Below, piece by piece: positions 1 to 64,000 of a stretch of DNA of 64,000 nucleotides. The translations under genes were made by a program, and so were the position numbers. Each line of letters begins with the position of its first letter. Position 1 is the first letter of the stretch. The notes beneath the pieces are model-generated. The model made no database searches and was not told the origin of the DNA. It was given only the letters and a program-made list of their open reading frames with translations. The stretch comes from Kappaphycus alvarezii. Taxonomy: Eukaryota > Rhodophyta > Florideophyceae > Gigartinales > Solieriaceae. The DNA is taken from assembly GCA_002205965.3 (NCBI GenBank), contig NADL03000499.1, positions 1 through 64,000 of the forward strand, given 5' to 3'.

Positions 1-104
1 GAAAAAGGGCGCCAAATGGCAGAAATCCAAGGAAAAGTGCAGCACCTTCCCGCCCCCGCCTCACTGAAAATATCCGACATGTTAACATCTTCCGAAGTAA
101 TTGC

Positions 105-1658
105 ATGGAGCGTTTCAGATTTAGACAAGCAAGTGTACCGGTTACTCACTCGTTCGAACTTACCGACACTCAACCGATTTACCACAAGCCTAGACGTCAA
201 CCGCCAAAATATGACCAATTTATCTCAGAAAATGTTACAAGTATGCTGAAAAATGATATTATTCGACCAGTTTCATCCCCATGGTCGTTTCCAGTTGTGG
301 TCGCACCAAAGAAGGATGGAAAGCTGCGTTTTTGCGTCGATTACCGACAACTGAACCAGAGAATGATACCCGATCGATTTCCGATTCCGAACATGGAGGA
401 GATCCTCGAGGACCTGAAGGACGGGAGATATTTCACCTCAATTGACCTTTACACTGGCTATTGGCAGATTCCATTGGATGAAAAATGTAAGGAAAAAACA
501 ACCTTTACCAGCAAAGCCGGTACGTTCAGGTTCGAAGTGATGCCTTTTGGTCTCATGAATGCACCAGCTACATTCCAAAGAATGATGAACGAGGTTTTGA
601 AAGGACTTCCATTCGCAAGAGTCTATATCGATGATGTCGTCATATTCTCAGAAACATTGGATCAGCACATCTCGCACGTCAAGACAGTTGTGGAGAGGAT
701 ATCGGAGTATAGCTTGAAAATTAAGTTGAGCAAATGCTTCTTTGCGAAAACTTCTATCCAATTACTCGGTCATATCGTCGACCAAGAGGGAATTAGAGTG
801 GATCCAGAGAAAACGAAAAAAATAAAGTTGGCACCAAGGCCCGCTTCAAAGACGGAGGTCCGAAGCTTCTTAGGACTGGCCTCATATTACAGAAGATTTA
901 TCAAAGATTTCGCCAAGACTGCAGCACCGTTACATGCCAGCACTACGAAGAACGGAAAATTTTACTGGAACAAGGAAATGGAAACTGCATTTCAGGAGCT
1001 TAAAGATAAGCTATGTGTCCCCCCAGTTCTCATGTACCCAGATTTCAAGAGACCATTCGTTGTGGAGACAGATGCCTCAGAACGGTCTTTGGGTGCCGTT
1101 TTGTCCCAAAAAGATGAAAACGGAAGACTACACCCTGTTCAATTCGCAAGCCGAACTCTGAATGACGCGGAAAAGAGATACTCAGTCTGCGAGAAAGAAG
1201 CGCTAGCTGTCGTCTTCGCGCTGAAAAAGTTTCGCGTATACCTTTTATCACTCGAGAAATTTGTCTTGATAACTGATCACCAGGCACTTAAAACAGCATT
1301 CCAAAAGAAGGATGTACATCACCGCTTGGCCCGATGGCTCGACATTTTCGCAGAATATCGGTTTGAAATTGTGTATAGACCCGGACGCAATAATCAGCCT
1401 GCCGATTACCTATCCCGCTTGAGGGACGCACTGATTCCAAATGAAAAAGCTTCGGAGGACATCGTCGGAGTCGCCGAGTTGCAGTTGCCGAACGATAACG
1501 AGTACGAAGCTAATATTCACGGACTGATCAAATTCCTCGATGGACTAGAAATGAGAAAGGTTGATCTTGAACACCGAAATTGGGTACGCAGGAATCAAAA
1601 GGCTTTTACATTGTGGAATGGGAAACTTTCCGGCACACTAAAGCCGGTCCCCGACTAG
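105..1658 (+). pseudogene. A1 pol: reverse transcriptase and RNase H
   Basis: The 517-residue open stretch encodes the gypsy RT followed by RNase H. RT fingers and palm include the CVDYRQLNQR block and the catalytic YIDD box at residues 174-177. RNase H carries TDAS (Asp323), the CEKEALAVV helix (Glu365) and TDHQAL (Asp391), then NNQPADYLSR. The true pol frame starts upstream: A2 shows that A1 lacks one G near position 121, which splits the first residues off into another frame (16-120). A second indel at about 1629 ends the frame early. The product would copy the element RNA in cytoplasmic particles. Confidence 0.92.
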
Positions 1659-1689
1659 TGGCCCCTTTGAAAGAAAGAATGAAGATCTT

Positions 1690-3216
1690 GAGGACTTTCC
1701 ATGATGAGCTAGGGCATTGGGATCTCGAAACAACCAAAAATTCGTAACTGAGAGATTCTGGTGGCCCGGTATCCATAAGGACGTCTATAACTTCGTGAAA
1801 AGCTGCGACAACTGCCAAAAATTCACTCCAATACGGAAGTATAAGACAACTCTAAGTTTTCCAGTTTCCGGTCTCTTTGAAACCTTCTCAATTGACTTCG
1901 CGGGCCCGTTCAAGGAAACTTCTTCCGGAAACAAATATCTCCTTATAGGGGTGGAACATCTTACTGGATGGCCAATAGCAGTTGCAGTCGAGGAGGCAAA
2001 TGCTGAGGTGGTACTGAGATTCATCGAAAAAGAAATAATTGAACCGTTTGGTCTTCCAAAAAGGATCATCTCGGATAACGCCCTTTGTTTTACTGCAACT
2101 TCACTGCTTCGTTTTTTGGAAGAGAAAGGGATTCAGCTGAAGACCGTTCTCGCATACGCTCCTATGTCCAACGGGAAAGCGGAGAGGATGGTTGGAACCA
2201 TCAAACGAGCAATATCGAAAACTATGTTGGAGAATGAAATCCAGTGGGAAGATGCCTTACCAAAAGTGTTATACGGCTACCGTCGAAGAAGAGGAAGAAA
2301 TGGACGCTCACCATTCGAGCTAATGTACGGAAGGGCTCCTAGAATGTTACAGAGAGACATGGAAACAAATATTATCGATGAAGAGAGTAGGGAAGTTGAA
2401 CTACTGGCCACCGAAGGCTGGAGATCACACCGCGCGCTAACACAGACAAGAAATAAGGATGCAGAACCTGCAGTCAGAACCTTTTCAGTTGGCTCTAAAG
2501 TACTTGTAGTACATGGAAAAGCAATGCAGCAGGCTGTGAAGTGGCCGGCCTTCCAAACCAAGTACTCGAACCCTTGCATCGTCACGGAGGAAAGACACCC
2601 GCACTATCAGCTCTGTTCAAGCTCAGGGAAGAGATCAAGGAGGGCCATCCATGCACGTCGTCTGGTCCCTTACCATCAGAGGCCTGAAGAATTCCTTCTC
2701 ACACAGGACTATGCGCAACCACGGGGCATACTCATCTTTAACTATAGAATGATTCCTATGGGAGGAAAAAGGGCCTGGGAATGGATCATCTCGGTTACGC
2801 GGGACTACTACGAACTCCACGTAATCATCCATTTCTACATTAATATATGCCTATGTTTTCGTACGTTGAACGGACCATTGCTACCTGAAGAAGATTTCCG
2901 ACTATTAATAAGAGTTCTATTTTCATTCCAAAACGGAAGGTTCACGGAAGCAGGTCCAGAGTTTGTGGAGGTAATATATCATTACTCTATAGGAAGATAT
3001 GGAATGGTAGCTGCTGGAGACTTGTCGCAAACGTATCTGAATATTATCCGTCCAATTTACGTATTTCTCAAGAACAACCAAGACGTGCGACTGAGAGGTT
3101 ACGCCTTACCCCGGATATGGAATACAGGCTGGTCCCGTATCCTCTATGGGAACCTTACGTTTCTCCGCCACAAATTGGGAACGTTGGAGGCGGCGAGGAT
3201 CCTCCTGAAGCAGTGA
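1690..3216 (+). pseudogene. A1 pol: integrase plus first copy of a C-terminal domain
   Basis: An HHCC zinc-binding region (FHDELGHWD then CDNCQKF) precedes the integrase core. Counting from the open stretch at 1717, the DDE residues are Asp60 (SIDFAGPF), Asp120 (IISDNA) and Glu156 (NGKAERMVG), a classical D,D35E spacing. A GPY/F-like module ends in RRLVPYH (about 2510-2680). There is no chromodomain; instead an unrecognised domain of about 125 residues follows (about 2775-3160). The HHCC part is out of frame with the core by one base in an A-run near 1735, and A2 shares that shift. A C-run at about 3112 is one base short compared with A2 and breaks the frame into the next segment. Confidence 0.9.
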
Positions 3217-3845
3217 TGATGACCAGAGGAGGACCTTCAGGAGACAACAACCCGCCCAGAAGAGGTTCCGGTCGTCCCCCGAGAGGACCTCGTGCAGGTC
3301 CCAGTACGTCAGGAGCTGGTCGCGGCCATTCATCGGGACCGTCCACCACAACTTCATCTCTAGCTCTCCTTCACAACCATGCACAGCATACAGTCGGAAG
3401 AAGAAGATTATCTTTTTGGCTGCGCAATATCTCCGAGGATGCGAACGATGCGCAGGTCATTTCTTATTTCATGATAAGCATCTGTTTATGTTTTAGGGCG
3501 CTACATGGACCGCACTTATCTTACGAAGATTCGTTCTTGATGATGCGCGTCTTCTTTTCTTATCGACATCCATTCCTCCGGCATCTTCCAGAAGAGTTTG
3601 CATATCACATATATTTTTTCACTCTTGGAAGATTCGGAAGAGTCACGGAAGAAGAATGTATTCAACCCCACCTCGATGTGATCAAACCAATATATGAGGC
3701 TATGCTACAAAGTGAGGTACCAGTAATGCGAACCTACTTTTTAGAGCATCATATTGGTAATCAGTTGCATCCGTACCCGTTTGAGAGACCATACATTTTA
3801 TCAATAAGACAGCGAACACTAACGGAAGCAGAAGAAGAGCAGTGA
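3117..3845 (+). pseudogene. A1 pol C-terminus: G/P/S-rich linker plus second copy of the domain
   Basis: This frame continues the polyprotein after a 1 bp shift. It starts with the end of the first domain (PYPLWEPYVSP), runs through a linker rich in Gly, Pro, Ser and Arg (about 3195-3370) and then enters a second domain (about 3396-3805) that clearly resembles the first: ICLCFRALHGP here against ICLCFRTLNGP in copy 1, then an acidic ED, an RVFFS or RVLFS block, GRFGRV against GRYGMV, a PIY motif, and a closing YPFERPY against YPLWEPY. It ends in an acidic tail, TEAEEEQ. I recognise no known family. Confidence 0.85.
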
Positions 3846-4104
3846 CGAGTCGGGACGTTCGTCTTGAGCGAGAGGGCGTGATGTGCGCAAATTCGCACAC
3901 GAAAAAATCTAGATGAGGACCATGATTGTATACAGTATCGGAATTGGGAAGATATTTTTACAGTTTTTGAATTTGCAAGATATTTTTAATTTGGGTGAGT
4001 GTGGCAAATTCATCGGTTGATTTTTTTATTTTAGGACACGCTGTCATAGTAGATGTCAGTACAGTTCCAGGTTGTGGGTGATACTACAAGTAGCTCTGAA
4101 AGGT

Positions 4105-4112
4105 CTATATAA
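4105..4112 (+). promoter_or_regulatory. TATA-like box in the short-LTR-specific U3
   Basis: TATATAAT lies in the part of the LTR specific to the short type, upstream of the shared TATATAA. It is also present in the solo short LTR (near 53738). Function is inferred only. Confidence 0.35.
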
Positions 4113-4282
4113 TGGCCACATCAATTCCCACCCCTGGCCGATGGGTGGCTGGCATGGGTATGGCACCTAGATATTTACCTTGAGGAAATATCTCTAATAG
4201 TCTCTCTGGTTCACACGATTACCGTGAATACATTTTATGGTTATTAGTATGTTTGTTGAGACTTTTGGGGTAGCCAAAAGTC

Positions 4283-4289
4283 TATATAA
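4283..4289 (+). promoter_or_regulatory. TATA box shared by both LTR types
   Basis: TATATAA follows a conserved GGTAGCCAAAAGTC block and is kept in both LTR types (7868 in the A2 5' LTR). It is the best candidate core promoter for the genomic RNA. Confidence 0.55.
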
Positions 4290-4594
4290 GCCGAGTAAAC
4301 TGCTTCCTTTAGTGGAGGTGAAGCAAGTTGGCAGACAACTTCAAGCCAAGTCCCGAGTAGTAGGAAGTTGAGAGTCAACTTCAGACCCAAGAAAACTTTT
4401 TCTTACGCTAGTCGCAGAGCGTCGGTGGTAGACCCTGCCCCTTTTATACTTGCTTGTAGCTTCTCAACTCTCTTCTATATACACTCCCTTTTGTTCGTTC
4501 AACAATACCACGGTAGCACTTTTGTCGCTCGCAACACCTCCTTCTCAGGGTAATTGGTTCTGAGGATCTCTTCCCCGCCGATTTACCCCTATCA

Positions 4595-6482
4595 GTAGTC
4601 TTAAAATGACATCGCAAAAGGTAGAATAGGATACCATTAGATCCAGAATCGCGCCAGGAAAGGGAAAGTGGTTTTCAACAATGAAAATAAACCTGAAGGT
4701 TAACTAAATGCGGCGCAATCGAATTGACAAAAGATCCGGAGGATATACAGATTTCATCATCAGAGGCTCTTCGATATATGCGACATACAAACCCAGCACA
4801 TCCACTAAATGTCAGTACCAGAAGAAGAATGAGGCCTCTTGCACACAAGGATCCGAGAAATAAAACTCTGGTGATTGCAGCGACGAAGAAATTGACGTTT
4901 TTGAAGCCGCGGAGCTTGAACTTGATAGTCTTGACAAAGAGCTTGAGAGGCTCCTGACCATCGTAGTTCTTAGTTCTGAACCATTAGCAGCTAGAATAAA
5001 CCATGTCCCGACACAGCGGTCCACGATTGGTCGACCAGATTTGCGAATTGTAAGGGCGCAGAAACGGAGACGAGAAGCAACTCAAATCTATTCCAATAAT
5101 ATCACCTTCAGTGGGAGTTTCTTTTAGTAAAATATTTCGGAGGTGGTGTAGGTTTGCAAGCAAGCTTATTTGACACACTGTCTTAGTCACTTTTGCATTT
5201 TCTACATAGCACTCACATTCCAGCTTATCTAAACTTTTTTGTGTTACAAATTGCGAGGCCCGGTCAGTAGATGCAATTTGTGGATGAGCTAGTACCAAAT
5301 ATCTAGGTAGGCCCACATACGCTTGGTATAAGTGAACGGCTTGAACCTAAGAAAATCATCCGAATACATCACTGCGCGACGACGGTTACGGTAGAGACAG
5401 CACAATTCAGGACAATCATATAGTTTCCGATAGTGCTGCGGCACCAATTCCAAAGTATGAAAAATCCGGCCTTGTTTGTAGTTCTTATCAACAACCAGTC
5501 CGTAGGAGTGGAGGACACTTTATGGTGCTCATGGTAACTTAAAATGCGTTTGAGCTTGCAAATAATTAAAAAGTAAAGCATTAAGTGAGCCATCCATTAC
5601 AGTTTTGCAACCTTTCTACTCCTCTTCGTCCATATTACATATCTATTATTACAGATAAAATGTATTATGCATTTGGGAACGTATCTCTTGATAAGCAGAC
5701 ATTACCTACCCCTTATTACATATGGATTGCATTATGTATTTGGGAAAGAATCATTTGGCCGAGCGGCAAGCACTTCAACTGTACATTTGATGATGTCCAC
5801 TTTTCGGACTGATTCCATCTCATATTAGCCGCTTCAACCTTATTAAATGTCTCAGTAACTATCCTGCTTGCCGCCTCCACGGTCTCTATCAACTATGCGC
5901 TCATGATTCCTCATTATTTTGCTGTGGAATCGGCCACAGTTAAAGTGTGGCACCAGAATGAATATGTTCTGCGACAAAGACCTGTTTATTCTGAAGATAC
6001 CGTACGCAGTATATTGCATTTCCACGAGTTGTAACGAGCGTTCCATATCATGACATGGGCTGCAGGTCCAGTCATTTTTCGCTACAAACATCAATTTCCA
6101 AAGTGAAATGCATCCGAGAGTTGAAGTGTAACGTTGAGTTGAAAGTTGTTACAATGCTTTATATCAAAATAAACCATGAGGGGCGACTTGTGCCACATTG
6201 GCACGATCACCCTAATTCATCTCGGATCTGCCAAGAATATTCAAAATGGATGGCCATAACCTATTGTTGAAGCCAAAATAGAATTCAGTTGTTTAGATCT
6301 CACTCTGCTCACGAAAATACTAATTAAATTATTTATTGTACGGAATGAACAATCAACTGCGCCCACTACCAGAGGATTATGAAAAGAACAGGGGTTCCTT
6401 TCAACGTACTAATACCTACCCGTAACTGACAACCAACGTTTCGTGGTCAATCTCTCTCGAAAGTATAACTTTTCAGAGAAAT
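4595..6482. other. Region between A1 and A2, unidentified coding relic at its start
   Basis: From 4724 to about 5130 the plus strand holds two open stretches in different frames that read as one hydrophilic protein. The first 48 or so residues begin MTKDPEDIQISSSEAL. After a shift comes an acidic, coiled-coil-like stretch (DEEIDVFEAAELELDSLDKE) ending in a basic segment (RAQKRRRE). I do not recognise it. From 5130 to 6482 I see no convincing gene or repeat. Confidence 0.4.
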
Positions 6483-6631
6483 CCCGTCAAAATGGAAACC
6501 GGAGAAAGCTTCAATCTGGAACTGAAGAAAGCAGATCCTATGATCTCGTTCAATATCGCCGAGGGCTACCATTACTTTCGGATAAACGCAAAGAACGGAA
6601 ACTGGTTATTGCTCAAACTCGACAACATATA
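6483..6631 (+). pseudogene. Reverse-transcriptase-like fragment cut by the A2 5' LTR
   Basis: The frame beginning at the ATG near 6491 contains a stretch resembling the RT palm of DIRS-like or related retroelements: MISFNIAEGYHYFRI, matching a general fD..sGYhh..i pattern, preceded by a KKAD block and followed by a Trp/Leu-rich strand. It stops being readable exactly where the LTR starts at 6632, and its continuation is not found beyond the 3' LTR. The family call is tentative. Confidence 0.4.
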
Positions 6632-6632
6632 T

Positions 6633-6747
6633 GTAATACAAAAAAATGGTCCTCCCCTCATTTAATACAGGAAATGGTCCTCCCTTCACGTAATACAGGA
6701 AATGGTCCTCCCTTCACGTAAGACAGGAAATGGTCCTCCCTCGTGTA
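6633..6747 (+). repeat. 28 bp minisatellite at the start of the long LTR
   Basis: Four units of a TAATACAGGAAATGGTCCTC-type repeat, each 27-29 bp. The same array is at 14235-14348 in the 3' LTR. The solo LTR at 48365-49723 has only two units, so copy number varies. Position at the U3 start suggests an enhancer-like role; that is inference. Confidence 0.85.
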
Positions 6748-7012
6748 ATCCAGCAACCTACAACGATCCCGCCCCTAACTTCTCCAACCGTCATTTCCAA
6801 ATTTACTTCCATTTTATCTAGATATTTTTATACTGTATTTAACCCTCTGAATCGACCCCGAATCAAGTCCCTTTTCCCTTTTAGCTTACCTCCTCCTCCA
6901 AATTCGCCTTTTTTTGAGAAGAAGGGCGCAAATGCACTATTGCAAAATCCCTTGCAGATTTATTTTACCTATTCCTAATCTATAGAACCTGCCCCGGGAG
7001 CCTATTTAAACC

Positions 7013-7020
7013 CCTTTATT
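7013..7020 (+). promoter_or_regulatory. TATA-like box upstream of the LTR ORF
   Basis: TATTTAAA lies about 100 bp upstream of the ATG at 7119 and is repeated in the 3' LTR. It would let the acidic ORF be transcribed separately from the genomic RNA. Inferred from position and sequence only. Confidence 0.45.
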
Positions 7021-7118
7021 CTAAGTTCCAAATGCCCCCGATCATTTTACTCATCACCCCTCTCCCCCACACACCCAAAGCACCCCACATTGCCTCCTGT
7101 TCCCCAACTTCTATCACA

Positions 7119-7739
7119 ATGAGCAACCTTCGCCCCTCTGTCCCTATTTCCAAAAACCGCCCTTCCCGTTCCATCAATGGCCTTCGTCTCGCCGCCTACG
7201 GGCCAACCGATGCCGACGACTACATCCGGCGGCAAACAAAGAAGCAAATCATCGAGTTCGTGCGCCGCCTCTTCATAGAAGAAGAAGCGAGGGAGGTAAG
7301 TCCGGGAGAGGCTGAGAAGGTCGAGGAGGAGAGCGGGGAGTCCTTCGAGGAATGGTTAGCCCCTGAGCTAGTGTACGAGGATCAGGAAGAGAGGATGAGG
7401 AGGATGAGGAGGATGAGGAGGATGAGGAGGATGAGGAGGATGAGGAGGATGAGGAGGATGAGGATGAGGAAGAAGAGGATGAGGAGGAGAGGAGGAGGAG
7501 GAGGAGAGGAAGATGAGGCAGGGGGCATGGAAAGTGTTGGACCGGTGGGGCCTGGAATAGAGAGTATGGATCAAGTTGTGCCCACGATGGAACCGGATGG
7601 AGATATCTTTAGTAGTCTAGATATCTCCCAGGGGGAAATAGAGAGTTGTGAGCCATTCGCAGATATTTGTGGGGACTGCTTGGACAGCATGGATATTTTA
7701 GAGGAGTTGTTTGGATCTGATTTAGAGAATGGGAAATAA
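7119..7739 (+). CDS. LTR-encoded acidic protein (5' LTR copy)
   Basis: The preferred start is the ATG at 7119 (ATCACAATGAG, a favourable context); an in-frame ATG at 7032 would add 29 residues. The protein has about 206 residues: a basic N-terminus (MSNLRPSVPISKNRPSR), a conserved block (PTDADDYIRRQTKK, then EFVRRLFIEEE), a low-complexity centre and a conserved C-terminus (DILEELFGSDLENGK). In this copy the centre is read in a shifted frame and gives Arg-Met-Arg repeats in place of the Glu/Asp repeats of the 3' copy; a second indel restores the frame. No signal peptide, membrane segment or catalytic motif is visible. Function is unknown. Relatives in five other LTRs keep the terminal blocks. 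Confidence 0.7.
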   Translation: MSNLRPSVPISKNRPSRSINGLRLAAYGPTDADDYIRRQTKKQIIEFVRRLFIEEEAREVSPGEAEKVEEESGESFEEWLAPELVYEDQEERMRRMRRMRRMRRMRRMRRMRRMRMRKKRMRRRGGGGGEEDEAGGMESVGPVGPGIESMDQVVPTMEPDGDIFSSLDISQGEIESCEPFADICGDCLDSMDILEELFGSDLENGK

Positions 7740-7867
7740 GAGGACCAAATTAATTGTTAGTTTCTTAAGTATCTTTTGCTTAGAGTATATTGTCCACACA
7801 AAGTATTTTTATGCATTTCTTAGTATCTTCTGTAGTTTTGTTCGGACTTTAGGGGTAGCCAAAAGTC

Positions 7868-7874
7868 TATATAA
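7868..7874 (+). promoter_or_regulatory. TATA box for genomic RNA in A2 5' LTR
   Basis: TATATAA in the region common to both LTR types, downstream of the LTR ORF and about 300 bp before the LTR end. Confidence 0.55.
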
Positions 7875-8178
7875 GCTGAGTAAACTGCTTCCTCATGGAG
7901 AGGTCAAGCAAGTTGGCAGACAACTTCAAGCCAAGTCCCGAGTAGTAGGAAGTTGAGAGTCAACTTCAGACCCAAGAAAACTTTTTCTTACGCTAGTCGC
8001 AGAGCGTCGTGGTAGACCCTGCCCCTTTTATACTTGCTTGTAGCTTCCAACTCTCTTCTATATACACTCCCTTTTGTTCGTTCAACAATACCACGGCAGC
8101 ACTTTTGTCGCTCGCAACACCTCCTTCTCAGGGTAATTGGTTCTGAGGATCTCTTCCCCCGCCGATTTACCCCTATCA

Positions 8179-8196
8179 TTTGGTACTCTTGTGGAG
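8179..8196 (+). other. Probable primer-binding site of A2
   Basis: Directly after the LTR end (CCTATCA) comes TT and then TGGTACTCTTGTGG. A TGG start pairs with a tRNA 3' CCA end, as expected for minus-strand priming. I cannot say which tRNA matches. Confidence 0.5.
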
Positions 8197-8266
8197 GGGG
8201 TTGCACCCGAGGTATTCGAGTTGAGCAGTAGTAAGGAACACTTCGGGGGGATTTCTTTCGGTAATC

Positions 8267-9173
8267 ATGGATCTCAATGCTGCTCGTATAACGTTCACAG
8301 GGGGCAAGACTGAAGACGTTGAGGAGTTTCTTTACACATATGTCAACGTTGTGATGCGAGAGAAGGGCGATGAAGAGAAGGCCGCAAGTATCTTCGCCTA
8401 TCTTCATGGTGACGCAAAGCACAAATATAAGTCCAAGTTTATCGACGGGTGGTCTCTTAACGGGAATGGGCGTAACTTCGGTGAGGTATGTGAGTGGCTT
8501 GTGAAAGAGTATGCTAAAGGTAGAAACCAGATGAGATGATTCGTACCGCCATAGAGGCCCGGCTCAACTTCGACGATTTGTTTTAAGCTCATTGGTGTAC
8601 TTGTGTGATCTTTATGAAAAGGCTGGGTTCAACGCCCAAGCCAAGTACGGAATGCTGCGTAAGGCGGCTATGGGGGATAAGCGGCTCTCCGATTTCCTCC
8701 TCATCAAGGGCCCTCACACTTTTGATGAACTGAAGGGTACCATAGTAGAATTTGTCAAAAATTCGGAGACGTTTCAGTCACTGAGTGAGGTACCGAGGGA
8801 AACCCGCACATCGATGTCTATCGTACATCCTGAAAAGAATTATCAAAGGCCGGCTACTAGTGCAGCGGCATTAGAATCTGTCAGGAGCGATGTCAAAAAC
8901 TTGGAAGAAAGGTTGGAAACCCGATTCGATAATCGACTTGACATGATAACCTCGCAGTTGGAAAGCCTTACTCTTACCATTAAAAGAAGTCTGGGGCCCC
9001 TAAGGCCGCAGAAGTCTGTTCTTACTGTCACAAGCCTGGACACTTTGCAAACAGGTGTCCTGATAATCCACATAGAAACACTCGTTGTGCAAAGTGCGGT
9101 CGATATGGGCATCATGAAAGTAACTGCTGGTCTAAAGACAACAGAAGAGCAAATTTATCGGAAGCAGGAGTGA
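8267..9173 (+). pseudogene. A2 gag with two CCHC zinc knuckles, frame-shifted
   Basis: Gag packages element RNA. The ATG at 8267 opens a 90-residue stretch (MDLNAARITFTGGKTEDVEE). After a shift the frame resumes at about 8540-8592 and runs to about 9000 with a coiled-coil-like region (SVRSDVKNLEERLETRFDNR). A further shift reaches two perfect CX2CX4HX4C knuckles at 9017-9058 (CSYCHKPGHFANRC) and 9086-9127 (CAKCGRYGHHESNC). Two or three 1 bp indels separate the pieces. The nucleotide sequence is otherwise well preserved, so the breaks may be sequencing errors. A very decayed relative of this gag lies near 34.5-34.9 kb. Confidence 0.88.
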
Positions 9174-9186
9174 GTCAGGACCAGAG

Positions 9187-10191
9187 GTGAAAATCTTACA
9201 AAATAGAAGGGATCAAAGGTTGACGGATGCCGGTAACGTATCCATCGCTGAAGAGATTAGTCAAGTCAATGTGACAAAAAGGGATGGGGAAGGGAACATT
9301 TTATCGAAGAAACCTAGGCTAGAGTATGGAATGCTGGAGCATATCCCAGCACCTGTACCTCCTCGAACCAAGAGGTCTGATCAAGTTGTTCCAGGAGTGG
9401 GAGTCACTCCGGCCAAGAAGACGAAAAAGAGTAAGAAAGTTAAGAGTATCTCTAAGGACGTACTAGAGTATGTGAAGAGGTACAATTTGGTGGCTGAGCT
9501 TGCATCGGCCCCAACTGGGATAACGTTTGGTCAACTTTTGAGGGGCGACGCAGAGGATGCGAGAAAAGAACTCAAAAAAATTATCAGGTCTAATAAGTCC
9601 GCTAAGGGTAAGAAACTGTTTCTTCAATCGGCCTCGACAGCACCAAGACGTCTTAAGCTGGTACCAGTCAAAGTATTGGGTATGAAAACCCAAGCTCTCT
9701 TCGATTCGGGTGCTGTTCCAAACCTCATTTCAGAAACTTTGGTGACAGATCTAGGTCTCGAAATTACTCCAACGACTCGAAAAATAACTGTAGCGGATGG
9801 AACCGTCTCAAAATGCATGGGCACTGTTGACAAGGTTTCCGTGTTCTTTGGGGACTCTAAAGTTGATGTAGACTTTCTTGTCATGCCGGATCTCCCTTTC
9901 GATGCAATCATTGGCTGCCCTACCATGGAAAGACTAGGGACATGCATTGACTTGGGCAACCAAATGGTTTCAGTTAATATTGACGGCAGAACCGTGAAGA
10001 TGCCCCTGGATTTCGACAAAAGCACGCATCCTGAAGATTTAAAAGAAACGGACAGTGAAGATTTCACTTCTAGCTATGACAGCGAAGATTCGGAACCAAC
10101 TAACACTTTCAGAAGTGGAAAAGGGTACCCTCGGGGGTTAATGAACATGGCATGGGACGATTATGATTCCGGGTTTGAAATTCTAGGATAA
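9187..10191 (+). CDS. A2 aspartic protease region
   Basis: This 334-residue open frame starts with a Lys/Arg-rich, probably disordered linker (AKKTKKSKKVKS). It then contains a retropepsin domain: the active-site triad in ALFDSGAVPNLIS, followed by the strand and flap region and the second hallmark FDAIIGCPTMERLG. An acidic segment (DSEDFTSSYDSEDSE) follows. The protease would cleave Gag-Pol. It sits between the zinc knuckles and RT, the usual gypsy order. The frame stops at 10191; a +1 frame carries on through 10192-10428 as an acidic spacer leading into RT. I have not used the upstream non-ATG codons as the start because it is probably made as part of a polyprotein. Confidence 0.88.
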   Translation: MKILQNRRDQRLTDAGNVSIAEEISQVNVTKRDGEGNILSKKPRLEYGMLEHIPAPVPPRTKRSDQVVPGVGVTPAKKTKKSKKVKSISKDVLEYVKRYNLVAELASAPTGITFGQLLRGDAEDARKELKKIIRSNKSAKGKKLFLQSASTAPRRLKLVPVKVLGMKTQALFDSGAVPNLISETLVTDLGLEITPTTRKITVADGTVSKCMGTVDKVSVFFGDSKVDVDFLVMPDLPFDAIIGCPTMERLGTCIDLGNQMVSVNIDGRTVKMPLDFDKSTHPEDLKETDSEDFTSSYDSEDSEPTNTFRSGKGYPRGLMNMAWDDYDSGFEILG

Positions 10192-10428
10192 GTTTGAAAC
10201 CCGATGTGTTTCTTTTTGCGATGATATCGAATCAAAGGACAGAATTCGGAGCATGAAAGAAGATTACCTTTGCAAAGAAAATAAGAATACGGCGAACTCC
10301 ATATATGAAGATGTGAGCACGACGGAAGAGGTCCTTCAAAATATTGAGGTTGAGGATCAAGAAGAAAAAGGGCGCCAAATGGCAGAAATCCAAGGAAAAG
10401 TGCAGCACCTTCCCGCCCCGCCTCACTG

Positions 10429-11783
10429 AAAATATCCGACATGTTAACATCTTCCGAAGTAATTGCATGGAGCGTTTCAGATTTGAGACAAGCAAGTGTA
10501 CCGGTTACTCACTCGTTCGAACTTACCGACACTCAACCGATTTACCACAAGCCTAGACGTCAACCGCCAAAATATGACCAATTTATCTCAGAAAATGTTA
10601 CAAGTATGCTGAAAAATGATATTATTCGACCAGTTTCATCCCCATGGTCGTTTCCAGTTGTGGTCGCACCAAAGAAGGTGGAAAGCTGCGTTTTTGCGTC
10701 GATTACCGACAACTGAACCAGAGAATGATACCCGATCGATTTCCGATTCCGAACATGGAGGAGATCCTCGAGGACCTGAAGGACGGGAGATATTTCACCT
10801 CAATTGACCTTTACACTGGCTATTGGCAGATTCCATTGGATGAAAAATGTAAGGAAAAAACAACCTTTACCAGCAAAGCCGGTACGTTCAGGTTCGAAGT
10901 GATGCCTTTTGGTCTCATGAATGCACCAGCTACATTCCAAAGAATGATGAACGAGGTTTTGAAAGGACTTCCATTCGCAAGAGTCTATATCGATGATGTC
11001 GTCATATTCTCAGAAACATTGGATCAGCACATCTCGCACGCACCTCAATACAGTTGTGGAGAGGATATCGGAGTATAGCTTGAAAATTAAGTTGAGCAAA
11101 TGCTTCTTTGCGAAAACTTCTATCCAATTACTCGGTCATATCGTCGACCAAGAGGGAATTAGAGTGGATCCAGAGAAAACGAAAAAAATAGTTGGCACCA
11201 AGGCCCGCTTCAAAGACGGAGGTCCGAAGCTTCTAGGACTGGCCTCATATTACAGAAGATTTATAAAAGATTTCGCCAAGACTGCAGCACCGTTACATGC
11301 CAGCACTACGAAGAAAGGAAAATTTTACTGGAACAAGGAAATGGAAACTGCATTTCAGGAGCTTAAAGATAAGCTATGTGTCCCCCAGTTCTCATGTACC
11401 CAGATTTCAAGAGACCATTCGTTGTGGAGACAGATGCCTCAGAACGGTCTTTGGGTGCCGTTTTGTCCCAAAAAGATGAAAACGGAAGACTACACCCTGT
11501 TCAATTCGCAAGCCGAACTCTGAATGACGCAGAAAAGAGATACTCAGTCTGCGAGAAAGAAGCGCTAGCTGTCGTCTTCGCGCTGAAAAAGTTTCGCATA
11601 TACCTTTTATCACTCGAGAAATTTGTCTTGATAACTGATCACCAGGCACTTAAAACAGCATTCCAAAAGAAGGATGTACATCACCGCTTGGCCCGATGGC
11701 TCGACATTTTCGCAGAATATCGGTTTGAAATTGTGTATAGACCCGGACGCAATAATCAGCCTGCGATTACCTATCCCGCTTGA
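10429..11783 (+). pseudogene. A2 pol: reverse transcriptase and RNase H, frame-shifted
   Basis: The same RT/RNase H as in A1. The N-terminal join (VSDLRQASVPVTHS) is intact here, where A1 lacks one base. New breaks appear where A1 is intact: a lost base near 10678 (AAGGTGGAAAG against AAGGATGGAAAG), an altered run at 11040, one or more losses near 11190-11235, a lost C near 11383, and one near 11763. YIDD, TDAS, CEKEALAVV and TDHQAL are all present. All catalytic residues therefore survive at the DNA level, but no single open frame spans the domain. Confidence 0.9.
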
Positions 11784-12059
11784 GGGACGCACTGATTCCA
11801 ATGAAAAAGCTTCGGAGGACATCGTCGGAGTCGCCGAGTTGCAGTTGCCGAACGATAACGAGTACGAAGCTAATATTCACGGACTGATCAAATTCCTCGA
11901 TGGACTAGAAATGAGAAAGGTTGATCTTGAACACCGAAATTGGGTACGCAGGAATCAAAAGGCTTTTACATTGTGGAATGGGAAACTTTTCCGGCACACT
12001 AAAGCCGGTCCCCGACTAGTGGCCCCTTTGAAAGAAAGAATGAAGATTGAGGACTTTCC

Positions 12060-14200
12060 ATGATGAGCTAGGGCATTGGGATCTCGAAACAACCAAAAAT
12101 TCGTAACTGAGAGATTCTGGTGGCCCGGTATCCATAAGGACGTCTATAACTTCGTGAAAAGCTGCGACAACTGCCAAAAATTCACTCCAATACGGAAGTA
12201 TAAGACAACTCTAAGTTTTCCAGTTTCCGGTCTCTTTGAAACCTTCTCAATTGACTTCGCGGCCCGTTCAAGGAAACTTCTTCCGGAAACAAATATCTCC
12301 TTATAGGGGTGGAACATCTTACTGGATGGCCAATAGCAGTTGCAATCGAGGAGGCAAATGCTGAGGTGGTACTGAGATTCATCGAAAAAGAAATAATTGA
12401 ACCGTTTGGTCTTCCAAAAAGGATCATCTCGGATAACGCCCTTTGTTTTACTGCAACTTCACTGCTTCGTTTTTGGAAGAGAAAGGGATTCAGCTGAAGA
12501 CCGTTCTCGCATACGCTCCTATGTCCAACGGGAAAGCGGAGAGGATGGTTGGAACCATCAAACGAGCAATATCGAAAACTATGTTGGAGAATGAAATCCA
12601 GTGGGAAGATGCCTTACCAAAAGTGTTATACGGCTACCGTCGAAGAAGAGGAAGAAATGGACGCTCACCATTCGAGCTAATGTACGGAAGGGCTCCTAGA
12701 ATGTTAAGAGAGACATGGAAACAAATATTATCGATGAAGAGAGTAGGGAAGTTGAATACTGGCCACCGAAGGCTGGAGATCACACCGCGCGCTAACACAG
12801 ACAAGAAATAAGGATGCAGAACCTGCAGTCAGAACCTTTTCAGTTGGCTCTAAAGTACTTGTAGTACATGGAAAAGCAATGCAGCAGGCTGTGAAGTGGC
12901 CGGCCTTCCAAACCAAGTACTCGAACCCTTGCATCGTCACGGAGGAAAGACACCCGCACTATCAGCTCTGTTCAAGCTCAGGGAAGAGATCAAGGAGGGC
13001 CATCCATGCACGTCGTCTGGTCCCTTACCATCAGAGGCCTGAAGAATTCCTTCTCACACAGGACTATGCGCAACCACGGGGCATACTCATCTTTAACTAT
13101 AGAATGATTCCTATGGGAGGAAAAAGGGCCTGGGAATGGATCATCTCGGTTACGCGGGACTACTACGAACTCCACGTAATCATCCATTTCTACATTAATA
13201 TATGCCTATGTTTTCGTACGTTGAACGGACCATTGCTACCTCAAGAAGATTTCCGACTATTAATAAGAGTTCTATTTTCATTCCAAAACGGAAGGTTCAC
13301 GGAAGCAGGTCCAGAGTTTGTGGAGGTAATATATCATTACTCTATAGGAAGATATGGAATGGTAGCTGCTGGAGACTTGTCGCAAACGTATCTGAATATT
13401 ATCCGTCCAATTTACGTATTTCTCAAGAACAACCAAGACGTGCGACTGAGAGGTTACGCCTTACCCCCGGATATGGAATACAGGCTGGTCCCGTATCCTC
13501 TATGGGAACCTTACGTTTCTCCGCCACAAATTGGGAACGTTGGAGGCGGCGAGGATCCTCCTGAAGCAGTGATGATGACCAGAGGAGGACCTTCAGGAGA
13601 CAACAACCCGCCCAGAAGAGGTTCCGGTCGTCCCCGAGTGGACCTCGTGCAGGTCCCAGTACGTCAGGAGCTGGTCGCGGCCATTCATCGGGACCGTCCA
13701 CCACAACTTCATCTCTAGCTTTGCTTCACAACCATGCACAGCATACAGTCGGAAGAAGAAGATTATCTTTTTGGCTGCGCAATATCTCCGAGGATGCGAA
13801 CGATGCGCAGGTCATTTCTTATTTCATGATAAGCATCTGTTTATGTTTTAGGGCGCTACATGGACCGCACTTATCTTACGAAGATTCGTTCTTGATGATG
13901 CGCGTCTTCTTTTCTTATCGACATCCATTCCTCCGGCATCTTCCAGAAGAGTTTGCATATCACATATATTTTTTCACTCTTGGAAGATTCGGAAGAGTCA
14001 CGGAAGAAGAATGTATTCAACCCCACCTCGATGTGATCAAACCAATATATGAGGCTATGCTACAAAGTGAGGTACCAGTAATGCGAACCTACTTTTTAGA
14101 GCATCATATTGGTAATCAGTTGCATCCGTACCCGTTTGAGAGACCATACATCTTATCAATAAGACAGCGAACACTAACGGAAGCAGAAGAAGAGCAGTGA
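12060..14200 (+). pseudogene. A2 pol: integrase and tandem C-terminal domains
   Basis: Integrase resembles A1 (SIDFA, IISDNA, NGKAERMVG) but is broken by 1 bp losses near 12261, 12470, 12705 and 12755. From 12879 to about 13630 the frame is open and joins the GPY/F-like module, the first C-terminal domain (about 13133-13525) and the start of the linker, passing the C-run that breaks A1. One base is missing at about 13635, after which 13721-14200 carries the second domain and the acidic end. Read with A1, the two copies show that integrase and both C-terminal domains belong to one polyprotein. Confidence 0.88.
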
Positions 14201-14220
14201 CGACCCGGGACGTTCGCCTT

Positions 14221-14233
14221 GAGAAAGGGGGCG
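14221..14233 (+). other. Polypurine tract of A2
   Basis: GAGAAAGGGGG followed by CG lies directly before the 3' LTR, the expected plus-strand primer position. A1 has the variant GAGCGAGAGGGCG at 3866-3878. Confidence 0.75.
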
Positions 14234-15784
14234 TGTAATACAAAAAATGGTCCTCCCCTCATTTAATACAGGAAATGGTCCTCCCTTCACGTAATACAGG
14301 AAATGGTCCTCCCTTCACGTAAGACAGGAAATGTCCTCCCCTCGTGTAATCCAGCAACCTACAACGATCCCGCCCCTAACTTCTCCAACCGTCATTTCCA
14401 AATTTACTTCCATTTTATCTAGATATTTTTATACTGTATTTAACCCTCTGAATCGACCCCGAATCAAGTCCCTTTTCCCTTTTAGCTTACCTCCTCCTCC
14501 AAATTCGCCTTTTTTTGAGAAGAAGGGCGCAAATGCACTATTGCAAAATCCCTTGCAGATTTATTTTACCTATTCCTAATCTATAGAACCTGCCCCGGGA
14601 GCCTATTTAAACCCCTTTATTCTAAGTTCCAAATGCCCCCGATCATTTTACTCATCACCCCTCTCCCCCACACACCCAAAGCACCCCACATTGCCTCCTG
14701 TTCCCCAACTTCTATCACAATGAGCAACCTTCGCCCCTCTGTCCCTATTTCCAAAAACCGCCCTTCCCGTTCCATCAATGGCCTTCGTCTCGCCGCCTAC
14801 GGGCCAACCGATGCCGACGACTACATCCGGCGGCAAACAAAGAAGCAAATCATCGAGTTCGTGCGCCGCCTCTTCATAGAAGAAGAAGCGAGGGAGGTAA
14901 GTCCGGGAGAGGCTGAGAAGGTCGAGGAGGAGAGCGGGGAGTCCTTCGAGGAATGGTTAGCCCCTGAGCTAGTGTACGAGGATCAGGAAGATGAGGAGGA
15001 GGATGAGGAGGATGAGGAGGATGAGGAGGATGAGGAGGATGAGGAGGATGAGGAGGATGAGGATGAGGAAGAAGAGGATGAGGAGGAGGAGGAGGAGGAG
15101 GAGGATGAGGAAGATGAGGCAACAGGGGGCATGGAAAGTGTTGGACCGGTGGGGCCTGGAATAGAGAGTATGGATCAAGTTGTGCCCACGATGGAACCGG
15201 ATGGAGATATCTTTAGTAGTCTAGATATCTCCCAGGGGAAATAGAGAGTTGTGAGCCATTCGCAGATATTTGTGGGGACTGCTTGGACAGCATGGATATT
15301 TTAGAGGAGTTGTTTGGATCTGATTTAGAGAATGGGAAATAAGAGGACCAAATTAATTGTTAGTTTCTTAAGTATCTTTTGCTTAGAGTATATTGTCCAC
15401 ACAAAGTATTTTTATGCATTTCTTAGTATCTTCTGTAGTTTTGTTCGGACTTTAGGGGTAGCCAAAAGTCTATATAAGCTGAGTAAACTGCTTCCTCATG
15501 GAGAGGTCAAGCAAGTTGGCAGACAACTTCAAGCCAAGTCCCGAGTAGTAGGAAGTTGAGAGTCAACTTCAGACCCAAGAAAACGTTTTCTTACGCTGGT
15601 CGCAGAGCGTCAGTGGTAGACCCTGCCCCTTTTATACTTGCTTGTAGCTTTCTCAACTCTCTTCTATATACACTCCCTTTTGTTCGTTCAACAATACCAC
15701 GGCAGCACTTTTGTCGCTCGCAACACCTCCTTCTCAGGGTAATTGGTTCTGAGGATCTCCTCCCCCGCCGATTTACCCCTATCA
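14234..15784 (+). repeat. 3' LTR of A2, long type
   Basis: 1551 bp, TGTAATACA...CCTATCA, nearly identical to 6632-8178. It ends against CCCTCCTTTG, which is not shared with the left flank. Confidence 0.95.
14720..15244 (+). CDS. LTR-encoded acidic protein (3' LTR copy)
   Basis: The start is the ATG at 14720, same context as in the 5' LTR. Here the central repeat is read in the acidic frame: a run of Glu/Asp (DEE-type units) of about 45 residues, flanked by the conserved PTDADDYIRRQTKK block and the PVGPGIESMDQVVPTMEPDG segment. One G fewer in a G-run at about 15237 gives a premature stop (SQGK); one more base would restore the C-terminal DILEELFGSDLE block ending at 15342, as in the 5' copy. 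Acidic tracts of this kind occur in histone-binding and other nuclear proteins, but no such role can be shown here. Confidence 0.7.
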   Translation: MSNLRPSVPISKNRPSRSINGLRLAAYGPTDADDYIRRQTKKQIIEFVRRLFIEEEAREVSPGEAEKVEEESGESFEEWLAPELVYEDQEDEEEDEEDEEDEEDEEDEEDEEDEDEEEEDEEEEEEEEDEEDEATGGMESVGPVGPGIESMDQVVPTMEPDGDIFSSLDISQGK

Positions 15785-16060
15785 CCCTCCTTTGATTTTA
15801 GTCTCCAAATAATGCAGGCGCGACAAGTTTCTACCCGCCGCCCGCATCCGTAGTTAATTTATAAATACCCTCCGCACGCCTCTGTGCGACATTGTATGAC
15901 AAATAAAGATCTACCACCACCTTTGATTTTATTCTAATTCGAGGTAGGTCAAGATGCTCAGACTGGCTCTCTGGGAAAACAGATCAATACCAGTGAGCAG
16001 TGGTAGAGGTAGAGGAGAGAGTATCGAGCTTTTGGATCATTAATCTAAAAAAATCTAAAC
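15785..16060 (+). other. Possible LTR remnant or promoter segment
   Basis: The stretch holds TATAAATA (15862-15869), an AATAAA (near 15902), and two imperfect copies of CCTTTGATTTTAGTCT (15789 and about 15920). TATA plus poly(A) signal within 50 bp is typical of an LTR R region, but I find no partner copy in the window. Confidence 0.3.
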
Positions 16061-16603
16061 GTGTTCAACATAATTGGTAGTGTGGCACGAGTTGGCCTAA
16101 AGAGTTGGCTAGAAGCCTGCCCGTTCACAGTATATTTCAAATTAGTTGGTCAGGCTCTGCTTATACAATCTGAAACTCCCAGTGTGATAGATGGATATCC
16201 AATGCGCTTCAACAAGCATAAAAGCCACCAAATTCGTTGCATTTCTCTATGGATCAGCAGTCATGATGGCCAGGTCACTTTGCTAAACACAAACCTCAGT
16301 TTGCCGCACGGCATCATTTAATCACTGGGCCAAAAGGAAACAAGACACTGTAAAGCCTGATGTCATACCACCGCTAGTGTGCGCGTTAGCCGCTAACGGA
16401 CTACCCAATGGGATCGGACTTGTCCCCTGCATAATCTCTCCGCTCGTAAGGCAGTACCGCGAGATATTGTACTTCATCACAGGCCTAGCGTAGTACGAAC
16501 AGTACTCTATTGCGAGAGCCATGCTCTCTCACATAGATGCCTCATCTTTGGATATGCCCAACATCATTGGCTTTCTGACTGAACTGACGCCTATTTTTCA
16601 GTA
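16061..16603 (+). pseudogene. Unidentified coding relic
   Basis: Two plus-strand open stretches in different frames read on from each other: 16061-16321 (86 residues) and about 16329-16603 with one internal TAG. The second is rich in hydrophobic blocks (CALAANGLPNGIGLVP, SPLVRQYREILYFITG). Together they would give about 175 residues. I do not recognise a family. Codon-like structure and a single stop suggest a gene fragment rather than chance, but this is weak. Confidence 0.35.
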
Positions 16604-17024
16604 GCTCAAATGCTCAGATGTTCGGTATAGATATCCATAATGCCGCTCCCCTTATATCGATAAATCGAAACCAAATTCACTACTTCAAAAGTTGCAGCAC
16701 GCATTCAGCTCACGTTGCCTCCTTTCGACAAGAGGTAGGCGGCGGGTTCCTCTTCTGTGAAATAGCGAAAGATCTGACGCAAAAAGCATCTGCCGACCTT
16801 GAGAAAGCCTCCTCCGGGAGCCGTCAGAACCTTTCAAACCCCCCAACTTTTTTGGTAAAGCTCGATTTATTGAAACTATGCCTACTTTCGTTTTATCGAT
16901 TTTAATGAAAACTATTTTCGATAATTCGAAACTACAATATTTGTGATATATCGAACCTAGAAACCTTCGATTCCAGTGCAAAAACAGGTGTTTACGGGAC
17001 ATTTATGGTAAGGTATTCATTCTC

Positions 17025-17720
17025 CTAACCTGCTACTTCGCATCTTCTTTTTGATGATTTTTGGTCGCTGTAGGCTGTGCCCACGTCCCACTTTTCTCTG
17101 TACCATTCCTTTCTCCACGACTCTGGTTTTTCTTCCTCCAACTCCTTGTCGCTGCCGATCCCCTCATCCTCTTCCCGATGGATTTTTCTTCTGTTGCTAT
17201 CGTCTACACGCAGCGCCACTAGCTCAATGTCGTCATCCTGTCTATTACTGTCAACCGCATCTGGGTCAACATCCCTCTCCGGCCTCACCTCAGTCCCGAC
17301 TGCCTTCACGTCGCCGTCTGGAATGTTTTCACCTTCAGTGTGTGTGTCCTTGCCTGACTTTTCATCGTCATCATCCACTTCCTCTTCGGATTCCACCGGC
17401 TGGTATTCCCTTTGTTCGAGCCTTCGGCTGCTTGATCATCATTGGCATTCAATTGCCTAACAGCGGCAACTTCGTCTATATCTACACGGCCCTCGTCCCT
17501 ACCCCGCCATTACTATCATCACGTGCAACCTTGCTAATAGACCGTTGATTTGTAACCCGACTCTTTTTAGTTCTTTTCTCCATTGCCTTTTGTTTTCTCT
17601 TTTGAGCAAGACCAGAGGCAAAATCAGGTACAGAGATCGTTCGTTCGGCATCGCTACTATCTAATTCATGGGCTGGTGATGAAGAGGGGTTCTTAAAAAT
17701 TCTTCGCTCTCGTAATACCT
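17025..17720 (-). pseudogene. Unidentified highly charged protein relic
   Basis: The minus strand carries a charged protein in two or three frames. 17025-17396 encodes 123 residues beginning MESEEEVDDDDEKSGKD and ending EKWDVGTAYSDQKSSKRR. The upstream part (about 17400-17720) reads through SSSPAHELDSSDAERTISVP and a Lys/Arg-rich stretch (QKRKQKAMEKRTKKSR) resembling a nuclear localisation signal. A further upstream fragment near 17800 has a Cys pair (CEHCNVFLC). Frame changes at about 17400 and 17490 look like 1 bp indels. Function unknown. Confidence 0.4.
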
Positions 17721-18402
17721 TTACAGTATGCCATACATCCCGTCATGTTTTTCTATACCGCTCCATTTATTTCACGCAAAGGAATACGTTGCAATGTTCG
17801 CAGCGTATCGAGGCCCTCTCAGCCTTGTGTCCTTGTAAATATCACGAAGAGAGCATTATTGTCGCATTTCTGCTTGCTTGGGTTTGTGGCCGCTAACTTT
17901 TGTGCTCAAAAGTACCCTATCAGGTGAGCTGCAGAATCGCGTGCGATTTCGTCTCCGCTTGGCGCCCATTTATAGCAGCTTCCTATTCTGGGCTGACTTA
18001 CTTCGGTTATCTCGTTATCTTCTCCTTCGCAACATCCGGCTACCTTTCATTACTCCGTGAGGCTTCTAAAGCTTCCTCCTTCATGTCAGCGGCTTTTTAA
18101 GCAGCTTTAATGAGAGGTCAAAAACAAAATCCGGAAAAGACTGTGTTTTTCAAGGAATCTGTCGGAAACTGTCAAGAGACTTGAAATTATCCCTATCTGC
18201 CAGCCTGTCTTGACGCTATAATAAACGCCACCCTGCAAATGGGCTCTGAACTAGAGGTAGAAAACATGGGTGACCATCTTGGCCTCTTATCTTAGAGATA
18301 ATCGAACTCAATGCAGAAGATCTGACGTGTTCTGCGCTGTCGACAACCCTTTCGTAGAACTGTAAAAAGTTTGAGAGCTATGTTTAAATAGCCTCATCGG
18401 AG

Positions 18403-18627
18403 CTAACTCTGTGGGAAACAGCAGCCTACTGAGAGTATTGATCTAAAGATGTCGTTTTGTTCCTTTTTAATGCCATCTGGTACTGTAAACGGGTTCTCGA
18501 AGATATATTGAAAGTGTTGCATCGACGGATGGCGTACATACGGCTCATTTTTGGTTGAGTTCATACATACACTGATGGGGGTGCTAGGGGGATGATCTGG
18601 CTGGAGATCGAATGGATTGACCATGGT
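18403..18627 (-). other. Unidentified ORF segment inside the pogo-like region
   Basis: From the ATG at about 18624 the frame gives MVNPFDLQPDHPPSTPISV and ends after GCCFPQS (about 73 residues). It lies upstream of, and in the same orientation as, the charged relic at 17.0-17.7 kb and may be its 5' part. No domain recognised. Confidence 0.3.
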
Positions 18628-18979
18628 GCGGAGCACGAGGGGTTGTGTGAGAGGGAATTCAGGGCTATGAAAAGGGTGCGCAATACTCAGATGAGAGAAA
18701 AATACAGTGTAGCGATCTTGAAAGAGGAGTAAGACGGGTTGGAGAGGCCTTGTGCTGATATTACTGGAGGTAGTAGTTGTCGATGGAGACGGGAAGCTTT
18801 GTCGGCGAGAGAGGATAAAGCATGGACCTTGGGAATCCGTAACTTTAACCCGCGACAAGAACTGCCCTCCAGATTTTCGCCACAGTGCAAACATACCATG
18901 AAATTGAATATGCACCTTTGTCAATTCGCATAAAATTTGATGGAAAAAATGCCAAATAATGATTCATGGTATCGAAATA

Positions 18980-19038
18980 TCGAACTTAAGGGCATTTGAA
19001 ATCCGAGAAGCAAGAAGTCCTGGACCCCTTAAGTTCGA
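18980..19038. repeat. Perfect 13 bp inverted repeat
   Basis: TCGAACTTAAGGG (18980-18992) and CCCTTAAGTTCGA (19026-19038) are perfect inverted copies 33 bp apart. The right arm continues into CGATTTATTGAG, a third copy of the pogo-like end motif. This may be a small MITE or two abutting transposon ends. Confidence 0.6.
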
Positions 19039-19292
19039 TTTATTGAGAATATGTGACATTGGAGATACGCAAACCTGAAATTGCACAGTTTTACAGTAAT
19101 CATAAGAATTTTCACTTTTTCTGTACAAGGGGAATCATTGTGATGTGTCAATGATTGTGAATCAAGGTCAGCTGTGTTTCCAAATTAATAATGGTTAACT
19201 ACGTCACACGTAAGGGCTTTAATCTTCCATCATTGACACATGAAAGACGCAGCCCTTCTAGGTAACCAAAGTAAAAGGGCATAATTATTATT

Positions 19293-20730
19293 TGGCGGGA
19301 ATCTCCAAACGATGATATTCTCAGGGCCAATTATCCCAAGACGAAGATATTTCAAGCGAAGAGAGTGCTACCGAACTATAGTTGTGTAAACGAAAAAAGG
19401 TTAACAATAATTGGGAGGCAAGGGATACAAATTAGTATAGAGAGGACAGGGTCTTCCACCTATGCTCAGGGGTTGAAGATAACGAAATTGTTCTTAGGGC
19501 GGAAGTTCATTTTCAATTTGTAAAAAGGTTGGGTTTGCACTTGAAGGGGTCCTCCAATTTGCTCTCTCTCTCCTATAAGAAGCAGTTTACATAACTTATA
19601 TATACTTTTTGGCTAACGATAAAGTCTCAAATAAACATACCAGACACTATAAATTGCATTAAAGGCAACCATGACGATTAGATAGGCAAATAGTAGATTC
19701 TACAAGGATAATTATCTAGATTTACTCTTCATTAGCTTCTTCCTCGAGACCATAGCTAAGCAATTCCTATAAAATAACAATATCCCTGATGAGGTCCCTA
19801 GAAATGCCATTGAATATCCCAGAATGATAGATAGAATCTTCCAACATATCATGCTCCTCCAAGCCCTCCTCACGACATTAAAACTCCGCCTCATCCCCAT
19901 CAGACAGGCCCAAAATAACAATTGATCCCTCTCTCACTCTCTGTTCTCCACAGAAGCTCCTCCACTGTTGTACACCAGTGGCTCCCAGGGATCCACCTAT
20001 TCCTGTTCACCTTCCGATACTTCCACGAAAGCTTCAGCTTCCTCCTTCTGTACGTTCTCCTCCTCCTCCCCTGCATCCTCGAAGCAGTGACGGCGGACCC
20101 ACTCCGGAACGCGTTCCCGGTCCATCCTTCCATTTTAATCTGCGTAATGGTTTGGAACATTGGCCATCTAGGTCAGAGCGTGGAGGCGACGATGGGATCT
20201 GGATGGCTTGGCGATGGTGACGGAAAGGCGTGGGTTGGTCTTGTCTTTTTGCGGGTAAAAGGAGCGTCATTCGATGAGGTGGTTGATGGAAGGGGTGTTG
20301 CTTTAACGACGTTGATAATGCCCTTTAAGTAGGGTGACGTATTCGAAAATGTTCACGGACTTGAGCGAAATAAAAAATAAGAGATAATATCGTGGCTTTG
20401 AATTTGCTTACATGCAGGATCATAATAAAAAATATGCTCGATAACACATAGGAACCGAATTTGCAGGACGAATTGAATCACGGGTCCAAAATTTTTTTGA
20501 AAAAGGAGGACTAAATCTTCAGATGGAAGATAGAGAATGGAGTCGTACAGTGAATTTATATTCATACGAGAAAAGGAATATGAGTTTTCTTTTTGTTAAA
20601 ATAAAAAGAAGACGATGGTTTTGGAGAAAGAGGGCCCTTCATACCGAGATAATTACAGATCTCGGGATGAAGGGCACAGGAATAGCGGAAAGAAAAAGTT
20701 TCGTAGTGATAGAGGGCAGCACACCCGACA
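19293..20730 (-). repeat. Diverged long-type LTR (copy L5)
   Basis: Read on the minus strand it shows the LTR layout: a diverged 5' part, the acidic-ORF relic, a GTAGCCAAAAAG block followed by TATATAAG, a CTCAAC...AGACCCTGTCC block, a GGTAGCACT block, and a GGATAATTGGCCCTGAG end. Its 1438 bp length matches the related copy at 51923-53363 (1441 bp). Ends are approximate; flanking 5-mers do not match. Confidence 0.75.
19722..20270 (-). pseudogene. LTR-encoded acidic protein, decayed copy (L5)
   Basis: The minus strand contains DRERVPEWVRRHCFEDAGEE, aligned with the EFVRRLFIEEE block of A2, then an acidic stretch (EEAEAFVEVSEGEQE), and a C-terminus ELLSYGLEEEANEE that aligns with EELFGSDLE. At least three stops and one frame change separate the blocks. 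The stop codon is at 19722-19724. Confidence 0.65.
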
Positions 20731-22114
20731 TCACGGTCGTCAATTCGTACTCCTCACCCAAGATCTGCATAAAGCAGACCGCCACCGTGATATTGAGAGC
20801 ATATTAACAGAAAAGGGCCAGCAATTCAGACAAAGGGTAGAAATGGAGGAAGAGACTTCTTCGATGTCACGTTCTTCAACTTCCTTGCGCCTTCTAATAG
20901 CAGAGCGCGCATGTTTAATCCGCTCACCTACATCAATGCAACAATGTTCGCAAAGCGCAGTAGGTTTGAGCCATTTCTTGCGACTTCTCTTAGTTTCTAT
21001 CGGACCATTGTCCTGATCAGAGGAAAAATGTCCTTATAATAGGACAACGTTTACGGGTAATGTTTTAAGTAAAAAGTACAATTTCTATTCTTTTGATAGC
21101 CTACACCTCAGACGGTATTGAATGTCGACAAGAACAAAATTTTCAGACATTCAACGCTAATTAGAGTTAGATTCACTTGTATTCACACAATAATCTTTTA
21201 TCGTAGTGCCATTTTATTACATTTTATCCTTTCAGAACCGACAAGTGGGTGATTCAGCCGCATTGATGTGTAGCTTAAAGGCAATGAGTAACGTTTTACT
21301 GCAATTATATGTTTGAAGATAGATCTTCTATTAAATTTTTACTGGTCCGAGAAAAAACTTTTTTTAAATCCTCACTAACTGCAAATATTTTATGACAAAG
21401 ATATTTGTCGTAATATGAGGAAAATGCTAAGCCGGATACGAAATAGAGGAAAACTTATGCCTATCCCCGTATCCACCCTCGAAAGCTGGCATCCAGACGC
21501 GTATGCGGTGCTAAGTGATGTCGCGAGGGACTCATAAGTTTGAATATTGGAGAAATATAGAAAGGGTAGAGCGGTGCTATCTATAAAGCACGCTGTTGCG
21601 CCCGTTATGACTTATGTGACATGCATGCCCTATAACGAAAGCTATTAATTGTTACCAAGTGACGAATTGTCCCGGCCAAAGCACTTCCAGCGCTTTAAAG
21701 ACAAACGAAGACATATGACATACTTTGAAATAACCAAAAATTCCCCCCTTACATGTGTAATACTAAACATAATAATAGTGAATCATTATTATATATAATC
21801 ATATCATTCTATTCCACATGGATAGTATTGTATCCTACGAAAACGGCCTAGTATTTTTGGAACACTGGCTGTACAGTTTATATATAAGGTACTCTACTTC
21901 TCCCCCAATACGTAAGAAAACAAAATTTGAACAAATCGAAAGTCATAATTATTTTTGAGCAAGTTCGGAATGTGGCGTAGAGTTTCTGGTCATAAGGGGG
22001 GAATTCAGGGTGTCTTACTGTACTGATTAGAGGTGTTGGTTGGTTACTCTCAGAGACTAGATTTTTTCTCATCAGATACAAGTGAATCCCTAACTAATAG
22101 TCGTTATATTTCTC
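20731..22114. other. No recognisable feature
   Basis: AT-rich sequence without a convincing reading frame or repeat. Confidence 0.5.
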
Positions 22115-22120
22115 ACCGGC

Positions 22121-22450
22121 TTCCAACTGCTTTTCGGAAGTCCGACACCATACCATTATCTATCTTGAATGTTATACTGGGCCTGTTATATGATGTTTAG
22201 AGATTTAATCAATGAAAGGCAACCGTAGCCATCTATTTACGGGCTTACAACTGTTCCTTTGAAGCCGAAAAACATAACTCGGGCCTATGTAGTATGTGCT
22301 AAATTGGACCGGCTCTACGTAGCGTAGACACACAACAACTGATAACCAACAATCTTTGTATATCTTACCGGACCTTAACTTTTGCTCCGGAGCCTAATCT
22401 ATGACTTGGACCTACTCACAGTATTATATACTGGACCAACTCAGTTTACA
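22121..22450 (+). repeat. 330 bp direct repeat, copy 1 (probable copia LTR)
   Basis: TTCCAACTGCTTTTCGGAAG...CAGTTTACA. It aligns without net length change to 33691-34020; both are 330 bp. Shared blocks include ATACTGGGC, GGAGCCGAAAAACATA-type, CCTATGTAGTATGTGCTAAA and AACCAACAATCTTTGT. Same orientation, CA end and position around a copia-like pol suggest the two LTRs of one element now split by insertions. Confidence 0.75.
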
Positions 22451-22754
22451 CTTACTTTTCTGCAATAATTGATTGCTTATTGCGTGGTCATAGCTTGACT
22501 AAGCTTTGTGGAAGGAATTTAACAAAATATTATTTAAGATAGCTATCTTTGTTAGACTACCAATCCTTTCTCATCAATGAATCGATTCATGATACCTCAA
22601 AAAACCAGCAAATCAGAAAGGTTCAGACGCCATTACGTTCTAAACACATTAAAAAGTAAAGTTAGACCTTAACGTTCTCGCGAGTACGTTATTCAGATCT
22701 TTTTAAAGTGGTAGATCAACCCCAGGATCCTTCAAATCCACCCGAGCTTATCAA

Positions 22755-22970
22755 ATGGGAACTTTTTTAACCAGACAAAACGTTGCAACGGAACATTATT
22801 CGCTACTTCCGCGAACTACAAAAGGAGAAGTTAATAATCAACAAATAGTATATAACCATTTACTCTTCGACCAAGAGGATGAAAATGGGGTATATAAGAT
22901 TTATGCTTTCTATATTCGATACTTCTTGAAATTTGATGGGGCCTCAAAGGAAAACACTTTATGGTTCTGA
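22755..22970 (+). other. Short ORF after the 330 bp repeat
   Basis: A 71-residue ATG frame (MGTFLTRQNVATEHYSLLPR) lies 300 bp downstream of the probable 5' LTR, where a copia gag would be expected. No gag motif is visible; it may be a remnant or chance. Confidence 0.2.
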
Positions 22971-23190
22971 CTCAATTCGATCATCTCCGCAAAGTCAAAA
23001 AATCCCAAAGAGCCATAATATCTCTCTTAAAAACATTACATTACGAAATGAAGCATTGAGTTTCCATTGATTTTCTTTGCGCATCATACAAAGCTGGGAT
23101 CAAGTAGAACATGCATTGAAACAACGCCACTGCAGGCCAATTCTTATGAAGTACATAGGAGAAGAGGTATTGCTACTAAACATCAAATAA

Positions 23191-23415
23191 TCAATGACTG
23201 ATTCTGCTAACGAAGGAGAAGCAGTTCAGAATCTCGCTGTTGTATTTCACTTCACAGACCTTACAAGAATTCACTGCATCTACAGTACTGTATTGTAGAT
23301 TAAAACCACTGGTAGCCTTGCAAACAGAGCTACTAGGATTTACAATATCCTTACAGTTCTGAACACAGCGTTTGTCCCCATTGGTACACTTGGAATAGTT
23401 ACGGGCGAGTTGCAC
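23191..23415 (-). other. Cysteine-rich reading frame, possible exon of a small protein
   Basis: The minus strand is open for 74 residues with seven cysteines spaced C-x6-C-x3-C-x10-C-x18-C-x2-C-x10-C, starting at CTNGDKRCVQNC. There is no ATG at its start; the preceding bases TATCCCAG look like a 3' splice site, with possible donors GTAAGT and GTAAGA within 140 bp upstream. It could be the last exon of a small Cys-rich protein, but I cannot find a signal-peptide exon. Not recognised. Confidence 0.3.
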
Positions 23416-23889
23416 ACTGGGATATTATATCATTGCTTTACCAATCAAAAGTCGCCTTGCTATCCCATGCTACCTGGACCAATGTACTTCTTACATCTTG
23501 TCAGAGTATGTCACGTGCCGACTACAATTCTGAAAGAGCTACTTACGATACCATCAGGGCTGTTTTACGGGAATACCTTTGAATTCGCTACTGTTAGACT
23601 GCATTTACCCTCAGTTTGCAGCTATATTCAGTTCTATATAAACCCTGGTTTGGAGCGGCCAGCTTAGCCCAGCCAGCCTCAACCAAAGTTTCAACCAAAG
23701 TTCTACTTTGATCTGCCCGTGTGCGCTTAACACACCACATCGTGGTAGCATCGCAAGTAAGTTGTGCCTCATTTGCGCTTTTCCAATCCGCCAGTTGGGA
23801 TAAAATCTCTACTAGCTTTATCTCAGCTGCCCGATTGCAAACAGAGACTAACCTTGTGTTTTCATTCTGCCCCCTACGCGGTAACCCCC

Positions 23890-24651
23890 AATGTCGTAGA
23901 GCAAGAAGTCGAAGGGCCGCCCTCCATCGCCGTCGGAATACGACTCAGAAGACCTCGCCGACTTTCGTTCCCCGCCCACCTCGCCATTCTTACCAATTGG
24001 CGAAGAAGAATATCCCAAGACCCCGCCTCGTCCGTCGACTCCAAAAACCACGATCGTCCTACCCAGCCCAATAGGAGCCCAAGACACCGACGCCTACTTG
24101 CCAAGATCCTGTCTTACCCCGAGTACTTTCAGTGGCACCTCCCCTTGTTATTGTCGAAGAGCTTTGCACCCCTTTTCGATCGCTTGCCCTACCCCCTCGA
24201 CTAGTTTTCGATCCTTACCCCAGTGCCGAGGAAGCAGTTGCGTCCGACCGCCCCAAACACGCCAAGGTTACTGGCAAGTTCAAGGGCTCCTCCAAAAAGG
24301 CTTCAAGAGCTGCCGGATGCCGCCTCTGTTTCGATCTTAAGGGTGGTAAACCATCGAATACGCAAGACTATGACTTCGAAAAGGCCGCAGATGAACAAGA
24401 ATCCGAAGTCCTCTCCGTTTCATTGTCGCCATTGTCAAGTCAAATTCTCCGGTCGCGTTCAATACTTCGAGCACCTCTGTTCATCTCGTAATATCAGCCG
24501 TACAAGCAAGAGGAAGTACAAGTGCAAGGACCGCAATATTGCGTTGGTCAGTGACAAGACCTTGTCCGTCATCAAAACGGGGCTCAGCATCGACTCACAG
24601 TCAGGGGTCGCAATTAGTATCTTTTTGTCCATTAAAGCTGCTTTTTACTGA
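23890..24651 (+). pseudogene. N-terminal part of a LINE ORF with a zinc finger
   Basis: From an ATG at about 23891 (followed by a TAG) the frame encodes a Pro/Ser-rich, acidic leader (SKKSKGRPPSPSEYDSEDL). After frame changes near 24100 and 24400 it reaches a C2H2-like finger at 24424-24480 (CRHCQVKFSGRVQYFEHLC) followed by a basic tail (TSKRKYKCKDRN). N-terminal zinc fingers of this sort occur in LINEs with restriction-like endonuclease, which fits the C-terminal fragment at 25.4-26.5 kb. RT is missing between them. Confidence 0.5.
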
Positions 24652-24916
24652 GTAAAAAAAAGGAAAATAGAGCAAAAAGTTCATTTCAAAATCAACTCCG
24701 TTTGTTTGTTGTGTTCAGCCTTCCGCTTTGATTGCAACTTTTCCTCTGCTGCCCCCAGATCCTTGTAGTAGGAATTACAATTCTAAGTCCGTATCGCCAT
24801 CAGGACCTAGACAGGACAACCAGCGCAAAGCAAGAATCGGAAGAAGGGCTACTGTAACGCACCCAACGTGACTGACGTCAACCCTTACGTCAGAAAAGGA
24901 ACTTTTTGTAAGTTGT

Positions 24917-24985
24917 TCGGGCGGATATGAACCCGCGACCACTTCATGAGGATCTGCTTACACTTAACTACTAGGTCACCAGGAT
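24917..24985 (-). other. tRNA-like sequence (pseudogene or SINE head)
   Basis: The minus strand has an A-box-like TAGTAGTTAAGTG and a B-box-like GGTTCATATCC about 35 bases later, and a GCGG/CCGC T-stem. The acceptor stem does not pair and the anticodon arm is poor, so it is not a working tRNA. Confidence 0.35.
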
Positions 24986-25051
24986 CGAAAATTGCAGTTA
25001 CGAAGAGAGCCAACCAGGTTATAAATCAGCCCCCGCTGCCTTATCTGCCAG

Positions 25052-25315
25052 CGTCGCTGCACGTGGCCGACGTGGACCACCCGGTTAACACTTAGCTAGC
25101 AGTATAGTCGGATCCTGCAGCGGACACCCGTTCTACTGATGCCATAAAGTTATCACTCAGCGACTGAGCTGCCATCTCTGGTCATCTATTGCTCAAGCTA
25201 TCTTGTCCCGAGCCCCGATGCGCATGTACGACGAGGTACATTCGGATAGATCTTAGCCGTATAGCTAGGACGTGCGCAGTCCTCAGTAGATACTGAATGC
25301 ATTAAACTTATTTAT
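25052..25315 (+). repeat. LINE 3' tail, copy 1
   Basis: Two blocks (CTGCACGTGGCCGACG at 25058 and TAGATACTGAATGCATTAAA near 25288) match blocks in the same order at 26571-26667 after the LINE ORF end. This indicates a first, internally deleted LINE copy ending at about 25315. Confidence 0.5.
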
Positions 25316-25376
25316 CGCTGCACATGCCTCTGACGACCTGCAGAGGTCGTCTTACTCGGAGCTACACGGAATAGCC

Positions 25377-26472
25377 CTGGCAGACCCTGCATGGGACCAA
25401 GTCACACTACCGATTCGCCACGGAGGTCAGGGATTTTCCCTCATCTCCCCGTTCTTACACGGCTCAGCCGCAGCTAGTATCATCGGCGCGGTTCCGTTAC
25501 GTGAGATATCTGCGTCTTACACCACGCAACGTTCTTCCGCCGTCTCTGGTCACCGATACCGGGGTGAAAGGGAGTTCCTGGTCCGAAAAGCCTTGCCACG
25601 AGTCCGTGACTTCCTGCAATGAATCCCTGAGCGTCCGTACTCCGTCTACATTGGCCCATTAGACCCATGCCTGCTTGCCGCCAAACCACCCAACCTCCAA
25701 ACCTTCTTAAATGGTGTGCACCAGGAGGCACAGGCAAGGGTCCACTGGCGCGAAGACTCATGCGTAACACACCCCAAACCGGCTCAGTACAGCACTCAAG
25801 AAGTTCGACATCGGATTCGCGGCCTGGCGTTCCGGAAAGGCCCCGTCGCCGCTTTTCTTATCGCCCATCTCACAACCGCTACAGTGGTGTCCTCGGCCCA
25901 CTGGAAGACCATGATCGGCCGGCACCTCGGCCTCCCCGTATATGACGACTCCCGTCCTCTCAACTGCGCCCACTGCACCCGAACTATGGACGCACTTGGG
26001 GACCACGCGGCGGACCCCTGCTCGGCCGGCTTCGAACGCCCGCACCGCCACAACTCGCCGCTCAAAGTTCTCGCCTACCACGTTGCTCGCGCTGCAGGCC
26101 TGGACTGCCAATATCAAGTCCCGCTCCTTGTACCGGGAACGAATATCCTCCCTGCAGACATTCTCATACACCCTCCCTGCCCACAGGCCAACAGGTCCGC
26201 ATAATAGCCTGCGACCTAACCGTTGTCTCGCCGTTCAAACAAGGCATGCGGAAAAGGGCACACAAATGGACGGCGGTGCCGCCGACATTGTCCACCGAGA
26301 CCAAGTCAAAGACCTGGAGGGCAAACTTGTACACCGCATCCCGCCCCTTTTGCACAACACCCTCCAGGAACCAAACTTCAAGTTTCAGCACCTGGACTTT
26401 GACTCCTTGGGTGCCCTATCCCCCGCCTCTATTCTGTTCCTCAAAGAATTCATCCCTCGCATCGCAGATTAG
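25377..26472 (+). pseudogene. C-terminal half of a LINE RT with restriction-like endonuclease
   Basis: The fragment starts in the RT thumb region (WDQVTLPIRHGGQGF, a common W..v.LP...GGlG pattern). After a stop at about 25620 it runs through a CCHC motif, CAHC...GDHAADPC (CX2CX9HX4C), then PHRHN, and the endonuclease core LPADILI followed in another frame by CDLTVVSPF. A final frame carries the C-terminal helix region (ALSPASILFLKEFIPRIAD). CCHC plus PD..D is the signature of LINEs such as R2 and NeSL that nick DNA with a restriction-like endonuclease. Two frameshifts and one stop make it inactive as read. It is 5'-truncated, as usual for LINEs. Confidence 0.7.
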
Positions 26473-26562
26473 TTCAAAACAACCACAGCAGTAATCCGCA
26501 GACGTATTTATCAGCGCATTAGTTGCACACTGTGGTCCTCTGTTGCAATGACGATTCTATAG

Positions 26563-26667
26563 CGAGCCGCACTGCACGTGCCTGACGTTGAACATCCGGT
26601 TAGTTCTTGGCCATATAGTCAGTTCTGCAGTTTACACGATAGATACTCAATGAAGTAAAGTTTCTTC
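26563..26667 (+). repeat. LINE 3' tail, copy 2
   Basis: CTGCACGTGCCTGACG...TAGATACTCAATGAAGTAAA, matching 25052-25315 in order and orientation, directly after the LINE frame. Confidence 0.5.
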
Positions 26668-26864
26668 TTGGTATTTTGAAAAAACAGTTTTCTGGAGGCT
26701 TCGCATCGTGGATAATTAGCCCAAGCACCATCTAGGAGACTCTCCATTACTCCTGGTGATACAGAATTGGTGTACACGCATCACTACGTGTATACGTCTA
26801 AAGTCGGAAACTTTTCTCAGATACTAGGTCAAACACCGTTACTGCCTTTGTGAACCTAATCGTT

Positions 26865-27808
26865 ATGGATCAGCTGGAAGTCACCCTAGAGTACCTTACG
26901 CAAATGAAGCTTCAGTTACACCAGAATCTCGAGCATGCCAATAACCAGATTGCCACACAGAAATCAGAGCTTTCTATTGCAGCGCAAAAGGTATCCTCCT
27001 TAGAATCTCAACTCGTAAACGCCCGAAACCAGGTCAGTTCGTCGAGTAATTCCCCAGTGGATAGTCAGGCTGGCCCAAAATAAAACAAGCCAACTATATT
27101 CATTAGGAAAAGATCCATTGGCAGGTGGTGTCTTCAAATGGACAACGGCCTCGGGGGAAATTATGGCAATGGACCCCTACACATAGCACTCAGCTGCTTG
27201 ACTGGCAATGCTCATGAATGGTGGATGGTCCACTTAAAGAGAGCAGAACGGAAAGGAATTAATTACTCTCAGACCATGAAGGATGCTTTGATCCCGCGTT
27301 TTGAAACAATGAACAAGGAGAAGATTGCTGGAGACAACCTCTTACGCTGGAAACAAGTCAAAGACTTTCCTATCTTCAACGAATACTTCAACAAAATTAT
27401 ACTCAATATCCCCGATACTGCAGTTAAAGACCAGATAAATCGTTACTCTCGCGGTTTAAAGCCCTATATCTGGAAGGCATTCTGCACCAAAGAATACGTC
27501 AACCTCTCCGACCTAATGAGAGATGCTGAGCGTGTGGAGTCGGCCTATCGGCGTTCTGGACCCGGTAACCTACCAAAGTCTTCTGGAGAAAAGAATGAAA
27601 ACGGAAGCTCTTTTGGTGGAACCAACAGTCCAGTACCAATGGAAACTGAGAACGTAGAAGTGATACCGGGGCTGAAAAAAAACACCCCGACTTACAGAAG
27701 CTTGACGAAGAAGAATGTGAAAGATTTATTTGCGAAGGTCTCTGTCTCAGGTGCAGACAGAAAAGACACATGGCCAAGAACTGCCCAAAAGTCAGGAGGA
27801 ACTGATTG
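26865..27808 (+). pseudogene. Chromovirus gag
   Basis: The ATG at 26865 opens a coiled-coil N-terminus (MDQLEVTLEYLTQMKLQL) that stops at 27083. The same frame resumes and carries the gag core at 27138 (LTGNAHEWWM, a hallmark L.g.A..WW; later PRFETMNKEKIAGDNLLRW). A shift near 27700 leads to a perfect CX2CX4HX4C knuckle at 27743-27784 (CLRCRQKRHMAKNC). One stop and one frameshift break it. Confidence 0.8.
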
Positions 27809-27989
27809 AAGGCCCCCAGTCAGTTCCAGTCATTGAAAAACTATTAGATACCCTTGTACCAGACAAAAAAACTCGAGATTTATCATTGAATCAAACGAAA
27901 AGGTCCATCGTGTTTACCATCAGATCGAATGCAACGTTCAGTGAAACATTCTCCCCTGCATTCGAGAGAAATCACGAGGCCCTTCTCAT

Positions 27990-28433
27990 TGCCAAGGGTA
28001 CAATTGCTGGTGGACCAGCAAAACATCTTCATAGACCCTGGTGGTGAGAACAACTTATTGAGTGAATCATTTTGCAAAAAAATCAAATAAAGACCCGAGA
28101 TTCCAGAGAGCTTGCTGAAAGGCCACCGGTGCGGACCAGATACTTCAAGAATTTTTAAATGCTGCCAGTGTACATATTACCGGCTATACTGAACCTCTTT
28201 ACTTTGCGGTAAGCCCATTGAAGCGTTATGATGCAGTTATTGGGAAAAAATGGTGCGACTCGCAAAGGGTAAAAATCTATTGCCTTAATAATGAGGTGAA
28301 AATCGATCATAAGGGAAATTCATTCACATTTATTGCTGATGATGTCGGAGTGATTCCTTTTTTATCTTTCAAATCCATAGTTACTGATTTTCATGAGAAA
28401 AAGAGTTATTTGCAGTTTTACTTAGACGTTTAA
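27990..28433 (+). pseudogene. Chromovirus protease region, decayed
   Basis: Near 28028-28070 the plus strand reads IFIDPGGENNLLSESF, matching the retropepsin active-site block with DPG in place of DSG or DTG. Further on (28203-28433) the frame reads YDAVIGKKWCDSQ, matching the YDaIiG second hallmark. Several stops lie between the blocks. Confidence 0.6.
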
Positions 28434-28621
28434 ATTCTAGTGAACCAAGAGCACCAGTATACCCTCGCAACATACAGAAGAGTTAGGAAACATTTGGTGA
28501 TATGCTTCTAGCGAACCTCCCAAGAGGTTTGCCACCGAGAATGAAACAGGGCTTTGAAATAGAAATAAAGAAAGGAGCATAACCACAGCAGAATGATCTC
28601 TGTATACTTTCTGACAAAGAA

Positions 28622-29368
28622 ATGACAGAACTTCTAAAAAAGTTGGGCGAACTACTACAAGCTGAGTTTAAAGGACCTAGTAAGAGCCCCTGGGGAGCTT
28701 CTTTTCTATTCTTGAGCAAGAAGGATGATAGTCTACGGATGTGTGTGGATTACAGGGCCTTAAACCGGCTTACTGTAAAAAACAGCTATCCCTTACCAAG
28801 AATTGACGACATTTTCGACCAGCTTAAAGGAGCAATGTTCTTCAGCAAAATTGATCTTATATCTGGTTATCACCAGATTAGACTACACGAAGATTCAATT
28901 CCATTTACCGCCTTCAGAACAAGATACAGTCACTTTAAATTTCTTGTTCTGTCGTTTGGACTCACTAATGCCCCAGCAACTTTCATGAACCTAATGAATG
29001 ATATTATCAAGGATCAGCTCGACTTATTTGTGATCGTCAATCTGGATGATGTTCTCATCTACAGTAAGACGTGGAAGCATCACTTGGATCATATTAGAAC
29101 TGTACTCAAAATCCTCAGAAAAAAAACGTTGTTTGGCAAATTATCTAAATATCTTTTTGGAGTTACACAAGTGGAGTACGTGGGACGCATCATTTCTCAC
29201 AGTGGTATTTTTGTTGATCCAAATAACATAAGTGCAGTCATCGAATGGCCGATACCAAAGAATAAGCAACAAATAAAGCCTTTTCTTGGTTTTGTCAATT
29301 ATAACCGGAGAATCATAAAATGCTGTTCAATTCTTGTAAAAACTCTGACAGAATTGACGAAAAAGTGA
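28622..29368 (+). pseudogene. Chromovirus reverse transcriptase
   Basis: A 248-residue ATG frame covers the RT domain: MCVDYRALNRLTVKNSYPLP, KIDLISGYHQIRL, FLVLSFGLTNAPATF and IVNLDDVLIYS. The catalytic box is NLDD where active gypsy RTs have Y/FLDD, so the first position is substituted, though both aspartates remain. The connection (FLGFVNYNRRIIK) is present. The frame stops at 29366-29368 before RNase H. Confidence 0.88.
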
Positions 29369-29924
29369 ATTTCCAAAGGAGCCGCACTCAGGATAATTCC
29401 TTCAAAGTACTCAAGCAAACACTTTGTAGCGCACCGGTTCTCAGAAATTTCGACACCACACTGCCTATCTACGTAATTACAGATGCACTATAGTATGAAC
29501 TTGGTGCAGTATTTGAACAGGAAGAATTAGGTTCAAAAAGGCAGACCGCTTTTGCGTCCAGGACTCTTAATGATGCGGAACAAAACTATAAGGCCCATGA
29601 AAGGGAACTTTTGGCCATTGTAGGTTCGGTAAAGTGGTAGAGATCCTATCTTTATGGTAACTCATCCACCATTCACTCGGACCAATATCCCCTAAGATAC
29701 CTAGAAACACAAGAAAACTTGTCCTCGAAACAAGTGAGATGGCTGGGAAGATTAATTATTTCGACTTCAAGATAATCCCAATCTCAGGAAAATCAAATGT
29801 AGTGGCGGGCGCACTATCGAGGCGATCACAATGTGTACCGTCACCTGATCACCGAAAAAATTCATTACTCCAAGAAGTTATTACCAAGAAATCGTCAGAA
29901 TCCAAAAACATTTCGACCATATAA
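29369..29924 (+). pseudogene. Chromovirus RNase H, with stops
   Basis: Readable blocks include APVLRNFD, VITDAL, FASRTLNDAEQNYKAHEREL and VRWLGRL. In-frame stops fall near 29491 and 29638. The tail reads SGKSNVVAGALSRR (about 29790-29825), matching the usual G..N.vaDaLSRR end with Gly in place of Asp. Confidence 0.75.
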
Positions 29925-29999
29925 TTCACGAACACTGAGTAAGTGAAGTTGGCAGAAAATTATGGTAGGGATGAGAACCTCAGAACCCATTATCAAGAT

Positions 30000-30955
30000 C
30001 CTAAAGATCCCTTTGAGCGTCGAAAGATGCTTCTACTTAGAAACAAGAAAATCAATGTACTAGAAGGAAAATTTAGAGCCAAGCTTCTGCATGACTATCA
30101 TTGCAAGCCAAACACGGGACACCAGGAATAAGCAAAAATATCAACACAATATCAACAAAGTGTTATTGGAAAAATTTAAGATCGGATGTAATCCGATACG
30201 TACGTTCCAGCCAATTCCAGGGAATTAAAGCAACCAATCAGAAGCCCGAAGGTCTTTTATAACCACTAGAACCACCTAAAACCAAATAGACCCCCATAAC
30301 CATGGATTTCATCAAACCTCTCCCAAAGTCGAGAAGTGTAAACAACGGCTTGTTAACAGTCGTTGAAAGACCCTCTAAGATGATCAGAATAATACCAACG
30401 AAACCAAACACAGATGCTCCTAAAACAGCACTGCTGTTCAAGAATCACGTATACCGAAATCATGGATTACCAGAGAAAATCTTATGTGACGGAGATCTCA
30501 TCTTCATGAGCAAGTTTTGGACAGAACTTTTTGCTCTACCAGGAACAAAGATATCCCCCTCCTCTGCCTACCATCCACAAAATGATGGACAATCGGAGAT
30601 GATGAACAGTAAAATAGAAGAAGTGATCCGCACTTTCGTTAGCTTAGACAATTTCGATTGGGATGATTACCTGGTAGACTTTGAAATTGCTTACAATTCA
30701 TCTGTAAAAAACATTCTCACAATTTTACCTCAATTATGTAATTCAACCACGAACAGTACCCTTAGATGTTTAGCGTCAGACAATCCAGTGGCAGCAGGTA
30801 TCCTAAAAAATATGAAAAAAGCATTAAGGAAAGCCCAGAATCAGATCCGAAAATCCAATGAGTCCACCGGAAAATATGTAAACAAGAAAAAAAGGCCGTC
30901 TACGATCAAGATTGGTGATAAGGTTTGGATGTCAACAAAAAAACTTATCACTTGA
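30000..30955 (+). pseudogene. Chromovirus integrase
   Basis: A weak zinc-binding region (HDYHCKPNTGH near 30090) is followed, after stops, by a 217-residue frame from 30302. It starts MDFIKPLPKSRSVNNG, keeps the second Asp in ILCDGDLIF (usual SDRGp.F replaced) and the Glu in HPQNDGQSEMMN (usual GQsE). Later it reads KYVNKKKRP and IKIGDKVWM, the usual C-terminal adaptor. The first catalytic Asp is the MDFI Asp. Confidence 0.78.
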
Positions 30956-31179
30956 AGATGCGGCTGGATCACGCAAACTGTACCCAAACCATTGTGGTCC
31001 CTTTAAAATAAAAGAGGACATTAACGATGTGACGTATCGTCGGCAGTTATCTCAACAGGTAATTGACAGAGGAATATTGATGCGTTCCAGGCTAGCCTCT
31101 TGACACCGTTCTTTTAAGATGAATTCAACGACAAATTCCATCTCCACCACCTCTCCAATTTGAAGATGGATATGAGTAA

Positions 31180-31314
31180 TACGAAGTTGAATCTATACTC
31201 TCTCATAAAAAAGGACGTGGAAATAACAAATTCCTTTCCAAATGGAAAGGGTACGGAGATCATGAGAACTCGTGGCTTCCCGAATCATACCTCAAGAATT
31301 CTCAAGAACTTTTG
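31180..31314 (+). pseudogene. Chromodomain of the chromovirus integrase
   Basis: The frame reads YEVESILSHKKGRG, then FLSKWKGYGDHENSW and LPESYLKNSQELL. This is a clear chromodomain (YeVE.Il..R......yLvkWkGy....nsWep...L). A TAA lies directly before the first Tyr. In chromoviruses this domain steers integration to marked chromatin. Confidence 0.85.
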
Positions 31315-31849
31315 AATATTACAAGCAGAACCTCAAGAATCGAGGCAATTATTCTGGGAACGAATACTCTGCTATCGCTGGCGACTCAGTTCCTAAATTT
31401 TACACTGCACCAAGCCCTGTTCTACGTCACTTAATGTTAAAAAAACAATCGCATAAGTTCTTCTGTAACCTGCAGTAGGCTCAATTCACCTGTGTCCCTC
31501 GCTAATGTATTACCGTATGATAATGAACATTTTCACTTGCTTTTTTTAATAAGGATTATCCTACAAATATGGATATCCGAGTATGGCACTGAAGGAAAAC
31601 AAAAAGGCATCCTTGACGTCTTTATCATGGCGAACACTGCCTTTTTACCTTGCCAACCGAAATGTTACTCATATCAAGTACTGCAACACTCATTTATCTA
31701 ACACAGATGAGCCATTCATCGTCGCGTGCCCATATCGGCGCACGACTACCACGTATTGAACTGAGGTAGGCTAAAACTCGATACAGTCAGATAAAAAAGA
31801 AGGTGACGCTATCTCCGTCCGACTTTGGCTTCAAGTTTGGCAAAAGCAT

Positions 31850-33480
31850 TTACGATAGCCCCTGAACTGTCAATATACGCATACTAAATCCAGATGGCAC
31901 CTTCATTGAAATGAACTTTGATGTTTTGGATGCTGATGACCCATTTTTACTTGAACTATATATCATGGATAAACGACGGCTTGTAACTGAAACTGTAGAA
32001 CATGTGTTGATTGGTAAGCGGTACGGCTGAAAACTCCACATAATCCGTAATTTAACCGTCATGAAGCTGACTGGAACACCAAAGTTGATTTATTCACCCG
32101 AGAGAAACTGAGTCGATTTCGCAGAAGTTAATGACAGCCCTCGGATTCAAAACAATACAATCTTCTTAAGCGCACCAATCCTGTGGATAAATTCTTCGGA
32201 ACTCTTGCGATGCTATAGCTAATCAGCAAGGCTTGCCAAACTTGTCAACGCTATAAAAAATGACGCATGGCTTTCGAGTCAGGTCTAGTTGATTTGATTT
32301 TTTATTCAATCATGAAATTGCTCTTGACCTTGTCTGACTGCTGAGATGCCAAGGACTGCAAGCCGTCGATCTCCAAACCCATTTTTCTACTGATACATTC
32401 CTACCAGATAAGACTAATAAAGCAATCTGGAATGCTTTTATTGTCTGTATGGTTTCAAAATATGTGGTTACCCGGGAAATAATGCGCATCGGTCATGGTA
32501 TTGATATTACTGGCAAGCAATTCGAGGCTCTCTCGGATTACACTGGAATTTAGTTAAATATCTCTGGTTTGTACTTTCACAATGCGTTAGGTAACGGTGA
32601 GCGATACCAGGACATCCTTCGAGGGATCTAAAACAAGATCGCAGAAGACTTTTCCGGTGCTGCTAAGGCAAACCCACCCCAGCTGATTATTAAGGCCATG
32701 AATGATTTCACCGAATTTAATGATCAATTTCCGTCTCTACTGGTGTTTGGGACAATCTATTCGTTCACTGCACATTAGAAACCCATAATCAATCAATTCG
32801 ACCTCATGTGAGCTTTTTACTTTGCTATAATCGAACTGAGGGACAGCAGTGCAAAGTTTAGCCTCCAATGGGAATTAAGAGAACGTGTCCAACCAGCCGC
32901 TGGCTACATCGTCATCGCTGTATATCATGTATATGCCTATAAAGAGAATTTAAGGATTTTGGAGGGATCTTACGATGAAAAAGGTGAAAATAAACAAGTC
33001 TGGATACAGATACAGTATGTACAGGGGAACTGTAATATCTCAAATACCGTACCAGTTTCCAAGCAGATGGAAACTCATTACTGCACAAAATTAACAATTA
33101 CGTGTCTCAAACCAAATATTTCCGTAGAACCAAGCCGCTTCCACTAGATGCATCACTCATGGAACACAATTCGCTGCGCAAACGACTCCAATGGCTGTCG
33201 TTCACTGACTTTGGCATATTTTGTGGTGTGAACAAAGATTATCAGATAACAGACTACTCATTCGGCCCTTTCACTATCAAATTTTTCAAACGAATCACAC
33301 GGGAAGGGTACAAGTATCCTGATCATAGAATTCTAAAGCGACCGTTGGATCAATCCCCCCTTTATCTATAAGTCTACAGCGACAACAAATTTGCAGACAA
33401 CGATGACTTATCGACTCAACTTGCCTTTCATATTTCATTGTGCGACAATCATGAACAGTGCAATATCATGTAATTCAGCA
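31850..33480 (+). pseudogene. Decayed copia-like integrase region
   Basis: A long plus-strand relic with scattered stops. Readable blocks: PDGTFIEMNFDVLDADDPF and LIGKRYG near 31890-32030; KACQTCQRYKK (about 32225-32260, in a mixture of frames); IMRIGHGIDITGKQFEAL (about 32480-32535); YFHNALGNGERYQDIL near 32575-32620; and NKIAEDFSGAAKANPPQ after one stop. This arrangement resembles fungal copia-like polyproteins in which a GxGERYH motif carries the integrase glutamate. A last frame (33102-33371) may be downstream pol. It lies just before the second 330 bp repeat. Confidence 0.55.
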
Positions 33481-33690
33481 CACACAAGTCGCTGAAGGTG
33501 GTAAGATTTGTTCCAGATGGCGTAAATGTTGCTTTTGCGAATTTAATGGATTAAACACATGCAATCAAAACCGACATCGACAAAATCCTCAACCAGAAGA
33601 TTACCGTCCGTATGTGTACAGATTCAAAATCAATATTTTCTCAGTCCAGTATTCGTTTGATGGATGGGGGAGGCTATGAAGAAATGACCC

Positions 33691-34020
33691 TTCCAACTAC
33701 TTCTCGGAAGTCGGATACCTTACCTTTATCTATCGAAAATCCTATACTGGGCATGTTCTATGATGTAAAGAGATGTAATTAATGAAAGTAAACCGTTACT
33801 ATCAATTAACGGGCTCGCAGATATCCCTTTGGAGCCGAAAAACATAGCTCGAGCCTATGTAGTATGTGCTAAACTAGGCCGCTTCTACGTAAAATAGACA
33901 CACGGTACCTGGTAACCAACAATCTTTGTGTATCCTACCGGCCCCTGATTGTTCCTCTGGAGCCGAATCTATGACTTGCACCTATTAACAGTAATATATA
34001 CTGGACTAACTCTGTTTACA
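33691..34020 (+). repeat. 330 bp direct repeat, copy 2 (probable copia 3' LTR)
   Basis: TTCCAACTACTTCTCGGAAG...CTGTTTACA, same length and orientation as 22121-22450 with about one substitution every five to eight bases. It follows the copia relic within about 200 bp. Confidence 0.75.
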
Positions 34021-34499
34021 GTTTTTATGTAGGAAGAAGTTTTATTTTATTTTTTGACACTGTTGAGGAGGGTTTTCAAATGATAAATACTGTCAATGAT
34101 TAATTTATTTGAAAAAGGAAGATTTTCTTTAAGTTCTCATGATGGATACTTCCATATCTTACATTTAGATAGAGGATATCACGATAACAAGCGGAAAACG
34201 TCTTGTATATGTATGTTAATGTTGTCATACAAGCTAGGAATAATGGAGAGAGGTCTGCAAATATTTTTAACTTTTTCTGGATGACTTGATGTCTTTTCGA
34301 AAGTAAAAGTTAATAACCACATATTATTCCAAAGAGAATGATAAATAAATTAAATTGATTTGTGAGTGCTGTACCAAGAAACACACCCCAGAGGTAGAGA
34401 CCGATAGTTTGATTCGTTGTAGAGAAACCCCGCTTAGAACTATAAGATTTGAAGAGTTCTTTCATTTAAAATCGATTCATATGAGATAGAACGCTTCAA

Positions 34500-36460
34500 G
34501 GAAGAGTCAAACTGTGGGATGCTTCGCAAAGTTGTGATAGTCAAAGAGCTCCTTAGGGAGGAAATACGTTCTTATTAGCTGACCATACACTTTCGGAGAT
34601 CTCAAGGATACTATGGTGCGGTATGTGAGAAATTCTGAGAAAATGTAGTCATTTGGGGCTCAGTCGATGGAATACCTCTCAAAGAAAGATGAATTTACAC
34701 CTAAAAAAGATAACAGAGATGCTTTATCAGCACATAGGCACAATATGCTCTGAGCGACGTCAGAACACTAGAAAAGGGAATGGACGACCGATTTGATAAT
34801 CATGTGGACATTATACTATCAAATCTAGAGTCTCACTCTAACTATTTAGACAAATATTTCTTTAGGTCCAAAAATAGAATAAATCTGCTTCTTTTGCCGT
34901 AAGACAAAGTATTATGGTAATTGATTTCCTTAGATCCCTAATCATAACAAATAAAGTGAGACATTCGGCCTTAATGGGTACCATAAAATTAAATGCTGGT
35001 CAAAAAATGGTCAAGAGGCCGCCAGGCTGGAAAATTGGAGCATAGATCCTAATTATAATTGCCAAAATCATATAAATATATACAAAAGAAAACTCTGATA
35101 TCGCCTACATCGCAGAAAACCTGGAAAGTTGAATAAAATCAAAACATACATTCGTAATAGAACGTGCTATCAAGGAATCCCAGAAAAGAACGAAACATGT
35201 TAGAAATTATTCCTAGAGCTCCGGTCACTTAGAATATTTCGTTAAAGTCGCCTCTTCCTCCGTTTGATGTTTTAGGTCTCAAGATTTTCTTCCACTAAAT
35301 TCTGGCACCTTCTACATCTAATCTCAACAGCCGATCAAAAGTCATTAATGGTGAAGAACTCATAATTAGAACCAGGAAGGTCATCGACCATGAAGACGAG
35401 GACAAATGGGAAATCCCACTAACTACGGTACTTTAGTAAGGATTTGTTAGGAAACTTCGAAAAGTTTGACTTGTTGTCACGCAGAAGAAATATATGCTAC
35501 ACAAAGGAAGTATACAGGTTGACAAGAAAAGGAATTATAATGTTAATTTATTCATCATAGTTATTTGGCGAAGAAAATAATCCAACTTAATACCAAACAC
35601 GGAATTTTATTCCTAACTATCGCCTTCTGAATCAAAAAAGGTTGTAGATCGAGTAACCATACGAAACGCGGAAGGAATTCTGGAATATTTGAAAGAATGA
35701 CAATACTTTTTGTATGTAAATTTGCACAGGGGCTACTGTCAGATATCAGTTTGAGAAAACAAACACTTATGGATATTTACACCAACAAAATAGGATAAGT
35801 AATTTTAATACTGACTCAGTACTTCCTTTTGAATGAACCATAAAGCTTCTTTAAAACTATTAAACAGTTACTGGAGCGGTTAGCACTGGAACCGGCGGTC
35901 AAAGACGATTTTGATGTCTACAGAAACCTTGGAAATCCATAAAGACTAAATATGGCGAGTGAACCAAAAAGGATCATGACTTAACTTTAAGGTTAAACTA
36001 AACAACCATATCTGCGTATATTAATCTCTAAGACCACTTAAGCATGTGACGGACCGTGGAAGAATGAAGGTTAAAACGAAAGAGATCATTAGAATTAAAA
36101 ACTCTCATGTACCAGCATCTCACACGGATTGGAACAGCTTATCTTGCCCAGCGCTTTATCGGAGAGTATTTTTTAGTTATTTTCAAAAATATTCTGCCTC
36201 TGTACATATTTTAACATCAAATTATGGAAATTTGACGTGGGATATAGAAAAGGAGCAATAATACGTTTAGACAAAATAAAGGCTTCGTATGCCGTTCATT
36301 CTTTCATATTCAGACTTTCAGTTGCCTTTGGATTTCAAAAATAACGCTCAGGAGCATTCAAAAGTTACTGTACTATCCAGAAGGGGTGAACAAGGGAAAT
36401 TTAGTCGTGTTATATGGAACGAATGATGCTGAAAGTAGGTACATAGTACGGAAAAAAAGT
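34500..36460 (+). mobile_element. Very decayed family A gag-pol relic
   Basis: The DNA aligns in patches with A2. The gag piece GGGATGCTTCGCAAAG (34517) matches GGAATGCTGCGTAAGG at 8650. GACCGATTTGATAATC near 34786 matches CCCGATTCGATAATC at 8920. A protease-like VLGLK...ILAPS patch lies near 35260. RT remnants (YRLLNQKRL; the GTYTGYWQI homologue) lie at 35620-35760, and an RNase H NDAESRY-like patch near 36410. Stops are everywhere. It is much older than A1 and A2. Confidence 0.6.
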
Positions 36461-39400
36461 GTTTTCTTGCTTTCTTGCCCACACTGGAAAAATTACGCGG
36501 TTATTCTCTGTCCCTATAAATATTCAATTATCTTAATGGCCATTAAATAACTTATGTTACTTCAACTATCCCTTCATTACCTTAATTTCTGTGGATCAAA
36601 TTAGCTGACGGTGCCAAAGTGCCAAAGGTGTAATTGCTACTACTTTTCTTGTTATCTCAAAGACAACAACAGCAGAAAGGTTGATCAATGAACTGGTGAA
36701 CGATTCTCTATTTGGAAGAACGGAGAAGTTTAAAAGTCAACGTTGGAAACATATTTGTTAGCGGTAAAACATAGAATTTTAAGGAGCCTTTCCAGGTATT
36801 TCACACTCGCTGGAGTTCAGATATATAAAACGATGCTTTTTTCCGAAAAGGAAACAGTAAAAGTGTTAGTTAAGATACCCTAAACTTTTGGCATTCCCGT
36901 AGCAGGAGCTCCTACTATACAAAACCATCTCACTCCTTCTGTTTACCTATTTTACATGTTTATAGGGCGTCAGAGACCTCTTCTAGAGGACCGCAGGGCA
37001 CTCTGGTATCCACGCAAGTGCAAAAAATCAGCAGTTCAGCTGTGTTGCACTGTACCCGTCTAACACCAGGTACAACAATCTCTGGATGAGAATTTTCTTC
37101 CAAATATATCCATTGGTTGTCTATTACCCATGAAAATATTCTACTCTAATTTGTCTTAATACATATGTACATAAATAAATTCAGAGCCCAAATTGCAAAT
37201 AACAAATTACTGACTTATGAGGAGCCAACATAACTAAAAATCTCTATAAATTATTTTAAAAACTTTTCTTCAGTAAGACTGTGAGATAAAAAGAAAAATG
37301 AGAATAAAATGAGAAATAAGTATTAGAAAAGATTTCTCATACTATTTAATGAATAATATACTGAACTGGAAGATCATCGCATATGAATTGTTGAAATCCT
37401 ACATTAGTAGGAGGCCTCTAAATTGTTCGGAAAGTGGTAGAATCACCATATTTCAATTTTAAAGATTAGTGTTAGATTTAACAGTATAAGAGTGGAAAAA
37501 ATGAAACAATAATTGCCTGTTCAATAAGTGGAGAAGCTATGTATTAGAAATTCAATCCTGAACGAGGTGAAATAGAAGCAATTAATCTCAAAATTAAAAA
37601 GGCAGCAGAACAATGCGTAAATAGATCAAATGATGGCTGAAATTCTGTGCAAAAATAGTGATGGGAACTTAAGGAATTAATCTGACCGAGTATACGTTTT
37701 AATTCAACAGGCATTTTTATGTTGCTACTCATAAAAGTGGGTTCTTTGGGAAGTAGTGAGTGTATCAGTAGTATTAATAGCTGCAGCAAGCCCATTACTG
37801 GCGACAGATTATGACGTAAATACCCTAAAGACAGAAGAGCGTAAGTCACTGACAGGCATTTGAAAGGATTACGAAAACAGAGATGAAATCTTGGTATGAT
37901 TTCGAGGAATGACAAGTAGAAGTTTTGAATGTCTGAAGGCCATAATTGGTCGAAAAGTCACTAAAAGTGGTGATAATGGCTTTGTATTTCGTAAACTTCT
38001 TTTTTGCGTAGTATACCTTGCACTTTGGTGTTTAAGCACTGAATAACGTGAATAGATTTAGGTAGAATAACTAAAAATTGATAAATAAACCCCTAACCTT
38101 ACTTTTTTTTGGCATGTTTGGTTAAATCCTTTCGTATTTCGAGGGCGCTTTGGTGAGAGAAATGTGTCTAGTGGTTTTTAAAATCAGTAAAAATGGAATG
38201 ATAAACGACATTAATACGAAGTAAAACATATGTTTTACGAAGGGCAAATAGAGTTGAGCTATTTTACATCATGGGTAAAAGGTGAAAAAGTCATGTGGAC
38301 TTTCAGTATGTGTTATTATATCCGCTTAGTAATACCTTCACACAAAAAAGTACAGCATTGCTACGAATATTCTTACATTTTTTTTGTTTAAGATGGCAGA
38401 AACTATCAAGCGGACACTGGGTACCTATCGCCCTTATCACGAAATATATGATATGGATATCGTTTATAGTGTAGGGCATCATTCAGACAACCAGGTTGAC
38501 AGAAACTGGACTTCGGCAAATCAGAGTTTCCAGCGCTTTCGTGTGATAATTAATTTAGACCTTCAATTTTGATTCAACGGGATATTGTGCATAACTTTTG
38601 TAACCATCTCTCATACTATAGATTGCGCTAAAATGGTGAGAATTTCGGCCATGGGCAGGATCTAGTTGTTTAGAGGTATATATGGTGGTCAGCTAATATG
38701 CAATATAGTATAACGACATTTCAATTATACTATTAGAGTTTGTGGTACCCTTCAAACAAAGGAATTGTTGGTAACAATAGCTTTAAAAGCTGAATTTAAA
38801 TTGGCTAACCAAAAAAGCGTTTCATCATTTTACCACTCCATCTGATCTGTTGTCGAATGTTCGAATGGAATCTTTTTTCGAGGATTACATGAACAGTATA
38901 TTTTATTTTGTGTAATTGTTACTTAAAATGTGTTTTGTAGTATCGTAAAAAACATTATTGCTTTGAATTTGTATCAATTTGAATGCTGCAAATTACAAAT
39001 TTCCCGAAATAACGTAAATCATTACAATATATTGATATTTATATAGAGATTAAAATAATAGTCTCAAGCAGCGGGTGCTAAAAGGATTTTAGTCATGGAA
39101 TAATAGCCTCAATCCCACTTATATCGTACGTAAATCATGAGTCCCCTCGGTATTGAGTTTTTGCAAGGGCAGCTTTGGAAGAAAATATGGTCTTCTTATC
39201 AGTGACAGATCATGGTCGCGGAACTTTGGGCACATATGAATTGGACAAATATTATTTTCTGTAGAGACTGATAGAACCGAGTTATATTCCAAAAAACAAC
39301 ATTCAGACGTTTTCGATCAGCTACTAACTTCACCGGTGGTTTTAGGAAAAGCCTACCAACATGCAACGCCGCGGTTGGCTCTCCCAGTGTTGGTTAAGGG

Positions 39401-42400
39401 TCATGGGGCCCATCATCTAAAAAATGTTCGTGCACAACTCCCGACTGTTCGGAATTGTATTGAATGTGTAAATATACTGCAGCGCGGACTCCTCAATGTG
39501 TCCGTTGCCTAATGCAATTCATATGTGTCAAACAAGGAAACGCTGAATGTCAGTGCGAATAATGTGAATACATTAGAATGCACATGGACGATGTGTGGTA
39601 CATGCTGTAGTTAAATAGGACTAGCTATGAAGAAAAGGACCAAATACAGAGGGTAGAACATCATTCACACTAACCGAAACAGTAAACTACTGCTGGCTCA
39701 GGTGAGGGTGTGCAGGTAGTGATCACGCAGTCTGAACTTTGTCGTTAAACACAAGCAATTCATGTTTTTCTCCATTTGATTTGTCACGAATCATTCAACA
39801 ACCTTCCTTGTTTCAGTCTGATATCAGTCCGACATCACTCAGAATATATTGGGTGCCTTATTCTTTTTTCTGATGGACGGGAGATTTTCAGTAAACACTG
39901 TACCTTTAACCTGGGCCTATTCGATCTTGTGAATGTAAGAATATGTTTTGTTGGCCTATCATACTGAATACTTGAGAAAATTACAGTTATATTATGTAAG
40001 CTTGTAAAGAGGTACTCTAATGACGATGAAACTTCTGCAACAAATTAAATGGGTTTTACAAGATTTTGGTTCCGAAGAAAAGTACTAGTATTGATACTTA
40101 CTACAAAAGAACTTTTGCTGATTTCCATGGCCTTAAAGGCACTCCTTGAATTATCTGCCGCATATTTATATAAAGACACTGAAATGTATTCATGATAAGC
40201 TATCGTACGTCGACTCATTTAAATAATGGTCAATTTCTAGATCTATGGAGTTGCTGTGCTGACCTTTAATCTTACAAATGTTCTTTTTTGAGGCTCAAAT
40301 GGGTTTTAGATTATCTTTGAGATACTAAGCTAATTAAATTCGTTTTTTCATTTTATATAGTGTAATAATTCTATTCAACCACATATTTTTCGTCTTCGAA
40401 AACATAGGCCAGGGAATATACACAGTATATTATTAGTATTTTGTTAATAGTTTCGTTTTGAAAAGCTATACTTGACGAGCAATACTCTGTATGAACTAGT
40501 TTGACGTTGAAAAAACTGAGTAAACCAAATCGTTTATTTATTTGAATCTTTGATTCATCACTACAAATTTAGGGCTTCCGGTTGAAAGATGAAAAAATGT
40601 CTTTGCGGAAAAAAAGAAACTGTTTACATTCAAGCCGTCTCTGGTGACGAAACATAAATCAGATATTTGAAGGGGTCCCGAATAGTATTCAGTGGTAATG
40701 TAAACAGCTGATAATAAATATTTTTGCACCATGAGTGTAATATATCTCTAATTCTCTGTTAAATAATCATATATGCATAATTACATCAATAAAGAAGACC
40801 TTAATATTCTTGAGAAATAAAATTACGTAAATATGAAATATGTCGAGATCCACATTAAGATAAACTATCACTCAATGTCTCGTAAAATTATTAGAAAACA
40901 GCACAAAAATAAACAAGAAATTATTTCTAAAATATTTTTAAAAAAATAATATTCTAATCTTATCTAAAAATCATTACAATTTTTATCTCAATGTTTTGCT
41001 TTGAAATCTTTTGCTTGCACTTTTTTCAAAAAAACACAATATGTACTACTTAATTGCTGATCATCAAACAGTTGTTTTAATTTTAAAAGATTTACTGAAA
41101 GTTTTGAAAATTTGTTTCTCAACGTGGAACATCTACAGATGTATATCATCACATAAAAAAGCGATTGAATTTGCTTCTGTAACAAGAAGTGGATTTAAAT
41201 TACATGAAAAGAAAAGAATTACACCCGAAACAGTATGATGCGAAAATTTTACTTTCCTGATGGGAATGTTAAAGATAGTTACAATCTAGTAAAATAATAA
41301 TGTAATGGCAAATAATTGAATAATTTTCACCCGAAAACCTTGCACTTTGCAATTCTCAGTTCAGAGAGGCTGCAAAATTAAATTTAGGTCTGGTAAACTA
41401 TTCTGAACCCTTTCCATATCTTGGGAACTGCACCAGCTAAATTCATAATTTTGTCGCAGTATAGGCTCCATTTTGATGTAAAAGCCAGAAAATATCTGTA
41501 TGATCCAAAAATATTTCCTTTTTCAGATGAATTAAATAGCCAGTATTTTCATAGTTATGGTTTAAGCGACGAGTGTTGAGCCGAGAAATGTATTATAACC
41601 TGCTCCAAGTTTATATCTGCAATATTTGAGTTTGGTTGTAATTTTATTCTTTTAACTTCAATAACTATTAACCCCTAAAGGCTAACAATTGCATCTTTGA
41701 ATAAGTAAACAATAAGTATTACATTTCCAGTAGTCTGAAAAACATAATATTAGTGCAAGGAATTATTATATCATTTTAGAATAATTTTACTGGTAGACGG
41801 ACGAGATATCATAAAAACATTTCCCGCAAGACCATATATAACTAGTCGTGTGCTTTAAATGAAACTATTGCCTACCTTAAGAAAATAAGAATAGATTTGA
41901 GTTCATACCACAGCGTATCCAACCTGATGGGCGCACTTGGAAATTGCCAAATCATTTCGCCAAATTTATAGGCAATCATAACGCTGGAAATCTGGGTCAT
42001 GAAAACCAAATATTCTGATCTTGTTCGACATAGCGAAGGTCGAACCAGTTGGTCAAATGCACCCCATTTGACGTCCATACGACAAAAAGGCCGATGGTAC
42101 TAACAGAGTTCGATAGTTTTCCTTCAAGCCTATGATGCATCGATACCGTAGGCACTCGATCAATGGAGCTGTGACGGGTCATTTTTGGCGGCCTTAGCCA
42201 CTGCCGTGGCGGCATGGCGCAGTTTGGGCTGTAGGATTATCAGAAAGAAACGAAGCAAGTCGAAGTATTGCAAGCGCACCAACACATATGGGAGCGGACG
42301 CGATTGTTGGCTCATTACACCTGTGCTTATTTGATGCTACTGGAGAAGGGGCGTAAGCAGATGGTCTAGAATCATTTTTCATAGCGTGGGAGGGTGAAGG

Positions 42401-45400
42401 TTTTTCGACGGAAGCCTAGAGATCAGTCTGAGTCATGAAGAATGCTTAGTGCGGGATGGCAACTTTGCAGATTGTACTCTACCAAGCCAAGCCAAGGTTT
42501 TCTGGAGATACAAAATGGGCAGGGATGACACTAGAATATTCATTTAAATATGATACAGATGAATCTGACTAAATGAAATTTTGGCATATCTCCTCATTTT
42601 TCTGAACAAGCTAGTTTGGCGCAATGGCAATTTAGCAATTTCTGGGTGTGGCTAATTTAATGTACCTCGAGATGAGTACATATCAGAATAGTCCTCAAAT
42701 TTGCCTTTAGTTATAATCAAGAATTTGAAAAATAATTTAAATACTGAAACTCTTTTCCATTAGACGTAAGTTTCTCGCTCTGCATTTCGAACACAAAGAA
42801 CCAGGATTTACAAATAATTAGATACAATGGTTTCGGATTTGTCAATCTTAGAATAAGAATAGTTCCAATAAAAATGGATAAATCTATTGAAAGTAAATTT
42901 ACCGTTCTTATGTAATATTTGATAGTCATAGCGCAGTCCAGATGTCATACCATCACCAGTTGACTTTTGATTATTTATGTCAGGGTAATTTCTACGAATG
43001 AGCTCAAAGAGCCAATTGAAAATCAATTGAACTTAGTTAGATATCTAAAAGTCGTTTTAAGTAAGAAACAGTCTCAAAAATACATATAGAGATGAAATTA
43101 CTTGAAAGAATACTAGAATATGTATGAACTACTAACTACCCAAAAAATAGCCTTGTGTATAAATTGAGGAGAAATTGAAGCCCATCTACATAATTTCTCT
43201 CAAAGATTAGGGAAATTTGGTCTATCACTTAAAAAGTCCGATTTTCTACACTATTCATATTCTATAATCCTTCAAACTTAACCTACATATCAATAAAGGA
43301 ACTATCATTCACTTTATTTAAGTATTACCCCTTATTTAAGCTAAAATCAAAAACATATTGACGATAGCTAAAAACACTGAAACACTATTTAATAAGTGAC
43401 TTACCGACTTATTTTTCCTATGCTTTAATTTTTAATTTTAGGCATTGAATACTAATAAAAGAATAAAAGATGATAAAGAACAAAATAAACTAGTGTTTAG
43501 TTGCTTTGATGATAAAAAGCTGCTGTCTGAAAATTTTATATTCCGAAGTGATCCAAAATAAAGACTTTTGTAAGAAATTTTTAATTCTATCTCATATAAA
43601 TGCTCAAAGAAAGACCTTTAAACATATATTATCCATTATTACGTCTCTTTTGCTGCATACTCCTAAAAGTTACCCAAACTTCATTTTTTCATTAATCAAT
43701 GCAAAACTTTTTTGATGAAATAAAGATCATGTAACGCGTGAATGCAGAAAAAGCGAAAATTTTCTTTAATGTTTGATTTAATCATGGAAGTAAATCTTGA
43801 AAGGATACCATTGGAAATATATTTGAAGTGTTGCAAACCTCTTTTGTATCAATTATCACTAGATTACTTTTGAATTTATAAGGAAAATTAATTTTTTTAT
43901 TCCCTGAGAATAATAAGCAACATAAGTGCGCGAGGGGGCAAGATTTGGTTTACGAAAATTTGCAAAAATGTAACCCCTAGGAATATTTTTGTATATATGG
44001 TACCAGATCTATAGTAAAGTAAAATTTCTATTAACTAGAAACGTTCCTGGTAACAATTGCAACAGGTTTTAATCCACTAAAATCTCTGATTACGTAATTT
44101 ATCTCCAAAAACTACAAATCAAATCAAGAGTTATATTTTTCGAAACAATAAAATTAAAATAGGATAAAAAGCAAATTTTAATAGTTGAATAGGGAGTTCA
44201 TCTTAAATAAACCTATTTTTTGCAAAATCTTAACCAATTGTGAAGACTTTACTAAAAAAACCTTAATGTTTACCTCAATACTATTAGTGGTACCCGAACT
44301 GGGCACTTTTATGTTCTATCGCTGACTAAACGCCTGCAATTTTTTCATAATTGAATATGTACCGTAACCATAATATGACTCTCAAAGAAGGTTTTTAACT
44401 ACTGCTAAGATAATTTTACAGATTTAAAGTTTCTAATAATAATTGAAGATGAAAACTATCATTTAACAAAAATGTGAAATGCATTGTACATATAAGACTT
44501 TCAGTAGATCTTAAAGTTTAATATAAATCAAATACTGATACGGTAAATCAGGTAAAATCCGTAATTGAACTATATTTAGTTGATCCATAACTAAAGAGCA
44601 GTTACCGAATTACTCAGAAAGAAAACATTCCAAAATATTTACCATATTATTTAATATTACACACAATTCTAATCAATATTCCAGAGCTTAAAAATGAAAA
44701 AAATACCATTCAGAGAACTTTTTGGGCTTAACTAAAATTTATAAGGGATGTCGCTCTTTCTTAAAGTTTCAATCTGACTTGTAAACAGAAACAAATAACC
44801 TTCGACGATAAAAAGTTAAAATTGAGAACTGTTGGACATATGTCTTAAAAGTAGGCTTGTTTCTTTCATTACCTACTCTAATGTCCTTTCCGCAAACGAT
44901 TCAGTTTCTACGTCGATCATGACTTTAATTTAATTGAGATGACTAAGAAACTTTAAAAGTATGATCCTTTTGTCTTATTGCAGTTGCGCTTACAAATTGC
45001 CTATTTATCACTAAAAGTTTTTGTCTTCTTAATTTTCGCTCCACAAGAAATTAATTGCTTATCACACGTATAAATCGCGTTATGCTAATACATCTAATGT
45101 TAGTCAAAGTCATTTCAACCTTTAAACCGTTTTTGGAATACATTTTAACATGGTAGAAAAGACTAGTACTCGCTTAGAAATATACAAGGCCTAAAACTTT
45201 TGCTCCTCGACATTAGATTACACTCTAAGAACGCTAATAATATGCATACAATGCAAAAAAACACTTGCATACAATGCAAAAAAACACTTCAATAACATCG
45301 ATAATCAAAAACATTTGGCATTGGTAATCTAAATATATCAACAACTAATTGTCCCATGAAGCTTCCCATATTTCATTTTAGGCGCACAAGAGTAATTATT

Positions 45401-46090
45401 AATCAAAAATACTTTTTCCTCTCATTTTTGAGCTAACCCGTGTTTTAAATACTTATAAATCCCGATCAAAAACCGTTTTGGAAAATCAATTACGATGTTC
45501 TGAGTACGTTCCACTTTTTCTTACTCGATATCTTTCAAGTTTAGAGGTTATTTGCCACAATTTACCCTTTTAGAAACTGCAGGTGAATGTCTTAGCAAAA
45601 GTATCTAGAGTTTTAAGCTATTGAACAAAATTTTACTGTAATTCTCTGTTTCTGCAGTATTTTTAAATACCTATGGTTCCAAAATATGTTTAGTTGCCTC
45701 ACCGTAAATATTTGTACTACGAAGAGTTTTGTACTCATATGAGTACAGTTATATGGCGGATAAACATTAGCCACCAACATAGCTATAGCAGTTGGAATTT
45801 TCTGAAAACTCTTCAGAATCAAACAGGAAAATTTTGACAAAAGGGAGTTATTGTTTCCTAATTATAATCTTATTCCGGTCAAAATGGTGTAATAATTGCC
45901 TTCGGTATTTATTATTCTCCTTTAACCTGAAATATGTCTCCAGTATCCATGAGAAACATGATTATTTAAAATTAGAAATTGTCCACGTATTTGCTACTGT
46001 CAGTTTGTCTTTCAGAGAGATTAGTGAGTTATGAGGAGAGAGAAATTTACGGGAAGACTAGCACAGAACTAGCACAGAATTATCACAGCT
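36461..46090. other. AT-rich desert
   Basis: No gene, RNA or clear repeat pair is supported across this 9.6 kb. Local hints only: a weak copia/gypsy-like patch at 37550-37920, a short ATG frame at 38384 (MFKMAETIKRTLGTYRPYHE), and a Cys-rich patch near 39480-39580 (QCVRCLMQFICV...CQC) resembling a fungal Zn-cluster-like relic. Most is probably transposon debris too old to read. Confidence 0.5.
45243..45288. repeat. Two perfect tandem copies of a 23 bp unit
   Basis: TGCATACAATGCAAAAAAAC plus ACT occurs twice without spacer. Each unit itself contains an imperfect TGCATACAATGCA palindrome. Confidence 0.9.
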
Positions 46091-46313
46091 CTTGTGGGTA
46101 CAGCTTCCTGCAATTGGTTGCAATCGCAGTTCGCTGCTGAAACAAAAAGTACAGGATAATCATGATATGCTGTATTTGAACAGGGCTGGTGTCTTGAGTT
46201 CCGCTTTGATCAAGGCATTTTCAACGCCGTGTATGGTGGTCAATCTTTACCGATGCGGATCAAGACATGCCAGATGCAAAGGGTAGAGTGTAGAAAGACT
46301 AATCAGAAAAGCG

Positions 46314-46784
46314 TCAAGTGAGAATCTGACGGGCTTTTATCTCACGCAGGCAAAAGAAAAACCGCGCTAGGAATATTTTGAGCTCTGTTTGAGGAGTGGA
46401 TCCACGATGGGCGGCAGTGAAGACGGAAAGCCGTCGGAGGCAGGTTGAGCCCTCTGCGCCAACCGCAGCGAAAACTTCAATAACGACAAAGAGAGTGGAG
46501 ATTTCAGGATCTAGAACCACGGTGCCGTAGTGGGATATTTCAAGGCGTTCGTCCTGCAAGGCGGCACTCCCGCCGGAAATGGTATAGCGGAGAATGCGCG
46601 AACTGATATGAGGGTGGTTTAAATTGACGCCCATAGCTTTATCGCGGGGCCGAGCCCATAAGCCAAGGGGAATGTTCGGATCAGTGCGAAATGGTGCGAA
46701 TGCTGACGAGGGTGAATATGACTGGGAGGAAAAGGAACATGATATTAAACGAGGGCAGAAATTTTGACTTCCATACAACAGCAA
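46314..46784 (-). other. Unidentified coding-like segment, minus strand
   Basis: The minus strand is open for 156 residues in a stretch richer in GC than its surroundings. It reads FRTDPNIPLGLWARPRDKAM, then HPHISSRILRYTISGGS and RLEISHYGTVVLDPEIS. A TTTTCCTCCCAG tract near 46725 looks like a 3' splice site and GTAAAC near 46805 like a donor, but joining them does not keep a frame open. I do not recognise the family; it could be a host gene fragment. Confidence 0.3.
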
Positions 46785-47263
46785 TACAAGGAATTTTGTT
46801 TACCTAATGATTGCGGGTCTGTCCATCGTCGTAATTGCAGGTGAGCGCTGGAGTTTCGAAATTATCAAGCAGTGGAGGGAACTCTGAGGCCGACGGGAAC
46901 AGGAATTGCAGCGCACCTGACCCGGAATGAGAGTATTTCCTAGGCACTGGGAAACATTTTGTAATATACCCATATTTTCTGTTGGAGCTTTGTAATGGTT
47001 TGGATTTTTGTTGATGTTGAAATTACAACAGGTGCAATTCTACTACTGAATACAATTCTGTTCTCGATGTTAATATTTATCTTCATGTTATGGTTTTACA
47101 GACTGTATTTTGATCAATTGTGATAAGCCACTCACGGAAGATTTTATGACATCAAAGCATTCATCCTACTGATATGTGTAATCCAAAGACCAAATTATCA
47201 ATAAATATTCAATAAACTGACTAGCAAAGTGGGTCACAATGCCTAGGTTAGTTGGTGCTCAAT

Positions 47264-47315
47264 GGAGAAAAGCTTTGGGTGTTTTACTCTTGGAAGATAT
47301 ACCCGATCTATCCTG
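47264..47315 (+). repeat. Dispersed 50 bp motif, copy 1
   Basis: Core GGGTGTTTTACTCTTGGAAG followed by ATATACCCGATCTATCCTG. Other strong copies are at 54511-54559 (+), 55581-55634 (+) and 60711-60756 (-). Confidence 0.7.
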
Positions 47316-47804
47316 TGGTGCTCAATTGCCGGAGGAAAGAAGTCAGAGTGAATCCAGAGAAGATACTACGAGACTGAGTGCTGGGTATCTTATGAACACA
47401 TTTCGAAGTAATAAAAGAATACCTAGCACTCAAGTACATAATCAATATTTCTCACCAAAAAGCAATTCAAAAGCGGCGTTTAAATTTTGGGAAGCCAAGT
47501 AGGTGCCATTTTGAGGATGATACATACATAATAAAACATAAGAACTGGAAGCTTCACGGACGTAGGGTAGGTGAGCTCAGTCCCGCTTGGGTATAGGTAG
47601 AGGCTTTTCGTGATCGCTTGGGGACTCGGAGTTTTCCTATATACCTGGTCCCGGAACCCGGCTTGCTCGGTAATCCCCACACGAGAACGTACATTAGGGC
47701 TATAGGGAACCGCGGCGGCACAATTACCTTTGCTGTCACATTCGGTTATCCGCTCGGTTCTTTAAATAAAATGGTTTGCTACTATACTCCATTGACTTCC
47801 TTGA

Positions 47805-48053
47805 ATGTATCCAAAGCTTAAAAATTCAGAGTGTAAGAAGCGTTCATCACAGATAATTGCAGGACCAGACTTGTTCGGATTCCTTTATGTAGGCGGGCGT
47901 ATCCGGACGCTTATGATTGTTAAACTAAGTGGTCAGGCATGTCACTGTGAGGGCCATGGAGACCTGTGGGTGGGTCTGCATTCAGAGAAAGCCACGGAAG
48001 CAATCTCTTCCGAGATCAAGGGTCTCGCGACGAGTCTAACGCCAGTCATGTGA
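47805..48053 (+). other. Unidentified ORF
   Basis: An 82-residue ATG frame: MYPKLKNSECKKRSSQIIAG, then DLFGFLYVGGRIRTLMIVKL, CHCEGHGDLWVGLHSEKAT and a TSLTPVM end. The composition looks protein-like, but no family is recognised and there are no neighbours to support it. Confidence 0.25.
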
Positions 48054-48364
48054 TAACGTTCTTCCATCTCTGCTCCTCATTCTTAGGTACCCCCTATCGG
48101 CTAATAACTTCCACTGCCTCTAAATTTATGAATCAGCAAAGCTTTTATATCATTTTATATATTTATGAATAGAATGCAACTTTAGCAAAACATTCCTTTA
48201 GAATAAACTGTATCTGTCCAAAGCTGACCATATCGTTCAAGCACAAAGACACCCCAAGTTCCTCTCCATATAAAATTACCTCTATAGTGACTCTAGCGGA
48301 GTTTGGAGAAAGGCGTTGGAGAATATACGAACGATTATACGCCCATTTGAACCTGTGACCACAA

Positions 48365-49723
48365 TGATATGGGTAAATCGTCCGCAGAAGAGATAGCCAG
48401 AACCAATTACCCCAAGAATGAGGCGATGCAAGCGACAAAAGTGCTACCTTGGTATAGTTGAACGAACAAAAAGGATTGTATATGGAAGAGAGTTGAGAGG
48501 ACTAAAATCAAGTATGGAAGGAGCAGGGTCTACTACTGATGCTCTCGACCAGCATAGGAAAATGTTTCTCGGGTCTGAAGTTGACTCTAAGCTTCCTACT
48601 GCTCGGGACTTGACTTGAACTTGTCTGCAAACTTGCTTGACCTCTCGATGAGGAAGCAGTTTACTCAGCGTATATGGACTTTCGGCTACCCTAAAATCCG
48701 AACAAAACTACAGAATATACCAGGAAATGCATAAAAACACTTTGTGTGGACGATATGCTCCAAAAAAAAAGATACTTAAGAAAATAACAAACAGTCTATG
48801 TTCCACTTATTTCCCATTCTCTAAATCAGATCCAAACAACTCCTCTAAAATATCCATGTTGCCCAAGCAGTCCCCAAAAATATCTTCGAACGGCTCAAAA
48901 CTATCTATTTCCTCCTGGAAGATATCTCAACTACTAAAGATGTACCCATACGGTTCCATCGTCGGTACCACTTGTTCCATACATTCCACCATTCCAACAC
49001 TTCCCATGCCTCTCTGTCCCTCATCCTCCTCATGATCTTCCTCGTCGTTAACCTCGTAGACCAATTCCGGGGCTGCCCACTCCTCGAAGGTCTCCCCAGC
49101 TCCCACATCGACTTCCAACTCCTGCCCCTCAGGTACCTCCTCCGCCTCCTCATCGACGAACAAACGACGCACAAATTCGATCACCTTTTTTTTGTTTGTC
49201 GGCGTAGGTAGTCATCACGGACAGTAGGTGCGAAAGGGAGCAGTGGAATGGAGTTTACGGGGCGGGGGTGGCGATTTATGGTGATGGAGGCGGAGGGGCG
49301 AAAGTTGTTCATTTTGGTTGTAAATGGGGTGGAGCGATTGTGGATGGCAGATAGAGGGTGTGAAGGGGAATGTAGTGTATGTAGGGGTTGATAGATTTCA
49401 AAAAAGTTGCGTAAAATGGGTTTAAGTACACCTTAGAGGCGGGCTGTAGTCGGTAGGAAAAAGTTAAAATCGAAATTGCAGTAGTGCATTTGCGTGAAAC
49501 CTCTACATAAGGAGTGAATTTAATGAAGAAAGTAGATAGAGAAGACGAAAAACGCCGATTTGGAGGGGATGATACAGTATTAAAATATCTAGGGAGGATG
49601 GTAGGCAAATTTGGAAAGGACGGTGAGCGAAGTCGGAGGCGGGATCGTTATAACTTGCTGGATTACACGAGGGGAGGACTATTTCCTGTATTACACAAGG
49701 GGAGGACCATTTTACGTATTACA
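48365..49723 (-). repeat. Solo long-type LTR (copy L3)
   Basis: On the minus strand it begins TGTAATACG with two minisatellite units and ends CCCATATCA: 1359 bp, TG...CA. The flanks are CACAA (48360-48364) and CACAC (49724-49728), a probable 5 bp target duplication with one mismatch. No internal element sequence is attached, so it is a solo LTR made by LTR-LTR recombination. Confidence 0.85.
48807..49312 (-). pseudogene. LTR-encoded acidic protein (L3 copy)
   Basis: The start is the ATG at 49312-49310 (CCAAAATGAAC). It reads a basic leader (NFRPSASITINRHPRPVNS), PTVRDDYLRRQTKK, then after a 1 bp shift VIEFVRRLFVDEEAEEVPEG, an acidic centre much shorter than in A2 (NDEEDHEEDEG), MEQVVPTMEPYG, one stop, and a C-terminus DILEELFGSDLENGK identical to A2's. 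So the ends are conserved while the acidic tract varies in length. One frameshift and one stop break it. Confidence 0.75.
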
Positions 49724-49739
49724 CACACCAGCGGATCAA

Positions 49740-50124
49740 GATAGGCGATGAGGCAAAAAAGATATTTAGAGAGTATAGCTTGTGGATCGATTTTATGCAT
49801 GAGGACCATTTTGGCCCTCTAGAAGCTCCCCATTGCATTCAGGGCCACATTTTGGGCAAATTTGAAGACAAAGGCGTACACTCTGAGATTGAATCCTCCC
49901 AAAACAGAGATCAAGATTGGACCAGCTTCGAATTTCTCTCGGCAGATAATGGTATTTCGTCAATTTCACACTCTGAAGATAATGCCGCGGTCGGGGAAGT
50001 TTTGGGGTTGAAGTTCATGATTAGAGAATGCAAATGGGTAAATGAGCTAGGGAAAGAAACTGTTACTACGAAGTCGGTCCTTTCCGCAAATTACCATTCA
50101 CTTCATCCCAAGACCAATTCCTGA
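49740..50124 (+). other. Unidentified ORF next to the solo LTR
   Basis: The plus strand is open from about 49730 to 50124: KIGDEAKKIFREYSLWIDFM, then HEDHFGPLEAPHC, and a polar acidic region with SSQNRDQDWTSFEF. Its last 35 residues (TVTTKSVLSANYHSLHPK) resemble VTTKPTLSADSCSLYPK at the 5' edge of the LTR at 51.9-53.4 kb, so its 3' part may be LTR L7 sequence. The 5' part could be a gene interrupted by L3. Confidence 0.35.
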
Positions 50125-51876
50125 CTTCTCTTCCTTCAAACCAGTCGTGATGCCTTTTCTTTCAACGAAAAAATATCTATTTTTAATCCACTTTTATATT
50201 CCTTTTTCTCTATGAATACTAATCCACTGCGCAACTCAATTATATTTTTTTGAACATTTTGTCCTCCTTTTTCCGAAAGAAATCTTTGGACTAGTCATCC
50301 GCCTCGACATCCAAATTCAGTTCCGTTATTCTAATAAGAAGAATTTATTATTGCCAACAAAGCATGAAAATACAAAGCAGCAGCATCGCTTCGCATGTTT
50401 TTAAATTCAACCAAGGTCGTGAAAATTATCGAAGATATGCCTCTTTTAAAAATCTATTGAAAATGTATTGAGTATTCTCCTCTATTACTAACCAACCCCA
50501 AAGTTCACTGACACCCGCATTTACTTTCCTGTAAGCATGAACCAGTTCCACCGGCCCACTGCCAACAGGAATCCAATCAAAGCCTTGCGTCACATTAACC
50601 GCCTAGCTTTGATGGTGCATGCGCCAACAGACTACGAGCAATACCTAAGGCGTATGTGTGGTCGTGGGTTACTTAAGCTAACGATATATCCACTTTGACT
50701 TCAGCTGTGAAGTAATAGTTGGGCGGAGAAAGGTCCCATTCGCCTTTTTTCCTGGTTCCCTTTTCTTTTTTTCTTTCTGTCGCTGTGGCTGCGGCGACAG
50801 GCTATTTATCTGGTCCAAGGTGTTATTGTACCGGTCGAGTAAGTTCGAAATAATCTAAAGCGCGCAATTGAGCCGGCTGGTTTCCTTACACCCTTATCCA
50901 AATATTCACAGTACGTGCTTCCCTTCATGCTGTGACCTTGCACAATATCGGAATAGGCCCTTCCTTTCACCACTTCAGAAGTACATTGTATATTTCGATA
51001 AACAATCTTCACCATTGTGCCAGCTCGTACTAATCCATAACCACGCACATGGGACTGCCGAACACACGCTTATCCCCGTAGCGAGTACATTCCGCCTCCA
51101 CGTGGCGCATCTGTATAACAACCTGAATACAACAGAGCCTCAATAAAAATTGAATTGCGAAAGTCCAATGGACTGCAAAATTAGGTATTTAATTGCACGT
51201 GTACGCGGCATACAGTGCGTCAAATCTGAGCTCGAATTTGTACAAAATGTGATGTGTATATCTGACTCTTCGTTTTGGGATTGAGGGGAGCTTGAGAATA
51301 ACGAAAAAGAACTGTAGAATCTAGATATTTCTGGGGAGGTTCTAAACGACCTTGAGCTGTGCGAGGGCATTTTTAGGGATTTTATTGTAGATCCGGCTAT
51401 CATGCAGGAATTGTCTGGTTATTACCTCAAATATGGGTATTGAGAGGAACAAATATATACATTTATCCCAAAAGTGTCTGCTGTTATTATTATCGTGCTT
51501 AAGCTTCCCTTGGGTGAATTTTATGTTTATTATTATGTGTATTTGAGACTTAACGGTAATCTTTAAAGTTAACATTTCCTTACTGTTACGTTTTATCTAC
51601 AAGAAGTTAGGTAAGCTGAGGGAATTTCAAATACGAAACCAAATAGCTGAGAAGTTGAATATAAACTTCTTGCTTAAGAATCCTATCGTTTAAGTTTATC
51701 AAAGAGCACAAATAGTAGAACTTGAACCTTCTAGGCTCACCTCTATCCCTCTGATCCCCAGTCCTTACGACCTTGTCCATGTCCCTACGAATATATCACG
51801 GTACTAATTGCTTGCAACATTTACATCGTAGGACAATTCGTTTTCAGAGACTTATCTTCGCCAAATATACCTATCA
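50018..51876 (+). repeat. Diverged long-type LTR (copy L7) with an internal insertion
   Basis: It matches L5 and L6 from the TACTACGAA block through a TTTGTCCTCC...AAAGAAATCTTT segment, then an acidic-ORF relic, a GAGACTTAACGGTAATC block, a TATATCACGGTA block, and the end TACCTATCA at 51876. The start is approximate. It is about 420 bp longer than L5/L6; the excess lies at about 50651-51050 and is bounded by imperfect inverted repeats (TATGTGTGGTCGTGG against CCATAACCACGCACATG), so a small DNA element may have inserted. Confidence 0.6.
50537..51444 (+). pseudogene. LTR-encoded acidic protein, interrupted copy (L7)
   Basis: The ATG at 50537 starts MNQFHRPTANRNPIKALR, then LALMVHAPTDYEQYLRRM, aligning with the N-terminal block of A2. 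About 500 bp later the frame shows LDISGEVLNDLELCEGIF and an AIMQELSGYYLKYGY end, aligning with LDIS.GEIESCEPF and ILEELFGSDLE. The middle is replaced by unrelated DNA. Confidence 0.6.
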
Positions 51877-51922
51877 TGTACTATACTTGTGTAATGACCG
51901 CGTCCAGGTCCTTAGGCACGCG

Positions 51923-53363
51923 TGAAGTGGCGAAAGATGATATTATCGAAGCCACGTATCCAAAGAAGGAGGCGTTAGGACTGACAAGAGTTATAAGTAA
52001 GTATCATTGTAGAAACTAGGGGATCTAGTAAGAAAGGGATGGAATCGTGCCAGAAGAAGTGTAGAAGGTTATTGTTTACTACCTATGCTCAGAGATTAGC
52101 TTAAAACAATGCTTCTCAGGTGCATAGTTTGACTTTAAAATTCTACTCTACATGGTTATGCACTTGAATTTGTCCCTCAGTTTGCTTGCTCTTTTGTAGA
52201 GGAAGCAATTTTCTCAGCTTTTTAAACTTTTTGGATAACCCTAAAGTCTTGAACTAAAATAATAAGCACCATAAGTAGCATTAAACGGAATATTGTGGAG
52301 TTACAATACTAACAGTAAATACTACTAGGATATGCTAACACGATAAAAATATTGATTTACTCCTCGCAATCTTCTTCCTCGAGATCGGAGCTAAATAATT
52401 CCTCCAAAATTTCTATAACTCCAACGCAGCAGCTACAAATTTTGTCGACCAGTCCAGAATGGTAGGCAGTCTCCTCAGACATATCAAGGTCCTCAAACCC
52501 TTCCTCAGGACCCCAACCCCCGCTACATCCGCATCAGGGAAGTCAGGCACTACGATTACTCCCTCACTCTCGCGTCCATCCTCCACAGCAGTTCCCTCAT
52601 GGTGTTATATCACTTGCTATCATGGGTCCACCCAATTATCCTCCTCTTCCAGATAATCTACATTCTCCTCAGCATCCTTCGGCTAATTTGGCTTTTCTTC
52701 CCCCTCTGCCTCCTGAAAGTAATGACGACGAACTGACTTCCGAACACGTTCTCGGTCTAATCCTCTACAATAATCCTCGTAATCAGTTGGCCTATTAGTT
52801 ATCAAGGCCAAAACGTCCATGACCCGGCGGACTCCGAACGGCTTGACGATAGTGGGGACGGGCGGGGATTAATAATGTTGGCAGTAAAGGGGTGAGCTGA
52901 TGGGGTAGCTTATGGAAGCAAGGTTACCTCAACGACACTCCTATTGAGATTTAAATAGAGTATTTCCCCGAAAATTTTAACGGCCTTGAGGAATGTAAAA
53001 GAGATGCAATATCGTGGCTTCGTATTCTCATGTATTCAGGGCAATAATTAAATTCTGCTTGACAAAATATCGGACGGAACTTTATTTGGATGACGGCGTG
53101 GATCCCGAGTCGAAAGATTTCTTTTTAAAAAATGAGGACCAAATTTGCAACCATAAAAATTAAAATGGAGGCATGTGATGATTTTTTAGTTAATAAAGGA
53201 AAAGTAGTGTAGGATTTCTTTTTTTGTAGAAAGAAAAGTAGAATGATAGTTTTGAAAAGGAGAGGTAAGTAATAGATCTTGGGATAAAGGGAACAGGAAT
53301 CTGCAGAAAGGGTCGGTTTCGTAGTAACTTCTGACTCATCTACAATATTCGAAGCACCTCGCA
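51923..53363 (-). repeat. Diverged long-type LTR (copy L6)
   Basis: On the minus strand: a 5' block with TACTACGAAACC, an acidic-ORF relic, CTTTAGGGTTATCC...AAAGCTGAG matching the TATA region of A2, and a CGCCTCCTTCTTTGG end. Length 1441 bp. It lies tail-to-tail with L7, 46 bp apart. No target duplication found; ends approximate. Confidence 0.65.
52357..52820 (-). pseudogene. LTR-encoded acidic protein, decayed copy (L6)
   Basis: From the ATG at 52820 the minus strand reads MDVLALITNRPTDYEDYCRG, DRERVRKSVRRHYFQEAEGE, then stops, an acidic patch (DAEENVDYLEEEDNWVDP), and in a shifted frame a C-terminus EILEELFSSDLEEEDCEE that ends at the TAA (52359-52357). The PTD..DY block and the ILEELF.SDLE end match A2 although the DNA is well diverged. 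Confidence 0.65.
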
Positions 53364-53502
53364 TAATTCTGTAACCAGCAAGTGGATCATGAGTGAAAGA
53401 AAACGAGGGGATTCCGATAGAGTCACCATGTTGGGCTCCAATCTCGTTTCGCAATACTTCGAACCTAGTACATAAATAAGCATTCTCTGCGCCTCAGCAC
53501 TA
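53364..53502 (-). pseudogene. LINE reverse transcriptase, distal fragment
   Basis: The minus strand reads EIGAQHGDSIGIPSFSF, matching the LINE RT block GvqQGDPLGp.lF. It is separated from the upstream RT fragment at 54230-54619 by a solo LTR with a perfect target duplication. The fragment ends where LTR L6 begins. Confidence 0.6.
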
Positions 53503-54226
53503 TGATGTGCGCAAATTCGCACACGAAAAAAAAACTAGATGAGGACCATAATTGTATACAGTATCGAAATTGGGAAGATATTTTTACAGTTTCTGAATTT
53601 GCAAGATTTTTTTTATTTTGGGTGAGTGTGGCAAATTCATCGATTGATTTTTTTTATTTTAGGACACGCTGTCATAGTAGATGTCAGTACAGTTCCACGT
53701 TGTGGGTGATACTACGAATGACTCTGAACGGTCTATATAATGGCCACATCAATTCCCACCCCTGGCCGATGGGTGGCTGGAATGGGTATGGCACCTAGAT
53801 ATTTACGTTGAGGAAATATCTTCTAATAGTCTCTCTGTTTCACACTATTACCGTGAATACATTTCATGGTTATTAGTATGTTTGTTTGAGACTTTTGGGG
53901 TAGCCAAAAGTCTGTATAAGCCGAGTAAACTGCTTCCTTTAGTGGAGGTGAAGAAAGTTGGCAGACAACTTCAAGCCCAGTCCCAGATAGTTAGGAAGTT
54001 GAGAGTCAACTTCAGACCCAAGAAAAATCTATTTACGCTAGTCACTAAGCATAGGTGGTAGACCCTGCCCCTTTCATACTTTCCTGTAGCCCATTCAACT
54101 GTCTTCCCTATCCACTCCTTTCTGATCGTTCAAATATATCACGGTAGCACTTTTGTCGCTTGCAACACCTCCTTCTTGGGGTAATTGGTTCTGAGGATCT
54201 CTTCCCCTGCTGATTTATCCCTAACA
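53503..54226 (+). repeat. Solo short-type LTR with perfect 5 bp target duplication
   Basis: TGATGTGCGC...CCCTAACA, 724 bp, matching the A1 3' LTR along its whole length. CACTA lies directly before (53498-53502) and directly after (54227-54231). This fixes the true LTR boundaries and shows that the element makes 5 bp duplications. It interrupts a minus-strand LINE RT. Confidence 0.95.
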
Positions 54227-54229
54227 CAC

Positions 54230-54619
54230 TAGTAAACCCAAGGGTATACCTGAGTAATTTTTTGATTCCCTCCAGAAATACAGCTCTGGTACAAAAATTG
54301 AAGGAAATTTTCAGGTCAACGGACAGCATGTCCAGCTTAGAGCTATTAAGATCTGTACGACTCGTCTAATCTCGTAGACCAAGGCATCTGTCCTTGCTCT
54401 GATCGCTATACCAAGTTGAAGCGGTTGAAAGAACCCCGTAGTCTTTGCGGGGACACGACGCGTAAAGCTTCCGATCATAAGACGCCGAAGAGTCTCACTT
54501 ACTGCAACAGGAGGAAATGTTTGGGTGTTACTCCTGGAAGATGTGTCCGATCTATCCTGCAATAGGGTGAACGCCATGTCTGGTTTAGCCAGTGCTGTTA
54601 AAGGCGCACCTGCTATCAT
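54230..54619 (-). pseudogene. LINE reverse transcriptase, proximal fragment
   Basis: The minus strand reads FPPVAVSETLRRL and FFQPLQLGIAIRARTDALV, matching the LINE RT pattern RPiavGEtLRRL...PlQlGvg..gG.EA. After a 1 bp shift it reads LSVDLKISFNFCTRAVFLEG, matching the palm block with the first catalytic Asp (lDl.NAFNsv.R). The reading breaks at 54231, where the solo LTR is inserted. This is the same broad LINE type as at 25.4 kb. Confidence 0.7.
54511..54559 (+). repeat. Dispersed 50 bp motif, copy 2 (inside LINE RT)
   Basis: GGGTGTTACTCCTGGAAGAT then GTGTCCGATCTATCCTG. On the minus strand it codes for QDRSDTSSRSNTQTFP just before the RT block PVAVSETL. Confidence 0.65.
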
Positions 54620-54649
54620 CCCAGCTAGCTCCGTAATCCAATAGAGCAG

Positions 54650-55580
54650 TGGACCTTAAACGGTTACAGGAGGGACTACGCTCCCTAAGAGGCCACCTGA
54701 AGACAATCCATCCTTCTCTCCAAATTCCGTTTAGACTCCTACCGCTAGGAGTGTCAGACAAGGAAATAAACTACCCCACTAATTCCCCATCCATCAATCA
54801 GGCCACCGAATTGGACATGAAAGCTGCTGTTGGGTACCTTTGCATCAAACCCTCCGAACCTCTCCGTGGTCTCCTTTGCCCTTAGGGCCACTTTGCTTGC
54901 CAGGTCATGTAAGAATGATCACCTCACTTCAGAAACATGTCCTTCAACGGTACACTGCGCTGATGGTCACTTCCAACGCCGTAGCTAATGACTGGGCTTA
55001 GGGCTACTTTTTAGTTGGTAGAAAGGCACCATTATTCGTATTGTATATCCTGAAACATGGTTTGAACGCAGTTTCATAAGATTTTCAACCTTAGCACCAC
55101 TCGCCACGTACCAGCTCCACTTGCCCCCTTCAAAGACAACTGCAAGGCTCGAAAAGCTACGAGAAGATTATTAAAGCTAGGTATCATTGAATACTTCAAG
55201 GCTTCGCTGCTAGCCAGTTCTCAGTTGATACAAATTTCCGATTCTATCCTGACGTTTTCGCTACTAGGTACACAGATGTATTTGTTGGATGAGACAAAGA
55301 TGCAAGTAGTAATTTAGCCCTGCTGGCAAGTAAAGTACTGCAGTGCTGTGCTGTAGCAACACCCCACGGGCAGGACGTTGCGGAAGGATCTTCATGATGT
55401 AAACTTATTGTGGTGGTAAACCTTTAAACGTTGTAAAATTATTAGAGTACACTGTGCACTAGCACCGAGCGATGCATGTACAACGGTAAAAAAAAATAAG
55501 TGGTTCGTACGTGTACTGTACAATTTATGTCGTGGTTCCCAACACGTACCGTACTAGTGACGTATCCTTTTGTGCACGAT
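54650..55580. other. No recognisable gene
   Basis: Contains one open plus-strand stretch of 78 residues (54649-54885) without recognisable motifs and otherwise nothing I can support. Confidence 0.4.
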
Positions 55581-55634
55581 AGGGGAAAAGCTTTCGGAAT
55601 TTTTACTCTTCGAAGATATATTCGATCTATCCTG
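55581..55634 (+). repeat. Dispersed 50 bp motif, copy 3
   Basis: AGGGGAAAAGCTTTCGG...TTTACTCTTCGAAGATATAT, about 370-425 bp upstream of the Argonaute start codon. Confidence 0.6.
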
Positions 55635-55795
55635 AAGTTTTCCAAGCAACAACCATATTTATGTGTGTATTGAGTTAATGATGTCATTTCAAACATGAAT
55701 CGGTTTCACGTGCACAAATACACATGCTGCAGCGAATCCCATCAAATCTTTCTGTGAATTTCGCCGTTTTTTCCCCATGGGTCAAACCTATTTCC

Positions 55796-55804
55796 TATAT
55801 AAAA
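55796..55804 (+). promoter_or_regulatory. TATA-like box of the Argonaute gene
   Basis: TATATAAAA lies about 200 bp upstream of the ATG at 56006, followed by a pyrimidine-rich stretch typical of fungal 5' leaders. Confidence 0.45.
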
Positions 55805-56005
55805 AAGGTTCAAGAAGTTTGAGTGACATATCTCCACACCTCAGACGTCCCTCTAATTAATCCCAACCCTATTTTTGCTCTTTCGTATTCGTACGTTCTT
55901 CTCACAGTCACTCCATCCGCTCATTACGAAAGTGGTATCATCTTGCTCCTGTTTTCATCCATTTCACTTCTACCCCAGACTTCTCGAATTTCCAAGCCCG
56001 TCAAA

Positions 56006-58770
56006 ATGTCTGATCGTGAATGGTCACACGTTCCGAATAGAAGGAGAGATAATCGTCGACAAGGCCCCCGACAACCCTATTACCAGGTTCCCTCTCGACC
56101 GCGCGGACCGGGACCTAGGAATAATGGCGGTCAAGGTTCGCGTCATGGACATCGCCCCCACTCCCGGCCCCCAGGACAAATAAACCGGAATATGGTTACT
56201 ACGGGAAAGGCTTTGACGAATTTTTTTGAGTTGAATGTTTCAAGATGCAAATGCGTCTACCAGTATACTGTGTCCATTGAGCGACAAGATAGAACTGCAA
56301 ATGACACTCCAGTTCCTGGCGGTACTTTCAAGGATCGTTCCAAAACAGACCCAATCGACTACAATCGAAAGAGGTTACAGAGTTTTCTTCAAAACTCCTT
56401 GGCTAAAGACATCATAGTTGCTTATGATGGTCGCGCAACTCTGTATTCACTCGGTCGCCAACTTCCCAATCAAGTTCTCAATGAAGCACGTAATGTCCAG
56501 GATATAGAGACATGCAGTCCAGTCACCACATTTGTTAAAATGATGATATCTCCAATCCGGGAAGGTCAGCAAACTGGCAAATCGAGTCAACTGACGGAAA
56601 TTAGTCACAGCAAAGGGCAGCCATTTTTACGTGCGCTCAACCTTTTTTTCGCGGAGGCTGCTATCCAAAATAATTTCTTGGGTTTCGGAAGCGCCTTTTT
56701 CCACCCTACTAGTAGTTCTGTGATTAATTTCCCCGACTCGAACAATTTTAATCAAAATGGAGATGTGCGCTCAAAAGCAAATCCCGGTTTCTATCAAAGT
56801 ACCAGAGCTATCAACACAAATTTTATCTGAATTTTGTTGACAATTTGACAGCTCTATGGGACTTCTCCAGGAATCATGGAATGAACGCAGTGGAGACTGT
56901 GCCGGATAATAGCATACCACTCGCAAGCCTTCTCTCCAGGCTCAGGGGACAGGTTTTGAGAGGCATTCAAAGCGATGGCGCCTGGTGGAATGAGACATCT
57001 CGAAAATTAGAGGGTTTGCAAGTCAGAGCCATCCATAACTTTCGTACTTATCGTATCGTACGCTTTAACGATGATTCCGATATCATCAAATTCGCCCGTG
57101 ATGGAGGAGAGATATCAGTTAGGCAGTACTTCCATGATCAATATGGAAAAAGCCTTCAACATGCTTCCCTGCCATGCGTACAAGTGCAGCCCGGTCATAA
57201 GACACATATTCCCATTGAAATGCTTGTGGTGCTTAAAGATCAGCGTCGCGGGGAATATATGGATGATGAAGAAAAGAGGGCATTCATCGACAGGGCAAAC
57301 AAGCCACCTGGTCAGAGGAAGGCGGATATTCAACAGATGCTTGCAAATTTGGATCCCCCACTGCAGGACATGTGCAACAATTTGAATATTAATTTGGCAA
57401 GACATTTTCTGAAGGTCGAGGTTGACATATTGGAAGCTCAGTCAGTTGAATATGGTCATGGAAGAACAGTCAACGTCCGCAGTGGATATTGGTCGAGCAA
57501 CCGCCGGTACAGATTCATCGTTCCAAAAGAAATGAATGACTGGGTAATTATCAACTTGGATGGCGCCCCAGGCGTTCAAGATTTCAGAAGGGAGCTCGTT
57601 GAAGCTGCCAACGTGTGTGGTATGTCTGTGGATGATGTTCCGGTCGATATAATTAATTGCTCGAGAAGGCAACTGATAGAGCGGCTATCGGCACACCGAA
57701 ATCGGCAAATAGTCATCATAAGGGCAAGGGAGAAACTTGGTCCCCTCTACTCACAAGTCAAGGCCATGGCTGATTTGGAATTGAGTACAGTTACACAGGT
57801 CTCCATTATGCCCAGAAATAACAGAAGGAGTCGGGCTCCAGTGGATAGAAAATACTTCGAAAACCTGGTCATGAAAATTAACACGAAACTCGGCGGAGTA
57901 AATTTCATTCCTAAGCCTCAACCGATGGGGTCAGGAGCTGGTCAAAGGAGCGGTTTGGATATCCCCGGGGATACGATGATTGTCGGACTAGATGTCTCCC
58001 ATACGGTGGCGCGTGGAAGAGGGGCTAGTGTGGCAGCTGTCGTTGGCAGTATTGACGACAATTTCATGCAATACTGTGGAAAGGTTTATTTACAAAAGAA
58101 AGGAACAGAAATCGTTGACAGTCTTGGTGTATTGTTCAAAGATCTAGTTGACAAGAGACGGAAAGCAACGGGAAAATCTTGGCCGCAGACTATTATCGTG
58201 TTCCGGGATGGCGTCTCGGAGGGCCAGTACGATGAAGTGAAAACGAGCGAAGTAAAATCACTGCGTGAGATATACCGGGAAAGCGGGGTGCAGTACAGCC
58301 CGAATATCACATTTATTGTGATCACAAAACGTCACCATTCACGATTTTTTCAGGATGAAGGTGATCCTGCAAGCAGCCAGATTTTCGACTCGAGGAGCAA
58401 GAATATTATCCCTGGTGCAGTAATTCAGGATCCCATTACGTTGAAAAGGTCACAAGGGGTTATTGATGAGTTTTACCTCAACTCACATGAAGGCATGAAA
58501 GGGACTAACAAGCCTTGCAGGTACAGCATCATTCACGACGATAACAATATCGATTCCAGAGTCCTTCAACTGTTTGCTTACCGTCTGTGTCATGGGTTTG
58601 CCAGGTGTACAAAATCGGTATCCATGACAAACGCAGCCTACTACGCACATTTATTGGCCTACCGCGGTCGCATGTATGTGGCAAGTGGGCTTCTCGGTAC
58701 TGATGAGAATCAGGAAATCACCGAGCCGTTCGAGGTTACAGGTATACCGGACAACCTATTCTTTGTGTAG
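56006..58770 (+). CDS. Argonaute protein (one apparent frameshift)
   Basis: Argonaute binds small RNAs and silences matching transcripts. I chose the ATG at 56006 (TCAAAATG context); the frame is open back to 55823 but that part looks like leader. Order: an Arg/Gly-rich N-terminus (RRRDNRRQGPRQPYYQVPSR), ArgoN (FFELNVSRCKCVYQYTVSIE), the linker domain (GFYQSTRA), PAZ (about 57050-57350, SVRQYFHDQYG), MID, and PIWI. In the second open stretch (from 56845, 641 residues) the PIWI tetrad is complete: Asp383 (VGLDVSH), Glu422 (TEIVD), Asp455 (FRDGVSEGQ), His602 (YYAHL), so slicer activity is plausible. At 56828 a TGA ends the first frame; the next frame starts within a few bases with no intron-like sequence, so one missing base is likely. 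Total about 920 residues, normal for the family. Convergent with the CAP gene. Confidence 0.92.
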
Positions 58771-58897
58771 ATTCAGCGAAAGTTTTATTTATATTACAGC
58801 CACCTTCGCAAGTAGGATATCGTGGCGCTCGCTTTACCGCCAACACTACATAGCAGCAGGAACATGAAAAGGGAAGCTCCCTTGTAAAAGATAATAT

Positions 58898-59805
58898 TTA
58901 ACTGCACAACTCTTTATCCACAGCTGGACCAACCAAAAGGACGCCCAAGCATTTTCTACTTTTAGCATGGCGCCATACGCCTGCAGGATCCTCCTCATGA
59001 GCAAACCATACGTGGGCATAATCTTCATAAATACCAACGCCCATACTTCTAAATGGCCCCCAAGACCCCTGCTCAACAATGACAGCTCTATGCCCGCTTG
59101 ACCGTCGCCACTGGTCCAAAGCCATTTCCGCAGTCTCTCCAGCACTGTAAAATGCACTAATTTCGTAGCCATACCCTGTAAACTGCGGGCTAATTTCCGA
59201 CGGTTTGCTCCACATTCTCGACGCCTGAGCATGGTTCGATGTGTAACAAACTGCACTCCACGTAGCACAAGCGCCAGACCACGAATGAAGGTTACATGAT
59301 TTGGAGGTCGGATTATTCTTTTGAGAGTCAAATGCGTGGCACTGCGCGACAGTAGACAATGTCTTTGAAATTGGTACACGATGCAGGCCCAGTGATGCTC
59401 GATAATCATTAATAAGTCTCGCCAACTTCCACTCCTGAGATGTCAGACAAACGCCTGTGTGTCTTGGGAATGAGAGACCGCAAGTGGGGGTGAGTGCGCC
59501 TCTGCGGGATTTCTTTCGCTTCGTAGTTTTGGAAGCTGAGCGATTTGGGATGACTGTAGTTGTAGAGGGTGACCGCTGGTCGGGGAATAGCTCGGCGCAG
59601 AGGTCGAGACACCGTGGAAAGCCGTGGTGGGTGCGGCAAAGCTCTTCGCAGTCAGCACGGTTGCGGACACCATTTTGGCGGTCGAGGAGGGGAAGGGAAA
59701 GGGGATGGAGAGGGATGGCAGAGAGAAGGGAGGTAGGGTGGCGTGGGAGGTAGGGAGGGAAAGGATGAGGAGAGAGAGCTGGATGAGGGGGAGGTATGGA
59801 ATCAT
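58898..59805 (-). CDS. Secreted CAP (SCP/TAPS) domain protein with an N-terminal CX3C hairpin
   Basis: The ATG at 59805 starts a signal peptide (MIPYLPLIQLSLLILSLPTS, then HA). The frame moves by one base within a C/T-rich stretch (about 59690-59740) into the main frame. That carries DCEELC...CLDLC, a CX3C-x8-CX3C pair likely to form a disulphide-linked helical hairpin, a basic linker (KTTKRKKSRRG), then a CAP domain of about 150 residues: LARLINDYRASLGLHRVPIS, HAFDS...HSWSG, ALDQWRRSSGHRAVI, MGVGIYEDYAHVWFAHEEDP. It stops at 58898-58900. CAP proteins are extracellular and often bind lipids or sterols; fungal ones act in secretion-related and host-interaction settings. The substrate here is unknown. 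No intron consensus explains the shift, so a base error is likely. Confidence 0.82.
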
Positions 59806-61900
59806 TGTGGTAGGTTGACAATGGTTTACTAGGTTTAGATACGGAGAGTTGCGTGGAGGTGACTTCAGGTTGCGCGATGTGGAAGAGCTGGTTAGGAAAT
59901 TTAAAATGTTTTGGAGGCTATCGTAGGGGCGCATAGAGAGCGAGAGAATTCTGAGGTGGCTGGTGAATTTGGAGAGCCATGATTGAGTTCTAGGTTGAGG
60001 AACGTGGCAGCATGACTAAGGGATGCAGTTTGTTTAAAATATTGTAGCAGTATGTCGGTCAATGGAGGAGTTTTTTCTGCTAGGAATCAACTGATAGACG
60101 CGCAGTTGATCAGTGTCTTTTATAAAGCATGTGCGAATGATGGCAAGATGAATCGATAAAAGGCTGCAATTACGCAAGGTATTGAATTTTGAAGGTTTGC
60201 CAGTGCAGAAAACTCACTTTTGGCAACAGGTTTTACGGCTGGCCTCATACTAGCCTTGAGAGATCGTCCCGCCTTACTCTGTCGCCTTTCCAGACTCTCC
60301 AATACACAGACCTGCCCCCCCCCAGACTCGGAAAATAGCCGTCATACATCTCTAATCAGCAAAACACCCCAAATTCTCCCATCTTGGTTGAACAGCAGTG
60401 GGATCGTCAAGTACTGATGTTTTTGTTGACAATCTGGATTTCGATGCTCAACTGGAATATTGCGATGTACAAAGTGTCATTACCCATTCCTCGGCAGGGT
60501 AGCACATGCAAGTATTTTCGACAAGTTTCTTTCCTATATCACTGGTGAAAGTCCAGAAAAGCAATACTGTGGCATTAAAGCGCGTACAGGTCCATCCCAT
60601 GTCGAGACATACAGCACCTCAGACAGGGTTGGATTCGGTGTCGGCGTTTAAGGTTGTTTTCATCTGCTGACTGGACAACCTCTCTATTGCAGTAGATATG
60701 CAAATTCCTCTATCGGATATATCTTCCAAGAGTAAAACACCCAAACCTTTTCCCCAATTCCACTACCATATCCGTCTTGTTAGCGTTGTTGTTGAGTAAG
60801 CCGCAGCATTCGTTAAGTATAAGTTCATTTCCCACTATTCTTTGATTCGAACTTAGGCCAAAACTAATGGCGTAGTCAACACCTGTATCACTTAACGTTT
60901 ATGTTGTCATTCCTTCACTTACGTTTTACCTCAAGTAAGTAGTGTGTGTATGTTTGATAAAGTTCTCGTATCATGCAGTTGCCCCTGCGCCACACAGCAC
61001 AGAATCGCAAGCATCGCAGTAATCTTGGCTCTATTTTCCTGTCCGCTATCACATATGGTGTAACTGTATGGCATCAGTATAACGGTTGTCTTCAGCAGGA
61101 TCCGACTACATTGCGGTCTACTGTAGATTTCCTCATATATAAAAAGCCTATGGCAAGGCAGGGAACTGAGGGGTGGTTTAATTTTGAAAGATGTCGGGGC
61201 CGTTATCTGGCGTCGTGGTGGGAAGGTTTGGGTGTTTTAGTCGTGGTGTGAAGGGGGAGCTATGTATCCAATGGAAGGCCACAATGGAAGTAAATCATAC
61301 GCATTTCTTGTTTCTATTGATTTTCTTGCCTCATGTGCAATACTCACGTGATTTTATGCATCCATTGCAACACTCAGACATGAAATGTGATTGGATCACC
61401 ACCAATACATCTGTCGAAGCAAGCAATCCCCTCTTTCCCATTTAGACTAGGGGAAAAAGGGGGTTTCTTTATTGAGATGTATGGATTGGCTGAAACCCAT
61501 TTGGATTTGTAAATCTGAAAATACATGTACCGATGGTCCAAGCAATGTATAAATCATTCCTGTCGAATATACTCACTGTACAAGAGGGTATGGTATTCTG
61601 CGGCACTGTACACATTGATACCCTACGATACCTGACCGCCTTCCGAAAACCTTCTCATCCTCTGTCATCTCTACTCCTTATCCCTTTTGTCGTCTCCGTC
61701 GCACTGGCCGCCATTGCGGGCGTGTTGCACTAGGGCTCGCCGGCTTTCCATCGCGCAAAGCGTCCATCCTTCCTGTTTTTGTTGCCTCCTGTTTTTGTTA
61801 TTCAAATACTTCCTCTCCGGTGTAGCATCTTATCGTTGCAGTGATCTCCCGACTACCCGAGTGATCTCACGTCTACATGTGTCGTTTCGCCCTTTCGTTT
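59806..61900. other. Intergenic region, no supported gene
   Basis: Holds a poly-C tract near 60316, the minus-strand 50 bp motif at 60711-60756, and partial copies of that motif near 60356 (-) and 61220 (+). Short open stretches here are not convincing. Confidence 0.5.
60711..60756 (-). repeat. Dispersed 50 bp motif, copy 4
   Basis: On the minus strand: GGGGAAAAGGTTTGGGTGTT, then TTACTCTTGGAAGATATATC and CGATA. It is the closest match to copy 1. Confidence 0.7.
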
Positions 61901-61947
61901 CCTCTCTTCAATCGGCCCTGGGTCCAACCCTCGTAATACCACACTAC

Positions 61948-62217
61948 ATGGCGCCAAAAACAAGCCGTTCTGCTGCCACCCACAGCAACCACGGCGCTGC
62001 TCTTCACATACCGCGTTCGATTCCTTGGTCGTGTGCACTGCAAACCTTTACTGTCAACGCGCTGAAGCCGTCCTTACAGCATAACCCCCAGTTAAGGTCT
62101 GTCCTAAACACACTGAACGCGCTTGTCGGCGTTGACGGTACCAAATCCTGCTATCCCTTTGCGTCTGCCGCTAGATCGATCGACGAAGATCTTGCGGTCA
62201 CGGCACCGGCCCCATAA
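61948..62217 (+). other. Unidentified GC-richer ORF
   Basis: The ATG at 61948 (CTACATGGCG) opens 89 residues: MAPKTSRSAATHSNHGAALH, then IPWSCALQTFTVNALKPSLQ and NTLNALVGVDGTKSCYPF. The frame is also open upstream to 61687, in sequence that looks like a CT-rich leader. A second open stretch (62224-62418) in another frame may continue it up to the LTR that begins at about 62440. I do not recognise it; a retroelement ORF1 or a host gene cut by the LTR are both possible. Confidence 0.35.
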
Positions 62218-62439
62218 CTGCAAGTGGTCCAAGCACTAGCAGCCCAACCGTGCTACCCATCTTCTTCGCAAGCCCCTCACCTCGATCGGCAAGGTTTCAC
62301 TGTGCATCGCGATCTTGACGACGACCGCGTAGATCATAAGCTTTTAGGTACAGTCCCTTCCCCATTACTGTGTCGGTATGCTTTCTTGAGGCGATTATGG
62401 TTGTCTGAAAAACTATGAGATAGAACGGATATATCTTCT

Positions 62440-63800
62440 AACAGCGGTAAACGGCGGAAATGAGATATCTGACGCTCATTTTCCCAGAACGAAGGTGATA
62501 CAAGACGGTAGACTAAAGTGCTACCGTGGTATAATTGCAGGATCAGGAAGTGGTATAAATGGATGAGGACAAAGGGTCTACAGGTGTATTCATAAGAAGC
62601 AGTCTCTACCACCTACGGTCGCTATTAAAAAGTAACAAGAACGCTTACTGGGTCTCACCTTCGAAACTACTTAGAAATTTACTTAAAGTTGTCTGTCAAC
62701 TTGTTTGACCTTGCTCTGAGGACAGTTTACTCAGACTACACAGACATTTTGCTACCCCCGAAGTCTTGGAAAACTATATTTAATATCATATGGTTTAAAG
62801 AAATAATTTCTGTGGACGTAAGAGTCTCAATAAAGGATACTTTGAATATAGTAAAGCATAGTTAAAATACTTTAAGTAGACGTGGAAATGATTCTAGTCC
62901 TTACAATTTAAATCCCCTACACTGGATCCAAACAAATCACCAAAAGATCCATACCAACCAAACAGTCCCAACAAATATCTGCGAACGGCTTGCAATTCTC
63001 TATTTCCTTCTGGGAGATATCTGAGCTACTAAAGATATCGCGTCGTTACAACCTCCTCCATACTATCTTGTCCCCGTCCTATCATTCCAACACTTTCCAT
63101 GTCCCCCTCTCGCTCATTCTCCTCGTCCCCTCTTCGTCCCCCTCCCCATCTTCCTCTTCATCTTACATTTCATCATCCGCCTACTTATTATCATTCTTGT
63201 AAACTAATCTCGGAGCCGCCTGCTGCTAAAAGGTCTCCCCAGCTCCATCCTAGATCACCCCCTCCTGCCTCTCACTTACCTTCCCCTCATCATCGATGAA
63301 AGACGACGAACGAACTCGATCACCTTTTTCTTAGTCTGGCGTTGGATTTATTCATCACGGTCAGTAGGGCCGAAAGAGAATAGGGGGATTACGTCTAGGG
63401 GAGAAGGTAGCGAGTTTCGGGAATGACGCTGGATGGGCATAAGTTCTTCATTTTGGTGGAATTTAGGGAGTGGTAGGCGAATGATGTTGTCTCGAATGAG
63501 TAGTTGTAAAGGAGTAGTGAGTATAATGATGAGGGGTTTGAGACTTAGAATAAAGGGTTTTGTTTACATAGTCTCCCGAGGGCGCATTCCATAGATTTGA
63601 AACAGATAAACTAAATCTAAAAGGAAATTTACAGTAGTGCACTTGGACCTGTTTCTCAAAAAAATTTAATTTGGAGAAGGAGGTAAGCAAAAACGGAAAG
63701 GAAACTTGATTTGGGATCTAATTGGAGGGGCGGATACAGTATTAAAATATCTAGATAAAATAGCAGTGAATTTGGAGAGGACCGCAGAAAGGGTAAGCAG
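62440..63800 (-). repeat. Decayed long-type LTR (copy L4)
   Basis: On the minus strand it shows an ATACAGTATTAAAATATCTAG-like block shared with L3 (63737), the acidic-ORF relic, a GGGGTAGCAAAATGTC block, an AGTAAACTG block, a GGTAGCACTTTAG block and a TCATTTCCGCCGTTTACC end. The 5' end is not preserved. Confidence 0.65.
62908..63451 (-). pseudogene. LTR-encoded acidic protein, decayed copy (L4)
   Basis: The ATG is at 63451-63449. Blocks recognisable in several frames: KKKVIEFVRR, an acidic centre (DEEEDGEGDEEGT), SMEEVV, and an SSDISQKEIENCKPFADIC end matching A2. At least four frame changes and stops. Confidence 0.55.
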
Positions 63801-64000
63801 GGATAGGGAAGAAAGTTGGTATCTGTTTGGGGCTGATCAAAGAAAAAGAGTACGAGTGAGGTCTGTGGGAATAAGCAATTTCGTAAATTGGAAGGCGCTA
63901 GAGGACGTTCGATTCAGAGGACGACGACGAAAAACATTTGCATCGCGCGCGTGCAAGACATCATCTAAGAGTAAAAAATCCCAAAATTTCCCCCTCCTGA
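63801..64000. other. Window end, partial 50 bp motif
   Basis: Near 63966-63994 the minus strand reads GGGGAAATTTTGGGATTTTT then ACTCTTAG, a diverged partial copy of the dispersed motif. Nothing else supported. Confidence 0.35.

What the first reader, a model, noticed from the sequence alone, without database searches (positions are those of the whole stretch)
7119..7739. An acidic protein encoded inside the LTR itself, conserved across seven LTR copies
Both A2 LTRs and five diverged LTRs (L3 to L7) carry the same small gene between their own TATA-like box and the shared downstream TATA. The proteins differ greatly in the length of the Glu/Asp tract but keep two ends: a PTDxxDYxRR block followed by a basic VRR-acidic helix, and a C-terminal ILEELFxSDLE. 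In L3 the last 15 residues are identical to A2, and in L6 they are recognisable although the DNA has drifted. Conserved ends around a free centre suggest past selection for a protein function. LTR-encoded genes are rare; mouse mammary tumour virus Sag is the best-known case. I know no acidic LTR gene in fungal gypsy elements.
Basis: partly seen in the sequence, partly recalled or inferred. Interest (0 to 1): 0.88.

Follow-up and report, generated by a model that had tools for sequence, protein, structure and literature searches.

The report
Protein gene inside a retrotransposon LTR
Seven copies of a virus-like jumping element's end repeat, probably fungal, carry the decaying remains of a real protein gene, which looks like a switch the element once used to turn itself on and which sits in a part of the element that can be swapped between copies.

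Summary
A Ty3/gypsy-type element (LTRs 6632-8178, 14234-15784) carries a gene wholly inside U3, between its own TATA-like box and the element's TATA. Five older LTRs carry the same gene. The N-block is protein-coding: pN/pS 0.37 (A2-L3) and 0.44 (A2-L5), 0 of 2000 column shuffles as low; the C-block is marginal. No tblastn hit at E<0.1 lies outside gene-bearing LTRs. Corrections: in the cited ORF the tract reads Arg/Met, not Glu/Asp; only 1 of 7 copies is unbroken; young-copy dN/dS could not be tested. New: (1) A1 and A2 share body and R-U5 but have unrelated U3s, switching at the inferred U3/R border, so the gene lies in an exchangeable U3; (2) the gene is mosaic; (3) the C-block is predicted as a VP16-class activation domain; 5 of 6 such clusters in the window lie in this gene; (4) 28-bp repeats open U3 in A2 and L3. 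Most likely a U3-encoded autoregulatory transactivator (0.45). No homologue found. Host unnamed; the genome search could not be reached.

The parts
6632..8178 (+). 5' LTR of element A2 (TGTAATACA ... CCCCTATCA)
   Evidence: 98.7% identical to 14234-15784
14234..15784 (+). 3' LTR of element A2; carries the gene with Glu/Asp tract in frame but a frameshift in the C-block
6644..6741 (+). 28-bp tandem repeats at the 5' end of U3, enhancer-like (3.5 copies; 4.4 at 14234-14354; 2.4 in L3 at 49658-49725)
   Evidence: function inferred
7003..7010 (+). TATA-like box (TATTTAAA) upstream of the gene; the same or a variant box lies at the aligned place in the other gene-bearing LTRs
   Evidence: function inferred
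7119..7739 (+). U3-encoded ORF, 206 aa
7119..7391 (+). N-block: basic, PTDxxDYxRR...FVRRxF helix
   Evidence: pN/pS 0.37/0.44; helix 31-56 in a low-confidence AlphaFold2 model
7392..7520 (+). repeat tract of variable length; probable ancestral reading Glu/Asp, here read as Arg/Met
7521..7736 (+). C-block with ILEELFGSDLE; predicted acidic activation domain (7596-7712)
7868..7874 (+). TATA box of the element's genomic RNA, shared with the gene-less U3 class
   Evidence: function inferred
7905..7906 (.). inferred U3/R border: last mismatch between A2 and A1 before near-identical R-U5
3879..4594 (+). 3' LTR of sibling element A1: same R-U5, unrelated gene-less U3
53504..54226 (+). L4: second LTR of the gene-less U3 class (91% to A1 LTR)
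48364..49726 (-). L3 LTR with gene (N piece 49184-49312, last C piece 48807-48923), one frameshift and one stop
62653..63782 (-). L5 LTR with decayed gene
51920..53328 (-). L6 LTR with decayed gene (N 52686-52820, C 52360-52512)
50060..51800 (+). L7 LTR with gene ends flanking about 0.5-0.6 kb without counterpart elsewhere in the window
19295..20707 (-). L8 LTR with decayed gene

Best explanation
A Ty3/gypsy-type retrotransposon lineage carried a protein gene wholly within the U3 part of its LTR, transcribed from its own TATA-like promoter about 0.9 kb upstream of the element's main TATA. The protein had a basic, probably helical N-terminal block, an acidic linker of free length and a C-terminal acidic activation domain. 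Most likely it bound U3 (perhaps the 28-bp tandem repeats at its 5' end) through the N-block and raised transcription of the element's RNA and of its own gene, a self-activating loop as with foamy-virus Tas. Because U3 can be exchanged between elements as a unit (breakpoint at the U3/R border), activator and target would travel together; gene-less U3s also exist. Shown: location, homology of the copies, past purifying selection on the N-block, unrelated U3s on near-identical elements, mosaic structure, repeats. Predicted only: activation domain. Inferred: internal promoter, DNA binding, autoregulation.
For: Coding: N-block pN/pS 0.37 and 0.44, 0 of 2000 shuffles each; excess at third codon positions (41/83 against 44/166 at positions 1+2, p 6e-4; 48/82 against 56/164, p 4e-4; counts, tests). 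N- and C-blocks of the A2 5' LTR are open only in the gene's frame (0 stops; 1-5 in the other five). Activation domain: the published rule of PMC10550315 (eq. 1, passages read) passes 19 of 24,949 open 39-aa tiles of the whole window in six frames, in 6 clusters, 5 of them in this gene: A2 5' LTR N-tail and C-block, A2 3' LTR N-tail (nearly the same sequence), L3 N-tail and C-block; the looser eq. 2 adds the A2 3' LTR and L6 C-blocks. AlphaFold2 puts helices at 31-56 and 191-198. U3 has 28-bp tandem repeats in A2 and L3 and two TATA-like boxes. U3 exchange: A1 and A2 bodies differ by 17 substitutions in 3.9 kb, R-U5 is almost identical, U3s are unrelated.
Against: No recognised DNA-binding domain; no homologue in a database of about 5.8 billion proteins, whose search needs shared 5-residue words, and no Pfam match above cut-off or convincing PDB match. 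The activation-domain rule was made on human proteins and goes by composition. Model confidence is low (mean pLDDT 57.9, pTM 0.24), and its most confident helix is the out-of-frame tract. The tandem repeats were not found in L5, L6, L7 or L8. No RNA data. At least two LTRs of the family lack the gene (A1, L4), so it is not needed in cis. C-block selection is marginal: one out-of-frame reading of A2-L3 gives 0.52 against 0.47 in frame, and 12 of 16 pair-and-block tests did not reach 5%.
Confidence: 0.45

Rival explanations
1. A genuine U3-encoded accessory protein with another job, for example countering host silencing or acting on chromatin or RNA through its charged tracts; activation-domain likeness is a by-product of an acidic, leucine-containing tail.
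For: Acidic tracts occur in many nuclear proteins: the best Pfam matches of the Glu/Asp copy, all below cut-off, include DNA_pol_phi, Nop14 and Paf1, and look like composition matches. An Argonaute gene lies in the window, so a silencing pathway is plausible.
Against: Does not explain why a hydrophobic-acidic C-terminus is among the conserved parts, nor the location next to enhancer-like repeats.
Confidence: 0.33
2. A host gene fragment captured by an ancestral LTR and since carried as a passenger, now decaying without function.
For: 6 of 7 copies are broken; two LTRs of the family have a gene-less U3.
Against: Selection is seen between LTR lineages that already carry the gene at the same place, so it acted after capture; a TATA-like box is retained at the aligned place, and the ATG context where the ATG survives, in copies about 65% identical.
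Confidence: 0.12
3. Chance: a purine-rich simple repeat opens a long frame and the rest is coincidence.
For: The tract itself is a simple repeat with a 9-bp period that is open in more than one frame.
Against: The conserved, frame-constrained blocks lie outside the tract; 0 of 2000 shuffles for the N-block in two pairs; specific tblastn matches among copies.
Confidence: 0.03

Closest known systems
Mouse mammary tumour virus sag (superantigen gene)
   Same: Most of the gene lies in U3 of the LTR; the LTR is unusually long (about 1.3 kb) because of it; a promoter inside U3 is among those described (passages of PMC4667437 and PMC3026287).
   Different: Sag is a superantigen presented by MHC class II of mammals; the protein here has no detected sequence relative, acidic tracts and a predicted activation domain, in an element that looks fungal.
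Foamy-virus Tas (Bel1) transactivator and internal promoter
   Same: Small regulatory protein (209 aa in feline foamy virus) from an internal promoter, DNA-binding domain plus acidic activation domain, poor sequence conservation, positive feedback, response elements in the internal promoter and probably U3 (passages of PMC3798896).
   Different: [quoted passage not shown] here the whole gene and its presumed promoter lie in U3. No homology shown; DNA binding not shown.
crapaud of Podospora anserina (fungal LTR element with variable U3 regions)
   Same: U3 (5' half of the LTR before the TATA box) varies among subfamilies while the rest is conserved; exchange during reverse transcription suggested (passages of PMC10787394).
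   Different: LTRs of 339-443 bp; in the passages read the two ORFs are gag and RT-RNaseH-IN-chromodomain, and no gene in U3 is mentioned.
Retrosat2 ORF0 (rice)
   Same: Extra ORF of unknown origin in an LTR element with long LTRs (passages of PMC3485330).
   Different: ORF0 is described as lying upstream of the gag-pol ORF; the terms 'within the LTR' and 'inside the LTR' do not occur in the main text.

Membership tests
Ty3/gypsy LTR retrotransposon (carrier element) | LTRs with TG...CA ends | tested here: met
   TGTAATACA ... CCTATCA at 6632-8178 and 14234-15784
Ty3/gypsy LTR retrotransposon (carrier element) | PR-RT-RNaseH-IN order | tested here: met
   PR 9187-10191 in A2; RT-RNaseH 105-1658 then IN 1717-3216 in A1, whose body is 99% identical to A2's; no Pfam gag match in the one candidate ORF scanned (8592-9173)
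Ty3/gypsy LTR retrotransposon (carrier element) | target-site duplication | tested here: not met
   flanks of A2 do not match by eye; possible later recombination
U3-encoded accessory gene (Sag-like location) | gene lies in U3 and is present in both LTRs | tested here: met
   the U3/R border is inferred from sequence
U3-encoded accessory gene (Sag-like location) | past selection as protein | tested here: met
   strong for the N-block in two pairs that share A2, marginal for the C-block
MMTV Sag protein family | sequence homology to Sag | not tested
   no direct comparison made; general searches gave no significant hit
Foamy-virus Tas-type transactivator (works like) | acidic activation domain | tested here: inconclusive
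   predicted only
Foamy-virus Tas-type transactivator (works like) | binds response elements in own promoter | not testable with these tools
   tandem repeats are candidates
Foamy-virus Tas-type transactivator (works like) | expressed from an internal promoter | not testable with these tools
   TATA-like box at the aligned place in the gene-bearing LTRs; no RNA data
Pfam DUF2293 (N-block) | profile match above gathering score | tested here: not met
   only the 45-aa L6 N piece, E 0.15, 12.6 bits against cut-off 25, with an unrelated family ranked higher; the 66-aa L6 piece and the N pieces of A2, L3, L5, L7 and L8 did not match it

The most novel reading that the evidence does not exclude
A previously undescribed family of U3-encoded transactivators in Ty3/gypsy retrotransposons, in which activator gene and U3 target form one cassette that is exchanged between elements at the U3/R border and whose N-terminal specificity domain is further shuffled through the repeat tract, so that related elements can compete, complement or ignore each other's activator.
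Probability: 0.35. Interest if true: 0.87.

Novelty: new variant of a known kind. Interest (0 to 1): 0.68.

Why it matters
LTRs are normally non-coding; a selected gene confined to U3 of a gypsy element, probably fungal, would give a parallel outside vertebrate retroviruses to sag and tas. It would mean that a retrotransposon carries its own transcriptional regulator in its promoter, and that this regulator can be gained, lost and swapped among elements in one round of reverse transcription. That makes the question how retrotransposons control and partition their own expression testable by comparing gene-bearing and gene-less siblings such as A2 and A1.

Tried and rejected
Homologue searches: whole ORF (the 8000 candidates sharing most words scored, none E<=0.01), residues 1-60 (no candidate shares three words), alignment of 11 pieces (4519 candidates, none E<=0.1). 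IMG/VR scans with a pol piece and with the ORF gave 8 and 9 pattern matches, none confirmed as a relative. Pfam and PDB gave only sub-threshold or chance-level matches; DUF2293 was considered for the N-block and not accepted. AlphaFold2 model too uncertain for a fold search, so none was made. The AG/GTAAGT at the end of the N-block in A2 and L5 was considered as a splice donor and dropped because L3, L6 and L8 lack it (read; no splice test made). An R-U5 tree meant to date the loss or gain of the gene gave 0 of 6 inner branches strongly supported; one fork at 90/87 groups both A2 LTRs with A1, L3, L4 and L5; root by midpoint only. Pairwise nucleotide alignment of A2 with L6 and L8 gives N-block ratios 1.07 and 0.87 with 16% and 19% amino-acid identity, the joint alignment 0.54 and 0.67; the result is alignment-dependent, so the distant pairs carry little weight. 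Ratios below 1 also occur in non-coding flanks (lowest 0.62-0.64, upstream flank of A2-L3 and L3-L5). The bacterial promoter/terminator scan does not apply to this element. Literature: ten searches (listings only, one search listed none); no paper on a gene inside a fungal LTR was seen in these listings, in an open-access library only, and most listed papers were not opened. Passages were read of eight papers. 'LTR ORF' in PMC12037069 means ORFs of LTR elements; the phrase found in PMC1560396 concerns a host gene in an element.

Full report
What is there. The ORF at 7119-7739 (+) encodes 206 residues and lies inside a 1547-bp LTR (6632-8178) whose partner is 14234-15784 (98.7% identical). Between them lie an aspartic protease (9187-10191) and an RT fragment (10993-11523, sub-cut-off match). 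The sibling element A1 (window 1-3880 plus its 3' LTR) has RT-RNaseH and integrase matches and is 99% identical to the corresponding part of A2. The carrier is thus a Ty3/gypsy-type LTR retrotransposon. An Argonaute gene at about 56.8-58.8 kb scores best against animal Argonautes; the fungal entries it was compared with are in part fragments, so this says little.

Copies. Joint alignment shows a TATTTAAA box (A2, L6) or a variant of it (L3, L5, L7, L8) at the aligned place, roughly 80-120 bp before the start; the start codon is ATG in A2, L3, L5 and L7 and another codon at the aligned place in L6 and L8; a stop stands at about the same place in most. State of the seven copies: 1 of 7 is open from ATG to stop (A2 5' LTR), but its tract is read as RMRRMRR; the A2 3' copy has the Glu/Asp tract and a frameshift in the C-block; L3 has one frameshift and one stop; L5, L6, L7 and L8 have several breaks. 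Between the A1 and A2 bodies there are 17 indel and 17 substitution events, so part of the breakage in young copies may be assembly error; this was not tested.

Is it coding? In the N-block (7119-7391) differences fall on third codon positions: A2-L3 41 of 83 at position 3 against 44 of 166 at positions 1 and 2 (Fisher p 6e-4), A2-L5 48 of 82 against 56 of 164 (p 4e-4) (counts, tests, not corrected for number of tests). pN/pS is 0.37 and 0.44; shuffling the order of alignment columns gave a value as low in 0 of 2000 trials for either pair. Read out of frame the N-block gives 0.8-1.6 in these pairs, and the upstream flank 0.62-1.03. The C-block (7521-7736) is weaker: 0.47 and 0.53 in frame, but one out-of-frame reading of A2-L3 gives 0.52; shuffles as low were 118 of 2000 (A2-L3), 127 (A2-L5), 31 (L6-L8) and 84 (L6-L7). 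Of the 16 pair-and-block tests, 4 are below 5%; the other 12 are not, and A2-L6 N and A2-L8 C go the other way (1895 and 1825 of 2000). A2-L3 and A2-L5 share A2, so they are not independent. Protein-level matching links the distant copies: A2 N-block to L7 (2.5e-4) and L6 (8.9e-4), L6 N-block to L8 (8e-7) and A2 (1.8e-4), A2 C-block to L6 (6e-6), L6 C-block to L8 (4e-9). Across nine queries no hit at E<0.1 falls outside the gene-bearing LTRs. The best of 30 shuffles per query ranged from 0.0004 to 0.056, so links at 0.008 or weaker (L7 C-block to L3; L8-L7; L6-L5) are not secure. I take a formerly selected protein gene as established for the A2/L3/L5 class and likely for the L6/L7/L8 class.

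U3 is a swappable part. A1 and A2 have near-identical bodies, yet A1's 3' LTR (3879-4594) has a short U3 without this gene and, apart from the stretch around the main TATA box, without similarity to A2's; the same U3 class occurs in L4 (53504-54226, 91% to A1). Aligning the LTR ends shows mismatches up to 7905, some 30 bp after the shared TATA box (7868-7874), and near-identity from there to the LTR end; just before that point A2 is L3-like and A1 L4-like. The switch therefore lies where R should begin. This is what exchange of U3 during reverse transcription would leave, as suggested for the fungal element crapaud (PMC10787394, passages). The other switch lies at or a few tens of bases before the LTR start. 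A1's 5' LTR is outside the window.

The gene itself is mosaic. In 100-bp windows A2 against L3 is 76-93% identical from the end of the tract on, but 52-70% from 6781 through most of the N-block (74% in its last window); the U3 repeats before that reach 77-82%. Against L5 it is 71-80% in windows starting 6781-6981, 53-64% in those starting 7081-7331, and 69-84% in those starting 7431-7631. Third positions of the A2-L5 N-block differ more (48/82) than the non-coding stretch before it (82/291; p 8e-7) or C-block third positions (19/65; p 5e-4); for A2-L3 the N-block exceeds the C-block (41/83 against 10/67; p 1e-5). Selection on protein does not by itself raise silent divergence, so the 5' leader plus N-block of A2 probably has a history of its own, with borders between the gene's TATA-like box and its ATG and in or near the repeat tract. 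Domain exchange at the tract is my inference; a locally high silent rate is not excluded.

What does it do? The N-block is basic (+7 over 52 residues) with a predicted helix at 31-56 and the C-block has a short one at 191-198; the only confidently predicted helix is the Arg/Met tract of this copy, and mean pLDDT is 57.9, so this is weak. The C-block combines acidic with leucine and aromatic residues. With the rule of PMC10550315 (passages read), 19 of 24,949 open 39-residue tiles in six frames of the whole window pass eq. 1, in six clusters; five lie in this gene (two in the A2 5' LTR, one in the A2 3' LTR, two in L3), so they come from two distinct gene copies. The looser eq. 2 passes 44 tiles in eight clusters, seven in this gene, adding the C-blocks of the A2 3' LTR (in its shifted frame) and L6. 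The rule is compositional and made on human proteins. At the 5' end of U3 stand 28-bp tandem repeats (3.5 copies at 6644-6741, 4.4 at 14234-14354, 2.4 in L3), which look like an enhancer; no counterpart was found in L5, L6, L7 or L8. The gene-less U3 has its own weaker 28-bp repeat. A U3-encoded activator acting on U3 is the simplest reading (0.45): gene, promoter, candidate target and main promoter lie in one exchangeable unit. Foamy-virus Tas offers the working model: a poorly conserved protein with DNA-binding and acidic activation domains that drives its own internal promoter and then, most likely, the LTR (PMC3798896, passages). An anti-silencing or chromatin role (0.33) is not excluded.

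Known or new? By location it matches MMTV sag, most of which lies in U3 (PMC4667437 and PMC3026287, passages), but the likely role differs; no direct sequence comparison with Sag was made. No homologue was found in three protein searches or in IMG/VR. The ten literature searches listed under Tried and rejected showed no report of a gene inside a fungal LTR, in an open-access library only. I rate it a new variant of a known kind: a U3-encoded accessory gene, in a carrier where I know of none.

Noticed in passing
3879-4240 and 53504-53860: The gene-less U3 class has its own TATA-like TCTATATAATGG running into a short ORF (23 codons, MATSIPTPGRW...) that is nearly identical in A1 and L4.
   Followed up: no
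4864-4980: The only predicted acidic activation-domain cluster under eq. 1 outside the LTR gene: an open acidic, leucine-rich stretch just after the A1 3' LTR.
   Followed up: no
6632 and 15784: A2 has no matching target-site duplication by eye although its LTRs are 98.7% identical; possible recombination between elements or assembly join.
   Followed up: no
50060-53328: Two gene-bearing LTRs, L7 (+) and L6 (-), lie tail to tail, their aligned parts ending about 0.1 kb apart; L7 has about 0.5-0.6 kb in the middle of the gene without counterpart elsewhere in the window.
   Followed up: partly
1-3880 against 10364-14235: Two near-identical element bodies differ by as many indel events as substitutions (17 and 17), several in homopolymers, suggesting long-read assembly error or unusual indel mutation.
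   Followed up: partly
56845-58770 and 58898-59821: Argonaute (PAZ-Piwi) gene next to a CAP-domain gene on the other strand.
   Followed up: partly
27138-30955: A second LTR-element type with retrotransposon gag, RT and weak integrase matches.
   Followed up: no
52686-52820 (-): N-block of L6 has a sub-threshold match to DUF2293 (E 0.15); the other N pieces scanned do not show it. I recall that DUF2293 ends in a similar TDYD-type motif, from memory only.
   Followed up: partly
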